Positions 1-64,000 of a DNA stretch of 64,000 nt are shown one piece after another. The stretch comes from Hymenobacter armeniacus (lineage in GTDB: Bacteria > Bacteroidota > Bacteroidia > Cytophagales > Hymenobacteraceae). The position numbers and the translations under genes were made by a program. Position 1 is the stretch's first letter; every line of letters starts with the position of its first letter. The notes beneath the pieces are model-generated. The model had not been told where the DNA came from and made no database searches. It saw only the letters and a program-made list of their open reading frames with translations. The stretch is from positions 62,001 to 126,000 of the forward strand of contig NZ_JACXAC010000003.1 in NCBI RefSeq assembly GCF_014699055.1. Direction: 5' to 3'.

Positions 1-590
1 GCGGGAGCGCGGTGCAAGTTGTGCTGCGCTGGCGCGGGAGGGGTAAGGCCGGCGAGGCGCAAGGGGATGTTGACGGGGCTATTCTCCTCGCGCAGCCGAA
101 CGACTAAGTCGTCCTCGGTTGGCGCCAGTTTACGTACGGGCTTGGTGTGCGCCAACGGAGAAAGCAATACTGCACGGGCGCGTTCGATTTCATCGTCCTT
201 GCCTTCTTCGCGCGTAAAAAACAGGCTTGCTTCATCAATGCGATAAGCGGGGGTTACTCCCGCTTCGCGAGCAAAAGTGTAGAGGTCTCGCACCGCTTTC
301 TGAACGGCCCGGCGGGTGGGAAGCGGCCCCGTATGGCGGCGATTTTGCGCGATGGCCTGTGCGTAGCCAGTAGCTTGATAGCTTGTTTCGAAAGCCTTGC
401 TCCCGCTGAGTAAATGGGGGAGAAGTTCAAGATTTCTTTCGCCTAGCAATTCAAGTAGCACGCAGCTCCACTGAATGCGAAGCTGTCGCCGCCAGTCGGG
501 TGGACTGAGCGGGTTGGCCGCGGCAGGCGCAGCTTTGGTCTTCTTTTTAGTCGAGGCGGCCACGGGTGCGTAGAATATGGATGAGGTCAT
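1..590 (-). CDS. Partial protein of unknown function, running off the left edge
   Basis: This reading frame is open from an ATG at 590 to the window edge, so only the first ~196 residues are visible. It begins MTSSIFYAPVAAS, then a Lys/Ala/Pro-rich linker (STKKKTKAAPAAANP), then a soluble charged region with WRRQLRIQW and a motif RRAVQKAVRDLYTFAREAG. Its start lies inside the end of the upstream nuclease gene (about 44 bp of overlap), which indicates translational coupling in one operon. I do not recognise the family. If the neighbour is the REase of a pPIWI-RE module, this could be the start of another module component such as the helicase or the PIWI protein, but nothing visible here proves it. 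The missing C-terminal part would decide. Confidence 0.6.
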   Translation of the reverse strand, partial: MTSSIFYAPVAASTKKKTKAAPAAANPLSPPDWRRQLRIQWSCVLLELLGERNLELLPHLLSGSKAFETSYQATGYAQAIAQNRRHTGPLPTRRAVQKAVRDLYTFAREAGVTPAYRIDEASLFFTREEGKDDEIERARAVLLSPLAHTKPVRKLAPTEDDLVVRLREENSPVNIPLRLAGLTPPAPAQHNLHRAP

Positions 591-2028
591 CTACTGCCAG
601 GACGTGAATGCGTCGGGCCAGCTTCGGATGCAGTTGTTCGCGTACTTGCTGCAAGTACTCCGGTCGATTGCGCACCTGCCGTTGAGCGACGGCGATAACC
701 ACCTCCTCGTAGAGGTGCAGGCCCTCGACGCGATGATTGAGCTTATGGGCTAAACGCACCGGGTCGTGGTAGTCCTTGACATCAATGCCGAAGCGCAGGC
801 CAACGGCTACGTCGCACTTGTCTTCAAACGGATAGAGGTGGACCTCTTCCGCCGGGCTGAAAATCGCGGACAGTTCCCTGTACAGGCGCAACTCTTCAAG
901 AGCCGGGCTGCACCAGTATTGTAATAGTTCTGGCCGGGCCAGGTATGTGTCGCCCAATTTTAGGGGGTTGGGCGTAGCTTGAGGCTGCGGGTGCATGGCG
1001 CGGCAACCGCTGAGCTGGCACTGTAGAGCGCTGCCATGACGGCTATCTGCCGGATGCACCAGCGGAGCCCGGCAATGGCCACAGCGGGGGATATACCCTT
1101 GCCGGTTGGCCAGGTGAGCATGGACTGGTTCGTAGGAAACGCGCAGCCAGTCAGTAATCTCTTTATTTAACAGCGGGTGTCGGTAGACAGTAGCTAGTTC
1201 TGACCAAGTGGCCATGGGGTGAGTTGCCACGAACTGCCGGACCAGGGTATAGGCCGCCGGTCGGTCGGTGTCATCGAGTTTATCGAGGCCAGTCCGCAGT
1301 TGCTTATAAAGCTGCTTTTCAACAATGTCGGCTAGGTGACCGCCTAACTCTGCTAAATCGCCACACTCTTGAGTGGGTACATGGTATTCCTGATTGATAA
1401 GTACTACACTGGCATACCGTTCATCGGTTTGGAGAGGCAGGGGGGCCCAGTCACGTAGAGGGCGAGTGCAAAAGGCGAGTAATTCATGTACGCTAGCGCA
1501 TACGTCGACTTGTCCACTGCCAATGGCCAAGCGTGCCAGGTGCGTCTGCGCTTGACGTAACTCAAGCGGAATCGCTGTTGCCGCAATTTGGGGATTTGGA
1601 TGGCTTAATCCTACGCCCACAGGATACCCTGCCCGCACCGCTTGAAACTGTTTTAGGATACCGTAAGCCAGCAAAATAGCGGCTTGTTCTACTCGTTGAG
1701 CAGAAGGGCTGTCTGAGAGCTCAATTCGGGCTTTTTGTGTTAAAGCCGCAGCCAAGTCTTCCATGCCAAGTTCCCGGAGGCGGGCAACAATGGTGCTCAT
1801 ATTGACCGCTTCCTTTCGCTGCCAGCTCACGTAAGCCGCTTCCAGTACATTGTACCCTGTGAATTGGCGTCCTACGCGAGTAAGTATGCCTTCCTGACGC
1901 CATTTGCGCATAGCCCGTTCAGTAGGAGCCAGTACCCCCGGGCGATAATGTAGCAGGACTTCCGTTACTTCGTACGTAGCCTCGGCTGGGCTGCCACGCC
2001 AATGTTCATAGGTTGAAAAAAGGTCCAT
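547..2028 (-). CDS. Zinc-ribbon PD-(D/E)xK nuclease, candidate pPIWI-RE-associated REase
   Basis: About 493 aa. The N-terminal half is helical. A treble-Cys zinc ribbon follows (CGHCRAP, then LQCQLSGC), and the C-terminal domain carries the restriction-endonuclease-fold core: an acidic E/D region (YPFEDKCDVAV), then GIDVKDY as the D-x-K strand, then a long helix and a VIAVAQ strand. A zinc ribbon followed by a DVKD nuclease core resembles the REase that accompanies pPIWI-RE proteins; that assignment is from memory of the family, and the PIWI gene itself is not in view. A GTG at 2055 would add nine residues but lies inside an inverted repeat, so I prefer the ATG at 2028. The 3' end overlaps the next gene. 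Expected role: DNA cleavage in defence. Confidence 0.55.
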   Translation of the reverse strand: MDLFSTYEHWRGSPAEATYEVTEVLLHYRPGVLAPTERAMRKWRQEGILTRVGRQFTGYNVLEAAYVSWQRKEAVNMSTIVARLRELGMEDLAAALTQKARIELSDSPSAQRVEQAAILLAYGILKQFQAVRAGYPVGVGLSHPNPQIAATAIPLELRQAQTHLARLAIGSGQVDVCASVHELLAFCTRPLRDWAPLPLQTDERYASVVLINQEYHVPTQECGDLAELGGHLADIVEKQLYKQLRTGLDKLDDTDRPAAYTLVRQFVATHPMATWSELATVYRHPLLNKEITDWLRVSYEPVHAHLANRQGYIPRCGHCRAPLVHPADSRHGSALQCQLSGCRAMHPQPQATPNPLKLGDTYLARPELLQYWCSPALEELRLYRELSAIFSPAEEVHLYPFEDKCDVAVGLRFGIDVKDYHDPVRLAHKLNHRVEGLHLYEEVVIAVAQRQVRNRPEYLQQVREQLHPKLARRIHVLAVDDLIHILRTRGRLD

Positions 2029-2046
2029 TCGATACCAATGAGAGCT

Positions 2047-2078
2047 ATTTGCCACTTATTAATTCAAAAGTGGCAAAT
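2047..2078. promoter_or_regulatory. Perfect 11-bp inverted repeat upstream of the nuclease gene
   Basis: Arms ATTTGCCACTT (2047-2057) and AAGTGGCAAAT (2068-2078) match perfectly around a 10-bp spacer. The repeat sits 19 bp upstream of the preferred ATG and covers an alternative GTG start. No T-run follows, so an operator or leader hairpin controlling the minus-strand operon is more likely than a terminator. Confidence 0.5.
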
Positions 2079-2272
2079 AATTTTTACTTACCCAAACGAA
2101 GTTTCAACCTTTTTCAAATTGCTGTACATTTCTCCCTTCCAAGAATAGCTCAAAAACAAGTCTGTTAAGCAAATGGCCGTGAAGATTTAGCGCTGTTCTT
2201 AACAAAAAAGAACTGCTAGTTCACCTCGGCTTCCGCAACACAGCGAGCATTTTCCCTTTTCCCCTAGTACTT

Positions 2273-3277
2273 ATGACTGTTTGGGCCCTGAAAAATCCGA
2301 CTGCCCAAGAGCATGTCGCCTTCGTTGCCGCTTCCTTAAAACAAGGCCTTTCCCGGTTTGGATGGAGTTACATCCACCGGTGCGACCTCTGGCAATTAGA
2401 CGAACTACCTTGGAGTGAACTAGATGAGGACCAAACGGACTGTTACAAAAAGGCCCATTTCCTGCTAGCCGTAAAGCCTGGTGACTGGGTGGTCCACATT
2501 AACGTGCCCTCTTATGGGCTTTGCACGGCTGCTCAGGTAATCGGTGGCTACGCGTTTGATTCCGCGCCCAACGAAGTGGATGACTTCCGCCATACCCTGA
2601 AAATCGAACTTTCAACCCTGCTTGAGTTTGACCGCAACGACGCCAACGTGCTGCCGAGCATCAGCAACCGGCTGCGCCTGCAGGGGCGTTTTTGGCGTAT
2701 TGGTCAAGTTGCCGAATTTGAGCAGTCCATTGCCAATTTAACTCACCGAGCGGTGGTGTTGCCGCCCAACCAACGCGCGGAGACTTACCACCTGCGCAAC
2801 GATTTCGGGCCGCTGCTAACGGACCTTACCGGCAAAATTCAGAAGAATAACCCGCGGGGCAAACTCGAGGAGTTCATGGCCGAGGTGCTGCGCCAAGTGC
2901 CGGGCGTCGACGACGTGGAAGAACATGGTAAACACAAAGGGTGGGGCACTGACAACGGGGCTGACCTGATTGTACACTATCAAACGGGCCTCCCGCTTCC
3001 TGGCTTAAGAAAGGCCGCCAAGCTTGTTGTGCAGGTGAAATCCTACACGGAAACGCACTGGGACATGGAGGCGATTCATCAAATTAAGACGGCAATTGAC
3101 CACTTCGGGGCCGATGCGGGCTTGATTGTCACGACCGCGCAGCCCTCCAAAGAGTTCAAGCAAGCATTCGAGTTAGCCAGTACCGAGCTTGCGGAAAAGG
3201 GTAAACTCATCGGCTTGATAGGGGGCGATGATGTGGCCCGTTTCGTGTTAAAATTTGGCGGAGAAATAATCTTATAA
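2273..3277 (+). CDS. Mrr-like restriction endonuclease
   Basis: 334 aa. The C-terminal third is an Mrr-type catalytic domain: D231 in GADLIVHY and Q254-V-K256 in LVVQVKSY form the D...QxK signature, followed by helices and an IVTTAQPS strand typical of Mrr cores. The N-terminal ~160 residues (W-rich, with KPGDWVVHINVPSYGLCTAAQVIGGY) look like a small beta-rich PUA/EVE-like fold; in Mrr-type enzymes such domains often read modified bases, so a modification-dependent enzyme is a reasonable inference. It is transcribed divergently from the upstream nuclease operon across 244 bp. It should cut DNA in the cytoplasm. Confidence 0.75.
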   Translation: MTVWALKNPTAQEHVAFVAASLKQGLSRFGWSYIHRCDLWQLDELPWSELDEDQTDCYKKAHFLLAVKPGDWVVHINVPSYGLCTAAQVIGGYAFDSAPNEVDDFRHTLKIELSTLLEFDRNDANVLPSISNRLRLQGRFWRIGQVAEFEQSIANLTHRAVVLPPNQRAETYHLRNDFGPLLTDLTGKIQKNNPRGKLEEFMAEVLRQVPGVDDVEEHGKHKGWGTDNGADLIVHYQTGLPLPGLRKAAKLVVQVKSYTETHWDMEAIHQIKTAIDHFGADAGLIVTTAQPSKEFKQAFELASTELAEKGKLIGLIGGDDVARFVLKFGGEIIL

Positions 3278-3423
3278 CGCCAAACAAAGGCAGGCTCATT
3301 AATCCGCTGGCCGGCAGAAATAGTGGACCTTAATGCCAAGAAGAATACTTTCTTTAACACACATAAATTGGCGGTGCGTCAGCATCGATGAGATTGTATG
3401 CCCTCATGTCCTTTCATCGTAGC

Positions 3424-3464
3424 TGTCCCAGTTGCATTTTGGGACATCAGTGTCCCATCGGGAC
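3424..3464. promoter_or_regulatory. Cluster of alternating TGTCCCA/TGGGACA half-sites
   Basis: TGTCCCA (3424-3430), TGGGACA (3440-3446), TGTCCCA (3451-3457) and GGGAC (3460-3464) alternate in orientation just upstream of the 3506 start. The layout suits a regulator binding site. The same TGTCCC core recurs at 7490-7518 and 11319-11350. Confidence 0.45.
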
Positions 3465-3505
3465 GGCAGCTAATACCCGCGACTTTTTTATATTCTTCAC
3501 GCCAT

Positions 3506-4312
3506 ATGAATACTACGGTACTAGACATCAAGCGAAATAATGCCACGCAACGAGTTATCACTGCTGCTAAACAACTGCTAAAACGCGCTAAGGCGGCTGG
3601 CCAGCATACCAATCTCACCGAAGAAGATACCCAGTACTGGGAGGGAGTCTACTTTCACGAAGCGGCTAAATACCAAATTCATCTATCCGAATTTCAGGAC
3701 AACTGGGGCAGCGTGTTGTTCGGCTTGCCAGTTGAAGGCTTCGAGCCGGTTCGGCTCGGCGACGTAGTTATGGAACTTGAAAAGCTGGGGGTCGCGGACT
3801 TGGTTGACATCGAGTATCTGGAAGATGTCTTCCGCGACTTACGCTTTCGGCGGGAGCAGCAGGGTGCCATTCCCGCACCGCACGAGGATAAAATCTTTCG
3901 CTGGCTGCAGGAGCAAAAGAAGAAATACCGAAAACAAGGCCCGGCATCGCCCCCGGATACCGGCTACGATTGGTTGTTCGAGATGGGCCTGGGCGAAGTA
4001 AAGCAGCGCGATGCGGCCAATAAAGTCTTGTGCCCGCCGCACACATGGCTGGAAATTGACGAGCTGGCGCAACGCGTAGGCATCATCAAAGAGTCAAAAG
4101 AAAAAAAGTTTGCTTTGACGGAATTGAAGAAAAGTGCGGTTACGGGTTTCGCCGAGGCGATGAGAGCACACGGTATGCTCAGGGGTGGACTCTCAGCACT
4201 TCATAAAGTGCTGGGTGAGCGGTACGGTGTCGTTGTCAATACCGACCGGCCGACCAAGACTCGCACAGAGTATTTTGACATAACCCGCGGCTTTTTAAAG
4301 GGCAAAAAATAA
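3506..4312 (+). CDS. Protein of unknown function
   Basis: 268 aa from the ATG at 3506. A longer in-frame start at 3398 would translate the palindrome cluster, so I prefer the shorter form. The protein is soluble, with no signal peptide or membrane segment. It has a basic N-terminal helix (TAAKQLLKRAKAAGQ), an acidic middle (LGVADLVDIEYLEDVFRDL), a basic coiled stretch (RWLQEQKKKYRKQG) and a C-terminal region that may be DNA-binding (LEIDELAQRVGI, RPTKTRTEYFDITRGFLKGKK). I do not recognise a family. It follows the Mrr gene on the same strand by about 230 bp and precedes the integrative-element module, so it could belong to either. Confidence 0.6.
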   Translation: MNTTVLDIKRNNATQRVITAAKQLLKRAKAAGQHTNLTEEDTQYWEGVYFHEAAKYQIHLSEFQDNWGSVLFGLPVEGFEPVRLGDVVMELEKLGVADLVDIEYLEDVFRDLRFRREQQGAIPAPHEDKIFRWLQEQKKKYRKQGPASPPDTGYDWLFEMGLGEVKQRDAANKVLCPPHTWLEIDELAQRVGIIKESKEKKFALTELKKSAVTGFAEAMRAHGMLRGGLSALHKVLGERYGVVVNTDRPTKTRTEYFDITRGFLKGKK

Positions 4313-4423
4313 CTTTTTTTACTCCTAAGGCCCGTCATTTCGCTACCCAAGCCCCGTTTGCACGTGCCGGGGCTTGACCGCCGTGGCGCGCTTCGGGCAG
4401 GTTTGTGCCGTCGTTTGACTCCT

Positions 4424-4816
4424 ATGTCGGCGGCAGCACTCATGGACCTCCCCCTATACATTCCGTTAACGCTTCCGCAACTGGAAGCCCGACTGGCCGC
4501 CGTCGTGCGCCAGGAACTCCATCACCAGCAAACGCACTCGCCGGGCCCAGCACCCACACTGACGCCAGTAGAGGAGCTGCTCTCGCCCGCCCAGGCCGCC
4601 GAGTTCTTCGGCGTTTGCAAAGGCACCGTCTTCGAATGGTTGCGGCGCGGCCTGCTCAGTGCGGCCGCCGTGAAAGTGGGCGGCAAGCGCTACTTCAAAC
4701 GCAGCGCCCTAGCCACGGCCGGTACCCCCGACCAACGACCGGACGGCCGGCGCCAGACTTCGCGTCGGGTCGCGGGCATGGGTGACAACAAGGGCGTGCA
4801 ACCTAAAGCCTGGTAA
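4424..4816 (+). CDS. Excisionase-like helix-turn-helix protein
   Basis: 130 aa from the ATG at 4424; 4442 is an alternative, and 4358 gives an unlikely longer form. The centre matches the HTH_17/MerR-like DNA-binding fold of Bacteroidota excisionase-type proteins: LLSPAQAAEFFGVCKGTVFEWLRRGLL, then a wing (VKVGGKRYFKRSAL). The flanks are low-complexity and Pro/Arg-rich. It is the first gene of a tight same-strand set: the primase-like gene starts 5 bp after its stop. Such proteins accompany tyrosine integrases in Bacteroidota integrative elements and act as directionality factors or regulators. Confidence 0.75.
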   Translation: MSAAALMDLPLYIPLTLPQLEARLAAVVRQELHHQQTHSPGPAPTLTPVEELLSPAQAAEFFGVCKGTVFEWLRRGLLSAAAVKVGGKRYFKRSALATAGTPDQRPDGRRQTSRRVAGMGDNKGVQPKAW

Positions 4817-4821
4817 GCGCC

Positions 4822-5709
4822 ATGAAAAGCAACAATCATGTGCTCTTGCTCTGCATCCTGCAGGTCGAGCTGCGGCGCGGTAATACGTACGCCTTCGATT
4901 TCATCGCTAAGCTGCTGCGGTCTTACGGCTTCGCACGGCCCAGCTGGTTGGTGCGGCAACTCATCAAGTGGCCGCTCCTGCACGGCCCGCTGGATGCGTT
5001 AGCGTTGTTGGAAGACCCTCTAGCCCGGGTGAACCCCGCGGAATCGCAGCCGCTCCTGGAAAAGCTGCAACGCGTGGCCGGTGATGCCCTAATCGCCGCC
5101 GACAGCTCGGTTGCGCCCGCCGCTACCACTCCATCGCATAAGTTCAGCCTCTATGCGGGGCCCATCAGCAACACCACGCCGCACGTCACCATCAACCTGT
5201 ATCGCTTGTGGCGACAGATTGTGAGGCCAAAGCCGCGCCTGCAGGCCATGCTGGCGGAGGTCCGGGCCAAATACGCTCCAAAGGGCAAAAACGAAGCTTA
5301 TTGCCGCGCGAAAAGCCAACTGCCCTACGTCACGTTTGCGGGTGTTTTTACAAAGCGCAACGCCGCGGGCCTCGAGTGCCCCTCCGGCCTGGGCGTGCTC
5401 GATTACGACCATTTCCCCGACGTCAAAAAGCTGCGTGCTGAGTTAATCAACAACGAAGAATGCCGCAACATGCTGGCCCTGGTGTTCGTGAGCCCTTCGG
5501 GGCGCGGCCTGAAGCTGGTGGTGCGCCTGCCCGAGGATGCGCCGGATTACGCCACGGGCCTGCGCACTGTGCACGAGTGGCTGAAGCGGCACTACCCGGT
5601 GCTGGGTGAGTTCCACGACAGCGCAGGTCTGGACATCGCCCGCGCGTGCTTTCTCTCCTACGACCCGGACGCCTGGCTGCACGACGACTTTATGCCTAAA
5701 GGCGAATAA
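4822..5709 (+). CDS. BT4734/BF3469 family (VirE N-terminal, primase-like) protein
   Basis: 295 aa. The C-terminal ~200 residues carry the motifs of this family, which belongs to the archaeo-eukaryotic primase fold: GLGVLDYDHF with D194 and D196, SPSGRGLKLVV as the nucleotide-binding turn, and FHDSAGLDIARACFLSYDPD at the end. The N-terminal ~100 residues are variable. In Bacteroidota mobile elements it is regularly encoded beside a DUF3987 ATPase, and the pair is thought to support element replication. Only 74 bp separate its stop from the next start, which suggests one transcript. Confidence 0.85.
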   Translation: MKSNNHVLLLCILQVELRRGNTYAFDFIAKLLRSYGFARPSWLVRQLIKWPLLHGPLDALALLEDPLARVNPAESQPLLEKLQRVAGDALIAADSSVAPAATTPSHKFSLYAGPISNTTPHVTINLYRLWRQIVRPKPRLQAMLAEVRAKYAPKGKNEAYCRAKSQLPYVTFAGVFTKRNAAGLECPSGLGVLDYDHFPDVKKLRAELINNEECRNMLALVFVSPSGRGLKLVVRLPEDAPDYATGLRTVHEWLKRHYPVLGEFHDSAGLDIARACFLSYDPDAWLHDDFMPKGE

Positions 5710-5783
5710 GCCACCGCTTGCTGGAACGGCGCGCTGCTTCGGTGCGCCGTTGCCAGGCCTTTTTCTCCCCACTTTTTCAATCC

Positions 5784-7508
5784 ATGCAAAAGCCCTTAAC
5801 CATGGCGCAGCTTACCGCGCACAGCCCTCGTCCTGTGGCGACGCCGCCGCGTACCCCGCACCAACCCCCAACACCATCTCCCGGGGCCGTCGTGCCAGCT
5901 ACCGCTCCCGACAAGGCCCTGCAGAGGTGCCTGTCATATAGCCCTGAACGCCCCACGGGCAGCGGCAGCGGCCGCAATAACTGGTTGGCGAGGCTAGCTT
6001 ATTTCTGCAACGAGAAGGGCGTGCCGGAAGACGTGTTACTGGCTTACGCCCTCGCGTGGTGGACCGAACCTGATTTCACGGCCGAGGAAATCACCCGCGT
6101 AATTCGAGGAATTTACCGTCGCAAGGCCAGTACGCACAACAGCAAGCCCTACTACGCGCCGCGCCGGGGCCACCAGTCCCCGCAGGAGCCCCGGCCGGCC
6201 GCCACGGCCGAAGCTTACGACAAGCCGAGTGAGGAAGGGCCTGCGCCGTTCCCGTCCGGTATATACGCCCGTCTGCCCGATTTTCTTCAACGGGTTTGCG
6301 AGCCGTTTAAGGGCCGCGAAGCCGATGTGTTGCTCACGGCAGCCATTGCCGTCGTCTCGGGCGTGTTTCCCTCGGTGTCGGGCACCTACGACCGGCACCA
6401 GCTCGGCCTTAATCAGTATGCTTTCATTGTCGCCCCCGCCGCCAGCGGCAAAGGCACCATGAAGTGGGCCGAACGCCTCGTGCGGGTTCCGCACCGCGCC
6501 CTGGTCGAGGCCAGCCAGGCCGCACACCGGCAGTACGAGGCGGAGCTTGCGCAGTGGAAGGCGCAGCCGCGCGGCGCCCGTGCAGCCGCCGGCCCACCGC
6601 CAGAAGCCCCGGCGGCCAAGCGGTTGCTGGTGCCAGCCGACAGCAGCTTCGCCGCCATGGTGCAGATTTTAGCTGATAACGAGGGCCGGGGCATCATCTG
6701 CGAAACAGAGGGTGATACGATGGCCGATGCGCACCGGAATAAGGATTGGGGCAACTACTCCACGTTGCTGCGCGTCGCCTATCACCACGAGCCCTACAGC
6801 ACGGCCCGCAAGGGCGAAGGCCTGCTGGAACTAGCTCGCCCGGCGTTGTCGGTGGTGCTCACCGGCACGCCCAACCAGGTCCGAAACCTGATTCCAGACC
6901 CCGAGAACGGTCTTTTCTCCCGGTTTTTATTCTATACCTTCACCAGCCCACCCGAATGGCGCGATGCCTTCGCCCAGGGCGTCCCCCTCGACGGTCATTA
7001 CGAGCAACTAGGCCAGGAGCTGGCCCGCATGATGGAACTCGTGTCCGGCCCGGTGCAGGTGACGCTCACGCCCGCCCAGCAAGCCCAGCACACTGACTTG
7101 TTTGGCGCCTGGACCGTTGAACTGGCCGCGGCCGACGTCAAACACAGCTCGCTGCGCCGGCTCGGCGTGGCGGCCTTCCGCCTGGCCATGCTGCTGACGG
7201 TGCTGCGCTGCTTTGAGAATGGCGAGCAGCCAGCCGGTACCCTCGTCTGCGACGATGAAGACTTCGCCACCGCGCTAACACTAGTTCGGGTCTTCTGGCA
7301 ACACACCGACCACGTGCTGGCGAGCTTACCGGCCCCGATGGCACCAGCCATGGGCGTAAAACGCGACGATGCCGCCCTGCGCGCCAGAGCACAGGAACTG
7401 CGGGCCGCGGGAAACTCGCTGCGCAAAATCGAAGCAGAATTGGGGGTTTCAAAATCAACTCTCAACCGCTGGTTTCCCGGCGAGGCGTCGAGTGTCCCGT
7501 CCCTCTAA
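5784..7508 (+). CDS. DUF3987 / VirE-type P-loop protein of the mobile element
   Basis: 574 aa from the ATG at 5784; the frame opens at 5718 but the extra residues look non-native. After a Pro-rich leader comes a primase-C-terminal-like helical domain (RNNWLARLAYFCNEKGVPEDVLLAYA, ending EEITRVIRGIYRRK). The DUF3987 ATPase follows, with the phosphate loop APAASGKGT near residue 222 and downstream ICETEGDT and VVLTGTPNQV. The last ~40 residues form a second HTH (LRKIEAELGVSKSTLNRWFPG). It is a replication or mobilisation ATPase working with the preceding primase-like protein. The stop codon lies in the loop of an inverted repeat. Confidence 0.8.
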   Translation: MQKPLTMAQLTAHSPRPVATPPRTPHQPPTPSPGAVVPATAPDKALQRCLSYSPERPTGSGSGRNNWLARLAYFCNEKGVPEDVLLAYALAWWTEPDFTAEEITRVIRGIYRRKASTHNSKPYYAPRRGHQSPQEPRPAATAEAYDKPSEEGPAPFPSGIYARLPDFLQRVCEPFKGREADVLLTAAIAVVSGVFPSVSGTYDRHQLGLNQYAFIVAPAASGKGTMKWAERLVRVPHRALVEASQAAHRQYEAELAQWKAQPRGARAAAGPPPEAPAAKRLLVPADSSFAAMVQILADNEGRGIICETEGDTMADAHRNKDWGNYSTLLRVAYHHEPYSTARKGEGLLELARPALSVVLTGTPNQVRNLIPDPENGLFSRFLFYTFTSPPEWRDAFAQGVPLDGHYEQLGQELARMMELVSGPVQVTLTPAQQAQHTDLFGAWTVELAAADVKHSSLRRLGVAAFRLAMLLTVLRCFENGEQPAGTLVCDDEDFATALTLVRVFWQHTDHVLASLPAPMAPAMGVKRDDAALRARAQELRAAGNSLRKIEAELGVSKSTLNRWFPGEASSVPSL

Positions 7509-7518
7509 CGGGACACTC
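7490..7518. repeat. Perfect 11-bp inverted repeat across the DUF3987 stop codon
   Basis: GAGTGTCCCGT (7490-7500) and ACGGGACACTC (7508-7518) flank a 7-nt loop that includes the TAA. It may act as a transcript-end hairpin, although no T-run follows. It carries the TGTCCC core found at two other places in this accessory region. Confidence 0.5.
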
Positions 7519-8020
7519 CACGAGGCGGCACTGCGCTGAACCAGCGGCCACTGACCGACTAGTGGGGGCGACAAAAAAATGATCGTGGCACCCTGAGCTT
7601 AGCTGGGGCGGCCCCCCACTTAATAGGCGGCGGTGCCGCGATGCGCTGGCGGGTGTGACTAATGGTGGCTAGAGCGTGGTTCGTGGTGCGCTGTAGTAAC
7701 AAGAAAAAGCCTTGAAGCGCCCAAAAGTTCTTCAGCGGCCAGCGGGCCATGCCGTTTTTTAAGCGCCTTGTCGAAGTACCTCTGCAGGGCCGAAGCTGGC
7801 GCGGTAGGCGCACCCGGAGCCGACCAGGAGAGCAGAACACACAGACGTTGAGGCTCCACAAAGAGCAACAAGTCGGGGCCTTTGCTGAAGGTCAGGGCGA
7901 TTGAATTCCGCTAGGAGGGAAGATGAATTTGTGGTGGAACCCGAAAAATTATGGCCGATGTTTTTTCAATTCGCCCATTTTTTTCGCTGCTGTAAAGGCT
8001 ATAAGTAATTGATTAAAAAC
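7519..8020. other. 502-bp stretch without a supported gene
   Basis: Both strands were read. Minus-strand frames near 7559-7871 are short, lack a convincing start and match nothing I know. One, reading ..LLLFVEPQRLCVLLSW.., could be a decayed remnant. The last 90 bp are more AT-rich, consistent with a promoter for the integrase, but no clear boxes stand out. Confidence 0.4.
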
Positions 8021-9292
8021 ATGGTAAGCATTACCTTTTTTCTGAAGGAACCCCGGCAGGACCGACCCACCCCGCTCATTGCCCGCCTGGCTTTCCAGGG
8101 CCAGAAAGTGAAGGTCTACGTGGGCCTAAAAGTTGAGCCTCGGAAGTGGATTCAGGCCGCGCAGCAATTTCAAACGCGGGGGAATAACCAGGCTGGCCGC
8201 CTTAACGATATGTTGGCGGCCATGCGCACCCGCCTGGAGAATTACTACCTCGATGCTATAGCTGCCGGGACCCTGCCCACGGCCGAGCAACTGCGCCAAG
8301 CCATCGAACCGGAGTTAACGCCCGCTGAAGCACCGGCGCCGCCCCTCGCGGCCGAAGTCGAGCCCGAAGCACCCGCCGGCCCGGGGCTGCTCGCGGCCTA
8401 CCTGGCCTGGGACGTTGCCCTGCAGCACCAGGTACGCCCCGCGACCCGCGCGAGCAACGCGACGACCTACAAGCACATCTGCCACTTCCAGGAGCGCAGC
8501 GGGTACCGCGTGGATTTCGACACGATGACGCCGGTTTTTGCCGCGCAGTTCTGCACCTACCTGCTGAACGAGGTCGGCCTGACCGATAACTCGCTGGCCA
8601 AGATTCTGACCCGGCTCAAGGCTTTTCTGCGGTACGCCCACGAACACGGCCTGACCGAGCGCGCCGATTTCAGGTTCATCAAATGGAAGCGGAGGGAGCC
8701 CGACATTTTGACGTTGACCCTGGCCGAATTGCGGGACGTGGAGCAGCTGGACCTGACAGACTATCCGGGGCTGGCCAATGCCCGCGACCTGTTCCTGCTG
8801 GCTTGCTACACCGGCCTGCGCTACTCCGATTTGGTTTCGCTGCGGCCCGAGCATTTGCAGGGCGAGCGGCTGCGGCTCCGCACCTTAAAAACGCGCGAAC
8901 TGGTTACGATTCCGCTCCGGCCCGAAGCGCGGTGCCTCCTGGCCAGCTGGTTCGCCGGCACGTTGTACAAGGTGAGTAACGTGGGCCTGAATGTAGCCCT
9001 GAAGGAAGTCGGGCAGCGGGCTGGGCTCAATGCAGTGGTCGAGCGCGTGCGTTACCGCGGGGCCCTGCGTCAAACCGAGACGTTTCGCAAATGGCAGTTG
9101 ATTTCCTGCCACACGGCCCGCCGGACGTTTGTGACCCTGGCCCTGGAGCAGAAGATTCGCCCGGAGGTCGTGATGAAGGTGACCGGGCATTCGAGTTGGG
9201 CGACATTCCGCCGCTACGTGAGCATCAGCGAACGCACCGTAGAGCAGGAGTTCGCGGCCGTGTACGGCGCAAGCGAGTCGCCAGAAGGCTAG
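8021..9292 (+). CDS. Tyrosine site-specific integrase
   Basis: 423 aa from the ATG at 8021; a TTG at 8009 is the alternative. It has the three-part layout of Bacteroidota tyrosine recombinases: an N-terminal arm-binding domain (SITFFLKEPRQDRPTPLIARLAF), a SAM-like core-binding domain (~residues 130-220), and a catalytic domain with R267 (CYTGLRYSDL), H364 and R367 (HTARRTF), H390 (TGHSS) and nucleophile Y399 (FRRYVSIS). All key residues are present, so it should be active. It should integrate and excise the element carrying the preceding HTH, primase-like and DUF3987 genes. I found no attachment-site repeat in the window. Confidence 0.92.
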   Translation: MVSITFFLKEPRQDRPTPLIARLAFQGQKVKVYVGLKVEPRKWIQAAQQFQTRGNNQAGRLNDMLAAMRTRLENYYLDAIAAGTLPTAEQLRQAIEPELTPAEAPAPPLAAEVEPEAPAGPGLLAAYLAWDVALQHQVRPATRASNATTYKHICHFQERSGYRVDFDTMTPVFAAQFCTYLLNEVGLTDNSLAKILTRLKAFLRYAHEHGLTERADFRFIKWKRREPDILTLTLAELRDVEQLDLTDYPGLANARDLFLLACYTGLRYSDLVSLRPEHLQGERLRLRTLKTRELVTIPLRPEARCLLASWFAGTLYKVSNVGLNVALKEVGQRAGLNAVVERVRYRGALRQTETFRKWQLISCHTARRTFVTLALEQKIRPEVVMKVTGHSSWATFRRYVSISERTVEQEFAAVYGASESPEG

Positions 9293-9441
9293 CCCTGACG
9301 GGTGCGAGGAAAGTTACCTGATTCCGGGGCCAGGGTAGGAGGGGGTAGGTTCTCGAAACGCTCCACGAGCAAATCATCAACGGCAACGGGGGTGGCCTCG
9401 CTAAGGGCCGGAGCCTTCCGCGACGCTGCCACAAAGAAGGC

Positions 9442-11211
9442 ATGACCGATGATGCGGGCGTATTGCCCTCGAACGCACCGCGACCAAACCCCACATTGCC
9501 GAAACCAGCGGCTCCTTGGGCCCCTAAGGATGGCTGCACCCTCTGGCTCACTGCCCCAGCCCTAATGACTCGCCGTACTTTTCCTGCCGCCGCAACCCGC
9601 CTGCTGCCCGCCACCCTTGACCTGGACGCGCACCTGGCCGCCCAGCCGCCCTCGTTCGCGCCTTTTTCGCGCGATGCCCTCGCCCAACTGCTGCACCTAG
9701 TGGCCACCCTGCCGCTGACAAACCGCAAGCTGGCGAACCGCCTGCGCCACACCGATGGCTACCTGCCGCTCAGCGCCGTTTTCTTGAAGCGCTGGCTGCC
9801 CAACTATGCCGCCTACCTGCGGTATGCCTGCGCCACGGGCTTGCTCGAAACCGACAACTGGTTCGTGGTTGGCGGCAAGTGCCGTAGCTACCGCCTGGGC
9901 GCCAGGTTTCGCAACGCCGGGGGCGCGAGCCGCGCCGTGGTTCTGCGCGACCCGGCTTTTCTGCGGCGCTGGTACGGCCGCTACCAGCAAGGCTGGGGCG
10001 AACGGCAGGTTCCCTGGGCGACCTACGTGGCCTTACTCGACTGGCTCTGCCCCAACTCTTCGCCCCTGCGTATCCGGCAGGCAGAAGCGCTGGCCTTCAG
10101 CGAAGCCGACCGGGCCCGGCAACTGGCCTCCCTTGACCAGCAACAGGCCTTGCCAATCCCCGCCGCTGAGGTGGGTGCGCCCGCTGAGCGGGCAGCAAGC
10201 AACGGCTTGCCTGCCCCGGTGCAGCTGACCACGCAGACCGAACTCGTACTCGATGAGGAAGCCGTCGACGAAGCTGTTTGGGGGGAGCTCCTGGCGGCTG
10301 GTACCCCCGCGCACCTGACCGTGCCCGACCGGCAGGAAGTCAAGCCCCACGAACGCTACTGGCAGCGGTTCACGACCATTCAGAAACTGGCGGAGCGAGA
10401 TTTCGGACCCATCTTCGACCGGCAGGGGCGCCTGCACACGGCCTTGACCAACGCCAGCGGCAATTTGCGTCAATTTATTTATGCCGAAGGATTTGCCCCG
10501 CTCTGGGCTCTGGACTTGCGCAATTCTCAAATTTATTTGGCCACGCTCTTGCTGCGCCCCGACTTTTACGCTGCACCCTTCACCCGCGGGCGACGGGGCA
10601 GCCGCGTGCCCCTCACGCTGCAGGTGGAAGGCCAGCGCCAGCACGCCGAGTTGCAACGCTGCGACCCTGGGTTCTTCTCGACGGTTCGCCGCTTATTGCC
10701 CCCGGGCGGTTCGCACGGGGCCGAGGCCTTGCCGCCCGACGTGGAACAATTTCGGGCCTGGGCCAGCACCGGCGACTTCTACGCCCAGGCGCAAACAGCC
10801 CTGAACCAGGCATTGGGCCAAGAGCTCATTACGGCGGAGGGCAGGAAACAGCAGTTGCTGAAAATCCTGTTTTCGCGCAATAGCACCCGCACGCGTGGAA
10901 AGGCGGCCTTTGCCCAACTTTTTCCCACCGTTGCGGCCGTATTCACGGCTTACAAAGCGGCCGACCACCGCGTACTGCCTTGTTTGCTGCAGGCCGTTGA
11001 GGCTCACTTATTTTTGAAGGTACTGGCCCCGCGCCTCCGCCAGCGTTTTCCGGAGATGTGCCTGTTCACGGTACATGACTCGGTGGTGGTGCCTGCGGAC
11101 CACTTGGACCGGGTGGAGGCCCTGCTGGTGCAGGTACTTACGGCCCAGGTAGGGCTCACCCCGCAGTTCCGGCGCACGGCCTGGGGCAGCGACCCGGACT
11201 GGGCGCGCTAG
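9442..11211 (+). CDS. Polymerase-like protein with T7 RNAP / family A palm motifs
   Basis: 589 aa; an ATG at 9565 is an alternative start. The C-terminal half has four ordered motifs resembling single-subunit polymerases: D326-R-Q-G-R330 followed by LHTALTNASGNLRQF (compare DWRGR in T7 RNA polymerase), motif A with D358 (LDLRNSQIYLATLL), a motif-B-like K469-x7-F477-S478, and motif C H545-D546-S with VVVPADH (compare HDSFGTIPAD in T7). The N-terminal ~250 residues include LPLTNRKLANRLRH, which looks HTH-like. The family comparison is from memory. It could be a replication or priming polymerase of the integrative element, a transcriptase, or a degenerate relative. It follows the integrase on the same strand by 149 bp. 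Confidence 0.5.
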   Translation: MTDDAGVLPSNAPRPNPTLPKPAAPWAPKDGCTLWLTAPALMTRRTFPAAATRLLPATLDLDAHLAAQPPSFAPFSRDALAQLLHLVATLPLTNRKLANRLRHTDGYLPLSAVFLKRWLPNYAAYLRYACATGLLETDNWFVVGGKCRSYRLGARFRNAGGASRAVVLRDPAFLRRWYGRYQQGWGERQVPWATYVALLDWLCPNSSPLRIRQAEALAFSEADRARQLASLDQQQALPIPAAEVGAPAERAASNGLPAPVQLTTQTELVLDEEAVDEAVWGELLAAGTPAHLTVPDRQEVKPHERYWQRFTTIQKLAERDFGPIFDRQGRLHTALTNASGNLRQFIYAEGFAPLWALDLRNSQIYLATLLLRPDFYAAPFTRGRRGSRVPLTLQVEGQRQHAELQRCDPGFFSTVRRLLPPGGSHGAEALPPDVEQFRAWASTGDFYAQAQTALNQALGQELITAEGRKQQLLKILFSRNSTRTRGKAAFAQLFPTVAAVFTAYKAADHRVLPCLLQAVEAHLFLKVLAPRLRQRFPEMCLFTVHDSVVVPADHLDRVEALLVQVLTAQVGLTPQFRRTAWGSDPDWAR

Positions 11212-11318
11212 GCCTGCTTCGGCGCTACCTGCCCGTAAGGACGGCTTGTGCAATTGCAACCGTCCTCGGCTTTCGCGGCGGTATTGCGCCGATTACGGCC
11301 GCACCGCCCGATTGGTAA

Positions 11319-11350
11319 TTGTCCCGCCGTCCCATTGTCCCGTTGTCCCA
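11319..11350. repeat. Four tandem 8-bp repeats (TTGTCCCR type)
   Basis: TTGTCCCG (11319), CCGTCCCA (11327), TTGTCCCG (11335) and TTGTCCCA (11343) are contiguous and head to tail. Short iterated boxes next to replication-type genes suggest iterons or a clustered binding site. The core TGTCCC matches the inverted repeats at 3424-3464 and 7490-7518. Confidence 0.55.
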
Positions 11351-12387
11351 TGCCACACGGTTGATGTGGGATAGGCGGTATGCTGTTTCCCCGCAGGCTT
11401 TTTTTCTGCCTTTTGGAGGCGGCCATGGCGTGGCTAAGTTGGAGGGTTGGTAACAATGCCGCTCTGTATTGGCTGGGCTCCTTGCTCCAGCGGCCTGGGA
11501 CTCAATGTGGGTAACCGCTCCGGTCGCAGCCCAAGCTTCTTTCCCGTGAGTAAGCTAAAGCTCGCTCGTTAATTCCTTGAAGGACCGATAACACCGAAGC
11601 AGGGAAGGGCTTACGGACTATTTGATTGGGGACGGGTCGGAGGGTCAAGGTTTTTTTACGTAATCCTGACGTGGAATAGCTGAGGCCTTAGCTTCTAGAC
11701 TCTTCGCTTGTTCCGGTAGACTTAGCCCACCCTCGCCGCCGCACGCGGTGGAGGACCTAAACACCCCCTTGAAAATAGACTAAGCGAATACTGCCATACG
11801 GGCATCGAAGCAGCAGTAGTCAGCAGCCCGCCACGCGCGGGGCCGGCTTGTACGAACCCGGGGATAGACTTTAACTTCAGATGGCAACCGTGTAAAGGCG
11901 TGAAGTCCAAGGGCGCCGGAACGTGTACCTTATAGTACTACCCCCCGGCTGGAAGTCAAGCCGCTGATGGAAGAGCTCACTGTTTACGGGGCGCGGTTCA
12001 GCTGCCTTCGAAATATCGGTAGTGCCGCTCCGATAGTAATAGTCCTTTCCAGCTGGGAGAGATAGCCTCGATAGTGGCTGTTAACCCCTTGTTATCAATG
12101 CGTAATGCGGTTTTCACTGCTGCTGCTGGTTCTCGGTCGAATGAGAGCGAAAAGGCTAGGTAAGAAACGATTGCAAAACCCCTTGCGCTGTAATCAGGCC
12201 GCCGGTAAGGGCCGCCAACTGCAGGCCCGCCAGCTGAAATGATAGCGCAATTCAGGAAGAAACGACGCGCTTGTGAATGCTCGAGAACAGGAGCAACCAG
12301 AAAAATTACCTTCTACTGCAGAGGAAGCTCCTGTTCGCAAGAAGAGGTAAAAAACACGGAGGAATTCCTATAAAAAGGCAGTGTGGC

Positions 12388-12419
12388 TTTGGAACTGCGA
12401 ATAATTTATTTTACGTTTT
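12388..12419 (+). promoter_or_regulatory. Candidate Bacteroidota-type promoter for the SLOG gene
   Basis: TTTG at 12388-12391 and TACGTTTT at 12412-12419 (seven of eight matches to TAnnTTTG) are 20 bp apart, the expected spacing. They lie about 120 bp upstream of the SLOG start in an AT-rich stretch. Confidence 0.35.
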
Positions 12420-12541
12420 ATGTGAGTTAAAACACTGAAAAACAAAAAGTTAATGGAAAATAAACCATGCTTTGCCCAAGTTAGGAGCTGTGCTCAGCAA
12501 CAAGCGTTGCCACGGGCAATATCCCCATCACCTCTTAACAA

Positions 12542-12913
12542 TTGCATGATATGCGAGTAGCTGTTATTGGGTCCCGTTCTTTTGCAAACTACGAGCAGCT
12601 GGCCCGCGAATTAGATGCCTTAGCGCTTGCTGAAGGCCAGCCCATTACCCTCATTGTTTCGGGCGGAGCGACCGGGGCCGATACCTTGGCGGAACGCTAC
12701 GCCCGGGAGCGCAGCATCCCCACCCGTGTGTTTTTGCCTGACTTCAAAACCTTCGGCAGGAAGGCAACGCTGGTGCGCAACAAGGACGTGGTATCCGCGG
12801 CCGATGTGGTCTGGGCCGTGTGGGACGGCGTGAGCAAGGGGACAGCACACGCGCTCCGAGAATCCCGGAGACTGGGCATCCGCACCATAGTAGTGGTGCC
12901 TGAACTTCCCTAA
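12542..12913 (+). CDS. SLOG-fold protein, DUF2493 / YspA-like
   Basis: 123 aa; starting at the ATG at 12551 (MRVAVIGSRSF) would fit the family better. It has the SLOG Rossmann pattern: VAVIGSRSFANY at the N-terminus, the nucleotide-binding loop VSGGATGADTLAERYA near residue 42, RKATLVRNKDVV and AVWDG. SLOG proteins bind nucleotides or nucleotide-derived signals, and several work as sensors in conflict systems; DUF2493 members are common on phages and mobile elements. The ligand cannot be read from sequence. It is followed closely by a small unknown gene on the same strand. Confidence 0.8.
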   Translation: MHDMRVAVIGSRSFANYEQLARELDALALAEGQPITLIVSGGATGADTLAERYARERSIPTRVFLPDFKTFGRKATLVRNKDVVSAADVVWAVWDGVSKGTAHALRESRRLGIRTIVVVPELP

Positions 12914-12964
12914 GCGCATTTACGCGCTCTTGCCTCACTCCCAATCCAAGCCCCCACCGGGAAT

Positions 12965-13213
12965 ATGCTTAAAGCTCAACAAAAGCGCCTGCGCCGGGCT
13001 TGCCGGCAACTACGCGGCCAGCAACTACAGCTGCTCACCATGGAACTCGCGGGCGTGGTCGCCGTCACCATCCATACCGTCGGCGAGACGCTCACGGTGC
13101 CGCTCCACGGCGACGCGGCCGCGCAGGTAGCCAACACACTACTGGAGGTGCTGCGGGAGCGACGGCAGCTGCTTCGGCGCGAGGCAACCGTCCTTCAGGC
13201 GGAGTTGATGTAG
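12965..13213 (+). CDS. Small protein of unknown function
   Basis: 82 aa, starting 51 bp after the SLOG gene. It has a basic helical N-terminus (KAQQKRLRRACRQLRGQQ), a short beta-like middle (VVAVTIHTVGETLTVPLHGD) and a C-terminal amphipathic helix (NTLLEVLRERRQLLRREATVLQAEL). It has no membrane segment or signal. A strong hairpin lies 57 bp after its stop. I do not recognise it; co-transcription with the SLOG gene is likely. Confidence 0.5.
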   Translation: MLKAQQKRLRRACRQLRGQQLQLLTMELAGVVAVTIHTVGETLTVPLHGDAAAQVANTLLEVLRERRQLLRREATVLQAELM

Positions 13214-13269
13214 GAGCAAGCCGCCAGGGCGGCCCCACCCGCGCCTGGATAGGGCTGCCCTCATCAAGA

Positions 13270-13310
13270 GCCCGCCGCAAAAGCCACGGGGCAGAGCTTT
13301 TGCGGCGGGC
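13270..13310. terminator. Strong hairpin between convergent genes
   Basis: Perfect 15-bp arms (13270-13284 and 13296-13310, starting GCCCGCCGC) surround an 11-nt loop. It lies between the end of the small plus-strand gene and the end of the minus-strand WG-repeat gene. No clear U-tract is seen on either side, but the position suits a shared terminator. Confidence 0.6.
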
Positions 13311-13319
13311 ACCGTGGCG

Positions 13320-14363
13320 CTAGTACTCCGGACACTTCACGCCGTCGAAGGCAACGCACTTGAACTGTTTGTCCACGTAGAAGAAGCCCCGTTCCGAGGT
13401 AAAAGCCTTGGCCAGTGACTTGCCATCGGGGCCAAATTCGAACTCCGTAATGTTCCAGAAGTTTACGGGCAACACCACCTTGCCGGTGTAATCCACCACG
13501 CCTTCGTAAAACTTGTCCTTCTTAACCCGCAGGTAGGAATCGGTCCAGCTGCCGAACTCGTAGCCGGCCGAGGAGGGGATGACGACGCGCCCCGTTTTGT
13601 CAATCAGGGCCGAGTTGTAGTTGTAGGTCTTGCCCACCAGGAACGTGTAGTGTGCGGTTTTGATGGTCGTCGGGCGCCCGTCCGGGGTGGCAATCCGGGT
13701 GACGGCGTAGCCGTTGCCCAGGTTCGGGCTTTCCGAGCCGTAACAGGTAAGCTTGGAAATTTCCTTGCCCTGGACGTTGATAAAGCCCCAAAAATTACTG
13801 TGTTCGATGCCGTCTCGGCTGTCGTTCCGGACGCACACCCGGGCGATGCCGCCCTGCATGGGCTCGATGCGCAGGTACTTGTACGGGGTCAGCAGCGTCC
13901 CGGCCTTGTTGATTAACGCCGCCCGGCCATTCAAGGCCACTGCGGCGCGGCCTTCGCTGAAATCGGTGACTTCGTCAAACGCATAGGGGATGACCAGCAC
14001 GCCGGCCCGGTTGAGGTAGCCGTACTTGCGGCCGTCGAGGCTCACCCCCGCCAGGCCGTCGTGGAAGTAACCGATGTCCTTGAATTTAAGCGCCGCGATT
14101 TCGCGGCCCGTGGAGTCTATAAGGCCGCAGCGGCCGCCGATGCAGACGCGGGCGCAGCCGTCCTGGAAATCCGAGGCTGCCTCGAAGCGGGGCTTGATGA
14201 CCACGGCCCCGGCCGCGTTCTGGTAGCCGAACTTCTCGCCGCTCATCGTTTGCAGGCGCACGGCGGCGAGGCGTTGGGCGGAGGCGCCGACGCTGAGCAC
14301 AAGCGAGAGGAGAAGCGGGGGCAGGAACCGAAAGGTTACAGCAGAGTAACGAACAACTTTCAT
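13320..14363 (-). CDS. Exported WG-repeat protein
   Basis: 347 aa from the ATG at 14363, which begins a signal peptide (MKVVRYS, hydrophobic LPPLLLSLVLSV, then ASAQ as the likely cleavage site). The mature part is built of WG-type beta repeats: GYQNAAGAVVIKPRFEAASDF, CGLIDSTGREI, YGYLNRAGVLVIPYAFDEVTDF, AALINKAGTLLTPYKYL, WGFINVQGKEI and later copies. WG repeats fold into a beta scaffold whose ligand is usually unknown. It is divergent from an XRE regulator across ~110 bp, which may control it. Confidence 0.8.
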   Translation of the reverse strand: MKVVRYSAVTFRFLPPLLLSLVLSVGASAQRLAAVRLQTMSGEKFGYQNAAGAVVIKPRFEAASDFQDGCARVCIGGRCGLIDSTGREIAALKFKDIGYFHDGLAGVSLDGRKYGYLNRAGVLVIPYAFDEVTDFSEGRAAVALNGRAALINKAGTLLTPYKYLRIEPMQGGIARVCVRNDSRDGIEHSNFWGFINVQGKEISKLTCYGSESPNLGNGYAVTRIATPDGRPTTIKTAHYTFLVGKTYNYNSALIDKTGRVVIPSSAGYEFGSWTDSYLRVKKDKFYEGVVDYTGKVVLPVNFWNITEFEFGPDGKSLAKAFTSERGFFYVDKQFKCVAFDGVKCPEY

Positions 14364-14472
14364 GAAATGAGGGAAAAAGAGGTTAATTCTTGAACCCGCA
14401 AAGAAAATCATTCCGATACTTCTGTACCAAATACGTTACAAGTGGCAATTTTTCTGGCCTCAGCTTGCCGGC

Positions 14473-14703
14473 GTGAAAAACGAGGCAGGCATCCGGGCAT
14501 TCGGGGCCCATCTGCAGCGGCTGCGGGAAGCCCGCGGCTGGAGCCGGGAGGTGCTGGCGCAGTCGGCCGACGTGTCGCGCATGACGGTCTACCGCATCGA
14601 AAAAGCCCAACTGGCGGCCTCGCTGGACGTATTTCTGTCCCTGGCCCACGCCTTGGAAATCTCGCCCCGGGAGCTGATGGACTTCCCGCAGCCTATCAAT
14701 TAG
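14473..14703 (+). CDS. XRE-family transcriptional regulator
   Basis: 76 aa from a GTG start. Almost the whole protein is a Cro/CI-type HTH: FGAHLQRLREARGWSREVLAQSADVSRMTVYRIEKAQLAASLDVFLSLAHALEISPRELM. It has no second domain. It is divergent from the WG-repeat gene, and a role in repressing that gene or itself is inferred from position only. Confidence 0.85.
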   Translation: MKNEAGIRAFGAHLQRLREARGWSREVLAQSADVSRMTVYRIEKAQLAASLDVFLSLAHALEISPRELMDFPQPIN

Positions 14704-15288
14704 CATGGTCTGGTGGACGGCTGGTCCCAGCACACCAAAACATCCGAACGTGTAAGGATTACGCGTAATACTTCTCCTCTGTTCCTGGGGCGATAAGGAC
14801 TTGCGTGAGCACATGAAATCGCCTGCCATGGTCACCGACCATCACTCGTTCTCCATCGTTTGCAACTCCACCATAGCGATCGGCACTGACATCGGAATTT
14901 GAGGCAAATTAGTTCGAGCTTGCTCCGCTTATTCTAATGCGTCGCCAATCCAATGCTCTTGGCAGCGCTGGGGCCATGCGGCTAGTTAAATGCTGCCTTT
15001 CGCCTTGGCGTATGTATGAATACCTGAAATACTGAATATTGTGCATGAGATGGCTCATCTAACACGTACGCACCATATATCAACTCTACAGTTTGGTACT
15101 GCAACAGGTCCCATCCATCACAACGGAACGGTCAGGCTGCCTCAGCCCAGCTAGTCGAGCACCCGAACCGCAGTACAATATGCGGAGCTTTACTAAAATT
15201 ATGGGCATGATGAGTAGCTTTAGCATCCTCATTTGACAAGCGTGCAATTTGCCGTCTGTCCTGAGGTGATTATACTCGTCAGTTGCGT
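14704..15288. other. 585-bp stretch without a supported gene
   Basis: No coding frame is convincing on either strand, and composition is mixed. The promoter for the PIWI gene should lie in the last 150 bp, but no clear pair of boxes is visible. Confidence 0.35.
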
Positions 15289-17535
15289 ATGAAATCTAAC
15301 TTCTTCCCACTACAATTCAGCTTTGACGAGTTTCACATCCAGCGCCTCCCTTATCAAAAGGAAGTACTAGACAGGTTACGACAGCAACACAACGCGACCC
15401 ACTCTTTTTTTCGTCGCGACGATTTTATCTACATCTCACCTGGCATTGAGGCTGCATCCAATTTGGGTGACGTAGTCAGACTAAGCGTCAGCAAGCACCC
15501 CGACGTCGTGGCTTCGTTGATTCGCCACATTTTCTTTCGGGCTATCAAAGACAAGGTACCTGACCTGCTGCCTTCTTTTCATCCGTTTACCTTCTCCGCA
15601 AAGCAGGATAAGTACGATTTGGCGTTGAACATGCTGCCGGAGCGGCTGCAAAATATCATCACCTACAAACGTATCACAGAAGTCCAACTGCGTTTCAACG
15701 AAACAGAAGAACAGCCACAGTTTGTGGCAGTAGTGAATCATCGGTACCAGTGGACCATTGACCGCACTTGTGAGCAGTTGGTGAACGAAGGCCTGGACAT
15801 ACTGGGCCTTGAAGTCAACAGTTCCACTTCGCCCGACTACTCGGACGGCATTGTAGCTCCCGAACTGACTTTGCTCGGCAGGGTAATGGCAGTAGAAGGC
15901 GACCATGCTACAGTGGGCACCAATCAAGGGCCCACCCAATACGCCCTGTCTGACCTGACCCTTTTCAAATCAAAGGAGAATATTATTTACTACCTCGGCT
16001 CACTGATAGGGGAAGGGAAGGCCGAGCAGATAGTGAACCACATCAAACAAGACGAATCACGACGACTGCAGCCTGATGTTGTGATGCGCGAGATTGAGGA
16101 GGTGGGCGCATGGCTAAGCCGCCTTACGTACCGGAATTTTGATTCGTTTTGCTTTACTATCGGAACTGATAATGCAATTCCGGGCCAAGCAGGTATTCGG
16201 TTAGAGGAGCCCAAACTCATCTTTGACGTTAGTGGCACCAACATCCACGCAACGCCCACTACCGGCCTCAACACCTTCGGGCCATACAGCCGCTCCACAT
16301 CATTCGACGTGAACTCGCCCAAGGTGCTGGTGGTGTTTCATCAGCGTAATGCAGGCCATTTTGCAGAGTTTTTGGCCCAGCTTAAGAGCGGGATTACGCA
16401 GCATGCCTATTTCGCTAATGGAATGGTGCGCAAGTACGGCCTGACGGCCATGGAATACCGCATTGCCGAATTAACGGATTACACCGTGCCGCAATATCTG
16501 GCTACCATCAATAAGCTGTTGCGCGCCGAAAACGGCTCGTTTGATATTGCCATCATCGAGACGTGCGAGGATTTCCGGCAATTACCGCCCGTGGATAACC
16601 CCTATTTTCAGGTGAAGTCCCTGCTGTATTCGCATGGCATTTCCACGCAGTTCGTCCGGGCTGATACCGCTCAGAAACCAACTTATAGCATCGACAGCAT
16701 CGCCCTGCAGATGTATGCTAAGTTGGGCGGTACGCCTTGGACGGTGCCCACTGGACCTAGTGTCGACCATGAGCTCGTGATTGGCATTGGTAGCTCCATT
16801 CTGCGCAGCAATCAATACGCAGGGGCGACGCAGGCACGAATCGTTGGCATCAGCACTTTCTTCTCGGCTGATGGCAAATACATCTCCAACCGCAGGACCC
16901 AGGATGTGCCCTATGATCAGTACTTTGACGAGCTACTGCATAACCTGAAGGTGTCAATTGACGAGATCTCCAATAATTACAGTTGGAGTTCAGGCGACCG
17001 CATCCGCATCATCTTCCATATTTTCAAACCCATCAAGCACATTGAGGCTGATGTGGTGGCAAGCCTGATGGCACAGTACCAAGAGTTTGACATCAAGTTC
17101 GCGTTTGTCACCTTTTCTGAATTTCATCCCTATGTCCTGTTCAATGAGAACGAGCGGGGAGAATTCGATGCCTACCGCAAGGTGTATAAAGGGACGCATG
17201 TACCTTGGCGGGGCTACAACGTGCTGCTGGACCCACGCTCTTGCCTCGTGCAGATGCTAGGTCCACGCGAGATGAAAACTTCACGTCATGGGGCATCACG
17301 GCCGGTGCTGGTGCGCATTCACCGCAGTTCTACCTTCGTCGACCTGACCTATGTGGTGCAGCAGGCCTTCAAGTTCACCCGCCTGTCTTTCCGCACCTTT
17401 TATCCCGCGCATTCGCCTGTTACGCTGCTTTACTCCAACATGCTGGCCCGGCAGCTAAAAGAATTACGGGGCATACCCGGGTGGAATTACGACGTAGCCA
17501 GCCGCCAGCTTCGGCACAAGAAATGGTTTCTTTAG
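15289..17535 (+). CDS. Catalytically inactive PIWI / prokaryotic Argonaute
   Basis: 748 aa from the ATG at 15289 (TTG at 15283 is an alternative). The C-terminal ~350 residues are MID-PIWI: QVKSLLYSHGISTQFV (guide 5'-end pocket region), ALQMYAKLGGTPWTV, then the PIWI core LVIGIGSSILRSN, RIRIIFHIFK and a typical end, RTFYPAHSPVTLLYSNMLARQLKELRGIPGW. The first catalytic Asp is replaced by G501 (IGIGSS), the third position reads F579 in HIFK, and the final His-type site is changed, so no slicer activity is expected. Length and the short PAZ-like region fit a long, inactive (long-B-like) pAgo. It should sense nucleic acid with a guide and trigger a partner. The next gene starts inside its 3' end. 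Confidence 0.75.
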   Translation: MKSNFFPLQFSFDEFHIQRLPYQKEVLDRLRQQHNATHSFFRRDDFIYISPGIEAASNLGDVVRLSVSKHPDVVASLIRHIFFRAIKDKVPDLLPSFHPFTFSAKQDKYDLALNMLPERLQNIITYKRITEVQLRFNETEEQPQFVAVVNHRYQWTIDRTCEQLVNEGLDILGLEVNSSTSPDYSDGIVAPELTLLGRVMAVEGDHATVGTNQGPTQYALSDLTLFKSKENIIYYLGSLIGEGKAEQIVNHIKQDESRRLQPDVVMREIEEVGAWLSRLTYRNFDSFCFTIGTDNAIPGQAGIRLEEPKLIFDVSGTNIHATPTTGLNTFGPYSRSTSFDVNSPKVLVVFHQRNAGHFAEFLAQLKSGITQHAYFANGMVRKYGLTAMEYRIAELTDYTVPQYLATINKLLRAENGSFDIAIIETCEDFRQLPPVDNPYFQVKSLLYSHGISTQFVRADTAQKPTYSIDSIALQMYAKLGGTPWTVPTGPSVDHELVIGIGSSILRSNQYAGATQARIVGISTFFSADGKYISNRRTQDVPYDQYFDELLHNLKVSIDEISNNYSWSSGDRIRIIFHIFKPIKHIEADVVASLMAQYQEFDIKFAFVTFSEFHPYVLFNENERGEFDAYRKVYKGTHVPWRGYNVLLDPRSCLVQMLGPREMKTSRHGASRPVLVRIHRSSTFVDLTYVVQQAFKFTRLSFRTFYPAHSPVTLLYSNMLARQLKELRGIPGWNYDVASRQLRHKKWFL

Positions 17536-18425
17536 AAGCAAAATCGGCCTATATGGCCCCGCTGTTGGAGAGCCCCATGCCCCGGTTTTTTGTGGATATA
17601 CTCTACGACGAGCCGGGTTTGCAGCCTCCCAAACTGCAATTGGCTGACTCTAACAGTTTGGCGTGCAATGTGCTGTGTTTTGTTCGCGATGCAGACGAGC
17701 TACCCTGCCGGGAGTTGTATCAGCAGTTGCAGGGACGTAAGCCGAATAAGGAGTCAGAATGGATTTACAACGATTACCTAGTGTTCTCCCTAGTGTGCGC
17801 CGTTAAGAAATTCACCCTGCCCAGCGAATGGATACGCCAATTGCTTGCCCTGCGTGCATCGCAGGACGAGGAGAAAAAGCGTCTGAATGCCACATTAGGT
17901 AACATTCTGGCGGGTAACCTCAACAATCGTGAGGATTATCACCAAGTGTCACTGGTCTACCAGATGCTTACCGGTGAACAGGTTCCCGACGAAACACGCC
18001 TGAATAAAATGTTTAATTTTCTATGGCGGCACCCATTCCCGTTTTTCACCTCTCCTTTCCTCAACCTGATTTCGCTGAAGGCACTGGAACTAGCTTTCAA
18101 TAGAAAAGGGCTACTGAACCCCGAACAGTTTTTTGCTGCGGAGCAGTTTACTGAACGCTTTTTGCACCGCACTCGAAGCTTAGCTTCCCTCGTAGTAACA
18201 GTACTGGTTTTAGGGCTGGTATTAAGCTTGGCTATCGCTACTGTACGCTATCCAACTAATGGATGGGTGAAACTGGGCCTGTTGTTAACATCTGCATTCG
18301 GGGTAGACGTTTTGGCGTCATTTTCAGGCCTACGTGACAAGCTGCGTGACATGGCGACTAAGGCCTTACGACGCGCCTTTGGATATTCTCCTCCAACGTC
18401 CAGCTCTACTAAATCTGAAAAATAG
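17523..18425 (+). CDS. Two-helix membrane protein coupled to the PIWI gene
   Basis: 300 aa. The ATG at 17523 lies inside the end of the PIWI gene (13-bp overlap), so translation is coupled; the much longer upstream-open frame is an artefact of overlap. Residues ~1-215 are soluble and helical (MPRFFVDILYDEPGLQPPKLQL, DYHQVSLVYQMLTGEQVPDETRLNKM). Near the C-terminus are two hydrophobic segments, LASLVVTVLVLGLVLSLAIA and KLGLLLTSAFGVDVLAS, then a basic tail. Inactive long pAgos are known to be paired with effectors that include transmembrane proteins (BPAM-type), and the archaeal SiAgo works with membrane effector Aga2. This protein is therefore a candidate abortive-infection effector that damages the membrane; sequence homology to those effectors is not shown. 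Confidence 0.65.
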   Translation: MVSLEAKSAYMAPLLESPMPRFFVDILYDEPGLQPPKLQLADSNSLACNVLCFVRDADELPCRELYQQLQGRKPNKESEWIYNDYLVFSLVCAVKKFTLPSEWIRQLLALRASQDEEKKRLNATLGNILAGNLNNREDYHQVSLVYQMLTGEQVPDETRLNKMFNFLWRHPFPFFTSPFLNLISLKALELAFNRKGLLNPEQFFAAEQFTERFLHRTRSLASLVVTVLVLGLVLSLAIATVRYPTNGWVKLGLLLTSAFGVDVLASFSGLRDKLRDMATKALRRAFGYSPPTSSSTKSEK

Positions 18426-18632
18426 TCCCCTTACAATTTTTAAGCCTTTTGCGCACTCCTTAAAGCTTGGACTATAAGTTAGGGTTACACAGGACAGGAC
18501 AAAAGGGTGAAAGCCTCTTATGGCAAAGAGGAAACTAGTCTTGTTAATCCGAAGGCTTGGTGTTTTATTTTTTATGTCCAAAAATTACAACAAGAAGCAA
18601 TTTTTCTTACCGAGTCCGTCAACCTGCTGATT

Positions 18633-21600
18633 ATGTCCGATCAACCATTTTTTAGTGACCTGCACCACGTGGCTTATTTGCGCAAGCGTCTCTGGATGCG
18701 TCGTACCACCGGTCGGGCCGCTGTGATGATTGGCGCAGGATTCAGCCGCAACGGTGTCCCGCAGGTTGCCGGGGCGCGGCCCTTTCCACTCTGGAGGCAA
18801 CTCGTCGAGCTGATGTTTGACGGTCTGCGCCCGGGGCATCCGGACCCAGTCGAGCGAAATAAACTTATCGACCAAGCAGCATCGGGAACCGGGGCACTCA
18901 CGATGGCTCTGGAATACGAAGCTACATTCGGCCGCTCAGCTCTCGACAACCTCATCATTGGGGCTATACCCAACGACGAACATAGCCCAGGTGAACTGCA
19001 CCGAAAGTTACTTAGCCTTCCTTGGGCCGATATATTTACCGTCAATTACGACACACTACTCGAACGAACTAGGGCTCAGGTGTATAACCGACGTTATGAG
19101 GTGGTCGTTCACCTCTCCGATCTGCCCACAACTACGCAGCCGCGTATTATCAAGCTGCACGGCAGCCTGCCTGCCACGAAACCCTTTATCATCACGGAAG
19201 AGGACTTTCGGCGCTATCCCCGGCAGTTTGCACCTTTCGTCAATACGGTGCAGCAGGGCATGATGGAAAATGATTTTGTGTTGTTAGGGTTTTCCGGCGA
19301 CGATCCAAATTTCCTGGCTTGGCTTGGCTGGATCCGGGATGAACTACTTACCGTGCGGCCGCAGGTGTATTTGTGTGGGGTACTGGACTTAACCACTGCC
19401 CAGCGCTTGGTACTTGAAAAGCGAGGGGTAACGCCTATCGATCTGGGTACCTTGTTTACAGCTGCTGCCTACCCTGATAATGGGGGGCAGCGGCGAAGCG
19501 ACGCCATTCAATGGTTTTTGGAGTCACTCGAAAACGGGCGAGGCGCTCTGGTACCTCTTTCGTGGCCCCACTTCCCCCACTTGGACGAGGCAGGAGTTTC
19601 GCCTAAATCACCGAAAATCGGTCCGGCACAAATAAGCGTGCTTGCTCCGGAACTGCCGGGCTACGAAGTAGAAGACTGGATGTTGAAGGCTGACACAACT
19701 GAGGCACGGAATGCATGCTTACGTGCATTGCTGGACCGCTGGGAACTCAACCGGGGGGCATACCCGGGTTGGCTGGTGTTGCCCAGGGCTAACAGGGAAT
19801 CGTTGATAAGTCGCACAGAGAATTGGCGCAGCCCCCTCATTAAATGGATTGCTGATTTGCCCTTGGCTCAGCAACTGCGGCCGTTGGCGGAACTGGCTTG
19901 GCGAATGGAGAAGGGTCTTTTGGTTTTTGAATCCAAGACAGAGGTAAAGCTGTTCCGGAAATTCGTAAAACAAGTGCCCATTCCAGGTAAGCCGGCGGAG
20001 CGCGACTACTGGGCAACGGTAGCCTTTTTCCTGCTACGGCAGATGCGTTATGATTATGACCACAAGTCCTTTATGGAATTGCTGGCGCATCTGGAACCAT
20101 TGACTGCAGCAGCGCCAAGCTACCGCGCCTGGCGCTGCTGGGAAGCTGCTTCGGAACGTCTGGAACATATGGATGCTGACAGTGCCCGAACCTGGCTTAA
20201 CCGCTGGCCGGACGTGCAGGATAATCCTGCCTGGGACCTGCGCCGGGCTGGTTTATGGGCTGAGCTGGATGAACTGGACACGGCAGAACGATACGCTGCT
20301 CAGGCCCTGACTTCAGCCCGGGCTCGTCAGCCGGCAGGCCGGATACGCATCGACATGCTATCGGTGGAGGAAGCCGCCACGTGGCGGCTCACGCAGATTC
20401 GCGAAGAGAAAGAATTTCGTAATCTAAGTGAGGAGCCCAGAGAAAACCGGCCCCGGGTAAGTCCGGACGAATGGGACCGGCAGTTGCTGTTCAAAGAATA
20501 CAATTGCGCCTCAGACGAAGTAGGAGACTTGTACGATATCATCAAGGGCCCTGTACCGGAATTTCAACCAGCGGCCTATGAGGAAATCGCACCGCACACG
20601 GGTCGGCGCAGCTATGGGCGTCGAATGGCCACCATGTTTAGCGTGAAGTGGGTGCAGCCGGCTCTTGACATTCCGGCCATTTTCGAGGAGAGCGGGCAAC
20701 CCATGCGTTTGGGGTTCGGTTCCTACAAGGAACTGGCTGCGGCGGTGCGTTGGATTTTTGATGTGGCCCCATTGCGCGCGCTGGGCGTGATGGTCCGGAC
20801 GCGCAATAATGAGCTGTTGGACGTTTTCCTGGACCCTGCCCGCGTTGCCGAAATAGAAGAGGATAGCCTGCTGGCTTTGTTGGAACCGGCAATGCATACT
20901 TTGGAAGCTTCTTTGTCCACCGATGAAAGGAATCATAGTGACCGTGAGCGTGACAATGTAAAGCTGGCCCTGCGCTTAGTTGGGCGCGGCGCGTTTCGGT
21001 TAAATGAAGAAGCAAGAGCAAGGGCGCTTCAGCTTGCTATTCGCGTATGGGCTGTCTGGCCACGCGGCCTGACCAACCGCCCCAGCCACGACTGGCAGCT
21101 GTATTCAGAATTTACGGCAGGGATAATAGGTAGCCTGACAAAAGCCACAGTACTGGAGGTTTTGCCGGGCCTGTTGCTGACCGCCCCGGAACCGGAGTTC
21201 ACTGCGGGGCCTTTTGAGCGCATTGACCCCGATTTACTGCCGCTGCGACAGTCGCCAGAGCATGTACGGTCCAGTATTACCACGCTCCTGACCTGGCTTG
21301 ATGGCAACAAAATACACCGGCGGGCAGCCATTCGTCGACTCTTTTTCCTGAACAGTCTGGGCTGGCTCGCAATGGATGAGCAGCAGCAGTTCGCACGGGC
21401 CCTGTGGGCGCCGGTGGTCGAGAAGGGCATTCCTCAGATGGACAATGTTCCGCGTGCTTGGCGTCTGCTAACATTACCGGCACCGGAGGGTATCTCCGCA
21501 ACGGAACGGGTGAAACAGTATCTCTTGGGTTTCACGAGTAGAAAGGCACCTACTGACCAAGCCTTACTGGGAGCTTTCGTGATAAGGAACGAACGGGAAT

Positions 21601-22583
21601 TACGATACTTCCTGAACAATACTGCCTTGTCAACCGCCTCTGGTTTTGACGAGCTGCCGCCCCGCTACCATGTTCCGCAACAGTGGATCCAATGGTCGAA
21701 GTCGGAAGCTCTGTTGATGCTGCAAACCGTTATTGATTACTTCGAGCTCGTTAAAACAGACCTGCTTGAAATCGAAGCCCAATACCGGGGTAAGCGACCA
21801 AGCCGCTCCAATGTATCGGGGTTTGATTTTGACAGTATAAGCCTGTTTTTGCGCCGGGTGGTACTACCTGCCTTGACCATTGAGGATGAGGAAGTATTGC
21901 TGCGAATTGAAAAGTTTATTCTCGAACTCCTAGAAACGCGCATGGCGGGACGGGCGGCTCTACCGGCCCTGTTGGCAAAACTCGCCGAGCCCGAAGCGAA
22001 GCGCGAAGAATATACGAGTCTGATACGTCTGGGGCTGCTTAGCTATACCAATGCGGATGCCGTGGCCGACGGCGCCGAAGCGGTTTACTGCTGGGTGGCC
22101 AGCGTGGTTAACCATGCGCTTGATTCGCCTTATCATCCTCTTCTAAGTGAATTATTGCTTCGACTCAGAATGCGAGGACTACCTAATACCACGAGTGTGG
22201 CCCAGTGGGTCCTGCGCCTGCTAAATGATGCACCGAATGTGCTATGGCCGAAGTATGCGGAACCATTAAGCCTAGCTTTACTGACGCTGCTGGACGAGAC
22301 TAACGAACCAACTTGGATAGATCGGCTTTTAGCGCGTCGGCCCACCGAACGGGAGCAATTATTTCAGCGTCCTACTTTATTGGCGCAAGCCGCCGAAATG
22401 GCGGGCTTGATTTCGGTATTCAACCGGAAGCATCCGGTTGAAGTGGCCGTTGTTATGCTGGCCAAGTGGAAAGAGCGTATCGCTACGTCTCCATATCCTG
22501 ATGTTAAGCGTGCTTGGGAAAAAGGGCGACAGAATTCGAGTACCGACAGGAAACCACCAAAGGGCCGCAAATTTGCTAGTTGA
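18633..22583 (+). CDS. Large SIR2-domain defence protein
   Basis: 1316 aa from the ATG at 18633. The N-terminal ~300 residues are a SIR2-like NAD-binding fold: VMIGAGFSRNG (residues 31-41), FTVNYDTLLE with N138 and D140, RIIKLHGSLP with H176 as the expected catalytic His, and LLGFSGDDPNF. The remaining ~1000 residues are helical, Leu/Trp-rich repeats without a recognisable ATPase. This layout resembles defence-associated sirtuins (DSR1/DSR2 type), in which the C-terminal part senses a phage protein and the SIR2 part depletes NAD+. It starts 207 bp after the membrane-protein gene, so it may be a separate unit or a second effector for the PIWI protein. Confidence 0.75.
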   Translation: MSDQPFFSDLHHVAYLRKRLWMRRTTGRAAVMIGAGFSRNGVPQVAGARPFPLWRQLVELMFDGLRPGHPDPVERNKLIDQAASGTGALTMALEYEATFGRSALDNLIIGAIPNDEHSPGELHRKLLSLPWADIFTVNYDTLLERTRAQVYNRRYEVVVHLSDLPTTTQPRIIKLHGSLPATKPFIITEEDFRRYPRQFAPFVNTVQQGMMENDFVLLGFSGDDPNFLAWLGWIRDELLTVRPQVYLCGVLDLTTAQRLVLEKRGVTPIDLGTLFTAAAYPDNGGQRRSDAIQWFLESLENGRGALVPLSWPHFPHLDEAGVSPKSPKIGPAQISVLAPELPGYEVEDWMLKADTTEARNACLRALLDRWELNRGAYPGWLVLPRANRESLISRTENWRSPLIKWIADLPLAQQLRPLAELAWRMEKGLLVFESKTEVKLFRKFVKQVPIPGKPAERDYWATVAFFLLRQMRYDYDHKSFMELLAHLEPLTAAAPSYRAWRCWEAASERLEHMDADSARTWLNRWPDVQDNPAWDLRRAGLWAELDELDTAERYAAQALTSARARQPAGRIRIDMLSVEEAATWRLTQIREEKEFRNLSEEPRENRPRVSPDEWDRQLLFKEYNCASDEVGDLYDIIKGPVPEFQPAAYEEIAPHTGRRSYGRRMATMFSVKWVQPALDIPAIFEESGQPMRLGFGSYKELAAAVRWIFDVAPLRALGVMVRTRNNELLDVFLDPARVAEIEEDSLLALLEPAMHTLEASLSTDERNHSDRERDNVKLALRLVGRGAFRLNEEARARALQLAIRVWAVWPRGLTNRPSHDWQLYSEFTAGIIGSLTKATVLEVLPGLLLTAPEPEFTAGPFERIDPDLLPLRQSPEHVRSSITTLLTWLDGNKIHRRAAIRRLFFLNSLGWLAMDEQQQFARALWAPVVEKGIPQMDNVPRAWRLLTLPAPEGISATERVKQYLLGFTSRKAPTDQALLGAFVIRNERELRYFLNNTALSTASGFDELPPRYHVPQQWIQWSKSEALLMLQTVIDYFELVKTDLLEIEAQYRGKRPSRSNVSGFDFDSISLFLRRVVLPALTIEDEEVLLRIEKFILELLETRMAGRAALPALLAKLAEPEAKREEYTSLIRLGLLSYTNADAVADGAEAVYCWVASVVNHALDSPYHPLLSELLLRLRMRGLPNTTSVAQWVLRLLNDAPNVLWPKYAEPLSLALLTLLDETNEPTWIDRLLARRPTEREQLFQRPTLLAQAAEMAGLISVFNRKHPVEVAVVMLAKWKERIATSPYPDVKRAWEKGRQNSSTDRKPPKGRKFAS

Positions 22584-23352
22584 ATGACTCAATGATTAAG
22601 CTTCCATTTTTAAGTAGTCAAGGACGGTTAGTGAGGTGAAGGGCAGTGGCGGCTAGAGGTTACGAGCGGTTTTCTTTCCGCTTCAGGTAGTCACACAGGC
22701 ACACGATGTGAGTGCGGTCGGGGCTGCGCCCCCGCTTAGGCATCGCATTGGTAGCAGTCGGCTTCCAGATTAGCGTAGGGCTTCTCAAAGTAAAACCGTT
22801 CACCCTACAGGCAGCCATTGACGTGCAGCACCGGTCCCACGATCCCGGAATCTCGTTGGGAGAGGGGGCGGGAGTGCATGCGATAAAATTTCTGCTTGCG
22901 CTGCTCTAGGTGTGCCCGTTCTTCGGCCGACTTGGTGGCCAGTTCGGTTTGCCGCTTCGCCCTCACTGCTTTCTGCGCTTCCCTACGCAGGTGCGACTCG
23001 TTTTGGCGCTCCAGCTCGGGTAGGCACAGCTCGAAATAGCGGTCGCTACATTGGTCGCCGCCCAAGAGTTGCCAAAGCCGGTAGAGAGCGTAGGAGAACT
23101 GCTGAAGAAAGCGGAATAGAAGTGTCGCCAGCCACGATTGCAAATATTCAATACGAATCGGCAGCATACAATGTATATTTAAAATCCAGCTAATTGAATA
23201 GGTTGGCAAGTCATAGGTGGGTTGCCGAATAAAAGGCAGTTCGCGATGTAACAGGATATCTACAGCACGTTACTTTCTGCAAGCACATGGCTTTTCTATC
23301 AGTTGGTTATTAGTGTTATTTAGGGGAAATACAATCTTTTCCGTGTAGTGTA
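22584..23352. other. 769-bp stretch with possible decayed minus-strand coding DNA
   Basis: On the minus strand a 134-codon frame (22805-23209) is followed after its stop by an in-frame stretch reading ERFYFEKPYANLEADCYQC, then a one-base-shifted ATG frame (MPKRGRSPDRTHIVCLC) ending near 22670. Successive short coding-like pieces in changing frames suggest a degraded gene. Nothing else is seen. Confidence 0.35.
22805..23209 (-). CDS. Possible small coiled-coil protein or gene remnant
   Basis: 134 aa; an internal ATG at 23167 would give 120 aa. The middle is hydrophobic-aromatic (WLATLLFRFLQQFSYALYRLWQLL), followed by a highly charged predicted coiled coil (ESHLRREAQKAVRAKRQTELATKSAEERAHLEQRKQKF). 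No family recognised. It may be a remnant, because coding-like sequence continues past its stop. Confidence 0.25.
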   Translation of the reverse strand: MPTYSISWILNIHCMLPIRIEYLQSWLATLLFRFLQQFSYALYRLWQLLGGDQCSDRYFELCLPELERQNESHLRREAQKAVRAKRQTELATKSAEERAHLEQRKQKFYRMHSRPLSQRDSGIVGPVLHVNGCL

Positions 23353-26300
23353 ATGACAATCGGCCGCAACGACCCCTGCCCCTGTGAAAGCGGCAAAAAA
23401 TATAAGAAGTGCTGCTTGAACAAGGCTTTTCCCCTTACCCCAGTGCTTACCCTACCAGAACAGTATAATTCGCTGGACCTGCTGCAAACCAGCATTGCGC
23501 TGGCAATACTGCCTGAAAATCACGGTAAAATATTGCGGCTAGAAGTACTGATTAACAGTATTCTGGCCCATTTTGATGCTAGCCAGCCTATAGCACCCGA
23601 GGCGGCGGTACGGCAATTTCTGGCGAACGAGTATGGCTCTTATGACGAGGAGGATGTGCTGACGACTCCCTTTACGGACGTAGTGCCCTTCTTTGGCGGC
23701 GACTATCTGGTGCTGCCAGGCGCAACCGAAGGAGGTAGCTATGTGCTGAACAACCTTATTACAGCAATTTTTCATTGGAACCCTGACCGGCTGCCGACTT
23801 CCTTCCAGCACAACTGTCGCGTGGCGGTGCAGTTTCTGTTGCGGCTATCGCAACTGGTTATAAGTCGATTGCAGTACACTCGTTACCAAACAGGTAGCAC
23901 GGAACATGACGAGGTTGCATGGCCGGAAGCGGACCGCCTGCAGCAGGCCCGAGAAGCCGTGCTAATCAGCGAGGATGATATGCGGGCGCTGCTCGCACCC
24001 GATGGACTTGCGCCCAGCGTACCGGCTGTTTTCAGCGCCACAGTCGCAGTGTTTCAAGCAGCCATAGCGGCGGGTCAGAATCCATTGCTGCAAAAGCCCT
24101 TGCTTCGTCTGGCTAGCGACTATATGGTGGTATCGCCCCTGTCCATTTGCCACATCCTGACTGAATTCATCTGGGCGCAAGCTCGCCGCTACGACTGCGT
24201 AGCTGAACTCAATAGGAACTATCAGCAGGTGGTTTGGCGTGCCGTGCACCAGCAACTGACGCATATGGGTTTTCGCTACGAAGACATGAGTGCGCAACTG
24301 CCAGCCATCAGCCCCAACACTTTTCGCGGAGTCTACCGGTTTGATACGGACAAGCTAGCCTACGCGCATCTGGCGTACAGCTCCCGCTCCGGTGAGCGAG
24401 TCGACTTAACGACTGCTACAGAAGATGAGGGAGCGGAACGGCAAGCGATTGTGGCCGCCCTGCTGGCCTTGCCCCAATACACGGGTCACCAAGTGCTCGA
24501 CTTCCTATTCGCTTCCCTTGACGGCAGTGATTTAATGCTGCCGCTGCGTGCTGTTCCCGGCACTTACCCGCTGGTCATCTCAACGCACGAGGTGGCCACA
24601 TTATACACGATGGGCGAGGCGGAAGCGCTGGATTTATGGAAGTTCGCGATGGCAGAGCACGAGCGGCAGACGGCTAGTCCGCTGCCCGCGTTTCATACGT
24701 CGCTGCTGGACAATTTCAAGTTTTACCGCCAGCATGACGACTCTTTCTATGTTTCTGACGAAACGCGGCCGAACTACCTCTTTATCCCGCCAGGCTATGC
24801 CGCTGATTGGTTGACCCGGGCCAAGCAGCAGACGGACGAGCATTCGGCTTTAGTTACCGCGCACGGCCCTTACGCTGGCGCGACTTTAGTGGTGCAGCGC
24901 TACGGTACATTCGGGTCAACTTACGCAAGTTCGGAGGATGCGCTGCGTAGTGAGTTACGCTTCCTGGTGGATGGCTTTGCGCAGCCGGTGTGGGTGGAAA
25001 CGACTTCGATAAGCCCTGCAGCTGGGTCGCAACTGCGCCACTCCCTATTTGAGCTGACCGACGCGATTGCCTACTGGTTGGACCAGGTGCGCGATGACTT
25101 ACGGCCCTATTTGGCGCATGAGCAACTGCCCAGCATTCATGTAGTGTTTGAATGCCAGCCAGTGGCAGCTTTCGAGGCGGAACATCCCAGCCTGGAGCGG
25201 GTGGCTGACTTGGCCAGCTATTTTCAAACGGGAGCGGCCGCCGAAGAGGCCCGGCTGCTTATTCCCGCTGAACTGATCGCATACCTCTACGGGGCGGATA
25301 ACGCGGGAGAGCAGGTACTGGTCGAGCATCTGCTGGTCGCCCTAAGTAAGCTACTGGTGGAAAATGGACTGCCTGCTATTCCGGTGGATGCCCAGCAGGC
25401 GATGCTGGCTATGCACGTGCCCTTAGGCCAGAAAAAGAAGATATTGCTGCTGAACTCGGCGGACAACCTGCTGCTAGACCCGCGAGACCTCGTAGCCAAG
25501 CGCACCGTGCAGGAATACGATACCGGCCGCGTACTTGATGCGCTGGTGCCCGCCCTAGAGGCGCAGGGGCTATGCCCTCCGGTGGGGGACATAGAGGACC
25601 AGGACGCAAAGGAAAAACTGACCCGTGACGTGGTGATGCGGGTGCTGCTGCCACAGCTGAGCCGCACCATTGCCCGCTATGACCAGCGAGACCTGCTTGG
25701 TAAGCTGCTGGCCCTTAATGAGCGGTTGATTCACGACCGGGAGTTTCTGCGGGTGCAAACACCCTCCCGCATCGCCTGCTTCGTGGAGATAGCCCAACAG
25801 GTGGCCGACGTAAAGGAAAGCCTGAACGCCTCCAGTCGCACGAGCGTGGCCGTGCGGTGCCTGATTGAGCATATCAGCGCGGAGCAGATGCTGACGGGTA
25901 TTCCAGCTAGCACCACCGAAAGGGATGAGTTAGTGGCCCTGATGGACCAGATAATTGCCTGGGGTTCGCTGGGCGACCAGCTCAAGCACCGTCTGTTCGA
26001 TACCAAAATAGGTATCTTGCCCACCTACCGCATCGGCACCGAGAAAACATTCAGTAATGATGTACTGGACCCGTACTACACGGCTAAAACGCACGAGGAC
26101 GTAATAGACGCGGTGCGGTACTACGAGCAAGTATTTCCGCAGCAGCAGCAGCAAACCGGGGAAGCTACGCCGGCGGCCCTCGACCGGGCATTCACGCAGG
26201 ACTATGCAATTTCGTTTACCAGAATCTGCGAATTCATCGAGGCGCTGGTGCGCGTAGCGCTCGAGGCGGAACAGAGCGTGGTGGCACTGCCCAAGTCAGC

Positions 26301-27126
26301 CCTGCGGCTGGCCATTGAGCGGGTAGGCCTGCCTTTCGAGGCTGCAGAATTTGAAGCCGTGCTGACTTACCTAACTCTGACGAAGCGAACGAGTGTGGCA
26401 ACAATTCCGCGTGGCTACGACTCATTCGACATTTCGCCCTGGCGCTTCAACCGGCGGCTGTCCCTACTGCGCAAGCCATTAGTGGCATTTCATAACGAAA
26501 CTGCCCCCGATGACCCTATTATCTACTGGGGTTTTAGGCAGGTGCTGCTTAGCCGTCGCAATTGGGGAAGCCAGATTCATGAAAACCGTTTCCGGGTAAC
26601 GCAAGGCAGCGCCGTTGATACGGAGCTTGGGTCTATTGCCAGCCGCCGCGGCACCATTCTGGTTCGAAAGGTGGAAGAGTGGCTGCAAGGTGAAAACCGA
26701 GTGGTGCGGACTGAAGTGCTTATGAACTCTATCGCTCAGACAACGCTCGACCCAGACCTAGGAGATATTGACGTTCTGGTGATTGACTTGATTAGTCGGG
26801 TGGTGTATAGCATTGAATGTAAGTACATGGCTCCTAGCCGTAATATGCACGAGATGGCCCAGGAATTGGATAAGCTGTTTGGTTCAGACGGCTGGGTGCC
26901 GAAGCACGTAAGGCGGCACGAATGGCTTGACTCACACTTAACGGAGCTGGGCCGCTATTGCGGGCTCGATTTGCAAAGCTTTGTGCTGCATTCCCTCATC
27001 GTCACGGCGGAGGATATGCTGACTCCTTATTTGAGGACGAGGGAAATGATGCTATTGCCCTTCGTCACCCTGTATGAAATTGAGCGTGAAGGGCTAGTTG
27101 CAATACAACAGGCACTTAATGGGTAA
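23353..27126 (+). CDS. Giant SEC-C zinc-motif protein with C-terminal PD-(D/E)xK nuclease
   Basis: 1257 aa. It opens with a complete SEC-C zinc-binding motif (CPCESGKKYKKCC, residues 9-21). A ~1000-residue helical body of unknown fold follows. The C-terminal region (from ~1110) contains the restriction-fold core: VVRTEVLMNSI, D1138-I-D1140 in GDIDVLVID, and E1155-C-K1157 in VYSIECKYM, then a helix with EMAQELDKLFG and a late VLHSLIVT strand. It should cut nucleic acid, most plausibly as a defence effector, since it sits between a SIR2 protein and another SEC-C gene. I do not recognise a named system with this layout. A run of CAG codons encodes QQQQQ near residue 932. Confidence 0.65.
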   Translation: MTIGRNDPCPCESGKKYKKCCLNKAFPLTPVLTLPEQYNSLDLLQTSIALAILPENHGKILRLEVLINSILAHFDASQPIAPEAAVRQFLANEYGSYDEEDVLTTPFTDVVPFFGGDYLVLPGATEGGSYVLNNLITAIFHWNPDRLPTSFQHNCRVAVQFLLRLSQLVISRLQYTRYQTGSTEHDEVAWPEADRLQQAREAVLISEDDMRALLAPDGLAPSVPAVFSATVAVFQAAIAAGQNPLLQKPLLRLASDYMVVSPLSICHILTEFIWAQARRYDCVAELNRNYQQVVWRAVHQQLTHMGFRYEDMSAQLPAISPNTFRGVYRFDTDKLAYAHLAYSSRSGERVDLTTATEDEGAERQAIVAALLALPQYTGHQVLDFLFASLDGSDLMLPLRAVPGTYPLVISTHEVATLYTMGEAEALDLWKFAMAEHERQTASPLPAFHTSLLDNFKFYRQHDDSFYVSDETRPNYLFIPPGYAADWLTRAKQQTDEHSALVTAHGPYAGATLVVQRYGTFGSTYASSEDALRSELRFLVDGFAQPVWVETTSISPAAGSQLRHSLFELTDAIAYWLDQVRDDLRPYLAHEQLPSIHVVFECQPVAAFEAEHPSLERVADLASYFQTGAAAEEARLLIPAELIAYLYGADNAGEQVLVEHLLVALSKLLVENGLPAIPVDAQQAMLAMHVPLGQKKKILLLNSADNLLLDPRDLVAKRTVQEYDTGRVLDALVPALEAQGLCPPVGDIEDQDAKEKLTRDVVMRVLLPQLSRTIARYDQRDLLGKLLALNERLIHDREFLRVQTPSRIACFVEIAQQVADVKESLNASSRTSVAVRCLIEHISAEQMLTGIPASTTERDELVALMDQIIAWGSLGDQLKHRLFDTKIGILPTYRIGTEKTFSNDVLDPYYTAKTHEDVIDAVRYYEQVFPQQQQQTGEATPAALDRAFTQDYAISFTRICEFIEALVRVALEAEQSVVALPKSALRLAIERVGLPFEAAEFEAVLTYLTLTKRTSVATIPRGYDSFDISPWRFNRRLSLLRKPLVAFHNETAPDDPIIYWGFRQVLLSRRNWGSQIHENRFRVTQGSAVDTELGSIASRRGTILVRKVEEWLQGENRVVRTEVLMNSIAQTTLDPDLGDIDVLVIDLISRVVYSIECKYMAPSRNMHEMAQELDKLFGSDGWVPKHVRRHEWLDSHLTELGRYCGLDLQSFVLHSLIVTAEDMLTPYLRTREMMLLPFVTLYEIEREGLVAIQQALNG

Positions 27127-28169
27127 GTGTATTGAGCACAAACTATTGTTGGCAGATTGTAGGTTGTATATGAGGAGCTAGATTCTTTACCAAATCGAAC
27201 GCCAATTTGCAGTAGGGGAAACCATATGCACACTGCTCTACATACAACAGCAACTTATTTGGTTTCAAGCCTAATACAAAATACAAAACTTGCCTTAGCG
27301 AGAAATGCTCATGCGATAATATGCAACGCAATGCGTAGTCAAAGCGAACTTATTGCAAGGAGTTGGTCGGAAATGCTAGACTATAGTCATTTTTAAAACG
27401 TCCTTCTGTAAGAAACTTCAGCAGGAGCTGACTTTTAGTTGGCGAAGCTTGCCGTGGGTTGAGTTGCCAACGTGGCAGTTCTCTCTCGGTGCCTGTTGAG
27501 TGGTCCTGTATATTGTGAAAATTTAATTAATAAATTTTATTATTCAATAATACAGCTGAGGAAAGGCTGAGGCAAAAAGCTTCTCGGGTCTGAAAAAAAG
27601 GGTTCTAGGGTGGGAGGGGATATTGGGCAGTAAAGAAACCCGTAACAACCAGACCCGCTGAACCACGACACTACTGTCTGTAGCTAGCCAAGGCTCACGG
27701 GCTCCCAGGAAAAGCAAAAAGGCCATCACGCTGCCGTGAGGATCTTTCCTGTGGACGCATAAGGCCCGGAAATACCTTATTGAGCTAGATGATAACAGAC
27801 AAAAACCATCTTATTTGGCCTTCCTGACTGTTTGCTTGGCAGGCTACAATCTATTCAAATGCGTTGTGATATAGGGTAAATGAGGCACTGGTCCCCTGAC
27901 GGGGCCTCTCCAATAAGCACAGTGTACGTCTGTGCGGGTAGGGTGCATTTGATCCAGTGGGTGTTTTTATTTAACGAATCGAAACAGAATGGTTAATTAT
28001 AGCATAAAACAGGCATTCTTGTAACTAGCTATTTGTCCCTAAATTATATGCACATATGTTGGGTATTATCCTTGTTATTGTGTCATAATAGATGCTCTAG
28101 TTCTAGCAGGAACCGCATTCATGGAATGTCATTAACTAATCTGTGATGACTGACTTTTTTGTAGCGGAC
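27127..28169. other. 1.04-kb AT-rich stretch without a supported gene
   Basis: No coding frame is convincing. Visible structure: an AT-rich palindrome at 27518-27538 (AAAATTTA and TAAATTTT around 5 nt), and a GC-rich hairpin near 27887-27915 (GAGGC...GGTCCC...GGGGCC). The stretch is clearly more AT-rich than the genes on its left and leads into the low-GC gene at 28170-29211. Confidence 0.4.
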
Positions 28170-28400
28170 CTATGTTTTGGCTGATTCAATTTCTTTTATG
28201 ATTAGATAGAAACACTCTTTGTATGTGTTCACAACTAGAGGGAGTGTTAACTTGAAATTCTGTCTACTTAGCCAGATCTTTAGTGCTAATGAAGCTAGCC
28301 CCCAATGCAAATCCTCATCTCTTAATTTCATCTTTTCAAGTACATCCTTTAGCCTAATTTCAGGGTCTGGATAATGGCTTTTTTTGCCTAATTTATCCAA
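28170..28400 (-). pseudogene. Frameshifted C-terminal part of the SEC-C/HExxH protein
   Basis: 76 codons whose only start is a TTG inside the end of the upstream frame. The upstream frame stops right after a run of seven T (GAT TTT TTT GGA TAA). Dropping one T would join the frames as ..FTDFLDKLGKKSHYPDPEIRLKDVLEKMKL.., giving a ~346-aa protein. This piece is therefore best read as the natural C-terminus of the same gene, separated by a homopolymer frameshift. The cause may be a mutation, a sequencing error or a programmed slip. Confidence 0.6.
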
Positions 28401-29211
28401 AAAAATCAGTGAACAAACCCCCCGCTACAATTCCATGCTCAATATTTTTTCTGTTTCTTTTGGTCTTGGGCTGTTTGAGCATAAGAGAAATTGCATTAAA
28501 ATCAGCTTCTGATTCAGTTTTCACACTTTCTTCGCCACTTATTTTTTTGTTATCAACCATTAACTCTATCGATCGGTCAACATGCCCAAGGGAAAAATGG
28601 CTATATTCATGGCAAAGAACAAAGTTAGCTGCGTGTAAGAAGACAGAATTCGTCTTTTCGATGTTTACCTTGTCACTGATAAGATATTTCTGGGGATTTG
28701 GAAATTTTTCGATATTCCACACAGAGTACCTATTGATAAGTGAAAGGCCATAATTTAAAAAATCGAACTTAGCATTTAGCTTAACAGGATCGCTAAAATA
28801 TCCGCGCTTTAGCCTTGGTAACATAACGTGTTCGTCGAACATGGTTACCAGGCTATAAGATAGAATCCATATATAAGATAAAAAAGTCTCTTGTATATGA
28901 ATTTGCTTATTCGAATTAATGTAAGCAAGATCATCATCAATTCTTTTCTCTTCATTGATGTACTTTATTCCATTTTTTAATTCTAAATTATTAGTGTCAT
29001 ATTCTAGTTGGGCTCTAAACGTGGGATTGGTTTCCTCAAAAAAATGAATAACATTATTTTCTAAAACCTTTATTGGTTGTGTTCCCATGCTGTTTTCAGG
29101 CACTTGTCTTTGAATATAACGGCTACTTGGTTCTATCTCTGGATGGCAGCATTTTTTGTATTTAAGACCGCTTCCGCACCAGCATTTTGAATTTCTTGGA
29201 TGTTTACTCAT
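28393..29211 (-). CDS. SEC-C protein with HExxH metalloprotease motif, Lit-like
   Basis: 272 aa before the frameshift. The N-terminus is a SEC-C zinc motif (C10-W-C12 ... C21-C22). The C-terminal part has H201-E-Y-S-H205 and, about 30 residues later, ESEADFNAISLML, the second acidic helix of a gluzincin-type metalloprotease. This arrangement resembles peptidase U49, the family of the phage-exclusion protease Lit that cleaves EF-Tu; the match is by motif only, and another zincin such as an ImmA/IrrE relative is possible. The gene is strikingly AT-rich compared with its neighbours, which suggests recent transfer. It is the second SEC-C gene in this cluster. Confidence 0.55.
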   Translation of the reverse strand: MSKHPRNSKCWCGSGLKYKKCCHPEIEPSSRYIQRQVPENSMGTQPIKVLENNVIHFFEETNPTFRAQLEYDTNNLELKNGIKYINEEKRIDDDLAYINSNKQIHIQETFLSYIWILSYSLVTMFDEHVMLPRLKRGYFSDPVKLNAKFDFLNYGLSLINRYSVWNIEKFPNPQKYLISDKVNIEKTNSVFLHAANFVLCHEYSHFSLGHVDRSIELMVDNKKISGEESVKTESEADFNAISLMLKQPKTKRNRKNIEHGIVAGGLFTDFFG

Positions 29212-29316
29212 TGCATGATTGTTGGTAGTAAATCTTTGTCTTACTCAAGCTTAGCTTACGAAGAAAAAGATAATGATTGCATTGTATTTTTTTTCTTAAG
29301 CATGTTGCTGCTCATT

Positions 29317-29336
29317 GTTTATTTGCTTAAATAAAC
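29317..29336. repeat. Small AT-rich hairpin
   Basis: GTTTATTT (29317-29324) and AAATAAAC (29329-29336) flank the loop GCTT. It is about 105 bp upstream of the minus-strand SEC-C/HExxH start, in a 362-bp gene-free stretch (29212-29573) that otherwise shows nothing recognisable. It could be an operator or a terminator. Confidence 0.35.
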
Positions 29337-29573
29337 AGCTGCGCCGCATTCACACTGGGGGCTTTAGCTTCTAAGGCAGTGGGTAAAGCCCTTGAGCAGG
29401 TTTGCGATGCTCATCTTTGGCCGTTGGCCACCCGAGGAATCCAAATACAATGGTAAATTTCAAATAGGCGCCGTCGAAAAGTAAAAACAGATAGAAGGAT
29501 GCGCAGCGTTTGTTAACTTAGCAAAAATCCACGCAGGTTGCTGACTGTGTGTTTAATCTCAGCGTGTTCCGCT

Positions 29574-29888
29574 ATGCAAGCATTTTTGCTGATTCCCGAA
29601 ACAGAATTGCGGCAGCTCATAGGACGAATTGAGCGCCTGGAGGCAGCCGAGCAGCAACGCGCCCAAGAAAAGGCCGCGCTACCCGCGGATGAAGTCCTAA
29701 ATGTAAGGCAGGCAGCGGTTCTGCTTAAGGTGACCCCGGGAGGCCTACGAAGGGCGCGCAGGGCTGGTCGGCTCAAAGGTGTGCGCATTAATGAAAAGGA
29801 ATGGGGCTTCTATACCTCGGAGTTGCACCGGTACCTGAATCGCTACAATAGGCAAGCGTTGTATGAAGCAGACCATAAGAATAGTTAG
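29574..29888 (+). CDS. Helix-turn-helix (excisionase/MerR-like) protein
   Basis: 104 aa from the ATG at 29574 (an in-frame start at 29538 is less likely). An N-terminal helix predicted to coil (ETELRQLIGRIERLEAAEQQRAQEKAA) precedes an HTH_17-like domain: VLNVRQAAVLLKVTPGGLRRARRAGRLKGVRINEKEWGFYTSELHRYL. It is the same type of protein as the one at 4424-4816, though not a close copy. It is convergent with the HNH gene. A regulator or directionality factor from a mobile element is likely. Confidence 0.7.
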   Translation: MQAFLLIPETELRQLIGRIERLEAAEQQRAQEKAALPADEVLNVRQAAVLLKVTPGGLRRARRAGRLKGVRINEKEWGFYTSELHRYLNRYNRQALYEADHKNS

Positions 29889-30081
29889 CGGCCATAAAGC
29901 GATTATCTTTTATACACAAAGCGCAGTCGGAAAAGCAATGTGTGCTCTACTTGTCTGACCCTATCCTAAGTCCTTATCGCAGGTAACTACAGGTACTGCT
30001 TCTGCCTCATAGGCGCTCAGCACTACAAACAAGAGATATTAAAAAACCTGAGGTCGGAAGTAGTGGATTTGGAGGCTAGTT

Positions 30082-31194
30082 TTATGCGCTTTGCGGTATG
30101 ACGAATCTAAAAGGTGCGCGGAAGCCCAAGTTGTGCGCCGTTTGCCACTGGGGTATCACTTGCGCCCTTAGCCTGTTTTCGAAAGCCTCAAACGAGCATT
30201 CTCGCACTTCCTGCAGGGATTGCCCAAACAGAACGTGATAGTCCTCCAAGAGAACCTGCTGGCTGATCAGGTTAGCGTGGAAGTGAAATGCCTGGTATTG
30301 CTGGTGGGCGAAAGCCGGGAAGTACGCCAGGTCGGGAAGCCAGTCGTTTTTCGCCGAATTTACCGCCTTGGGAGTAGGAATTATGTTCCAGAGTTGATCG
30401 TGCACCACGAATGACCAAGGCAGGAAATGATCCAAGCTCATGTTCAGAGAAGTGATGATCTGCCCGGAGTAGATGCAGGCAAAGGAGGGGTGGACGTCCA
30501 AGTAGCCCTGCCAGTACCGCTTCGCGGCATTCAGCTTGCGCTGCTCCGGTCCCAGCTTTTCCAATTTCTGCGATAGCCCAATTACGTTGGGATTATGCTT
30601 TTGCAGGAACTGCACCATATGCCACTGGGCGAAAGCGCGAAGGATGAGCAGGTGTTCCTGAAAATACCGTACCCAAGGCTCGTGCAGCACAATGTGATCA
30701 CCTTCAATTCGGTAAGGCGCATGGGTCGAGCTAGCCGCTAAGCGAGTGACTCGCGCGTTTACTTGTTGGTCGGGTATGCCGCGGGTCTCGGCCGCGAAGA
30801 ATGGCCGGATAAACCGGTACGGAACCCAGGCCAGTAGCCGGCGCGTAGCCTGCAGCAGATTCTCGAGGGCGGCCGGAGAGGTGCCGGTGCGCAGCTGCTC
30901 GTACAAACTGGGGGCCGCAGGGCGATTGTCAACAGTAATGGCCAATGAGACCGCTGCAGCTACCGTCTTAAAGCTGTCCTGCTTGCCAAACGAGAGCTTG
31001 AAGAAGTCCAGTGGGTACCAGACCTCAGCTAGCATGCGCAGCGACAAGTCCTGCATGGACATGCGCGGTTGGTTGTGCTCGCGTAGGCTGTCCAGGATAC
31101 TTAAAAGCCAGTAGAATTTATAAGAATTCGTTACGTCCGCGAACACCGTGGTGAGGTTGCGCACGTCCACGCCGGGGCTATCTGGAATTTCCAC
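30082..31194 (-). CDS. HNH endonuclease at the end of the phosphorothioation operon
   Basis: 370 aa. The HNH/beta-beta-alpha-metal core lies at residues ~238-286: FACIYSGQII, then LDHFLPWSF with D255-H256, LWNIIPT with N270, and NSAKNDWLP with N279 and K282. The N-terminal 200 residues are helical and of unknown role (KFYWLLSILDSL...). It is encoded 96 bp after the sspH-like gene in the same orientation, with a strong hairpin between them. SspFGH/DndFGH modules normally have three proteins, so this is a candidate fourth, nuclease-bearing component or a separate enzyme that profits from the host's DNA modification. Confidence 0.7.
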   Translation of the reverse strand: MEIPDSPGVDVRNLTTVFADVTNSYKFYWLLSILDSLREHNQPRMSMQDLSLRMLAEVWYPLDFFKLSFGKQDSFKTVAAAVSLAITVDNRPAAPSLYEQLRTGTSPAALENLLQATRRLLAWVPYRFIRPFFAAETRGIPDQQVNARVTRLAASSTHAPYRIEGDHIVLHEPWVRYFQEHLLILRAFAQWHMVQFLQKHNPNVIGLSQKLEKLGPEQRKLNAAKRYWQGYLDVHPSFACIYSGQIITSLNMSLDHFLPWSFVVHDQLWNIIPTPKAVNSAKNDWLPDLAYFPAFAHQQYQAFHFHANLISQQVLLEDYHVLFGQSLQEVRECSFEAFENRLRAQVIPQWQTAHNLGFRAPFRFVIPQSA

Positions 31195-31226
31195 GCGTTA
31201 CCACTTGAAGGCATTTTTGCGGCAGT

Positions 31227-31271
31227 AACCGGAGGGGTAAGATGGACATAGCTCATCTTACCCCTCCGGTT
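31227..31271 (-). terminator. Perfect 18-bp hairpin between sspH and the HNH gene
   Basis: Arms 31227-31244 and 31254-31271 (AACCGGAGGGGTAAGATG and its complement) match perfectly around a 9-nt loop. It lies in the 96-bp gap after the sspH stop. There is no U-tract, so partial termination, an RNA-processing or stability hairpin, or an operator are all possible. It would let the HNH gene be expressed at a different level from F-G-H. Confidence 0.55.
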
Positions 31272-31290
31272 CGCCGGAATCGTTCTGAAT

Positions 31291-34200
31291 CTAAACCGTA
31301 GCCGGAATCATTATGCTAACTAATTCTTCAATTACCGTATCCGGAATGAAGGGCACCTGTCCAAAAACCAGGTCAGGCTCCCCCTCCAATTTGGCCAAGA
31401 GGTGCCCTTTGCCCAAAAGGCGTTCGGCACCTTTGAGGCCCAGGGCGATTTCCGAAGTGCCCTCGGAGTCCACCCGCAGGATGAGGCGGTTGCCCAGGTT
31501 TGCGCGCAGCTGCATGGGCATAACATTAGCGTCGGGCCGCTGGGCTGCAAAGACCAAGTAGATGCCGGCGGCGCGCGCTTTAACCCCTAGCCGGGCAACA
31601 ATGGCCGTGACGGCCTGCTTGTACTCGTCAATCTGCATCCAGTCGGCAAACTCGTCGTGTACCAACCAGATAACGGGTAGCCGTTGTTCAGGAGCAACCC
31701 TGGCATTGTACCGGCTCAGACTTGGTACCCGAGCCTCACGGAAGCGGCGGTACCGAGACTCCATCTCCTCTACCAGCTGATTGAGTTCCTCCAGAGCGGC
31801 TTCCTGCTCGACGATGATGGCTCCGCCCTTGACGTGGGGCAGGGGCTCCAGGGCGAAGTAGTCCACGCCCTGTTTCGGGTCAATAATGATCATCTGAGCC
31901 TGGTCGGGCGTATTGGTAGCCGCGATGCTCAAAATGATGTTCTGCACCAGCACCGATTTGCCGCTGCCCGTAGAACCCGCAATCAGCGTGTGCGGGGCAT
32001 TGGTTTGCGGGGAGAGGAAAAGGATTTCTCCGTTGTCCTCCCGGATGGCAATGGGGAGGGTCTGGTTGCCGTTAACAGAGTCCGGTATCCACCGCCCCCA
32101 AATGTCTTCCAGGCGCACCACTTGCCGGTTAGGCCGCTCAATGGCCAGGGAAATGGCCCCGGCCTCCGGCCTCACCGACACGACACTAAGACCGTACGTG
32201 GTCTTGAATTCTGATTGCCGGCGCAATGCCTGATCTACGGTTAAGTTGGCACTTCCTTGGAAGGTCAACAGGGCCGCGTTGGGGGTGAGCTTCTGCGTGA
32301 GCAAGCGCGCGTTAAGGTTGAAGCCTTGCAGGGCCGCTTTGGTCCGTTGCGCTACCGAAGCCAACCATTCCATTTCCGCGGGGTTGGCGGTTTGCTCCGC
32401 TTGGTGTTGCGGCATCAGTTTCTGAATGCCTGGGTACGCCCAATGAGCCGAAGTTTCAGCTGGAGGCGGGACGAGGACATCCGGTTCTTTATCAGGGGGG
32501 GCAGGCTCCGTGGTGGGTTTAACCGCCGGTTTCACTGGACCTTTTGCAGTCGACTGGCCTACTTCTTCCCGGGTGGCGAAGACTTTAGCTTCTTCCCCGG
32601 GCTTGATGCATCCGACCGCCTTGACAAAAGTCTGGGACTGCCAGATTTGCGCTTCGCCTTTTTCCAGTCGCACGGGCATGGAATCCTCATTAGCCGCGTA
32701 GGTGGTTACCAGCTTTCGAACCTGGTCGAAACTGAACACCTCTTGGTAGGCTTCTTCCACGTCGCCGATTACCGAGAAGTCGGCATCCAGTGGGTCTTCT
32801 TCCGTTCCGGAGACGAAAACGTGGGAGTAGCCGCGCAGACTGATGTAGCATTCGCCCTTGCGAATGGCCATGCGCCAATCGGCCAAGTTGATGTTGGCCC
32901 CAGCTGAAAAGTGAACCCCGTCCAGGATCAGGTCCGATAGCCTCGCCAACCAGAGGCCCCGGTCCAGCCGTTCGGGGGTACTGAACAGGGCGTCGTGGAT
33001 GCGCCGGAGCGTATCGCGCAGTTGGTTTCGTGACTTGCTAGCGTTGGCGGGCAAGGACCCTCGCTCAATAAACTTCGCCTCGCTCACCACGATGCTTAGG
33101 CGGAGCTCGCCGTTGGGCCCCGTGCTGGGGCTGAGCATCAGGATGTCGGCCAATTGCTCTTCGCGCTGCCCCAGCCACTCGGCGTAATCATCCAGGAAAT
33201 ACCAGCCGTAGTTTGCTTTTTGGCCGTTGTTGAACGCCTGCATCTCATTGCGAATCAGATAGGAGCTCAGCACCACTCCCATTAACTCGCTGGCGCTCCG
33301 GCCGCGGCGCGCGGCGCGCAGCACAATGTCACCGGAGATGACGTTCGCCTCCTGAATGAAACGGTCCGCCAGCTGCTTCTGCGCCGACGGGTCCATGGCC
33401 AGCTGCAAGCTGCTGATGCGACGCTGCACCATAGAATGCAACAGGCCCAAGGAGGCGGTAGAGGAAACAATCAAGTTCCGGCCTTGGGTAGCCGACTGCT
33501 TGTAGCGAATAACCCGCACCTTGCGGTCAATGAGCTGACGGCGGTCCAGGAGTTCATCGTAATTCACCACCCAGTTGCCCAGGTTGTGCGTTTGCGTGAA
33601 TATCTCCTGCATGCGCTCGTCCTGGAAGTTGAGTTGGCGGGCGGGCAGCAACCGCTGCTGGGTGTCGCCGTCCCAATTGCCCTTGATGAAAGAAGTAATA
33701 GCGGTCAGAAATGCCCACCCTTGGCTGCTTTGCGCCGGGGAACACAAATACACCACCGACTTCATGTCGCCAATGGGGGAGGGGCGCCGCCTCGACCATT
33801 GGGAGGGAACCAGTTCTTTTAATGCTACGGGTTGGGCATTTTCCTTATACCATTCCACGGTGGCATGGCGGGCGATGACATCCTGCAAGAACACAATGTC
33901 ATTGGGCGGTCCGTCTTTCTCGTTGGGCGGCGGAGCCTGATCGGCGGAAATCCCAATGCGCAATCGAGCCATGAAGTCGCGCGTCGCCTCGCTGGCACTG
34001 TAGGCATCGGGGTCCGAGTCAGAGGCCTCCATGATGCGCTCGTAGAGGGGGTGCAGTTTGCTCGGGTCGTTATGGCGCAGCACAATCTGACAGCGCACGT
34101 CCTCCTCGTCTTCGTGCGCGGCCCCAATGCGATCCACTACTGCCTGCGGCAGTCGGGCGGAGTCACAGTTATAGAGGACTACGGACAGGTTCGCGCTCTC

Positions 34201-36618
34201 GTGGGGCTGGAGGGCGAGGTAGCGCTCCACCAGCTCGGCGACCCGTTTGGCAGATTCGGTGGGATTATCACTCGTTTCCACGTCATTGGCTACGGGTGAT
34301 TCATGCAGCGTGTAGTCCCCGATCGTATCACTCAGCGACAAGAGCTCGGGCTGGCTTTCGTAACGCCCGAGCACAACCTCGGGGTAGAAGGGGTGCCCCA
34401 GCTCGTCCCTCAGGTCTTTGAAATACAAGCGGCCCGCGTCCCCGAAGCGTACTTCCGGGTCGTTTAGATAAGCCTTTACCAAATCCCGGACGCGTTGCGC
34501 TTTGATCACCATTGCCACCATGCGTAGCGGGTGCCAGGGCGTAATAATTTCGGCCGCGGCCTCGCCCTCGATGGCAACCGAGCCAATTCGCAGCAGGGGA
34601 ACGAGCAGCAAATTGCGGTTTCGGTCACCCACCGCCTTCTGGCAAATAGCTGTCAGCAGCTTGGCGTAGGCGTCGGCCTGGGTCAAGAAGGCTGGGCACG
34701 CGAGCCCCTCCTTCCGGAAGCCATCAATGGCCGCTTTGTACGTTTGCTTGAACTCCGTCCACAAGGCTTTAATCTCTTTCTCCACCGGCTCGCTGACCAA
34801 GTCTTCCGCGCGGGCCTGCACCAAGTTAGACTCCCACAGAGTGGCTAGGTTATTCACCGGCTTGTAGGTGCCGATAAAGGAGCCCCGGTTTTGGCCAAAT
34901 GCTGGCGTTAGCGTGCGGACGTCACTCAGGTTGACCGACTGAAACCGCCCTTTGGCGCTTATCGCCTCCCGTCTAACCGTGCTCAACACCATTGGGCTCT
35001 TGAGGGCCTCCAGGCGCCCCCAGTCCGTGGCGAACTCTCGCGTTACCTTATTCGGTGTAAAAGTCCAGAGGAGTTGGGTAAGCACTGGATTGGAACCAAT
35101 GGCTTTTCCCTCAACGAGCGTGTCCATGTGCAACTCAATGGTGAACTTGAGTTGCAGGGCGGCTTTTGCTTCCGAGCGGTTACGCGAATACTTGGGTTGT
35201 TTTTTCCACTCCTCCAGCAGTTGGGGGATGTTGAAAAGCTCCCCTACTTCCCATTCTACCTGGCTCCCGAACACTTGCCGGAGTCCTTGGTAGCGGGTCG
35301 CAAAGTACAGGGCGGCGTCTGCGTTGATGCGCTTGAGTAGGAGAGGGGTTTTGGTGTCACAACGAATCTTCAACCGGCGGTTGATGCTGTAATCCTCGAC
35401 CGAGAGCCGCTCCATGCAGAGAGCTAAGCCCGTCAGGAAGTCCTCGCACTCCTGGGGTTTGCCAAAAGCAAATTTGTCCCAGGCCGCTTTTAGCGTCTTT
35501 TCCTCGCTGATTTGGTGGCGGTGTTGCTCGTAGAAAGCGCGGTCATCCTCATTTGGCGTGACCGTTGAGCGCTTGCTCAGGTACTTCAGATAGTCGCGCT
35601 CATCATTCGTCAACAAGTCAGGCTCGCGCTCCTTGAAGAAGTGAATGGTCTGCTCGCCTAGATTTAGTTTTTCACGCTTTAACCCATCAAAGAGCTGCTT
35701 GATGTCGTTCCATTCGCATTCCGCCAGTTGCCGGGAAGCCGCATTCCACTGCCCATCAGACGCGATGAAAGCTTCAATTGCCGCATGGTTATCAGGTGAG
35801 ATGTTTTCCTTAACCTTGTTGAAGGAGGTGCGCAGGTTAGCACCAGTGAGCAGCGTTTGGTTGGGGGTTTGCTTGCGCAGAAAAGGCGCTCTTTTCTTAT
35901 ATGATTCCAGAAATAGGTCCTTCCAGCGCTTTAACAGGGGATGGTGTTTCTCTTGTACCTGAGAAAACAACTCAGTGTCTCTCGGCATGGACAGCGCGGG
36001 CAGGGCGGCTCCCAAGGCGTAGAAGAAAAACGAGCCCTGCTGTATTTCGCGGCGCGTACGCAAAACGTATTCCGCCACCTGGGGTAGTGAGCGGATGCTC
36101 AGTTCCATTAAACCTTTTAAAATGAACCCCCAAAGCTTTAGTTGTTCAGAAGGCAACTTTAAGCCTTGCCCAGCAACTTTTACCCATAAATCAGAGCGTA
36201 GTAGCAGTATTTGTGTGCCAATCGGTTCAATTAGATTCAGGGATTGGGCTTCGTCATCGCCCGTGTTTGCAATCAGAAGGGCTGGTAACGCGCAATCTGC
36301 GTTACGCAGGTAGGTTGCTCTATGATTGGTAAGAATCTTGTCGGGCAGTCCGTAAGCTGCCGCGTAGAATGAGAGCTCCCCTTTAGGTAGTTGTATGTGA
36401 ACCTGCTTCGCGAGGAAAGCATCGTCCAGGATGGCTCGGGCAGTGGCCGCCATCTGTTCGCCCTTAAGTTGGTCGAGCAGGAAGCGAGCGGTACCCGATT
36501 CAGATTCATATTCCCTGATGCGTGAGCCCAGATACAAGGCCACTACTTGACCGATAAGGGTAGCAGCCGTTAAATCCGCCCCTTCGGTGGGAGCAATCAC
36601 GAGCGTAGACGTTTCCAT
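31291..36618 (-). CDS. sspH: SspH/DptH-like restriction protein with FtsK-HerA ATPase
   Basis: 1775 aa from the ATG at 36618, 14 bp after the preceding stop; the frame opens earlier at 36669. The C-terminal ~250 residues are an FtsK/HerA-type motor: HTLIAGSTGSGKSVLVQN (Walker A, near residue 1545), IIDPKQGVDYFALEPLP, PVIWLVHDEFADW (Walker B, near 1650), and YLVFAAQRPDANVM. The first ~1500 residues are a large body without a catalytic site I recognise. Size, C-terminal motor and position after F and G fit DptH/DndH or SspH, the large subunit of phosphorothioation-dependent restriction. It should pump or scan DNA and help damage unmodified DNA. Confidence 0.75.
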   Translation of the reverse strand: METSTLVIAPTEGADLTAATLIGQVVALYLGSRIREYESESGTARFLLDQLKGEQMAATARAILDDAFLAKQVHIQLPKGELSFYAAAYGLPDKILTNHRATYLRNADCALPALLIANTGDDEAQSLNLIEPIGTQILLLRSDLWVKVAGQGLKLPSEQLKLWGFILKGLMELSIRSLPQVAEYVLRTRREIQQGSFFFYALGAALPALSMPRDTELFSQVQEKHHPLLKRWKDLFLESYKKRAPFLRKQTPNQTLLTGANLRTSFNKVKENISPDNHAAIEAFIASDGQWNAASRQLAECEWNDIKQLFDGLKREKLNLGEQTIHFFKEREPDLLTNDERDYLKYLSKRSTVTPNEDDRAFYEQHRHQISEEKTLKAAWDKFAFGKPQECEDFLTGLALCMERLSVEDYSINRRLKIRCDTKTPLLLKRINADAALYFATRYQGLRQVFGSQVEWEVGELFNIPQLLEEWKKQPKYSRNRSEAKAALQLKFTIELHMDTLVEGKAIGSNPVLTQLLWTFTPNKVTREFATDWGRLEALKSPMVLSTVRREAISAKGRFQSVNLSDVRTLTPAFGQNRGSFIGTYKPVNNLATLWESNLVQARAEDLVSEPVEKEIKALWTEFKQTYKAAIDGFRKEGLACPAFLTQADAYAKLLTAICQKAVGDRNRNLLLVPLLRIGSVAIEGEAAAEIITPWHPLRMVAMVIKAQRVRDLVKAYLNDPEVRFGDAGRLYFKDLRDELGHPFYPEVVLGRYESQPELLSLSDTIGDYTLHESPVANDVETSDNPTESAKRVAELVERYLALQPHESANLSVVLYNCDSARLPQAVVDRIGAAHEDEEDVRCQIVLRHNDPSKLHPLYERIMEASDSDPDAYSASEATRDFMARLRIGISADQAPPPNEKDGPPNDIVFLQDVIARHATVEWYKENAQPVALKELVPSQWSRRRPSPIGDMKSVVYLCSPAQSSQGWAFLTAITSFIKGNWDGDTQQRLLPARQLNFQDERMQEIFTQTHNLGNWVVNYDELLDRRQLIDRKVRVIRYKQSATQGRNLIVSSTASLGLLHSMVQRRISSLQLAMDPSAQKQLADRFIQEANVISGDIVLRAARRGRSASELMGVVLSSYLIRNEMQAFNNGQKANYGWYFLDDYAEWLGQREEQLADILMLSPSTGPNGELRLSIVVSEAKFIERGSLPANASKSRNQLRDTLRRIHDALFSTPERLDRGLWLARLSDLILDGVHFSAGANINLADWRMAIRKGECYISLRGYSHVFVSGTEEDPLDADFSVIGDVEEAYQEVFSFDQVRKLVTTYAANEDSMPVRLEKGEAQIWQSQTFVKAVGCIKPGEEAKVFATREEVGQSTAKGPVKPAVKPTTEPAPPDKEPDVLVPPPAETSAHWAYPGIQKLMPQHQAEQTANPAEMEWLASVAQRTKAALQGFNLNARLLTQKLTPNAALLTFQGSANLTVDQALRRQSEFKTTYGLSVVSVRPEAGAISLAIERPNRQVVRLEDIWGRWIPDSVNGNQTLPIAIREDNGEILFLSPQTNAPHTLIAGSTGSGKSVLVQNIILSIAATNTPDQAQMIIIDPKQGVDYFALEPLPHVKGGAIIVEQEAALEELNQLVEEMESRYRRFREARVPSLSRYNARVAPEQRLPVIWLVHDEFADWMQIDEYKQAVTAIVARLGVKARAAGIYLVFAAQRPDANVMPMQLRANLGNRLILRVDSEGTSEIALGLKGAERLLGKGHLLAKLEGEPDLVFGQVPFIPDTVIEELVSIMIPATV

Positions 36619-36632
36619 AAGTAAGTAGCGGG

Positions 36633-38177
36633 TTATTCCAGACCGTGAGGATTGATAATGTAGGCGCACCCGTCCGAGAGACGGCGCAGCAAGCCCAGGC
36701 TGCTCAGGCGGGCTTCTAAGCGCGCGGCGTTCGCGGCAAAGGGTTTGGATTCGTAATCCTCCTCCTCGATAACCTGCTTGGCTTCCCGCTCACTGAACAC
36801 CAACCCGTAACGTTCAAAGAGCAAGTGGAAGAATTCTTTCAATTCCATCCGTTGCGGCACGTTAGCAAAAATGAGGGTTTTCAGGAAGCTGTCCGTGGGC
36901 GCGTAACGGAACTTCGTGGTGGCGCGTCGTGATACCAACCCAACCAACCGGCCGTAGGACCGATGGACTTCCCCGGCGTGCTGCTGGTGGCGGTGCTGTG
37001 CTTTATCTCGGATGAATTCCAGCAGCTGCGCGGGGTCCTCAGCGCCCTCGTATTCTTCGATATCCCACCAAATCTCCTTTTTCAAAATCTCCACGCACTT
37101 GCTGTACTGGTCTTGCTGCGTGCGCAGTTGCATCGCGGCCAGCCAGTCGTCGGAGCTGGTAATCTGCGTCAGATAGGCCTGAATGGCTTCGCCGGATAAG
37201 CTGTTGTTTTCTTGAAAGTTGATGACGGAAAGTTCCCGGACCAAGGTTTTCTTGGGAGCCACCACTTCGCATAGAAACGTGATGCGCTCCTTCTTGCCCC
37301 TCCACGCGGCGGCAACCTGCAAGTGATACAGCATCACGTGGAAGGCCCCCATCGTCACGAGGTGATTGAGGACATCGAAGTTGGGCAGGCGCAATTCGAA
37401 AAGGCGGAGCCAGTCCTCGCCCAACCGGTCAAAGCTGGGGTGCGCTTTATAAGGCAAGTAGCTGTGTTTGCGCTCAACCCCGTTTTCCTCCGGGGCTTTC
37501 TCTAGCACCTGGAGCAGCTTATTCCACTGATTATCGCCGGCCAGAAAGTGCGTAAGGTAGGGGCGAAGCTCGGGGGCCGAAGCGCTGCGGCACAGCATCA
37601 GGTAAAGCAACTCCCCCGTCCGGGTGAAGTTCACGTAGTCGCGCTTGCCATCCAGGGTGGCGTCTTCGTAAATGGCGCTGGCTCCGAAGGGAAACACAAA
37701 GCGCGACGTCCAGCGTTTGTTGCTTTCGCCTTCCACGGAGGCGTCCCGGAGCATGCCAACCAGAAAGGCGAAGTCGCTGAACTTCTCAAACCGCGGCTTT
37801 AGGTACGAGAAGTCGTTATCATTCAGATTCTGAGCATTCTCATTCATCCAGGCCAACCAAGTCGTCCAATTGGTATTGGAATCCGCCCGCTCGTTCTCGA
37901 GGTCTTTAATGACGTCGTTGTTCCACAAGATATTACGCAGGTGCATGCGGCGCAGGGGGTGGAACACCAACGGGTAGTAGGAGCCTTGCTCATCGAGGAG
38001 CGTGCCTTTCCGATGGAAGTACTCGGCCACCGTCAGGCATTCCAGGAAGATCAGCCAGGGCGATTGGGGGTGAATCCGGTGCCCCCAAATTTGTTCGTCT
38101 AACCATAAGGCCATCGTCGGATAATGGCCACGAGGGGGACGTGCTACCGCTACGTCCGCGGGTAGAAGTTCTTGCAT
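36633..38177 (-). CDS. sspG: SspG/DptG-like restriction component
   Basis: 514 aa. It is soluble and helical, with no signal or membrane segment and no enzyme motif that I can identify. Features include PPRGHYPTMALWLDEQIWGH near the start, FVFPFGASAIYED, and a charged C-terminal winged-helix-like region (LKEFFHLLFERYGLVFSEREAKQVIEEEDYE...LEARLSSLGLLRRLSDGCAYIINP). The assignment rests on order and size: it lies between the P-loop F gene and the giant motor H gene, exactly as in DndFGH and SspFGH loci. It is 60 bp after F and 14 bp before H. It is probably a structural or DNA-contacting subunit. Confidence 0.6.
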   Translation of the reverse strand: MQELLPADVAVARPPRGHYPTMALWLDEQIWGHRIHPQSPWLIFLECLTVAEYFHRKGTLLDEQGSYYPLVFHPLRRMHLRNILWNNDVIKDLENERADSNTNWTTWLAWMNENAQNLNDNDFSYLKPRFEKFSDFAFLVGMLRDASVEGESNKRWTSRFVFPFGASAIYEDATLDGKRDYVNFTRTGELLYLMLCRSASAPELRPYLTHFLAGDNQWNKLLQVLEKAPEENGVERKHSYLPYKAHPSFDRLGEDWLRLFELRLPNFDVLNHLVTMGAFHVMLYHLQVAAAWRGKKERITFLCEVVAPKKTLVRELSVINFQENNSLSGEAIQAYLTQITSSDDWLAAMQLRTQQDQYSKCVEILKKEIWWDIEEYEGAEDPAQLLEFIRDKAQHRHQQHAGEVHRSYGRLVGLVSRRATTKFRYAPTDSFLKTLIFANVPQRMELKEFFHLLFERYGLVFSEREAKQVIEEEDYESKPFAANAARLEARLSSLGLLRRLSDGCAYIINPHGLE

Positions 38178-38237
38178 TACTGCCTAACGAAAGGGGGTGA
38201 ATGAAGCGGGGCGATGTCAAGGCGCGGAGTGCGGGCC

Positions 38238-40148
38238 TTAAGCCGGGATATTCAGTTGAATAGTGATGTTTTCCGGCCGACCGGATTCGTCCAATCGAAG
38301 GCGTTGAAAACTAAGGGTGTTGTCTTCTTCTACGCCTTCCTGCAAACGGCGCTTTTTTAAGGCCGTCAGTAGCCGGCTCTTGAAAGAGAGTACATCCTCG
38401 TAGCATTCACGGGAGAAGCTACTGGGCAGGGCTCCCTCCGCGACCCGGGAGAGGAATTCGTAACGCACCAGATTCAGCTTGAAAGATTCGGAAATCGACT
38501 CGTTCATCGTCACCTTTAACGCGGGCTTATTCCCATTCCAAACCACGTCGACGCGCTCTCCACGGCTGGGATTTACCGAAATGGCGTCTTCGTAGATTCG
38601 GGATACTTTGGCTCCGGTCGATTGCAGGCTCGTTCCCAGAAAGAGCTTGCGGTCGTCGGTGATGAGCATTCCCACGATGACCCGATTAAGACCCCGCACC
38701 AAGCGGTTGATAATAGCGCGCTCCACTTTACCATTGCCGACGCCCGGAGGGGAAATCGTGCGCACTACTTTTTCCAAATATTCTCCCGCGTAGCGAAACA
38801 CAGTTAGCTCCCAGAGGTGTAGCTCCTGCGCTTCAGAAGCCGGTATCTTGAAGAACAAGGCCCGACGCTGCGTGACAAGCATGTCCAAGAAATCGCTGTT
38901 GCTGTTGTCTTCTTCGGCGGACTCCACGTAGTTGCTCTGGGCCAGCCGGTAACTGGCATCGGCCCCGTAGAAAGGGTCATTGCCTAGATAGGCGTCATAA
39001 TATTCCTTCAAGGCCTCATCGGCCTCCCCGAAGATGAGGATGCCATCAATCCGGTTGGTGGTCTCGTGCCCAAGCCGGAACCGATCCAGGTAGTTAAAGA
39101 CGCCGATGCTCTCGCGCCGGCTTTCTCGTAGATTGCCGCCGAAGATATTGTTGTAAATGCTGGCTTGGGCCACCGTGCCCTGCTGGATAATCTTGGCGAC
39201 ATCCGTTGGCACCATCAAATTGTCTTTGTTGCAAGTCGGATGCCCCAGCACGGCATTAACCAAGAGCGCAAGAATCTCGCGAATGGGGATGTGCAGGTCG
39301 TTGTAATCACAGAGCTCCAGCAAATCGCGGAGCCGTTGCCGCAGCTGGGGCTCTTGCAGCAATTCGAAATTGCGGCGGATGGGCGACTTATCGCCAAAGG
39401 CGACGGATTCTCCCATCTCTCCCTCGAAGCAAGACTGCCAACCTGGGTGGTCGATAAAAGCCTGAATGGCGAAATCAAAAAGCTCGGCCGAAGAACCCCG
39501 CGACAAGTTGAAAAAGCGCAAAGCCACGTCGGGCAGCGATTCTAGGTCCTCGACGAGCAGTTGTTCAAACCGGCTCCGAGCCTTATTCACCGCTTCCGAA
39601 TCGGGTAGGCGGCGCCAGGTTTCAATGAGCTGGCCGTCGTTGGCGGCGATGAGGAAGTAATCCGTCGTCGACGTCTCGAAGAGGCTCCGGGAGAACGTTT
39701 CCAGAAGCTCGCGTTCCGCTTGATTCCATTCTGCTCCTTGCTGGGGTACCCAGGCGCTCAAATCCCGGATGACGTGCAGTGTCGCCCCGGAGGGCAGGAC
39801 CTGGTTGATGTAGGGATTGTTGGAAGCCCAGGTAGTGGCGTCTCCTTGCAAGGCTTCCCACACTTTGCCGCACAGGTGGGTCTTTCCATCACCGGCCGTA
39901 CCGGTCAGAATCACGGAAAGCATCTGTTGCCCCGTCAGGCAGCCGAGCACCTCCGCGAACCGTGGGTGTAGAAAGGTGATCGGCGCAACGCCTGCGCGCC
40001 GCGCCGCTTTGCCCGTGTGTTCTTCAAAGGCGGAATCGTTGGCGGGAATGGGGCCGTACTTGCGGACGAAACGGATCCAGTTGTGGGCTTGGTCTTTATT
40101 GCGGCCAGGGGCTGCTTTCGTTGCGGGGGAACCGGCGGGCTGAATCAC
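38238..40148 (-). CDS. sspF: SspF/DptF-like P-loop ATPase of the restriction module
   Basis: 636 aa from a GTG at 40148. The N-terminal domain is an ATPase with Walker A at G83-T90 (LTGTAGDGKTHLC), preceded by ITFLHPRFAEVLGCL and followed by LHVIRDLSAW and FLIAANDGQLIETW (Walker B/sensor region). The C-terminal half is mixed and without a known motif. Length, P-loop position and place ahead of G and H match DptF/DndF or SspF, which is needed for restriction of DNA lacking phosphorothioates. It is 48 bp downstream of the sspD-like gene, so modification and restriction genes share one operon. Confidence 0.7.
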   Translation of the reverse strand: MIQPAGSPATKAAPGRNKDQAHNWIRFVRKYGPIPANDSAFEEHTGKAARRAGVAPITFLHPRFAEVLGCLTGQQMLSVILTGTAGDGKTHLCGKVWEALQGDATTWASNNPYINQVLPSGATLHVIRDLSAWVPQQGAEWNQAERELLETFSRSLFETSTTDYFLIAANDGQLIETWRRLPDSEAVNKARSRFEQLLVEDLESLPDVALRFFNLSRGSSAELFDFAIQAFIDHPGWQSCFEGEMGESVAFGDKSPIRRNFELLQEPQLRQRLRDLLELCDYNDLHIPIREILALLVNAVLGHPTCNKDNLMVPTDVAKIIQQGTVAQASIYNNIFGGNLRESRRESIGVFNYLDRFRLGHETTNRIDGILIFGEADEALKEYYDAYLGNDPFYGADASYRLAQSNYVESAEEDNSNSDFLDMLVTQRRALFFKIPASEAQELHLWELTVFRYAGEYLEKVVRTISPPGVGNGKVERAIINRLVRGLNRVIVGMLITDDRKLFLGTSLQSTGAKVSRIYEDAISVNPSRGERVDVVWNGNKPALKVTMNESISESFKLNLVRYEFLSRVAEGALPSSFSRECYEDVLSFKSRLLTALKKRRLQEGVEEDNTLSFQRLRLDESGRPENITIQLNIPA

Positions 40149-40196
40149 TGATTTGCAGAATGGGGACGGAATAGAGAATAGAGCTAGTAAACGGCC

Positions 40197-41042
40197 TCAC
40201 AGCTGGCAAATCAGACAGCCGGTGCGCTCCTCGTAGTCATCGACGCCGCCGAGCACGTGCAGCAGGCTCCGGTTCTTAGCTTTACTCCGGGCCCGTTCTT
40301 GCGCCAAGGCGTGGTCGCGGATGATCTGCGCCATGCGGTCGGGCTTTTCCAGTTCAGCTAGCGGCTCATCGCCGCACCAGTAGAAAATCGTTTCCGCGTT
40401 CTTGCCGGCCTTCTCGTACGCTTTGGCTTCCTCAAACAGGTCCGGGTGCGCTTCCCGTAAGCGGACCCACTCTATCTTTTGCTGGTAAAAGCAAAAGAAG
40501 CAACCGGAACGAGTGCGGCCCCACTTGGTGTAAGGAGGCATGCCCAGGCCCGATTCTTCGAGGATGCGCTCGATGTCGGCCTTGACTAGCCCATCCTCAA
40601 TGAAAGGATAGAGCGGCTTAATGTTGGGCTTATGGCTGATGTAGCCTTCCCGCTTTTCGTCGGCCCGCAAGCCCACGTAGTTGTAGCAGTTGTCGTCGCC
40701 AATGAACTTTTCAAAGGGCTTAAGCTTCATCATGCGGGTGCACCAGCGCCGGTGATTCGACGGCAGCATGCCCCCGTAGATTTTCAGCAACTGGTCGAAA
40801 CCAATGAAATCGCCCTTTTCTTCCGTGCTTTTGTGAATGGGCTTACCCAGCAGCGCTTCCAAGCGGCCCAGGTATTCGTAGGTCTCGGGGAGCTCTTTGC
40901 CGGTATCGTGGAAAACGTACTCCATCTCGGGAATTCGGTCCCGCATGTAGATGGCCAGGGCTGCACTGTCCTTGCCGCCGGACAAGCTGAGAATATGTCG
41001 AAATGGTAGATCCACGGTAGAAGCTGATTTAAGGGATTCCAA
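40197..41042 (-). CDS. sspD: SspD/DndC-like PAPS-reductase-family sulfurtransferase
   Basis: 281 aa from a TTG start (no ATG fits). The PP-loop S21-GGKDS begins the ATP-pyrophosphatase domain of the PAPS reductase superfamily. C101 (HRRWCTRMMKL), C181 and C184 (RSGCFFCFYQQK) and a C-terminal C276-x-x-C279 provide the cysteines expected for an iron-sulfur cluster and sulfur relay. Also typical are FHDTGKELPETYEYL and VGLRADEKREGY. It activates the DNA backbone or carries sulfur from SspA to DNA in phosphorothioation. It is 41 bp downstream of the ATPase gene and 48 bp upstream of the F gene. Confidence 0.85.
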   Translation of the reverse strand: MESLKSASTVDLPFRHILSLSGGKDSAALAIYMRDRIPEMEYVFHDTGKELPETYEYLGRLEALLGKPIHKSTEEKGDFIGFDQLLKIYGGMLPSNHRRWCTRMMKLKPFEKFIGDDNCYNYVGLRADEKREGYISHKPNIKPLYPFIEDGLVKADIERILEESGLGMPPYTKWGRTRSGCFFCFYQQKIEWVRLREAHPDLFEEAKAYEKAGKNAETIFYWCGDEPLAELEKPDRMAQIIRDHALAQERARSKAKNRSLLHVLGGVDDYEERTGCLICQL

Positions 41043-41083
41043 GATAATGCTTTTTAGTAAGCTTGATGCGGTATTCTAATAAA

Positions 41084-44000
41084 CTAATGCTCTACGGCAT
41101 CGGCCACCGGCTCACTGGCCGCTAAAAGCTGCCACAACACCCGGGAAGCTGCGGCCATGCCCACTCGGCCTTGGCCGCGCAAAAGCTTGGCTAGCTCGTC
41201 TTGCAGGTCCGTGGCCAAATCCACCTCCTCGGGCGTAAGGTGGATGACTTGGCCGCGCTCCTGGCCATTGGGCTGGGTAAGCGCAATGCGCACGGATTCT
41301 CCTTCGGCGATGCCTTTGTATTTGCTGCGGTTATACACCACGGCTTCCACGCGGCCGAATTGCGCGACGAGGTGGTGGATTTCCTGTTCGTACTTGTGAA
41401 CGTCGGCATCGCGCCATTTGGCCGGGGGCATTGCGCACACCAGGTTGCCCAACGATTCCAGCCACTGCGTCTCCGTGAGTTTGGTATCGGCCAGGCGCAA
41501 GCAAAAGCTTTTCAAACGCGGCTCCGTTACAAACGCCGCCACGGAGGCCGCCCGCGGGGCCAAAATGTGCCGCACTTCCTCGAAGGTGCCCTGGAGCAAG
41601 AATTCGGTGTGCAGCTTTTCCCTGATCCACTGCAACAGCCCGGGGTGGGCCCCGCGTAGCTCGTCGACCGCTGCTTTGAGTTCCTGGGCAAAGAGGGCTA
41701 TCTGCGCCCCCTGCTGGTCACTTTCATCCAGTACTGGGGGCAAATCGCAGGCCACGGGTAAATCGTGAAATAGTAAGCTGGCCGGATCGCGGGCCCCCAG
41801 GAGCGCCGCCCGCACCGCCTTGGTATGGGGGGCCAGCCGCGAGGTTTTGAGGGTGTACTGGGGCAGCCCGGCCATGAACGAAAGCAGCGGCTTAACCACG
41901 TCGAGCAAGTCCACGCGCTCCTCGTGCTTGCCCGTGAGTTGAAGCTGGTGAATCAGGCTTTGAAAGAGCTCGGTCCGCACCCCGTTGATGGGGTAGAACT
42001 GAATCTCAAAGGTTTCCGGGGCCTTGGTAAGGCGGAAGAAGTTAGACCCCGTAATGCGGGGTATAAAGGAACCGTCCTCGTAAAAGGCAAGCTCCTGTTC
42101 GTTGATGACGCTGAAAATTGCCAGCAGCAGCGGGATGAGACCCTCGCGAACGCCGTAAGGAGCCTGCCGCAAGGCTTCGTAGACCACGGTGGCCGGTACG
42201 CGGGCATCCGTGGTTTCGGCCAGCACTTCGCGGATGCGGGCGAATGCCGGCAGCAAACGTCCGCGCTGGGCATCAACTTGCTCCTCGGGCAGCGTCAACG
42301 CCCAAGTGCCCGTCCCGGGGTTCACCTGGTGCAGGCCCCCGGCTTTGAGCACGGACAAGTACATGGACATCTCCGGTGGTGTCTTGGAAGAATCCATGCC
42401 CAAGTAGGGCTCAAAGGGAGTGTCAAAAAGCTGCTCGCATAGGCGCCCGCGGGCCCCCGACGCGGCCGAGGAGAGCACCTTGCGGTTGATGAGCTCGTTG
42501 TGAATGCGCGGGGCGGCGTGGAATACCTCGTCCAGTACGGTGCTCAACAGGGCCATGACCTGGCGGCCCGTTTTAACTTCGGGCAGTAGTTCCCCGTTTC
42601 GGAACCACCGCAGGCCACTCTCCAAGCTGGCATTAGTCATGCCTACGTACCGCTGCACATGCTCCGCTAGGGTCTGCTGGGCATTGGTGAGCTGGCGCGC
42701 CACCTCTTCGCGGGCGTAGTCGTCGTGCTGCAGCTCCGGCACGTTGCGCTGAATCCATTCCCAGCGACGAACCTCCTCCAGTACTGCGGCCAAGCCCTGC
42801 AAGGGCTGGGGCACGGCCACGAGCGTCTGGGCGTGAGAACCCGTTGGGGACTGGGCAAAGGCGATGACGCGTTGTTCCTCCTCCGGCGTTTCGCACAGGG
42901 GCACGATGATTTTGCCGTCGGCCGTGAGGCTCGGTCCCACCAGCTCGATTAAGCGGTCGGCGTCGGTGTATACAACCTCAAAGAAGCGCAGGGTCCCGGT
43001 TTCGATGTAATGGCGCCGAGCCACCAAGGGACGGACTTCAACGCGTTCGCGAATGAGACTCGCGACTTTCTTGATGCTGCCCAACTCCCGACCCGCATCG
43101 GCATACACGCTCTCCAGGTTGACGCTGGTGTGCGGCCAGAGGCTGTATCCACCGGCGGCGCCGCGGTAGTAGAGCAGGTGCCGGTTCTTGAGCACCTGAA
43201 TCGTGCCCTTGACGTCTCCGCAGTCCCGCAGGGCCAACTCCAGCGCCTCGGAAGTGGCTAGTAGGTCCTCCGCGTTGAGAACGTTAAGCAGCCCGATGGT
43301 CTTGAGTAAATTAAGCTCCAGTAGGTCTTCCCCGCGATAGGAAGAAATAACGCCCTCAATCGCTTTCCAGTGGTTGCGGTAACTCTGCAGGTTTAGGCGT
43401 TGCCCAAAAGCGTAGCGAGCGTAATCGAAGAGGTCATGAACTCGGAAAAACACTTTGCCTTCCGTGCGCTCGACAAAATCCTGCAGGCCGAAAGGCTCGC
43501 TACCCAGCAGGAAGCTGAACAAGGACCGTTCGTTCTGGCCGAAAGTGGCGAACAGGCGCACCAGCAGAGGCAGTACAGTTGGGTGCAGCGGATACAGGCG
43601 CGGGGCGATGTCGGCCAGCGCGGGCTGACGCGAAGCCGGCCCGTACCAGCGGAGCCGCAGGGCGTCCTGCATGTCAGCTTTGGCGCGACCCAAGGCGGCA
43701 AACGGTGCCACGGCCAACTGCGTGTTCAAGGCGTTGGCAATCAACTCGGCCACTTGCTCGATGGGGTAGTGCCAAGTTAATTCCTCGTAGCGACCGGCGA
43801 TTTTCTCCCACTCCCGCTGCTGGTTCTGGGTTAGACTCTCCGCGTAACCACTGATGCCTTGGTGCAGCAGCACCACAATCATTAACGGGGTAGCGCCGCT
43901 GCGGGCCGCCAATTCAGCGAGGCCTTGCAGCAAGTAAATGTCTTGGCGCTCGGGGTGGAGGGCGGCAAACTCTAAGAACTTGCCTACTTCGTCCAGCACG

Positions 44001-44560
44001 AGCAGCACGCCTTGGGCAACCTGCTGCTCCACAATCAGCGCGTGGCTGGTTTGCACCCACTTGATAATTTGCGCGTCGGTGACGGCTCCTTGCTGCACCG
44101 CGGCGCGGAGCTTGCCGAGCAGCTTGCTGGGCACCGTGCCATCCGGCAGGGCCACGAGGGCTTTTTCCAGCGCCCGGGCAATGGCCAGGCCCAGGGGTTC
44201 ACGAGAACCGGTTACCAGAATAGGCAACAGGGGCAAGCCCGTAGGCGTCGCGGTATCGGGCACGCCTTTTAGGCCGGCCTGCAACAGCGGCGGCAACTCC
44301 GCGCGACGGGCGGAAAACAGATTGGCCAGCAGCAGGGCAAAGGACGATTTACCCGACCCGTAATCACCGGTAATCCGCCAGGCGCGCATGCCTGAAGTAG
44401 GGGCCAGGCCCGCGGCTAGCCGGGCCACGCTCTGCTTCGCGTGGGAAGTCAACACGTAGTCCTGGAGGGCACTGGGGTGGCTCCAGTCCCGTTCTAGGTG
44501 CGTAGACCGCAGAAAGCGGCCTTGGATTTTAAATAGGGGGGGATTGGTAACTTCAAGCAT
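41084..44560 (-). CDS. sspC: SspC-like large ATPase of the phosphorothioation system
   Basis: 1158 aa. Its ATG overlaps the end of the DUF4007 gene by 8 bp, so the two are translationally coupled. Walker A is at G65-S72 (ITGDYGSGKSSFALLLAN) and Walker B at D190-E191 (GVLLVLDEVGKFLEF), followed by a sensor-like MIVVLLHQG. The long C-terminal part is helical (LPEVKTGRQVMALLSTVLDEVF, ATVVYEALRQAPYGVREGLIPLLLAIF) with winged-helix character, as in BrxC-like large ATPases. In Ssp systems the ATPase acts with SspB and SspD to insert sulfur on one strand. The assignment comes from order, size and motifs. Confidence 0.75.
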   Translation of the reverse strand: MLEVTNPPLFKIQGRFLRSTHLERDWSHPSALQDYVLTSHAKQSVARLAAGLAPTSGMRAWRITGDYGSGKSSFALLLANLFSARRAELPPLLQAGLKGVPDTATPTGLPLLPILVTGSREPLGLAIARALEKALVALPDGTVPSKLLGKLRAAVQQGAVTDAQIIKWVQTSHALIVEQQVAQGVLLVLDEVGKFLEFAALHPERQDIYLLQGLAELAARSGATPLMIVVLLHQGISGYAESLTQNQQREWEKIAGRYEELTWHYPIEQVAELIANALNTQLAVAPFAALGRAKADMQDALRLRWYGPASRQPALADIAPRLYPLHPTVLPLLVRLFATFGQNERSLFSFLLGSEPFGLQDFVERTEGKVFFRVHDLFDYARYAFGQRLNLQSYRNHWKAIEGVISSYRGEDLLELNLLKTIGLLNVLNAEDLLATSEALELALRDCGDVKGTIQVLKNRHLLYYRGAAGGYSLWPHTSVNLESVYADAGRELGSIKKVASLIRERVEVRPLVARRHYIETGTLRFFEVVYTDADRLIELVGPSLTADGKIIVPLCETPEEEQRVIAFAQSPTGSHAQTLVAVPQPLQGLAAVLEEVRRWEWIQRNVPELQHDDYAREEVARQLTNAQQTLAEHVQRYVGMTNASLESGLRWFRNGELLPEVKTGRQVMALLSTVLDEVFHAAPRIHNELINRKVLSSAASGARGRLCEQLFDTPFEPYLGMDSSKTPPEMSMYLSVLKAGGLHQVNPGTGTWALTLPEEQVDAQRGRLLPAFARIREVLAETTDARVPATVVYEALRQAPYGVREGLIPLLLAIFSVINEQELAFYEDGSFIPRITGSNFFRLTKAPETFEIQFYPINGVRTELFQSLIHQLQLTGKHEERVDLLDVVKPLLSFMAGLPQYTLKTSRLAPHTKAVRAALLGARDPASLLFHDLPVACDLPPVLDESDQQGAQIALFAQELKAAVDELRGAHPGLLQWIREKLHTEFLLQGTFEEVRHILAPRAASVAAFVTEPRLKSFCLRLADTKLTETQWLESLGNLVCAMPPAKWRDADVHKYEQEIHHLVAQFGRVEAVVYNRSKYKGIAEGESVRIALTQPNGQERGQVIHLTPEEVDLATDLQDELAKLLRGQGRVGMAAASRVLWQLLAASEPVADAVEH

Positions 44561-45545
44561 GATTCACCGCCTCTTGCGGCTGAATAGATGGTACGGCAAT
44601 GTAATCGGTCACTTCGCGTTGGTACACGTTGGCCAGCAGCTGGGCTTCGCTCTGAGCCGTCCACTCGTAGGACTTAAGCACCCGGGGCAGGGCCGCGGAG
44701 GCCCGGTACTCCAACAAGCCCTGGGAGTCGGGGCCCAGGCTCTCCAGCCGGTCGCGCAGGTCCTGCTCGCTCAATTTAAACAGCTGACCGACACTGCCGG
44801 GCACCACGGCCACCTCTCGAAAGGTGAGGGAGGCCTCGTGAGGCCGGTTCTGGCGCCAGAAGTCGTGGAGGCAATAAGCCAACAGCGGACCCGTGATTTC
44901 CGGCTTCCGGTCCCGGCGGAACGCATACACGGGCTCGTGGCGGCGGCCATCCACGAACTCAATCAGGCGCTCCCCGGCGGGAAGCAGCAGGTTGAGCTCC
45001 GTGAGGGGGCAATCCAGGTTGTCTTCCAATACTTCCCCTTTTTTGCCGCGGGCCGGCAAGTAGGTATGCAGGAAAATGTCCAGGTGCTGACTCAACGTCG
45101 TATCGGAGAGCGCCCGGTCCTGCTTGGTAGCTTCTTGCTTGAAGGCGCGAAGCAATTCGCTACGGGAAAGCTCCGGCTCGGCCCACTGGTTGAGCATGAA
45201 GTACCAGGCGAACATGGGCTCCTCGACGTGCGAGCAGAATTTCCAGTGAATCAGCCACAGGGTGCGTACGTCTTCCAAGTAGGGGTCAAACCCGTGGGGG
45301 TGGAAGATGGCGTGTCCAAAGGGCGTGATGCTGAGACCAGCTTGTCCATCCAAGGGCTGCGCGATGCCAGCCAATTGCACCCAGAAGCGAATAGCACGGA
45401 CCATGTTCTTGCCCACCCCCAACTGCACCATGGCCTCGTTCTCGTCGCTGAAAACGGTTGGGTTTTCTCGTAGTGAAAGGTAGGCCTTTGGCAGCCAGGT
45501 ATATCGGCACGGGAAGCTTTCGTGGCCGGAAAATCGAAATCGCAT
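44553..45545 (-). CDS. sspB: SspB-like DUF4007 protein
   Basis: 330 aa. It starts with the DUF4007 signature FSGHESFPCRYTWLPKAY (residues 5-22) and continues with LGVGKNMVRAIRFWVQLAGI (42-61) and WLIHWKFCS. SspB of Ssp systems is a DUF4007 protein that nicks DNA so that sulfur can be placed on a single strand; that role is taken from the family. It is the first gene of the 15.5-kb minus-strand operon, divergent from the cysteine desulfurase across ~130 bp. The DUF4007 start, rather than a DndB/DndD/DndE set, is what points to Ssp rather than Dnd. Confidence 0.82.
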   Translation of the reverse strand: MRFRFSGHESFPCRYTWLPKAYLSLRENPTVFSDENEAMVQLGVGKNMVRAIRFWVQLAGIAQPLDGQAGLSITPFGHAIFHPHGFDPYLEDVRTLWLIHWKFCSHVEEPMFAWYFMLNQWAEPELSRSELLRAFKQEATKQDRALSDTTLSQHLDIFLHTYLPARGKKGEVLEDNLDCPLTELNLLLPAGERLIEFVDGRRHEPVYAFRRDRKPEITGPLLAYCLHDFWRQNRPHEASLTFREVAVVPGSVGQLFKLSEQDLRDRLESLGPDSQGLLEYRASAALPRVLKSYEWTAQSEAQLLANVYQREVTDYIAVPSIQPQEAVNHA

Positions 45546-45625
45546 AAGGCTAGTATAAAAGGCGCTTGCGGGCTGCGGAGGGCATAAAATGAAGTATTGG
45601 GCGATAAACCCAACCTTTCCATCTT

Positions 45626-45633
45626 CAAAAGTA
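45626..45633 (-). promoter_or_regulatory. Candidate -7 box for the sspB operon
   Basis: On the minus strand this reads TACTTTTG, a full match to the Bacteroidota TAnnTTTG box, about 81 bp upstream of the sspB start. No clear TTTG lies at the expected -33 distance, so support is partial. It falls in the 131-bp divergent gap with sspA. Confidence 0.35.
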
Positions 45634-45676
45634 AGCCACGCAATCGCGAGTTTTGCAGGCTTATTTTCCGCTCTTG

Positions 45677-46831
45677 ATGATATACCTAGACAATCACGCC
45701 ACTACGGCTTGCGACCCCCGAGTAGTCGCCGCCATGCTGCCCTACTTCAGCACGAACTATGGCAACCCGGGCAGCCCCCACGCTCTGGGGCAGCAAGCCG
45801 CTGAGGCTGTGGCACGGGCCCGAGAGCAGGTCGCTGCGTTGCTTAAAGCCGAGGCTGCTGAAATCGTCTTTACCTCCGGGGCCACTGAAGCCAATAACCT
45901 CGCCATTATAGGCGCAGCTTTGCAACACGAAAGCGCGGGCGGGACACGCCGGCGCATTGTGACTTCCGTGATTGAGCACAAGTCCGTTCTTGAGCCCTGC
46001 GAGTATCTCGCAACGCGGGGCTGGGAAGTGATACGGTTGCCGGTCGACTCCCACGGGTTCGTCCAGTGGGACCATGCCGAGCGCCTTATAGACGAAAGCA
46101 CCCTGTTGGTAACCCTGCAAGCGGCTAATTCGGAAATTGGCACAATTCAAGACATTCGTAGCATGGCGAAGCTGGCGCATCGGCACGGGGCCTTGTTGCA
46201 TTGTGACGCGGCTCAGGCAGTAGGAAAAATCTCTATGAATATCTTCGATTGGCCCGTGGACTTGCTTTCGCTAAGCGCGCACAAGTTTTACGGCCCGAAG
46301 GGGGTAGGCGCTTTGTATATACGGGGCGGGGGGGAAGACCAAGCCTTGACCCCCTTGATGAGAGGCGGAAGTCAGGAATACGGCCTGCGACCAGGTACGG
46401 TGCCAGTCCCTTTGATTGTTGGGATGGGAGTGGCAGCGGAAGTAGCCGGGAATGAGCTAACTATTGAGCAGCAGAGGATTTGGCTTTTGCGGGACCGGCT
46501 CGAAAAGGAGATATTAAAAGCCATCCCCACAGCCACGGTCAATGGAGACCTTAAACATCGATTGCCGCACAACAGCAGCATCACCTTTCGCGGCGTGGAA
46601 GCGGAAGCCCTGATGGCTAACTTGTCCACTGTGGCGTTGAGTACGGGGGCGGCGTGTGAGTCCGGAAGCTTGGACCCCTCCCGGGTTTTATTGGCAATAG
46701 GGCGAACGCACGATGACGCTTTCTGCACAGTGCGAATGGGGCTGGGCCGATTTACCACTGTTGAAGAGGCTCAGCGAGCATCTAAAGAGATTATTGATGC
46801 TGTGCAGTTCCTCCGGACTTTACTAGCTTAG
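45677..46831 (+). CDS. sspA: Cysteine desulfurase, SspA/DndA/IscS-type
   Basis: 384 aa from the ATG at 45677 (MIYLDNHATT, the usual family start; the frame opens at 45653). It is a class V aminotransferase fold: SGATEANNLAI, H101 in SVIEHKSVL, the PLP lysine K203 in LSAHKFYGPKG, and the persulfide-carrying C327 in STGAACESGS. It takes sulfur from cysteine and passes it to the PAPS-reductase-like protein. Its divergent placement beside sspB-C-D indicates a dedicated enzyme for DNA phosphorothioation rather than housekeeping iron-sulfur assembly, but both uses are possible. Confidence 0.9.
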   Translation: MIYLDNHATTACDPRVVAAMLPYFSTNYGNPGSPHALGQQAAEAVARAREQVAALLKAEAAEIVFTSGATEANNLAIIGAALQHESAGGTRRRIVTSVIEHKSVLEPCEYLATRGWEVIRLPVDSHGFVQWDHAERLIDESTLLVTLQAANSEIGTIQDIRSMAKLAHRHGALLHCDAAQAVGKISMNIFDWPVDLLSLSAHKFYGPKGVGALYIRGGGEDQALTPLMRGGSQEYGLRPGTVPVPLIVGMGVAAEVAGNELTIEQQRIWLLRDRLEKEILKAIPTATVNGDLKHRLPHNSSITFRGVEAEALMANLSTVALSTGAACESGSLDPSRVLLAIGRTHDDAFCTVRMGLGRFTTVEEAQRASKEIIDAVQFLRTLLA

Positions 46832-46953
46832 GGCCGATGCGTTAAGTGATTAGTATAAAGGATGAGGGGTGGCTGTCAGGGAATTTCACTTTGATGGATT
46901 TTGAAAACTAAACCCGTCGTGGGGGGCCCCTCGTGGGTCCCCCGGAAAACGAA

Positions 46954-46983
46954 AATGGCCTTCCTGATATCAGGAAGGCCATT
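46954..46983 (-). terminator. Perfect 30-bp palindrome downstream of tRNA-Glu
   Basis: Two 15-nt arms (AATGGCCTTCCTGAT and its complement) abut with no extra loop bases. On the minus strand it follows the tRNA 3' end by 5 bp and leads into a T-rich run, as expected for an intrinsic terminator of the tRNA transcript. On the plus strand it may also end the sspA transcript. Confidence 0.75.
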
Positions 46984-46988
46984 GTTTG

Positions 46989-47060
46989 TAGTCCGTAGGG
47001 GAATCGAACCCCTGTTGGTAGAATGAAAATCTACTGTCCTAACCCCTAGACGAACGGACC
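46989..47060 (-). tRNA. tRNA-Glu (anticodon UUC)
   Basis: 72 nt on the minus strand, starting GGTCCGT and ending ACGGACTA, without an encoded CCA. The acceptor stem pairs 7 bp with one terminal G-U. The anticodon stem GTAGA/TCTAC encloses the loop TTTTCAT, giving anticodon TTC for glutamate. The T arm contains GGTTCGATTCC. Its 3' end faces the accessory region to the left, the usual geometry for an island inserted at a tRNA. No copy of the tRNA 3' end was seen elsewhere in the window. Confidence 0.93.
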
Positions 47061-47122
47061 GTTGTTCGTTTTGATGATGCAAAGGTACGGCGCGCGGCTT
47101 TCGATGCAAGTATCAGCGCTAA

Positions 47123-48382
<1,260 letters not shown>

Positions 48383-48402
48383 GCGCTAAGTGCGTACATA
48401 AG

Positions 48403-48447
48403 ACGCCGCCTGCTTTGCCACCCGTGGCGAGGCGGGCGGCGTTTTTT
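48403..48447 (+). terminator. Intrinsic terminator of gapA
   Basis: ACGCCGCC and GGCGGCGT pair around a ~28-nt interior that pairs further (TGC..GCG), followed by a T-run (TTTTTT). It lies 20 bp after the gapA stop. Confidence 0.8.
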
Positions 48448-48523
48448 GTGTGGTTATTTCGGCCATTAAGGTGAAACGTTCCCTGTTGTCTTTTATTCGC
48501 CAAGCTCAAGCCTGGCGTGTGCA

Positions 48524-49393
48524 ATGCCCAAAACCTGCTTTATCCTGAACCCCATGGCCGGCCCCAGCCGCCGCCTCGACATGCCGGCCCTCATCGACCG
48601 GTACTTTGGGGCGCGCGAAGCTGATTACGAAATCAGGCTGACCGAATACGCGGGCCACGCGGTAGAAATAGCCCGCAGCGCCGCCGGCGAGGGCCACAAG
48701 GTGGTGGTGGCCGTGGGCGGCGATGGCACCGTGAACGAAGTGGGCCGCGGGCTGCTGGGCACCGCCGCGGCCATGGGCATCGTGCCGCAGGGCTCCGGCA
48801 ACGGCCTGGCTCGCCACCTCAAAGTGCCGCTGGCGCTGCCCGCCGCCCTGCGCCGCCTGGCTGCGCCCACTTTCAGCCGCATGGACGTGGGCGTGATGAA
48901 CGGCCACCCGTTCTTTTGCACGGCCGGGCTGGGGTTTGATGCGCACGTGAGCCAGCATTTTGCCCAGGCGGGCTCGCGCGGGCTGGCCACCTACCTGCGC
49001 GTGACCCTGAGCGAGTACCGCCGCTACCGGCCCACGCCGGTGCGCGTGCTGCTCAACGGCGAAGAGCGGGCCACGGACTGCTACGTGCTGGCCTTCGCCA
49101 ACGCCTCGCAGTACGGCAACAACGCCTACATTGCGCCCCGCGCCGACCTGCGCGACGGCCTGCTCGATGTGTGCCTGATTGACGCCCTGCCCGTGGGCCG
49201 GGCCTTCCGCGTGAGCCTGGCCATGGCCCTCGGCAACCTGCCCCAAAGCAAGGCCGCCGAATATTTTCGGGTGACGGAAGGCCGGGTAATGGCCGCTGCC
49301 CCCATTGGCTTTCACGTGGACGGCGATTACATGGGCCACGCCACCGAATTCAACGTTGAAATGATGCCGCTGGCCCTGGCCGTGGCGGTATAA
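48524..49393 (+). CDS. Diacylglycerol/sphingosine kinase-family lipid kinase
   Basis: 289 aa. It has the DAGK catalytic-domain pattern: FILNPMAG (residues 5-12), VVVAVGGDGTVNEVGRGLL with the GGDGT loop, and GIVPQGSGNGLARHL. The C-terminal half has the beta-rich YegS/LCB5-like fold (FCTAGLGFDAHVSQ, NNAYIAPRADLRDGLLDV, FHVDGDYM). It phosphorylates a lipid with ATP at the inner membrane; the exact lipid is not readable. The next gene begins 11 bp after its stop. Confidence 0.9.
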   Translation: MPKTCFILNPMAGPSRRLDMPALIDRYFGAREADYEIRLTEYAGHAVEIARSAAGEGHKVVVAVGGDGTVNEVGRGLLGTAAAMGIVPQGSGNGLARHLKVPLALPAALRRLAAPTFSRMDVGVMNGHPFFCTAGLGFDAHVSQHFAQAGSRGLATYLRVTLSEYRRYRPTPVRVLLNGEERATDCYVLAFANASQYGNNAYIAPRADLRDGLLDVCLIDALPVGRAFRVSLAMALGNLPQSKAAEYFRVTEGRVMAAAPIGFHVDGDYMGHATEFNVEMMPLALAVAV

Positions 49394-49404
49394 CTCGTAA
49401 AGAA

Positions 49405-49743
49405 ATGAAGAAACCCAGCCGCACCGGCGTGGTATATTCCACCAACCCCGATTTTACGTACCAATCTGACGAGCCGGCCGCAGCCACCACGCTGCCGCCC
49501 CAGCAACAGCAGCTGCGCGTGCAACTCGACAAAAAGCAGCGCGGCGGCAAGCAGGTGACCCTCGTAACTGGTTTTGTGGGCACCGACGCCGACCTGCAGA
49601 CTTTGGGCAAGCTGCTCAAAACCAAGTGCGGCGTGGGCGGCAGCGCCAAAGACGGCGAAGTGGTAGTGCAGGGCGACTTCCGCGACAAAGTGTTGGAAGT
49701 GCTACTGAAAGAAGGCTACAAGGCCAAAAAGGCCGGCGGCTAG
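49405..49743 (+). CDS. SUI1/YciH-family translation initiation factor
   Basis: 112 aa. The N-terminal ~45 residues are a flexible leader. The SUI1 (eIF1-like) domain follows: LRVQLDKKQRGGKQVTLVTGFVG, then LGKLLKTKCGVGGSAKDGEVVVQGDFRDKVLEVL. The conserved basic KKQRGGK and GVGGSAKDG segments are present. Bacterial YciH relatives influence start-site selection or stress translation. It is in tight series after the lipid kinase. Confidence 0.92.
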   Translation: MKKPSRTGVVYSTNPDFTYQSDEPAAATTLPPQQQQLRVQLDKKQRGGKQVTLVTGFVGTDADLQTLGKLLKTKCGVGGSAKDGEVVVQGDFRDKVLEVLLKEGYKAKKAGG

Positions 49744-49794
49744 CCGCGTGCTCCCCGAAGACCCGCTTTCCATCCCCCGCCAAATTCCTCCTGT

Positions 49795-50229
49795 ATGCTG
49801 CTCCAATTTGCTGCCCTGCCCGAAGCGGCCCGCGACGTCACCTCCATCCACGGGCAGGCGGAAAGCGGCGTCATCAGCGCGGTGCTGTGGCTGAAGCTGG
49901 GCGTGGAAACGGTGGGCGCCACCATCATTGCGCTGGGCATTATCAGCGCGGGCTGGCTGCTGGTGAAGGCTTTGCTGAAGCGCCAAACGGCTGATTTCAC
50001 GGCCATTCGGCTGGCGCTGGCGCGCTACCTGGCTTTGGCGCTGGAGTTTCAGCTGGGGGCCGACATTTTGTCGACGGCCATTGCCCCGAGCTGGGAGCAG
50101 ATTGGCAAGCTGGGCGCCATCGCCGTCATCCGGACGGCGCTCAACTACTTCCTCTCGCGCGAAATGCGCGAGGAGCGCCACGAAGCCACGCCCGAAAACC
50201 ACGTGGTGCAGCGCGCCGACGCCGACTAG
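49795..50229 (+). CDS. DUF1622 membrane protein
   Basis: 144 aa. A hydrophobic segment (TVGATIIALGIISAGWLLVKALL) is followed by RLALARYLALALEFQLGADILSTAIAPSWEQIGKLGAIAVIRTALNYFLSREM, which carries the family hallmarks ELgADIL..TAIAP and IRTxLNYFLxxE. It is an inner-membrane protein with three predicted helices; function unknown. Its 3' end overlaps the convergent kdsB gene by 4 bp. Confidence 0.88.
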   Translation: MLLQFAALPEAARDVTSIHGQAESGVISAVLWLKLGVETVGATIIALGIISAGWLLVKALLKRQTADFTAIRLALARYLALALEFQLGADILSTAIAPSWEQIGKLGAIAVIRTALNYFLSREMREERHEATPENHVVQRADAD

Positions 50230-50975
50230 TACCCCAGCCGCACGCGGGCGCGCTCGGCATCTTCGGGCGTGTCGATGCCGAAGGCTTCCAACTCGGTTTC
50301 GGCGCACTGAATGCGGAAGCCGGCTTCGAGCCAGCGCAGCTGCTCCAGGCTTTCGGCCGCTTCGAGCGGCGACACGGGCAGGCGGGTGAGCTGCGCCAGC
50401 ACGGCGGGCTTGTAGGCGTAGAGGCCCAGGTGGCGCAGGTAGTGGTGGTGGGCCAGCCACTCGTGGGGCTCGCGGCCGCGCTGGTAGGGCAGGGGGTGGC
50501 GGCTGAAATACAAGGCGTGGCCCAGCTGGTTGAGCACCACCTTGGGCAGGTGCGGGCTGAACAATTCTTCCTCCGTGAGCACGGGTTTTACCAGCGTGGC
50601 AATGTCGGGCGCGGCGGCCGGGTCGGCAAACAAATCGGCCAGGGCGTTGATTTGGGCGGGGTTGATGAAGGGCTCGTCGCCCTGAATGTTGACGATGCAG
50701 TGCACGTCGGCCGGGCTGCCCAGCAGCTGGTAGGCCTCCCACAGGCGGTCGGTGCCGCTGGGGTGGTGGGGGTGGGTGAGAACGGCCTCGCCGCCGAAGT
50801 CCTGCACGTGCCGGAGGATGCGCTCGTCGTCGGTGGCCACCACCACGCGGGCCAGGTTGGCCTGCTGCGCCTGCGCCACCACCCGCTGAATCATGCTCTG
50901 GCCGCCCAGGTCGACCAGGGGCTTGCCGGGCAGGCGGGTGGAAGCAAAACGGGCGGGAATCAGGCCAAGGACCAT
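50226..50975 (-). CDS. kdsB: 3-deoxy-manno-octulosonate cytidylyltransferase
   Basis: 249 aa from the ATG at 50975 (MVLGLIPARFASTRLPGKPL, the family start; the frame opens at 51011). It has the nucleotidyltransferase signature PARFASTRLPGKPL, VVATDDERI, HPSGTDRLWEA, IVNIQGDEPFI, and a late LEQLRWLEAGFRI...GIDTPEDAERAR. It makes CMP-Kdo from CTP and Kdo for lipopolysaccharide core synthesis in the cytoplasm, so the cell has an outer membrane. It is convergent with the DUF1622 gene. Confidence 0.96.
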   Translation of the reverse strand: MVLGLIPARFASTRLPGKPLVDLGGQSMIQRVVAQAQQANLARVVVATDDERILRHVQDFGGEAVLTHPHHPSGTDRLWEAYQLLGSPADVHCIVNIQGDEPFINPAQINALADLFADPAAAPDIATLVKPVLTEEELFSPHLPKVVLNQLGHALYFSRHPLPYQRGREPHEWLAHHHYLRHLGLYAYKPAVLAQLTRLPVSPLEAAESLEQLRWLEAGFRIQCAETELEAFGIDTPEDAERARVRLGY

Positions 50976-51154
50976 GCGGAAAGGAGATAGAAATGCAACA
51001 GAAAGCACCAAAATTAGCTGGCAAATACCGGCTTTCGGGCGGGAGGCGGCCGAGGCGCGGCCAATTACCCGCGCGTTTTTGCGTTATTTTGCCTGCGCTG
51101 CCTGCCCGGCTGGTTTTTGGGCAGTTGTGGTGCTGATTTTGCCAGGTTGATTTT

Positions 51155-52123
51155 ATGACGATACTACTTTCCTTGTTCACGGTGCTGGCCCTCGGGGGCC
51201 CTGGTCCCGGCAAGGGCGCAGCCAAAGGCACGCCCACGGACTCCATTGGCGTGGAAATACGCGGCGGCCAGCGTTTTGTGAAGCACCGCGTGACCGCCGG
51301 GGAAACCCTCACCGCCCTCACGCGCCGCTACCACGTGACCCTCGAGCAGCTCACGGCCGCCAACCCGCAGATTAAAAACGGCCTCGGCATCGGCCAAATC
51401 GTGTTCGTGCCCCGCCCAGCCGCCGGCAAAGCGGCGGCTGCCGCCCCCGCCAAGGCGCCGGCTTCTGCCGTTTCGGCACCCACCAGGCACACCGTGGCCA
51501 AGGGCGAAACGCTGTTTGCCATCGCCCGCAAGTACCAGGTGACGCCCGATGAGCTCATTCGGCTGAACAAGCTGCCCGGCAACGGCGCCGTGCGCGTGGG
51601 CCAGCAGCTGCAGATTGCCGGGGCCGCCGAGGCGTCGGCGCCTGCTCCGGCCGCGGCCACGCCGGCTGCTCCTACGCTAGCGCCGGCGCGCCCGGCGGAG
51701 GTGGAAGCCGTGCCCGCCACCACGGTGGCCAAAACGCCCCCGCCGGCGCCCGACAAACCCGCCCAGATTGCGACGGTGACGCCGGCCGCCCCCGCCGAAA
51801 AGGAGAAGGAAAAAGAGGAGGAGCGCACGCCCACCCGCGCCGGCGAATTGCTGTCGCGCGTAGTGGAGTCGGGCCTGGGCGCGCCCATTGAGAAAAGCGT
51901 GACCGACAAGTACCTCGCCCTGCACAAAACGGCGCCCGTGGGCACCATCATGCAGGTGCGCAACAGCATGAACGGCCTGTCGGTGTACGTGCGCGTTATC
52001 GGCAAGCTGCCCGACACGGGCGAGAACAACAACATCCTGGTGCGTCTCTCGCCCCGCGCGGTGCAGAAGCTGGGCACGGCCGACTCGCGCTTCCGGGTCG
52101 AGACGAACTACATTCCGCAGTAG
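51155..52123 (+). CDS. Exported protein with two LysM domains and a C-terminal barrel
   Basis: 322 aa. A short N-terminal hydrophobic stretch (TILLSLFTVLALGG) is a likely signal. LysM 1 (VKHRVTAGETLTALTRRYHVTLEQLTAANP...GQIVFVPRP) and LysM 2 (RHTVAKGETLFAIARKYQVTPDELIRLNKLPG...GQQLQIAG) bind peptidoglycan. A ~70-residue Pro/Ala/Glu-rich linker follows, then a C-terminal RlpA-like (double-psi barrel) region: TDKYLALHKTAPVGTIMQVRNSMNGLSVYVRVIGKLPDTGENNNILVRLS. It is a periplasmic cell-wall protein, possibly a lytic transglycosylase-type or scaffolding factor. Confidence 0.88.
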   Translation: MTILLSLFTVLALGGPGPGKGAAKGTPTDSIGVEIRGGQRFVKHRVTAGETLTALTRRYHVTLEQLTAANPQIKNGLGIGQIVFVPRPAAGKAAAAAPAKAPASAVSAPTRHTVAKGETLFAIARKYQVTPDELIRLNKLPGNGAVRVGQQLQIAGAAEASAPAPAAATPAAPTLAPARPAEVEAVPATTVAKTPPPAPDKPAQIATVTPAAPAEKEKEKEEERTPTRAGELLSRVVESGLGAPIEKSVTDKYLALHKTAPVGTIMQVRNSMNGLSVYVRVIGKLPDTGENNNILVRLSPRAVQKLGTADSRFRVETNYIPQ

Positions 52124-52164
52124 CGCGAGGTAGTTGAATAGGCAGCCATTGCTTAGTGTTCAAA

Positions 52165-52279
52165 AACGCCTGTCATCCTGAGCGCAGCGAAGGACCTTCT
52201 CACGTTGGCAGCAGTACTAATTACTGCAAACCGTTCTTCGGTGAGAAGGTCCTTCGCTGCGCTCAGGATGACAGGCGTT
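52165..52279. repeat. Long inverted repeat with perfect 39-nt arms
   Basis: Arms at 52165-52203 and 52241-52279 are perfect complements around a 37-nt loop. Each arm contains CATCCTGAGCGCAGCGAAGG, the core of a repeat seen in many Bacteroidota genomes, whose translation is often misannotated as a HPERSEGP-containing peptide. It lies between the LysM gene and the TIGR02757 gene. The long hairpin could terminate the LysM transcript. It is probably a dispersed REP-like element. Confidence 0.85.
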
Positions 52280-52296
52280 CCATTTCCCACTCTTCC

Positions 52297-53049
52297 GTGA
52301 ATATCGCCCAGCTCCGCCGACAGCTCGACGCCCAGTACGAGCGCTACAACCGGCCCGAATTTATCCACAACGACCCCATCCAAATCCCGCACCGCTTCAC
52401 TCAGCGGCCGGATATCGAAATCGCGGCGCTATTTGCGGCGCTGCTGGCCTGGGGGCAGCGGCCCACCATCATCAGCAAGGTGACCGAGCTGCTGCGCCGC
52501 ATGGATGACGCGCCCAACCAGTTCATTACCCAGCACCAAGACGAGGACCTCAAGCGCCTGCTTGGCTTCTGCCACCGCACCTTCTGCGATACCGATTTGC
52601 TGTACTTCGTGCACTTCCTGCGCGACTGGTACCGGCAGCACGACACCCTGGAAACCGCGTTTCTGGTGGGCCACACGCAGCGCGAGCGGCTCATCAACTT
52701 CCACAACCGCTTCTTCAGCCTGCCCGATGCCCCCGCCCGCACCCGCAAGCACGTGGCCACGCCGGCCCGCAAATCGGCCTGCAAACGCGTGAACATGTAC
52801 CTGCGCTGGCTGGTGCGCCGCGACGACAAGGGCGTCGACTTCGGCCTCTGGACCCGCCTATCCATGGCCGACCTCATCATGCCCATCGACCTGCACGTGG
52901 AGCGCCAGGCCCGCCCGCTGGGCCTGCTCACCCGCAAGCTTGTGGACTGGCAGGCCGCCGAAGAACTCACCGCCAACCTCCGCTTGCTCGACCCCACCGA
53001 CCCCGTGAAATACGACTTCGCGCTGTTTGGGGCGGGGGTGGACAAGTAG
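52297..53049 (+). CDS. TIGR02757 / DUF2400 family protein
   Basis: 250 aa from a GTG at 52297. The frame extends upstream to 52156 but that part is the translated inverted repeat, so the GTG is preferred. Motifs: YNRPEFIHNDPIQIPHRF, RPDIEIAALFAALLAWGQRPTIISKV, KRVNMYLRWLVRRDDKGVDFGLW, and LIMPIDLHVERQARPLGLLTRK. The helical fold with a late DLHV segment resembles HhH-type DNA glycosylases, so a nucleic-acid role is plausible but unproven. This family is widespread in Bacteroidota. Confidence 0.88.
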   Translation: MNIAQLRRQLDAQYERYNRPEFIHNDPIQIPHRFTQRPDIEIAALFAALLAWGQRPTIISKVTELLRRMDDAPNQFITQHQDEDLKRLLGFCHRTFCDTDLLYFVHFLRDWYRQHDTLETAFLVGHTQRERLINFHNRFFSLPDAPARTRKHVATPARKSACKRVNMYLRWLVRRDDKGVDFGLWTRLSMADLIMPIDLHVERQARPLGLLTRKLVDWQAAEELTANLRLLDPTDPVKYDFALFGAGVDK

Positions 53050-53073
53050 CGGTTATTACATCAACAAGCTGGG

Positions 53074-53757
53074 ATGAGGCAGTTTGAAGTAATGCAGTAC
53101 CACACCGGGAAACTTCTGCTGGTTTGGTTGGGCGGTATTGTCGCAATTCTTGTTGTGGCTGCAATGGGGCTAAACACCGGCCTGGCAGCAGCTAACTCTA
53201 TTGTTAGAATCATATGGTTTTTGGCCATTGTGATAGGTGGAATGTATGGGCTGTTCCGATTGGGGAAATCAATAAGTGCGGAGCCCACGCTGGTTGTAAT
53301 TGATGGTAGTGGATTAGCAGTTTTAAACCAGAAAACCGGCGAAACCCGACTCATGCGCTTTTCTGAAATAGCCGCTTATCGTTTCACCGACTTCAACAAT
53401 GCCGAGCAATTTCGGGTGACGTCAACAGATGGCATAAAGCTGAAAATAGCAATCAATACAAACCTGAGTAATGGCCAAAGCCTTTGCCGGATTGTGGAGG
53501 CATTTGAGGCCGAATTGGGTGTATACCAACTCCACGCTGGCGAAATAAGACCTACACTCCGAGAAAAAACCTTTTTTGAGAAACCTATTTCAACAGCGGT
53601 GATGGTGTTGCTCTTTATTGGGCTAGCTTGGCTTCTATGGAGCGTATTCACCAGTGCCAAACCTGTGAAATGGGGCAGTCTCTTTCTGGTGTGCGGTAAT
53701 GTTTTGATATACTTCGGCGCGTGGCTTGCGGCTAGCGGCAAAAGAAAAGGCGGTTGA
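53074..53757 (+). CDS. Membrane protein of unknown function (PH-like soluble core)
   Basis: 227 aa. Two N-terminal helices (LLLVWLGGIVAILVVAAMGL, IVRIIWFLAIVIGGMYGLF), a ~110-residue soluble beta-rich core (LVVIDGSGLAVLNQKTGETRLMRFSEIAAYRF...), and two C-terminal helices (TAVMVLLFIGLAWLLWSVF, SLFLVCGNVLIYFGAWLAA). The core resembles bacterial PH-domain membrane proteins. Composition is less GC-rich than its neighbours. The next gene encodes a protein with the same 2-helix/core/2-helix plan, but without obvious close sequence identity. Confidence 0.65.
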   Translation: MRQFEVMQYHTGKLLLVWLGGIVAILVVAAMGLNTGLAAANSIVRIIWFLAIVIGGMYGLFRLGKSISAEPTLVVIDGSGLAVLNQKTGETRLMRFSEIAAYRFTDFNNAEQFRVTSTDGIKLKIAINTNLSNGQSLCRIVEAFEAELGVYQLHAGEIRPTLREKTFFEKPISTAVMVLLFIGLAWLLWSVFTSAKPVKWGSLFLVCGNVLIYFGAWLAASGKRKGG

Positions 53758-53861
53758 AGCGATACAGACCCGTGTTTCGCAGCTGTTGGTGAATAGATTC
53801 AAGTTTGCATTTACCATAACCGACAGATAATTTGGGGACCTCTCACCCCAAGCCTGCTCGC

Positions 53862-54626
53862 ATGAGTGCCCCTTCAGCCCCTTCAACCGCAACCCCGGAA
53901 CCTGCTGCAGCCGCGGCCACTGGTCCTTTGCGCAGCCACGTGGTCTTGATTCGCATGGGCCTGACAATGGCCGGATTTCTCCTTCCCGCGCTGGGGTTGA
54001 TGTCGCTGGCAGTGGCCGCCATCCTGTGGAACGACGACCACCGGCTGGCCGTGCAGTTGGGGCTCGGTAGCCTGCCGCTGCTGGCCGTGGGCTGGCCGCT
54101 GGTGCGCCGCGGCATGCTGCCCATGCTGGCGGTGCTCACGCCCACGGCCTTGCGCCTTGAGCCCCGCGGCCGCACCGCGGCCTACGGCTGGCCGGTGCGC
54201 GAATACCCGCTAACCGACTTTGAGGGCTACAGCGATATTCAGGCCCAGAACGGCACCGATGTCACCAATGTAAAGCTGTTTTTTGGCGCTGCGGGCACCG
54301 TTTACCTGGGCGACCGCCCCGCCAAGGCTGTGCCCGCGGCCGAAGCCAGCCTGCCCAACCTGGTGACCGTGCTCGCGCTGGGCGAAGCCATGCTGGGCCA
54401 GAAGGCCGAAACCGGCGTGCCGGCCGAAAACCTATACCGGCCCAATTTCTACCAGCGCGGGCTGGGCCGCGCCCTGGCCTGGCTGTGCTACGCGCTGATG
54501 GCGCTGGGCGTGCTGCTGCTGTTCGTGCCCGGCGTGGAATGGACCGCGTCGCTGCGCCTGTTCACGTTCACGGCCCTATACCTGGGCCTGTACCGCCGCA
54601 ACCAGCGGGCTACCCCAGCGGCGTAG
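53862..54626 (+). CDS. Membrane protein of unknown function
   Basis: 254 aa from the ATG at 53862 (frame opens at 53832). After an Ala/Pro-rich leader come two helices (MAGFLLPALGLMSLAVAAILW, LAVQLGLGSLPLLAVGWPLV), a soluble middle (TPTALRLEPRGRTAAYGWPVREYPLTDFEGYSDIQ), and two C-terminal helices (ALAWLCYALMALGVLLLFVPG, LFTFTALYLGLY). The plan matches the preceding protein, so both may be related stress or envelope membrane proteins. No family name can be assigned. Confidence 0.6.
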   Translation: MSAPSAPSTATPEPAAAAATGPLRSHVVLIRMGLTMAGFLLPALGLMSLAVAAILWNDDHRLAVQLGLGSLPLLAVGWPLVRRGMLPMLAVLTPTALRLEPRGRTAAYGWPVREYPLTDFEGYSDIQAQNGTDVTNVKLFFGAAGTVYLGDRPAKAVPAAEASLPNLVTVLALGEAMLGQKAETGVPAENLYRPNFYQRGLGRALAWLCYALMALGVLLLFVPGVEWTASLRLFTFTALYLGLYRRNQRATPAA

Positions 54627-54819
54627 GCCTCCCACTAACAGGCGTCGCCTACGTCTTTTGAGGTGCCTACTTTAGAAAAGCTTGGTTGGTTAAACCCCGC
54701 CCCGCCACCCCCGCCGCCGGGCCGTCTGGGCTACTCGCGGGCGGCAGGGGAGTAGCTCCAGCGGCGCAGCTACGCAGTGGCGCATGGTTGGCCGGATTAG
54801 AGTCCACAAAACTCAGCGT

Positions 54820-55212
54820 TCAGGCACGCCGCCGACGTAGCCGCATCACGCTGCTTATGATGGCGTAGCTTCCTAAGAAAAAGAGGGCGCACCAAGAAAG
54901 GCTTTCCCCTGGGCTGTAATTGCTGGGCAATAGGAATACATCCGGATGCGTGTCCAGATGCCGGAGCAGCGTGGTTTGGCCGACTTGAAGGCGTTGGCAA
55001 CTCGCTGGGTCAATCTTGAGCGAGTGTTGCTTGCCTTGGAAGCGAAAGTGCATAAACCGAAACGCCCCTGAGGCATTGCAATTCACCTTAATAACCTCCA
55101 CTGGAATCAGCGCCCCGGCCCTGGCCACCTCGCGCTCGACGAGCTTTCCCGGCAAGACCGCGCAGCAGAGCACCACGAGCAGCATGCCCCCTATCAAATT
55201 GAATTTATACAT
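54820..55212 (-). CDS. Small membrane protein, DUF3592-like
   Basis: 130 aa from the ATG at 55212 (frame opens at 55251). An N-terminal helix (FNLIGGMLLVVLCCAVLP) and a C-terminal helix (SLSWCALFFLGSYAIISSVM) flank a beta-rich core: PVEVIKVNCNASGAFRFMHFRFQGKQHSLKIDPASCQRLQVGQTTLLRHLDTHPDVFLLP. A core between two helices, ending in a basic RLRRRR tail, resembles DUF3592 proteins. Function unknown. Confidence 0.6.
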   Translation of the reverse strand: MYKFNLIGGMLLVVLCCAVLPGKLVEREVARAGALIPVEVIKVNCNASGAFRFMHFRFQGKQHSLKIDPASCQRLQVGQTTLLRHLDTHPDVFLLPSNYSPGESLSWCALFFLGSYAIISSVMRLRRRRA

Positions 55213-55326
55213 GCACAGCAGCAATAGGTGGCAAGTGCTATTTGCCGCCAAAGAACCGAACGTCTACTCAGTTCAGCGAAATGGTGGCAAGGAAAACGAG
55301 GAACGCGAACGCGCTACTTTAGGGAA

Positions 55327-55524
55327 ATGAAATTGAGCCGCCACGCTCTGTTTATCCTGCTGCTCGTGGCGGGTTGCTCTGTCTTAGCCTATGCCGATGG
55401 ACTCAAGGCTGCCGAAACCTTTTGGGGATTGGGCGAAATGATACTCTGGGGCGTTGTTGGCTTTGCCCTCTTCCTGGGTATTATGAATTTTCTGATTAAC
55501 CTAGGCACCAAGAAGACGGAGTAA
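55327..55524 (+). CDS. Small membrane protein
   Basis: 65 aa from the ATG at 55327 (MKLSRHALFILLLVAGCSVLAYADG). The start is a signal-like hydrophobic helix; VAGC could be a lipobox, but the +2 context is weak. A second helix follows (MILWGVVGFALFLGIMNFLINL). TACTTTAG just upstream of the ATG may be part of a -7 box. No family recognised. Confidence 0.5.
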   Translation: MKLSRHALFILLLVAGCSVLAYADGLKAAETFWGLGEMILWGVVGFALFLGIMNFLINLGTKKTE

Positions 55525-55558
55525 AACCAGTTACTTTACCGTTCAAGAAAACGGCCAT

Positions 55559-55969
55559 TCAGCCCGCCCTCCCCGCCACCACGGGCAGCAGCGCATCCTC
55601 CCCGGCCCGCGTGAGGCGGTGGAAGCGCGTGCGGCTGCGGTAAAACCACTCGGTCAGCCCCAGCGCTTCGAGGCGGCGGGTGGCGCGGGCTGCCATGCGC
55701 GGACCCAAGCCGCTGGCCGCTTGCAGGTCGGCGGTGGCGGCATCGGGTTGCTGCACCAGCACCAATAGCATCGCGCTCAGGGCGGCCCGGCCCCGGCGGT
55801 TGCCCACGTCATGTTGCGCCCCTAGCCACGCTGCCACCCGGGCCGCAATGGCTTCCGGCGCCTGGCTGGGCGGCGGGGGCGGGCCCGGGTTGTCGCGCAA
55901 GGCCAGACGGGCCGCAAACTGGTCGGCCAGGCCGGGCGCGTCTTCGGGCAGCACAGGAGTATCAGGCAT
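55559..55969 (-). CDS. Winged-helix protein, possibly MarR-like
   Basis: 136 aa from the ATG at 55969. The frame opens at 56089 but the extra part is translated inverted repeat. After a Pro-rich N-terminus comes a helical region and a winged-helix pattern: RGRAALSAMLLVLVQQPDAATADLQAASGLGPRMAARATRRLEALGLTEWFYRSRTRFHRLTRAGEDALLPVV. It resembles MarR-type regulators, but the N-terminal dimerisation helices are short. Target unknown. Confidence 0.6.
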   Translation of the reverse strand: MPDTPVLPEDAPGLADQFAARLALRDNPGPPPPPSQAPEAIAARVAAWLGAQHDVGNRRGRAALSAMLLVLVQQPDAATADLQAASGLGPRMAARATRRLEALGLTEWFYRSRTRFHRLTRAGEDALLPVVAGRAG

Positions 55970-56003
55970 AAAGCGGTACAGATGTAGTATTGGCTTATTG
56001 AAC

Positions 56004-56108
56004 GAGGTAGAGACGCAATATTTTGCGTCTCGTCGTTGAACGGTTCGTGCTGGAATCGTCCGAACATAACGTTCGACGACGAGACGCAAAATATTGCGTC
56101 TCTACCTC
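56004..56108. repeat. Long inverted repeat with 39-nt arms, second family
   Basis: Arms at 56004-56042 and 56070-56108 are complementary with one mismatch, around a 27-nt loop. Each arm contains an inner palindrome (GAGACGCAA, TATT, TTGCGTCTC). It sits just upstream of the winged-helix gene and is a different repeat family from that at 52165-52279, although the arm length is identical. Confidence 0.85.
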
Positions 56109-56572
56109 ATACACCAACGTGAGAACGGCTACGATAACGGCAAAAAAGCCCTGGTCTACTCAGCCAGCCCCCGCAACATAGTTATTACAAGCCTTTTACA
56201 AGCCATTGCTAGTCATATATTATGTGTTAGGAGCCACAAACACCTGGTAAGTAGTCTGTAATATATTAACTCAAGAAACTTACACCTATTATGCAGGCAA
56301 TCACACATAATCAGTAGAAATAAACAGTGCATTATTAGCCACAGTACATGTATTTTAAGTCAATAATTTGCGATGATGAGTACATAACACAGCAATTAGC
56401 GACATAAATCTAGAATTCACAGTCATATTATACCCGTCAGCGAAGGTTTGCCGCCCGCACCCTGCCCGCCAGCCGCCGCCCCCGCCATTTCTTAATGCTT
56501 TCTGGCGAATCTTCCCGGCCGGCCCGCTGTTTACCTTCGTATCCCATTCCCGAATACCGAAAGACTACTTTC
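56109..56572. other. 464-bp gap with an AT-rich block and the mutS2 promoter region
   Basis: Roughly 56190-56430 is AT-rich and without coding potential, unusual in this GC-rich core region. Near the right end TACCTTCG (56532-56539) matches TAnnTTTG at seven of eight positions and is a candidate -7 box for mutS2. Nothing else is seen. Confidence 0.4.
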
Positions 56573-59017
56573 TTGCTCTTACCCCAACACTTCGAACAAA
56601 AAATCGGCTTCAGCACCCTGCGCGAGCAGCTCGAAGCCAATTGCCTCTCGGCCCTGGGCCGGCAGTACGTGGCCCGCATGGAGTTTCAGCCCAAGCACGA
56701 GCCCCTGCTCAAACTGCTGCAGCAAACCAACGAATTCGCCTACCTGCTGCGCTCCGGCGCCGATTTTCCGGCCTCGCACTACTACGACGCCAAGGTGCAC
56801 TTCAAGCGCGCCGCCCTGCCGGGCGCCTACCTCGACGTGGCCGCGTTTTTTGAGGTGAAAATGAGCCTGCGCACCATCCGGCAGGCTCTTACTTTCTTCT
56901 CGCAGGCCGACGAGGACCAGTACCCAACGCTGCGCCTGCTGGGCATTGGCGTGCAGGTCGACCGCAACCTGCTGGCCGCCCTCGACAAAGTGGTGGACGA
57001 CGACGGCGCCGTGCGCGACGACGCCAGCCCGCTGCTGCGCCAGATTCGGCAGGAGCTGATAGCGCGGCAAGGGCAACTGCGCAAGCAGATTGCCGGCATC
57101 CTGCGCCAGGCCAAAACCGAAGGCTGGATTCCCTCCGACGCCGAGCCCACCATCCGGGGCGGGCGCTTGGTGCTGCCTGTCATCGCCGAGTTCAAGCGGA
57201 AGGTGAAGGGCCTGATTCACGACGAATCGGCCTCGGGTCAGACCGTCTACATCGAGCCGGCCGAGGTGTTCGAGCTCAACAACGACATCAAGGACCTCGA
57301 CAACGCCTATCACCGCGAGCTGATTCGCATCCTCACGGCCCTCACCGACCAGCTGCGCCCCCACATTCCGGACCTGCGCAAAGCCTACGGCTACCTCGGG
57401 CTGATTGACTTTATTAGAGCAAAAGCCCGCCTGGCCGTCACCCTCGATTGCCAGCTCCCCCAACTGCACAACAAGCCGCTGCTCAAATGGCACGGCGTGC
57501 GCCACCCGCTGCTGCAGTTGGCCTTCGCCCAGCACAAGCGCGACAACGGCGACCCCCGCGAAGTGGTGCCGCTGGACCTGGAGCTGAACCACGAACAGCG
57601 CATCCTGGTCATCTCCGGCCCCAACGCCGGCGGCAAATCCGTCAGCCTGAAAACCGTGGGCCTCGTGCAGTTCATGCTGCAAATGGGCCTGCTCATCCCC
57701 TGCGCCGACAACTCCGAAGCCGGCGTCTTCGAAGACATTTTCCTCGACATCGGCGACGAGCAGAGCCTGGAAAACGACCTCTCGACCTATTCCTCGCACC
57801 TGCTGGCCATGAAGCAGTTCCTGCTGCTGGCCGGCAAGAAAAGCCTGGTGCTCATTGATGAATTCGGCACCGGCACCGAGCCCAGCCTGGGCGGCGCCAT
57901 CGCCGAGGCCGTGCTCGACCAGCTGAACAAGTCGCGGGTGTTCGGCGTCATCACCACGCACTACACCAACCTCAAGAACTTCGCCGAGCGCACGCCGCAC
58001 CTCGTGAATGGCGCCATGCGCTACGACCCGGAGAAGCTGCAGCCGCTTTACCGCCTCGAAGTGGGTAAGCCGGGCTCCTCGTTCGCCATCGAAATTGCCC
58101 GCAAAATCGGCCTGCCCAAAGACGTGGTGGAGCGCGCTACTCGGCTCGTGGGCAAGGATAAAATCCGCTACGACCGCCTGCTCGAGGGCCTCGAAAAGGA
58201 GAAAACCGAGCTCGAACAGCGCACCGCCGAAGCTGCCAAAGCCGAGCGCCGCCTCAAAAAAGCCGCCCAGGAATACCAGGACCTCAAGCAGCACCTCGAA
58301 GACACCAAGCTCGAAACCCTGCGCACCGCCAAGCAGCAGGCCAAAGCGCTTTTGGTGAACACCAACCAGCAGATTGAGGCCACCATCGGCGAAATCCGCC
58401 GGGGCAACGCCGAGAAGGAAACCAACAAGGCGGCCCGCGAGAAGCTCGACACCTTCGTGCGCACCGAATTGCAGATAGAGCCGCCCAAGCCCAAGCCGAC
58501 CCGCGAGCGGGCCGTGGCCGGCGCCGTGCAGCCCGGTGATAAAGTGGCCCTATTTGGCCAGGACGGCTACGGTGAAGTGGTGAGCGTGAAGGGCCAGACC
58601 GCCGAAGTGATGTTCGGCGGCATGAAAACCCTCACCAAACTCAACCAGCTCGAAAAGCTGGGCCGGGCCGAAATCCGCGAGCGGGAGCAGGCCGCCAAAT
58701 CCAAAGCCGGCCGCTTGGGCGGCAGCGGCGCGGGCGGCGGCAACAGCGTGAACATCACCGACCGCATGGCCGGCTTCAGTCCCACGCTCGACCTGCGCGG
58801 CGAGCGCGCCGAAGACGCCCTCACCAAAACCATGAGCTTCGTCGACGACGCCGTGATGCTGGGCATGCCCGAAATCAAGTTCCTGCACGGCCGCGGCAAC
58901 GGCGTGCTGCGCCAGGTGGTGCGCGACTACCTGCGCTCGCAGCGCGCCGTGGCCAGCGTGGCCGACGAGCACGCCGATAGGGGCGGGGATGGCGTAACCA
59001 TTGCGGTGCTGAAGTAA
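56573..59017 (+). CDS. mutS2: MutS2-family nuclease/ATPase with Smr domain
   Basis: 814 aa from a TTG at 56573. An ATG at 56495 would add 26 residues, but the family normally starts just before a PxxFEQKIGF segment (here LPQHFEQKIGF), and a candidate promoter box lies between the two. Walker A is ISGPNAGGKSVSLKT near residue 350, Walker B is LVLIDEFGTGTEP, and the signature helix follows. A long coiled coil (EKEKTELEQRTAEAAKAERRLKK...) precedes a KOW-like GDKVALFGQDGYGEVV segment and the C-terminal Smr nuclease domain (LDLRGERAEDALTK...FLHGRGNGVLRQVV). It acts on branched DNA or collided ribosomes. Confidence 0.95.
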   Translation: MLLPQHFEQKIGFSTLREQLEANCLSALGRQYVARMEFQPKHEPLLKLLQQTNEFAYLLRSGADFPASHYYDAKVHFKRAALPGAYLDVAAFFEVKMSLRTIRQALTFFSQADEDQYPTLRLLGIGVQVDRNLLAALDKVVDDDGAVRDDASPLLRQIRQELIARQGQLRKQIAGILRQAKTEGWIPSDAEPTIRGGRLVLPVIAEFKRKVKGLIHDESASGQTVYIEPAEVFELNNDIKDLDNAYHRELIRILTALTDQLRPHIPDLRKAYGYLGLIDFIRAKARLAVTLDCQLPQLHNKPLLKWHGVRHPLLQLAFAQHKRDNGDPREVVPLDLELNHEQRILVISGPNAGGKSVSLKTVGLVQFMLQMGLLIPCADNSEAGVFEDIFLDIGDEQSLENDLSTYSSHLLAMKQFLLLAGKKSLVLIDEFGTGTEPSLGGAIAEAVLDQLNKSRVFGVITTHYTNLKNFAERTPHLVNGAMRYDPEKLQPLYRLEVGKPGSSFAIEIARKIGLPKDVVERATRLVGKDKIRYDRLLEGLEKEKTELEQRTAEAAKAERRLKKAAQEYQDLKQHLEDTKLETLRTAKQQAKALLVNTNQQIEATIGEIRRGNAEKETNKAAREKLDTFVRTELQIEPPKPKPTRERAVAGAVQPGDKVALFGQDGYGEVVSVKGQTAEVMFGGMKTLTKLNQLEKLGRAEIREREQAAKSKAGRLGGSGAGGGNSVNITDRMAGFSPTLDLRGERAEDALTKTMSFVDDAVMLGMPEIKFLHGRGNGVLRQVVRDYLRSQRAVASVADEHADRGGDGVTIAVLK

Positions 59018-59299
59018 ATGGCTGGCCGCACCAATAAAGCTGGGCGCGTACTGGCCGGACTGTTTGGCTTGTGCTTGGCCATTGGTATGCTATCGAAAAG
59101 CCTGCAGGTGCTGGCTGGAGCACTGCAGCTGCGGGCCGCCTTGCCCAATAATCCCGGCCTGCATCTGGAGGTGAAAGAAGCCTTCGTCACCTTTGCCTTG
59201 GAACTAACCTTCGGATTATTCTTGGGTTGGTGGGGTATTTTGAAGTTCCGGCAGCCTCGGTTAGCGTCCAAAGCCAAGAACGATAACAGCGAATTATAA
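59018..59299 (+). CDS. Small two-helix membrane protein
   Basis: 93 aa; the ATG directly follows the mutS2 stop. Helices: VLAGLFGLCLAIGMLSKSLQVLAG and FVTFALELTFGLFLGWWGILKF. The tail is basic. No family recognised; a terminator lies ~60 bp after its stop. Confidence 0.6.
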   Translation: MAGRTNKAGRVLAGLFGLCLAIGMLSKSLQVLAGALQLRAALPNNPGLHLEVKEAFVTFALELTFGLFLGWWGILKFRQPRLASKAKNDNSEL

Positions 59300-59357
59300 G
59301 ACGCGAGCTGAGTTTGCATAGCGGTTAACCAGCGTTCGTAATGTCCCATGTGTTGTA

Positions 59358-59396
59358 AATAAGCCCAGGTCTGAATAAGGCCTGGGCTTATTTTTA
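59358..59396 (+). terminator. Intrinsic terminator
   Basis: AATAAGCCCAGG and CCTGGGCTTATT pair perfectly (12 bp) around an 11-nt loop, followed by a T-run. It ends the mutS2 and small membrane gene transcript. Confidence 0.85.
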
Positions 59397-59561
59397 AAAG
59401 GTTTCGATAGTTGTTGGGTGAAATGCGGCTGACTTGAAAAGTCAGGTAATGCCAAAAAATACGTAGCGGCCGGCATCGGCTGGCCCGTAGGTTTGCACAG
59501 CATTGCCAACAGCTGCGAAGTAGCTTTCGGCCCGCAGTCATGCCTTCACCCTTCAACCGCC

Positions 59562-60002
59562 ATGCAACCCCAACACCCCAGCCCGTCCGTTCCGCAAACT
59601 TCTCCGGCTTTCATTGCCGCCTCCTGGGTGGCGCTGCTCGTGGGCGTGGTCGCCTTCAACGTCGGCCTCTGGAACGCGCAGATGGGCCTCAACGAAAAAG
59701 GCTACTACTTCACGGTGCTGATGTACGGACTGTTCGCCGCCATTTCGGTGCAGAAAAGCGTGCGCGACCGCCTCGAAGGCATTCCCGTCACCAACCTGTA
59801 CTACGGCATCAGCTGGGTGTCGGTCCTGCTCACGGTGCTGCTCCTCACCGTGGGCCTCTGGAACGCCACGCTCACGCTGAGCGAGAAGGGCTTCTACGCC
59901 ATGTCTTTCGTGCTGAGCTTGTTTGCTGCCATTGCCGTGCAGAAAAACACCCGCGACACCATGCGCCAGGGCCGGCCCGAGCAATTCGACCTAGGCCAGT
60001 AG
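59562..60002 (+). CDS. YiaA/YiaB-family inner membrane protein
   Basis: 146 aa from the ATG at 59562 (MQPQHPS...; frame opens at 59493). It is an internal duplication: [52 protein letters not shown] and, after a linker, [51 protein letters not shown]. Each half has two helices, giving four in all. The GLWNAxxxLxEKGfY and QKxxRD motifs are those of YiaA/YiaB. Function unknown. Confidence 0.9.
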
Positions 60003-60023
60003 CTCATCGGTTGCCGCCTTGCT

Positions 60024-60647
60024 ATGCCTCGTGCTACATCGGCCATGGAATCTGTTCCGCTGGCCCTCGTCTATTCCCGGCTCGTCATCGGGGGGCTGCT
60101 GGTAGCGTGCAGCTATGGGCGCGTGGCGCATTTTGGGGCGCTGGCCGTGGGGCTGATTGTGCTGGGCGTGCTCACCGATGTGTTCGACGGCATCGTGGCC
60201 CGGCAGCTGAACGTGTCGACCGAGAAACTGCGTCGGCTCGATTCGGCCGTCGACCAAGTGTTTTGGGGGCTGGTGTTGCTGGCCACCTACTTGGCTTGCC
60301 CGGGTTTCTTTGCGCGCCACGCCACCAAACTGTGGCTGCTGCTCGCGCTGGAAGGGCTGACGTATGCCGTGAGCTACCTCCGGTTTCGCAAGGAAATCGC
60401 CACGCACTCCTGGGGTGCGAAGGCGTGGGTGCTGGTTTCGGCCGCCGCGCTGGTTCAGATTCTCCTAACTGCCGAGTCCCGCGTGTTATTCGCCGTTTCG
60501 TTTTGGATAGGGGCGGCGAGCCGGCTCGAAATAGTGGCCATTGTGCTCCTTCTGCGAACGTGGACCAACGACGTGCCTACTTGTTTCCACGCGCTCTGGC
60601 TACGTCAGCACAAGCCCATCAGGCGGCACAAGCTGCTGAATGGATGA
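60024..60647 (+). CDS. CDP-alcohol phosphatidyltransferase-family protein
   Basis: 207 aa; an internal ATG at 60045 is possible. Several membrane helices surround the catalytic signature D-x2-D-G-x2-A-R, here DVFDGIVAR, followed by D-x3-D (LDSAVDQ). The conserved Gly between the two halves of the motif is replaced by Leu (STEKLRRLDSAVD), so specificity or activity may differ. Family members move a phosphoalcohol from CDP-linked lipid to an alcohol acceptor in the membrane. It starts 21 bp after the YiaA gene. Confidence 0.82.
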   Translation: MPRATSAMESVPLALVYSRLVIGGLLVACSYGRVAHFGALAVGLIVLGVLTDVFDGIVARQLNVSTEKLRRLDSAVDQVFWGLVLLATYLACPGFFARHATKLWLLLALEGLTYAVSYLRFRKEIATHSWGAKAWVLVSAAALVQILLTAESRVLFAVSFWIGAASRLEIVAIVLLLRTWTNDVPTCFHALWLRQHKPIRRHKLLNG

Positions 60648-60648
60648 A

Positions 60649-60690
60649 ATAAAAAAGGCGGTTTGGGGTTGGAAACGCCCTTTTTAACAG
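60649..60690 (+). terminator. Likely intrinsic terminator
   Basis: AAAAAAGGCGGTTT and AAACGCCCTTTTT pair with a small bulge around a G-rich loop. It directly follows the CDP-alcohol gene and precedes a clear promoter. Confidence 0.65.
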
Positions 60691-60716
60691 AAGAAGCAGC
60701 TCTTTTGATTAAATAC

Positions 60717-60748
60717 TTTGAAATACAAAGTTCTTTAAAATACTTTTG
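60717..60748 (+). promoter_or_regulatory. Bacteroidota-type promoter of the VIT protein gene
   Basis: TTTG (60717-60720) and TACTTTTG (60741-60748, full match to TAnnTTTG) are 20 bp apart. The ATG of the following gene is about 100 bp downstream. Confidence 0.6.
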
Positions 60749-60850
60749 CTGTGGCCTTGCCAGTCGCCAGCCTAGTGTGTGCTTGGCTATTGGGCACGAG
60801 TGCCTGCGCGTATTTCTTCACTAGCTCCGGACGAGTCCGGCTTTCGTTCC

Positions 60851-63757
60851 ATGCACAGCTTACGCAATCCGAAATGGCTTTTCCTGACGAATACTTTCCC
60901 AACAGCGGTGCTGCTGCTGCTCTGTTCCGGCGAGTTCGCGGTGGTGCACACGCTGCTGCCGGCCAGCAGCGTGGCCCTGTGGCAAGCGTACGGGCTGGCG
61001 CTGCTGGCCATGGGGGTGGTGGCCGCGTGCTACGCGGGCACGCAGTTGGCCCGGCAGCGGCCCTTGGGGGGCTGGTTTAGCGTGGCCGTGCTGGTCGGCT
61101 ACAGCTTGTGGCTGTGCCTGCTCACGGTGGAGTCGAACAAGCTGTTGCCGCCGGGCGCGGTGCCGCGTTGGATGTTGCCCACCGAACCGCTGCTGATGGC
61201 CTGGACTTTCCTGATGCCCACGCTGGCGTACGCCATGCTGGCGCTGGTGGCCAAGTTCACACCCGACGACCAGCCCCACAGCGCGGCTCCCAACATCTTG
61301 CTGGCGGTGGTCACGCCGTTTGGGTGGTGGCTGGTGTTCTGGGTGGTGAGCTGGATTAGCGACCACACCCGAGGCGCTTCGGCCGAGCCCTACACGCCCG
61401 GCCGCTGGGACGAAGTGGTCGGTACCCTTGTCGTGTTCGGGGCGGTAATCAGTACGCTGAGCTTCTTTTTCTTTCTGGTGCGGGCATTGTTCATCATCAC
61501 GCAGCACCGGAATGGCTTCTGGGCTGAAACCAGCCTGGTCTGGAAGGTTATCATTACGCTCGTGTTGCCATTGGTGGGGTTGGGCGTAAACAACGGCCTG
61601 CTGTTTGGGCAGGGCTTTCATCACAGCGACAGCGGCGTATTCGGCAATTTCACCAGTCCATGGTTTTATGCTTTGGCTGCGCTGAACGCCCTCCTGCTGT
61701 GCCTGCCCGACAGCCCCCGGCCAGGGGTGCGGTTGGTGCAGCTGCTGGGCCGGAGTGCGCTGTTTGGCTACACGTTCTATTTTTTCCTGGTGTTCCTGCC
61801 CTTTCTGCCGCTGGCCATTCCGGCCATTATCCTCATTGGTACCGGTTTTTTGCTGCTGGCGCCGTTGATGTTGTTCGTAGTGCACGTGCGCCAGCTACAC
61901 GAAGACGTGACCGCACTCCAACTGGTGTTTTCGCGGGCCGTGGTGCGGGCCGCGCTGTTGGGTGGGCTGGCGGTACTGCCCTTGGCGGTTACGGGAAGCT
62001 TCTGGCACCGGCGGCAAGTGCTGCACGAGGCCCTGGCTTATGTATACACTCCCGACTTTAGCAAAACCGAGCACATCGACCCCTCGGCGCTGGCTGCCAC
62101 GCTCGGCGTGGTGCGCCAAAACAAAGACCGTGGCATCGATTTCCTCTTCGGTTCGCAGCAGCCTTACCTGTCCACGTATTTCAACTGGCTGGTGCTCGAC
62201 AACCTCATGCTGTCGGAAGAAAAGCTGAGTGAGCTAGACCGCATTTTTGTAGGCACCTCCTCCGGTTACCGGTGGGCGCCGGGGTGGTCGACCGACGCGC
62301 CGAGGCCCGCGCCCACGGCGCCGCAGCTGCGCACCGCCACCGCCACCAGCACCTACGACGCCCGCCAGCAGGCCTGGGTGAGCTGGGTGAACCTGGAAAT
62401 TGCCAACCCATTCCCCACTATTCAAAACGGCGAATACCGCACGGCCATCGCCCTGCCTATTGGCTGCTGGGTGAGCGACTATTACCTGACCATTGGCAAT
62501 CGGCAGGAGCGGGGCATTCTGGCCGAGAAGCGGGCGGCTACCTGGGTGTATGCCCAGATTCTGAATGAAAACCGCAGCCGCGACCCCGGCCTGCTCGTCT
62601 ATCGCCGGGCCAACGAAATCTCAGTGCAGGTATACCCCGTGTCGGGCAGCGAGGTGCGCCGTACCCGCATTCAACTGCTGCACAAGGAACCGTGCACCCT
62701 CACCGTCGACGGGCGCGTGCTCACCCTGGGCGACGCCACCGCGGCACCGCCCGTGGCCGCCCCCGTGGCCGTGCCCGGCAGCGGCGTGACCTACGTGAGT
62801 GCCTTGGCCAAGCAGCGCCTGCCGCTGGTTCGGCGGCGTCCGTATTACCACTTTCTGCTCGATGCCTCGGCGGGGCAGGCTTCGGCGACGTACGAGGTGC
62901 GCGTTGCGGACGTGCTAGCCCGGCCGCTGCCCAACGGGGCCCCTGCGCGGTTCAGCATCGTGAATGCGGCCACCACGCCCGTCCCCGCTGGCGCCGACTG
63001 GGCCGCGCAATTGAGCCGCATGCCCCTTGCCGGGGGCTTCTATCTCACGGGCGCAATCCGCCGCGTGTTGTTCGACTCGCAGGAGCACCCGGCCCCCACG
63101 TACCCGGTGCTGGTGGCCGTAACCGACAATCCGGACCACGCCGTGCTAGACTCCGACTTTGAGGAGTTCAGCAGCGCCTTTCCGGAGAGCGACGTGTTCT
63201 ACGTGCTGGGGGCCGATGGCCAACTCGTGCCCCATTCGCTGCGCCACGACGCCCGCATGCCGCTAGCGGCGGCTCCGCCCGCGGGCGGGCCGGCGGCCGT
63301 GCGGGCCTGGCCCACCGCCGCCCATCCGCGCGCTTACCTGCCCGATACGGATACGCCCAGCATTGTGCTGAGCCAGCGACCGGCCGTGCCCGACCCGGCC
63401 GCCGCGCCCACCAACCGCTGGCTCACGGGCCTGCTGCTGAGCGGCTACCACCAATGGCAAACGTTTCACCCCGAAGTGACCGACCAGGAGCGGGTGCCAT
63501 TCATCCAGGCCAGTTTCCGGGCCGGCATCCTCACGCCTTTTACTTCTTTTCTTGCTCTGGAAAACGACGCGCAGAAGGCCGCGCTGTACCGTAAGCAGGC
63601 CGAAACCCTGGCGGCGAACGCCTCGCTCGATACCCTGGAGAAAGATGCTCCGCCACCGGCCCAAACGCCCGTTGACGGAGGCGCCGCGCTGCTGCTGGCG
63701 GCCGGCGTCCTGCTGGCGGGCTGGTACCTGCGCCGCGCGCGTCCGGCCGTGGGCTAA
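60851..63757 (+). CDS. VIT-domain membrane protein, MSEP-CTERM-like (exosortase-associated)
   Basis: 968 aa from the ATG at 60851 (MHSLRNPKWLFLTNTFPTAVLL; frame opens at 60779). The first ~400 residues hold about ten membrane helices. A VIT-like region follows near residues 510-640 (WVNLEIANPFPTIQNGEYRTAIALPIGCWVSDYYLTI, EKRAATWVYAQILNENRSRDPGLL, YPVSGSEVRRTRIQLLH). A soluble domain and a C-terminal sorting-type tail come next: PVDGGAALLLAAGVLLAGWYLRRAR (short motif, hydrophobic helix, Arg cluster). From memory this matches the MSEP-CTERM / XrtN-XrtK protein group of Bacteroidota. No exosortase gene is in the window. Confidence 0.72.
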   Translation: MHSLRNPKWLFLTNTFPTAVLLLLCSGEFAVVHTLLPASSVALWQAYGLALLAMGVVAACYAGTQLARQRPLGGWFSVAVLVGYSLWLCLLTVESNKLLPPGAVPRWMLPTEPLLMAWTFLMPTLAYAMLALVAKFTPDDQPHSAAPNILLAVVTPFGWWLVFWVVSWISDHTRGASAEPYTPGRWDEVVGTLVVFGAVISTLSFFFFLVRALFIITQHRNGFWAETSLVWKVIITLVLPLVGLGVNNGLLFGQGFHHSDSGVFGNFTSPWFYALAALNALLLCLPDSPRPGVRLVQLLGRSALFGYTFYFFLVFLPFLPLAIPAIILIGTGFLLLAPLMLFVVHVRQLHEDVTALQLVFSRAVVRAALLGGLAVLPLAVTGSFWHRRQVLHEALAYVYTPDFSKTEHIDPSALAATLGVVRQNKDRGIDFLFGSQQPYLSTYFNWLVLDNLMLSEEKLSELDRIFVGTSSGYRWAPGWSTDAPRPAPTAPQLRTATATSTYDARQQAWVSWVNLEIANPFPTIQNGEYRTAIALPIGCWVSDYYLTIGNRQERGILAEKRAATWVYAQILNENRSRDPGLLVYRRANEISVQVYPVSGSEVRRTRIQLLHKEPCTLTVDGRVLTLGDATAAPPVAAPVAVPGSGVTYVSALAKQRLPLVRRRPYYHFLLDASAGQASATYEVRVADVLARPLPNGAPARFSIVNAATTPVPAGADWAAQLSRMPLAGGFYLTGAIRRVLFDSQEHPAPTYPVLVAVTDNPDHAVLDSDFEEFSSAFPESDVFYVLGADGQLVPHSLRHDARMPLAAAPPAGGPAAVRAWPTAAHPRAYLPDTDTPSIVLSQRPAVPDPAAAPTNRWLTGLLLSGYHQWQTFHPEVTDQERVPFIQASFRAGILTPFTSFLALENDAQKAALYRKQAETLAANASLDTLEKDAPPPAQTPVDGGAALLLAAGVLLAGWYLRRARPAVG

Positions 63758-63784
63758 GGCAGCGGGAGATTGCCGAAATGCGCA

Positions 63785-63822
63785 TAAAAAAAGGCGGCTC
63801 CCCGAGGGAAGCCGCCTTTTTT
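63785..63822. terminator. Bidirectional terminator
   Basis: AAAAAAGGCGGCT... and ...AGCCGCCTTTTTT form a hairpin with an A-run on one side and a T-run on the other. It lies between the convergent VIT and T9SS-substrate genes and should stop both transcripts. Confidence 0.88.
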
Positions 63823-63840
63823 GCATTGGTAGGCGAAGGG

Positions 63841-64000
63841 TTACTGCACCACCACGCGGCTCACTTGCGTGGCCTCAGGAGTGGTTACCTGCACCATGTA
63901 CAGGCCCGCCTTCAGCGCCGTGGCGTCGATGGTCAGGTCGGCACCGGTAAGGGGCTGGGTTTGGGTGAGCACCACGCGGCCGGTGGCATCGCGCAGCACC
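63841..64000 (-). CDS. C-terminal end of a type IX secretion substrate (partial)
   Basis: Only the last 52 codons are visible; the gene runs off the right edge. The C-terminus reads VLRDATGRVVLTQTQPLTGADLTIDATALKAGLYMVQVTT...SRVVVQ, the classic T9SS type A sorting domain with the G-x-Y-x-V-x-V core. The full protein should be exported and anchored or released at the cell surface. This confirms a Bacteroidota host. Confidence 0.88.
   Translation of the reverse strand, partial: VLRDATGRVVLTQTQPLTGADLTIDATALKAGLYMVQVTTPEATQVSRVVVQ

Follow-up and report, generated by a model that had tools for sequence, protein, structure and literature searches.

A probable DNA-polymerase-like, primer-making enzyme of a mobile genome island in Hymenobacter armeniacus

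The window, by which we mean the whole 64,000-nucleotide stretch of Hymenobacter armeniacus DNA analyzed here (contig NZ_JACXAC010000003.1, positions 62,001 to 126,000), holds a reading frame that is open throughout and encodes 589 amino acids (Table 1). A gene for a tyrosine integrase lies 149 bp upstream on the same strand. Farther upstream are genes for an HTH_17 protein, which we take to be excisionase-like, and for PrimPol-type and DUF3987 proteins. The last two may be part of the same element as the polymerase; in one other locus (L323), a relative of the polymerase adjoins a relative of the PrimPol-type protein. The window is a defence-rich island.

Table 1. Features of the polymerase locus, with positions in the window.
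Feature	Position	Strand	Basis and remarks
HTH_17 protein	4358..4816	+	Pfam
BT4734-like N-terminal / PrimPol-type protein	4822..5709	+	possibly same element
DUF3987 protein with PriCT_1 (PHROG 3022 'DNA primase')	5718..7508	+	possibly same element
Tyrosine integrase (Arm-DNA-bind_5, Phage_int_SAM_5, Phage_integrase)	8009..9292	+	Pfam; recurrent neighbour of the family
A-family (TV-Pol-like) polymerase gene	9442..11211	+	589 aa; ORF, relatives, model, fold matches
Winged-helix domain, residues ~45-155	9574..9906	+	separate model, pLDDT 91.8
Thumb-like helical region (putative), residues ~171-317	9952..10392	+	DSSP and pLDDT
R330, conserved Arg	10429..10431	+	122/124; presumed position in Pol I hairpin
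Motif A, D358-x4-Q363	10513..10530	+	family conservation
Motif B, K469-x7-F477	10846..10872	+	Arg at K-4 in 98/124 members; A465 here
Q517-x2-E520	10990..11001	+	Glu in 124/124
Motif C, H545-D546-S547	11074..11082	+	family conservation

The protein matched no family in Pfam (at E 0.1), PHROGs or NCBIfam, and PADLOC returned nothing for it. Nor did the PDB yield a convincing sequence match, whether queried with the single protein or with its alignment. Pattern searches with the window protein alone detected no relatives in genome or viral contigs; a profile search did, placing the family in 51 of 120 genomes from the genus of the window and in 31 of 395 from the class. When 29 aligned members were compared with databases, 14 weakly matched PHROG 4756, a group without function (best E 3.1e-7), and one matched Pfam DNA_pol_A (E 0.014); at E 1, Pfam reported 22 families with one member each, mostly unrelated to polymerases. 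Searches with the window polymerase retrieved six phage records, all partial and from uncultured phages, and a single plasmid record.

The motifs that the earlier note had read from the sequence are all present and in the correct order: D326-R-Q-G-R330, D358-LRN-S362-Q363, K469-x7-F477-S478, and H545-D546-S547-VVVPAD553. An ordered pattern of this kind (D-x2,3-SQ ... K-x7-[FY] ... HDS) arose 3 times when the protein's residues were shuffled 20,000 times, a figure that serves as a guide and not as a probability because the pattern was composed after the sequence had been seen. Conservation was assessed in the 124 members that matched the profile and remained after thinning at 80% identity. Here the two aspartates were retained almost without exception (D358 in 122, D546 in 123), as were R330 (122), K469 (123) and H545 (120), while Q517 was found in 116 and E520 in every member. 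Position 363 was Gln in 118 members, His in 5 and Thr in 1, and position 477 was Phe or Tyr in 114 (90 and 24, respectively). Only three members lacked one or more of R330, D358, K469, and D546. D326 fared less well, its column being majority Asp and not nearly invariant, so that the near-invariant part of the D326-xx-GR motif is its arginine. The window copy itself deviates at two fingers positions: the Arg four residues before K469, present in 98 members and replaced by Lys in 9, is A465, and the Phe four residues after it, shared by 78 members and Pol I, is Leu. This copy may therefore be weaker or altered in activity, judging by its residues.

The earlier note had suggested structure prediction and profile-profile comparison as checks. 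Its reading of a right-hand polymerase of family A type next to an integrase is borne out by the model matches and by the motifs kept across relatives. An AlphaFold2 model (pLDDT 84.1, pTM 0.81) resembles Pol I-type enzymes with palm, fingers, and thumb. Foldseek against the PDB ranked polymerases of the Taq/Klenow type best (E 3e-6, probability 1.00), with a TM of 0.27 across the whole chain, and the fold match therefore covers the polymerase part. In a structural comparison, the best match was the apicoplast Pol (Z 13.4, with an rmsd of 3.8 over 268 aligned residues), followed by Bst (12.9), T7 DNA polymerase (12.4), and Klenow (12.3); the best 50 rows listed were DNA polymerases, and the absence of RNA polymerases from these rows is not in itself proof against them. 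Viral fold matches included a barbavirus protein (E 1e-4). In the model, D358 lies within strand 354-359 and D546 between strands 542-544 and 547-551, as expected of a palm. Many structural alignments start near residue 180-190, and the thumb-like region contains low-confidence stretches at 259-276 and 287-296. At the profile level, hhalign matched the family to Pol I, represented by 27 sequences from Bacteroidota genomes (27 of 30 loci passing a motif filter), with a score of 39.6 (P 2.8e-4). The controls scored lower: 60 column shuffles gave no more than 20.8, the reversed profile 21.1, and the integrase profile 15.4. The Pol I alignment spans the fingers R-x3-K to the HD of motif C, in order. 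Fold, the two catalytic aspartates, and profile kinship together mark the ORF product as a predicted Pol I-like polymerase of superfamily A.

The N-terminal domain was modeled separately as a winged helix. Its top three structural rows were DNA-binding domains of initiator or Rep proteins (Z 7.0, 7.0, and 6.4), followed by a Fur protein at 5.8, and Foldseek with this domain gave nothing at E 0.001. The model thus weakly resembles replication-initiator domains, and the winged helix may act in initiation.

The polymerase adjoins an integrase in many Bacteroidota islands. Of 91 loci, 67 (a raw count) had an integrase-type ORF no farther than 7 kb away: on the same strand and at most 1 kb upstream in 30, the window included, on the opposite strand and at most 1 kb downstream in 13, and farther away in 24. 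The other 24 loci had no such ORF within that distance; of 20 stretches taken from the genus and the order of the window, 11 had no integrase like the window's, and the ORF picker masked even the polymerase ORF in L320 and L325. A resolvase cluster was found in 9 of the 91 loci and UvrD in 6. Within the integrase cluster, phmmer with the window integrase matched 58 of 69 members, and Pfam confirmed the identity of two; a single motif expression that matched 4 of 69 was too strict and was not used as evidence. Distances between integrases correlated with those between polymerases (r 0.66, reached by none of 5000 permutations, in 46 loci thinned from 61), a correlation to which shared host descent also contributes, and the nearest polymerase was among the three nearest integrases in just 22 of the 46.

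Many of these modules sit at tRNA genes: in 38 of 66 loci a tRNA lay no more than 1 kb from the integrase-polymerase module, and in 37 its 3′ end faced the module. No tRNA lies beside the window module, no clear flanking repeat was found in the window, and long att repeats were likewise not found; a second copy of the 19-base tRNA-Ser end was absent from all 15 of the genomes searched. Megablast of window positions 547-16000 against plasmids gave no match. In flavobacterial loci, the integrase, a small ORF, and the polymerase form a unit with exchangeable cargo, and a gene of the HTH_17 type, checked in loci L169 and L326, stands between integrase and polymerase in some relatives. A Hymenobacter plasmid with a relative of the polymerase also encodes ParA and a replication initiation protein of its own, which weakens the idea that the polymerase is the sole initiator of a plasmid.

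TV-Pols encoded beside lambda-type integrases, with Bacteroidetes among their holders, were described in 2008 (Iyer, Abhiman, Aravind; PMC2579912), and the 'undescribed' enzyme of the earlier note was therefore too strong a claim. The window family likely belongs to TV-Pol proper. Both have a minimal A-superfamily palm and fingers without nuclease domains, a conserved Arg, two Asp, and, in most members, the fingers motif R-x3-K, and both are carried by mobile elements that have integrases of the lambda type or resolvases (PMC2579912). TV-Pols also have a conserved Asp in the fingers, and their hairpin Arg is absolutely conserved (PMC2579912). In the window family, the hairpin Arg presumably corresponds to R330; K469 is present with its preceding Arg in most members (Ala in the window polymerase); no Pfam nuclease was found, the N-terminal domain modeling as a winged helix; and the neighborhood contains the integrases and resolvases counted above. 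However, a subset of TV-Pols was predicted to have an all-helical N-terminal domain (PMC2579912), in contrast to the strand-containing winged helix modeled here, and the neighboring helicase gene described for TV-Pols is not constant in our loci, of which 6 of 91 have UvrD. The presumed TV-Pol used for comparison, MAP_030 of Microcystis phage LMM01, was chosen by its motifs and transposase neighbors and is unnamed in the text of PMC2579912; it shares L-L-Q-x-x-E with the window family at the same place, its similarity was not significant (E 0.067; profile P 0.11, outside the catalytic part), and motifs B and C fell ambiguously when it was aligned into the family. New relative to the 2008 outline are the winged helix, the Gln at the position of the steric-gate Glu that excludes ribonucleotides in Pol I, and the phylum-wide spread.

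Other A-family polymerases on mobile DNA offer partial parallels. CCPol-MP of SCCmec is an A-family primase-polymerase encoded beside recombinases (PMC10061031, PMC7581432), in which CCPol primes only together with its partner MP (PMC10061031). Like the window family, CCPol-MP and PolA-SSB place an A-family polymerase at the recombinase locus of a cargo-swapping island (PMC7581432, PMC10061031). The PolA-SSB examples described there come from Bacillota, have an OB-fold partner between polymerase and helicase, and mostly accompany large serine recombinases, whereas the neighbor in the window family is a tyrosine integrase, joined by HTH_17 in some loci. CCPol retains E710 and F762 of Pol I (PMC7581432), in contrast to the Gln of the window family at the E710 position. 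The divPolA1 and divPolA2 proteins of tailed phages also have a divergent PolA palm and no working exonuclease, and divPolA2 has an N-terminal domain of its own; both are phage-borne (PMC11348598). Judged by eye, one divPolA2 protein, AUR84708, has D-F-K-A-F-E as its motif A and F-D-E as its motif C; no relatives of this protein were found. As of 2020, the authors of PMC7581432 stated that they knew of no biochemically studied TV-Pol besides CCPol.

We consider it rather probable that the window protein belongs with the right-hand A-family polymerases of TV-Pol type and copies mobile-island DNA, most likely as the replication primase/polymerase of an island core made up of the integrase, often an HTH_17 protein, and the polymerase. 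The enzyme would be catalytically active, use dNTPs, and start strands without a primer. In such a scheme, the tyrosine integrase and the small excisionase-like HTH_17 protein would excise the island from its chromosomal site, and the winged helix would find or hold DNA in or close to the region of integrase and polymerase. The duplex might be opened by a helicase or ATPase, perhaps the window's DUF3987 protein. D358 and D546 of the catalytic domain would bind two metal ions, with K469 and F477 on the fingers helix, and the DNA made or extended there could keep or multiply the excised form ahead of reintegration.

A primer-dependent repair or gap-filling polymerase would complete ends or gaps as the element integrates or transfers, with neither priming nor an origin role. 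The Pol I-like fold, the link to the integrase, and the lack of a helicase as a constant neighbor fit it; we regard it as unlikely, however, with Pol I already encoded by the host and the winged helix suggesting a role at a DNA site. A failure to prime would not by itself rule out replication, because CCPol primes only with MP (PMC10061031).

Still less probable, in our judgment, is a single-subunit RNA polymerase serving the element for transcription as the T7 enzyme serves its phage; the winged helix would then recognize promoters. The earlier note had found HDS followed by PAD strikingly close to T7 RNA polymerase. The order of R, D, K, and HDS belongs to the shared superfamily, and the HDS of motif C is indeed that of the T7 enzyme; however, PAD occurs in 2 of 123 members, the window protein included, and stands one residue nearer the motif C Asp than in T7 RNA polymerase (HDSVVVPAD versus HDSFGTIPAD), and the likeness was rejected. 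Five residues after the motif A Asp, T7 RNA polymerase has Gly, where the family nearly always has the Gln noted above; four residues after the motif B Lys it has Met, where most of the family, like Pol I, has Phe and the window protein Leu. The window protein also has F477 in place of the Tyr eight residues after the motif B Lys, a position that does not separate the two classes because Tyr is usual there in Pol I too. A profile of 20 T7-like RNA polymerases was matched weakly and at motif C only (26.9, versus a maximum of 23.9 in 60 shuffles), although a Pol I-to-RNA polymerase comparison by the same method fails too (P 0.27), which limits the weight of the missing match. Pfam RNA_pol was unmatched in the window's own genome, but its 14 controls were equally silent. 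The divPolA2 proteins have been proposed as possible RNA polymerases (PMC11348598). DNA polymerases fill the best 50 structural rows listed for the window protein. A decayed or repurposed fold, for example a non-catalytic DNA-binding regulator or a defence factor, would fit the lost fingers Arg, the stop codons in some family matches elsewhere, and the defence-rich setting, but is very improbable given the near-invariant catalytic Asp, Asp, and Lys, the rarity of members lacking a key residue, and the silence of PADLOC.

Returning to the replication primase/polymerase, a more specific version of it can be proposed, tentatively and as something we would hesitate to expect: a single polypeptide would combine an A-family primase-polymerase with a winged helix of replication-initiator type, and would both mark the start site and make the first DNA. 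It would form the replication half of a minimal island core, made up of integrase, often HTH_17, and polymerase, by which cargo for defence and metal uptake spreads at tRNA genes across Bacteroidota, and the Gln at the Pol I gate position would allow starts with ribonucleotides in addition to deoxyribonucleotides.

A polymerase kind outlined in 2008 is found here unannotated: the window protein escapes Pfam, PHROGs, NCBIfam, and PADLOC, yet its family is widespread by profile. The gene probably encodes a DNA-polymerase-like enzyme that makes primers and copies DNA for a mobile genome island, and the frequent link to an integrase in Bacteroidota that are harmless and kept in laboratories makes the question of whether mobile islands carry A-family primases directly testable.

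P0001, encoded 149 bp downstream of a tyrosine integrase on the same strand of the window (see table), is by modelled fold, motifs, and profile match a real A-family polymerase. The AlphaFold2 model, built from 67 aligned sequences, has a mean pLDDT of 84.1 and a pTM of 0.81, with residues 1-42, 259-276, and 287-296 below pLDDT 50. In Foldseek, DNA polymerases of the Taq and Klenow type were the best PDB chains, with E 3e-6 and a probability of 1.00 but low whole-chain TM-scores (0.2-0.3). VIA-align returned apicoplast DNA polymerase (Z 13.4), Bst (12.9), T7 DNA polymerase (12.4), Klenow (12.3), and Pol theta (11.9), where by the program's own caution a Z near 13 is possible by chance in helical proteins; a single superfamily occupies the matches listed, and the catalytic motifs agree with the fold match. 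Among viral models, A0A516L5C2, which has no name, matched best (E 9e-20); an uncultured marine phage contributed another match (E 1.3e-15), to a protein labelled "putative DNA polymerase I".

Residue conservation was counted in 124 sequences, obtained from 194 profile-matching ORFs by keeping the 181 nearly full-length ones and thinning at 80% identity. The polymerase motifs described in the earlier note are in order and well kept: motif A retains D358 in 122/124, S362 in 114, and Q363 in 118; motif B retains K469 in 123 and Phe or Tyr at F477 in 114; and motif C retains H545, D546, and S547 in 120, 123, and 100, respectively. The putative hairpin Arg R330 is present in 122, Q517 in 116, and E520 in all 124. 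Pol I has no exact counterpart of Q517-x2-E520, reading QGTAAD or QGSAAD in 25 of 27 sequences, while MAP_030 of Microcystis phage LMM01 (L103 22749-24293), likely that phage's TV-Pol (the A-family polymerases of mobile elements), matches it with LLQRIE. Because motif C of MAP_030 may by eye read HNS instead of HDS, in a stretch of ambiguous alignment, this phage copy might be inactive.

In the Pol I comparison set (27 sequences, pre-filtered for D[YF]SQ), motif A reads DYSQIELR in 24 and DYSQVELR in 3; T7 RNA polymerase (RNAP) has DGSCSG. Five positions after the motif A Asp, Pol I therefore has Glu and T7 RNAP Gly, whereas the P0001 family has Gln, which may do the job of the Pol I Glu that excludes ribonucleotides at this gate place. 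The striking closeness to T7 RNAP that the earlier note saw in HDS followed by PAD was not supported: the hhalign match with 20 T7-like RNAPs was limited to motif C (score 26.9, P 0.023; 60 shuffles ≤23.9). A control alignment of Pol I with RNAP also missed their known kinship (P 0.27), so the weak RNAP score does not count against kinship with RNAPs and simply fails to favor it. Against the 27 Pol I sequences the score was 39.6 (P 2.8e-4), the match running in order from the fingers R-x3-K to the motif C HD; controls reached at most 20.8 in 60 column-shuffled Pol I alignments, 21.1 with the alignment reversed, and 15.4 with an integrase alignment. The structural matches listed favor DNA polymerases over RNAPs.

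The N-terminal part (residues 45-238), modelled separately with 87 of 123 relatives (pLDDT 91.8), is predicted fairly firmly to include a winged helix. Foldseek gave nothing at E 0.001 for this model; its top rows, at E ~0.1, were ArsR-type proteins and others. The best VIA row was 4pt7, titled initiator (Z 7.0 over 100 residues, 4.4 Å), followed by 4pql, titled N-terminal domain of DNA binding protein (7.0), 5kbj, titled Rep-DNA complex (6.4), a Fur protein (5.8), and 4pta, also initiator (5.7). We take 4pt7, 4pql, 5kbj, and 4pta to be plasmid RepA-type initiators; since a Z of 7 is middling, initiator-likeness of the modelled domain is a lead.

The polymerase family occurs broadly across Bacteroidota and frequently accompanies integrases. 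P0001 itself fell into no Pfam, PHROGs, or NCBIfam family at E 0.1 and had no PADLOC match at E 0.001; when related genomes were searched with the protein, 31 of 149 gave matches. A profile of 29 sequences matched 15/296 genomes drawn from the phylum, 31/395 of the class, and 51/120 of the genus. A conserved motif A pattern picked out 79 loci from genome records, whose titles point almost entirely to Bacteroidota, and 10 from viral contigs; motif A counts from these 89 are biased upward, as they were picked by that pattern plus an overall tblastn match. Outliers in Rickettsiales (two loci), Akkermansiaceae, and Ignavibacteria MAGs could be binning errors. The window's own genome (5.28 Mb, 11 contigs) carries a paralogue on a different contig, with ~30% identity over its C-terminal part.

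Features of the window around the polymerase gene
Feature	Position	Strand	Basis
pPIWI_RE-type protein (PprRE, Y and REase domains)	within 547-3277	-	domain matches
Mrr_cat/PDC-S02 restriction-like protein	within 547-3277	+	domain/PADLOC matches
HTH_17 protein	4358-4816	+	family match; upstream of integrase
BT4734-like/PrimPol-type protein	4822-5709	+	family matches; upstream of integrase
DUF3987 protein with PriCT_1	5718-7508	+	family matches; upstream of integrase
Tyrosine integrase	8009-9292	+	Pfam Arm-DNA-bind_5, Phage_int_SAM_5, Phage_integrase
Polymerase P0001, 589 residues	9442-11211	+	ORF
Class II prokaryotic Argonaute	15283-17535	+	PADLOC pAgo_II, E 2.6e-241
Protein adjoining Argonaute	17205-18425	+	Aga_Unknown, E 6.1e-28
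SIR2_2 protein, 1358 aa	18507-22583	+	follows Aga_Unknown-matching gene
Upx-matching protein, 1257 aa	23353-27126	+	PADLOC, E 1.8e-44

With the Upx-like gene, defence-like genes lie on both flanks of the island. G+C is 0.59-0.66 across 4-12 kb, against 0.51-0.59 at 1-4 kb and 0.49-0.57 at 15-24 kb; because it returns to 0.59-0.62 at 13-15 kb, the 4-12 kb block is only suggestive.

When ORFs within 7 kb were clustered at 91 loci (the window and L104-L193), an integrase-type cluster occurred at 67, its nearest member being same-strand and <1 kb upstream at 30, opposite-strand and <1 kb downstream at 13, and farther away at 24. Because clustering was single-linkage, some of the members may be other proteins; phmmer with the window integrase alone recovered 58 of 69. 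Clusters that also recurred, with names taken from a single representative each, were AAA_24 ATPase (18 of 91 loci), DUF3871 (17), N6 methylase (14), N6_N4 methylase (10), TonB receptor (10), resolvase (9), and UvrD helicase (6). In a Bacteroidaceae MAG (L150 318-4012), a UvrD gene on the polymerase's strand shares a few bases with the polymerase stop-to-stop frame, an apparent helicase-polymerase pair. Integrase and polymerase divergence were correlated over 46 loci (61 before thinning; r 0.66, 0/5000 permutations), in part through the common descent of the hosts, and at 22 of the 46 the nearest polymerase was among the three nearest integrases.

At 23 loci a same-strand integrase lies ~400-620 bp upstream; at 18 of them the gap to the polymerase frame's first Met measures 431-474 bp. 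The alignment consensus of this interval contains a small ORF, which translation and Pfam show to be HTH_17 in L169 and also in L326, a locus of the window's genus. Mapped loci run in the order tRNA-Ser, integrase, small ORF, polymerase, variable cargo; no tRNA was found in L183. A tRNA gene lies ≤1 kb from the integrase-polymerase module at 38 of 66 integrase loci (L105-L193, unthinned and including close relatives), its 3′ end towards the module in 37. The 25 bases right after tRNA-Ser are identical in the flavobacterial loci L141, L144, L156, L158, L161, L169, L174, L177, L178, and L179, and could serve the island as an attachment or arm site. Downstream of the polymerase, several flavobacterial tRNA-Ser islands share a cargo cassette made up of the same TonB receptor, a FUR regulator, and additional genes (TonB and FUR in L141, L144, L156, L169, and L174); sister islands have methylase genes in its place (methylases in L157, L158, L159, L161, and L183). 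Twenty further stretches came from the window's genus (19) and its order (one); nine of them have an integrase like the window's (polymerase ORF not picked out in L320 and L325). L326 and L338 show the order integrase-HTH_17-polymerase, and in L323 the polymerase adjoins a PrimPol-type relative. The 14-kb stretch around a Hymenobacter plasmid relative contained no integrase-type ORF; besides ParA, this plasmid encodes a replication initiation protein of its own and a recombinase family protein.

TV-Pols were defined in bacterial mobile elements, with Bacteroidetes among the hosts, beside resolvases, lambda-type integrases, or transposases, and were predicted to have primase and polymerase activity (Iyer and colleagues, PMC2579912). 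CCPol with MP, of SCCmec, is reported to synthesize DNA without a primer (Bebel and colleagues, PMC7581432), a finding extended to related putative primases (Rice, PMC10061031), and divergent phage PolAs are described (PMC11348598). P0001 most likely works like a TV-Pol, and fold, motifs, and context make membership in TV-Pol proper probable. In comparison with TV-Pols, most family members keep the fingers Arg four positions before K469 (Arg in 98/124, Lys in 9/124), whereas P0001 has Ala; four positions after K469, Phe occurs in 78/124 and Leu in P0001. Among the open-access papers retrieved, none concerned an integrase-polymerase island core of this kind, judged by title or abstract start. 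What is new here is the variant, with its predicted winged-helix front, a Gln in the gate position, and a core of integrase and polymerase that often lies beside a tRNA gene.
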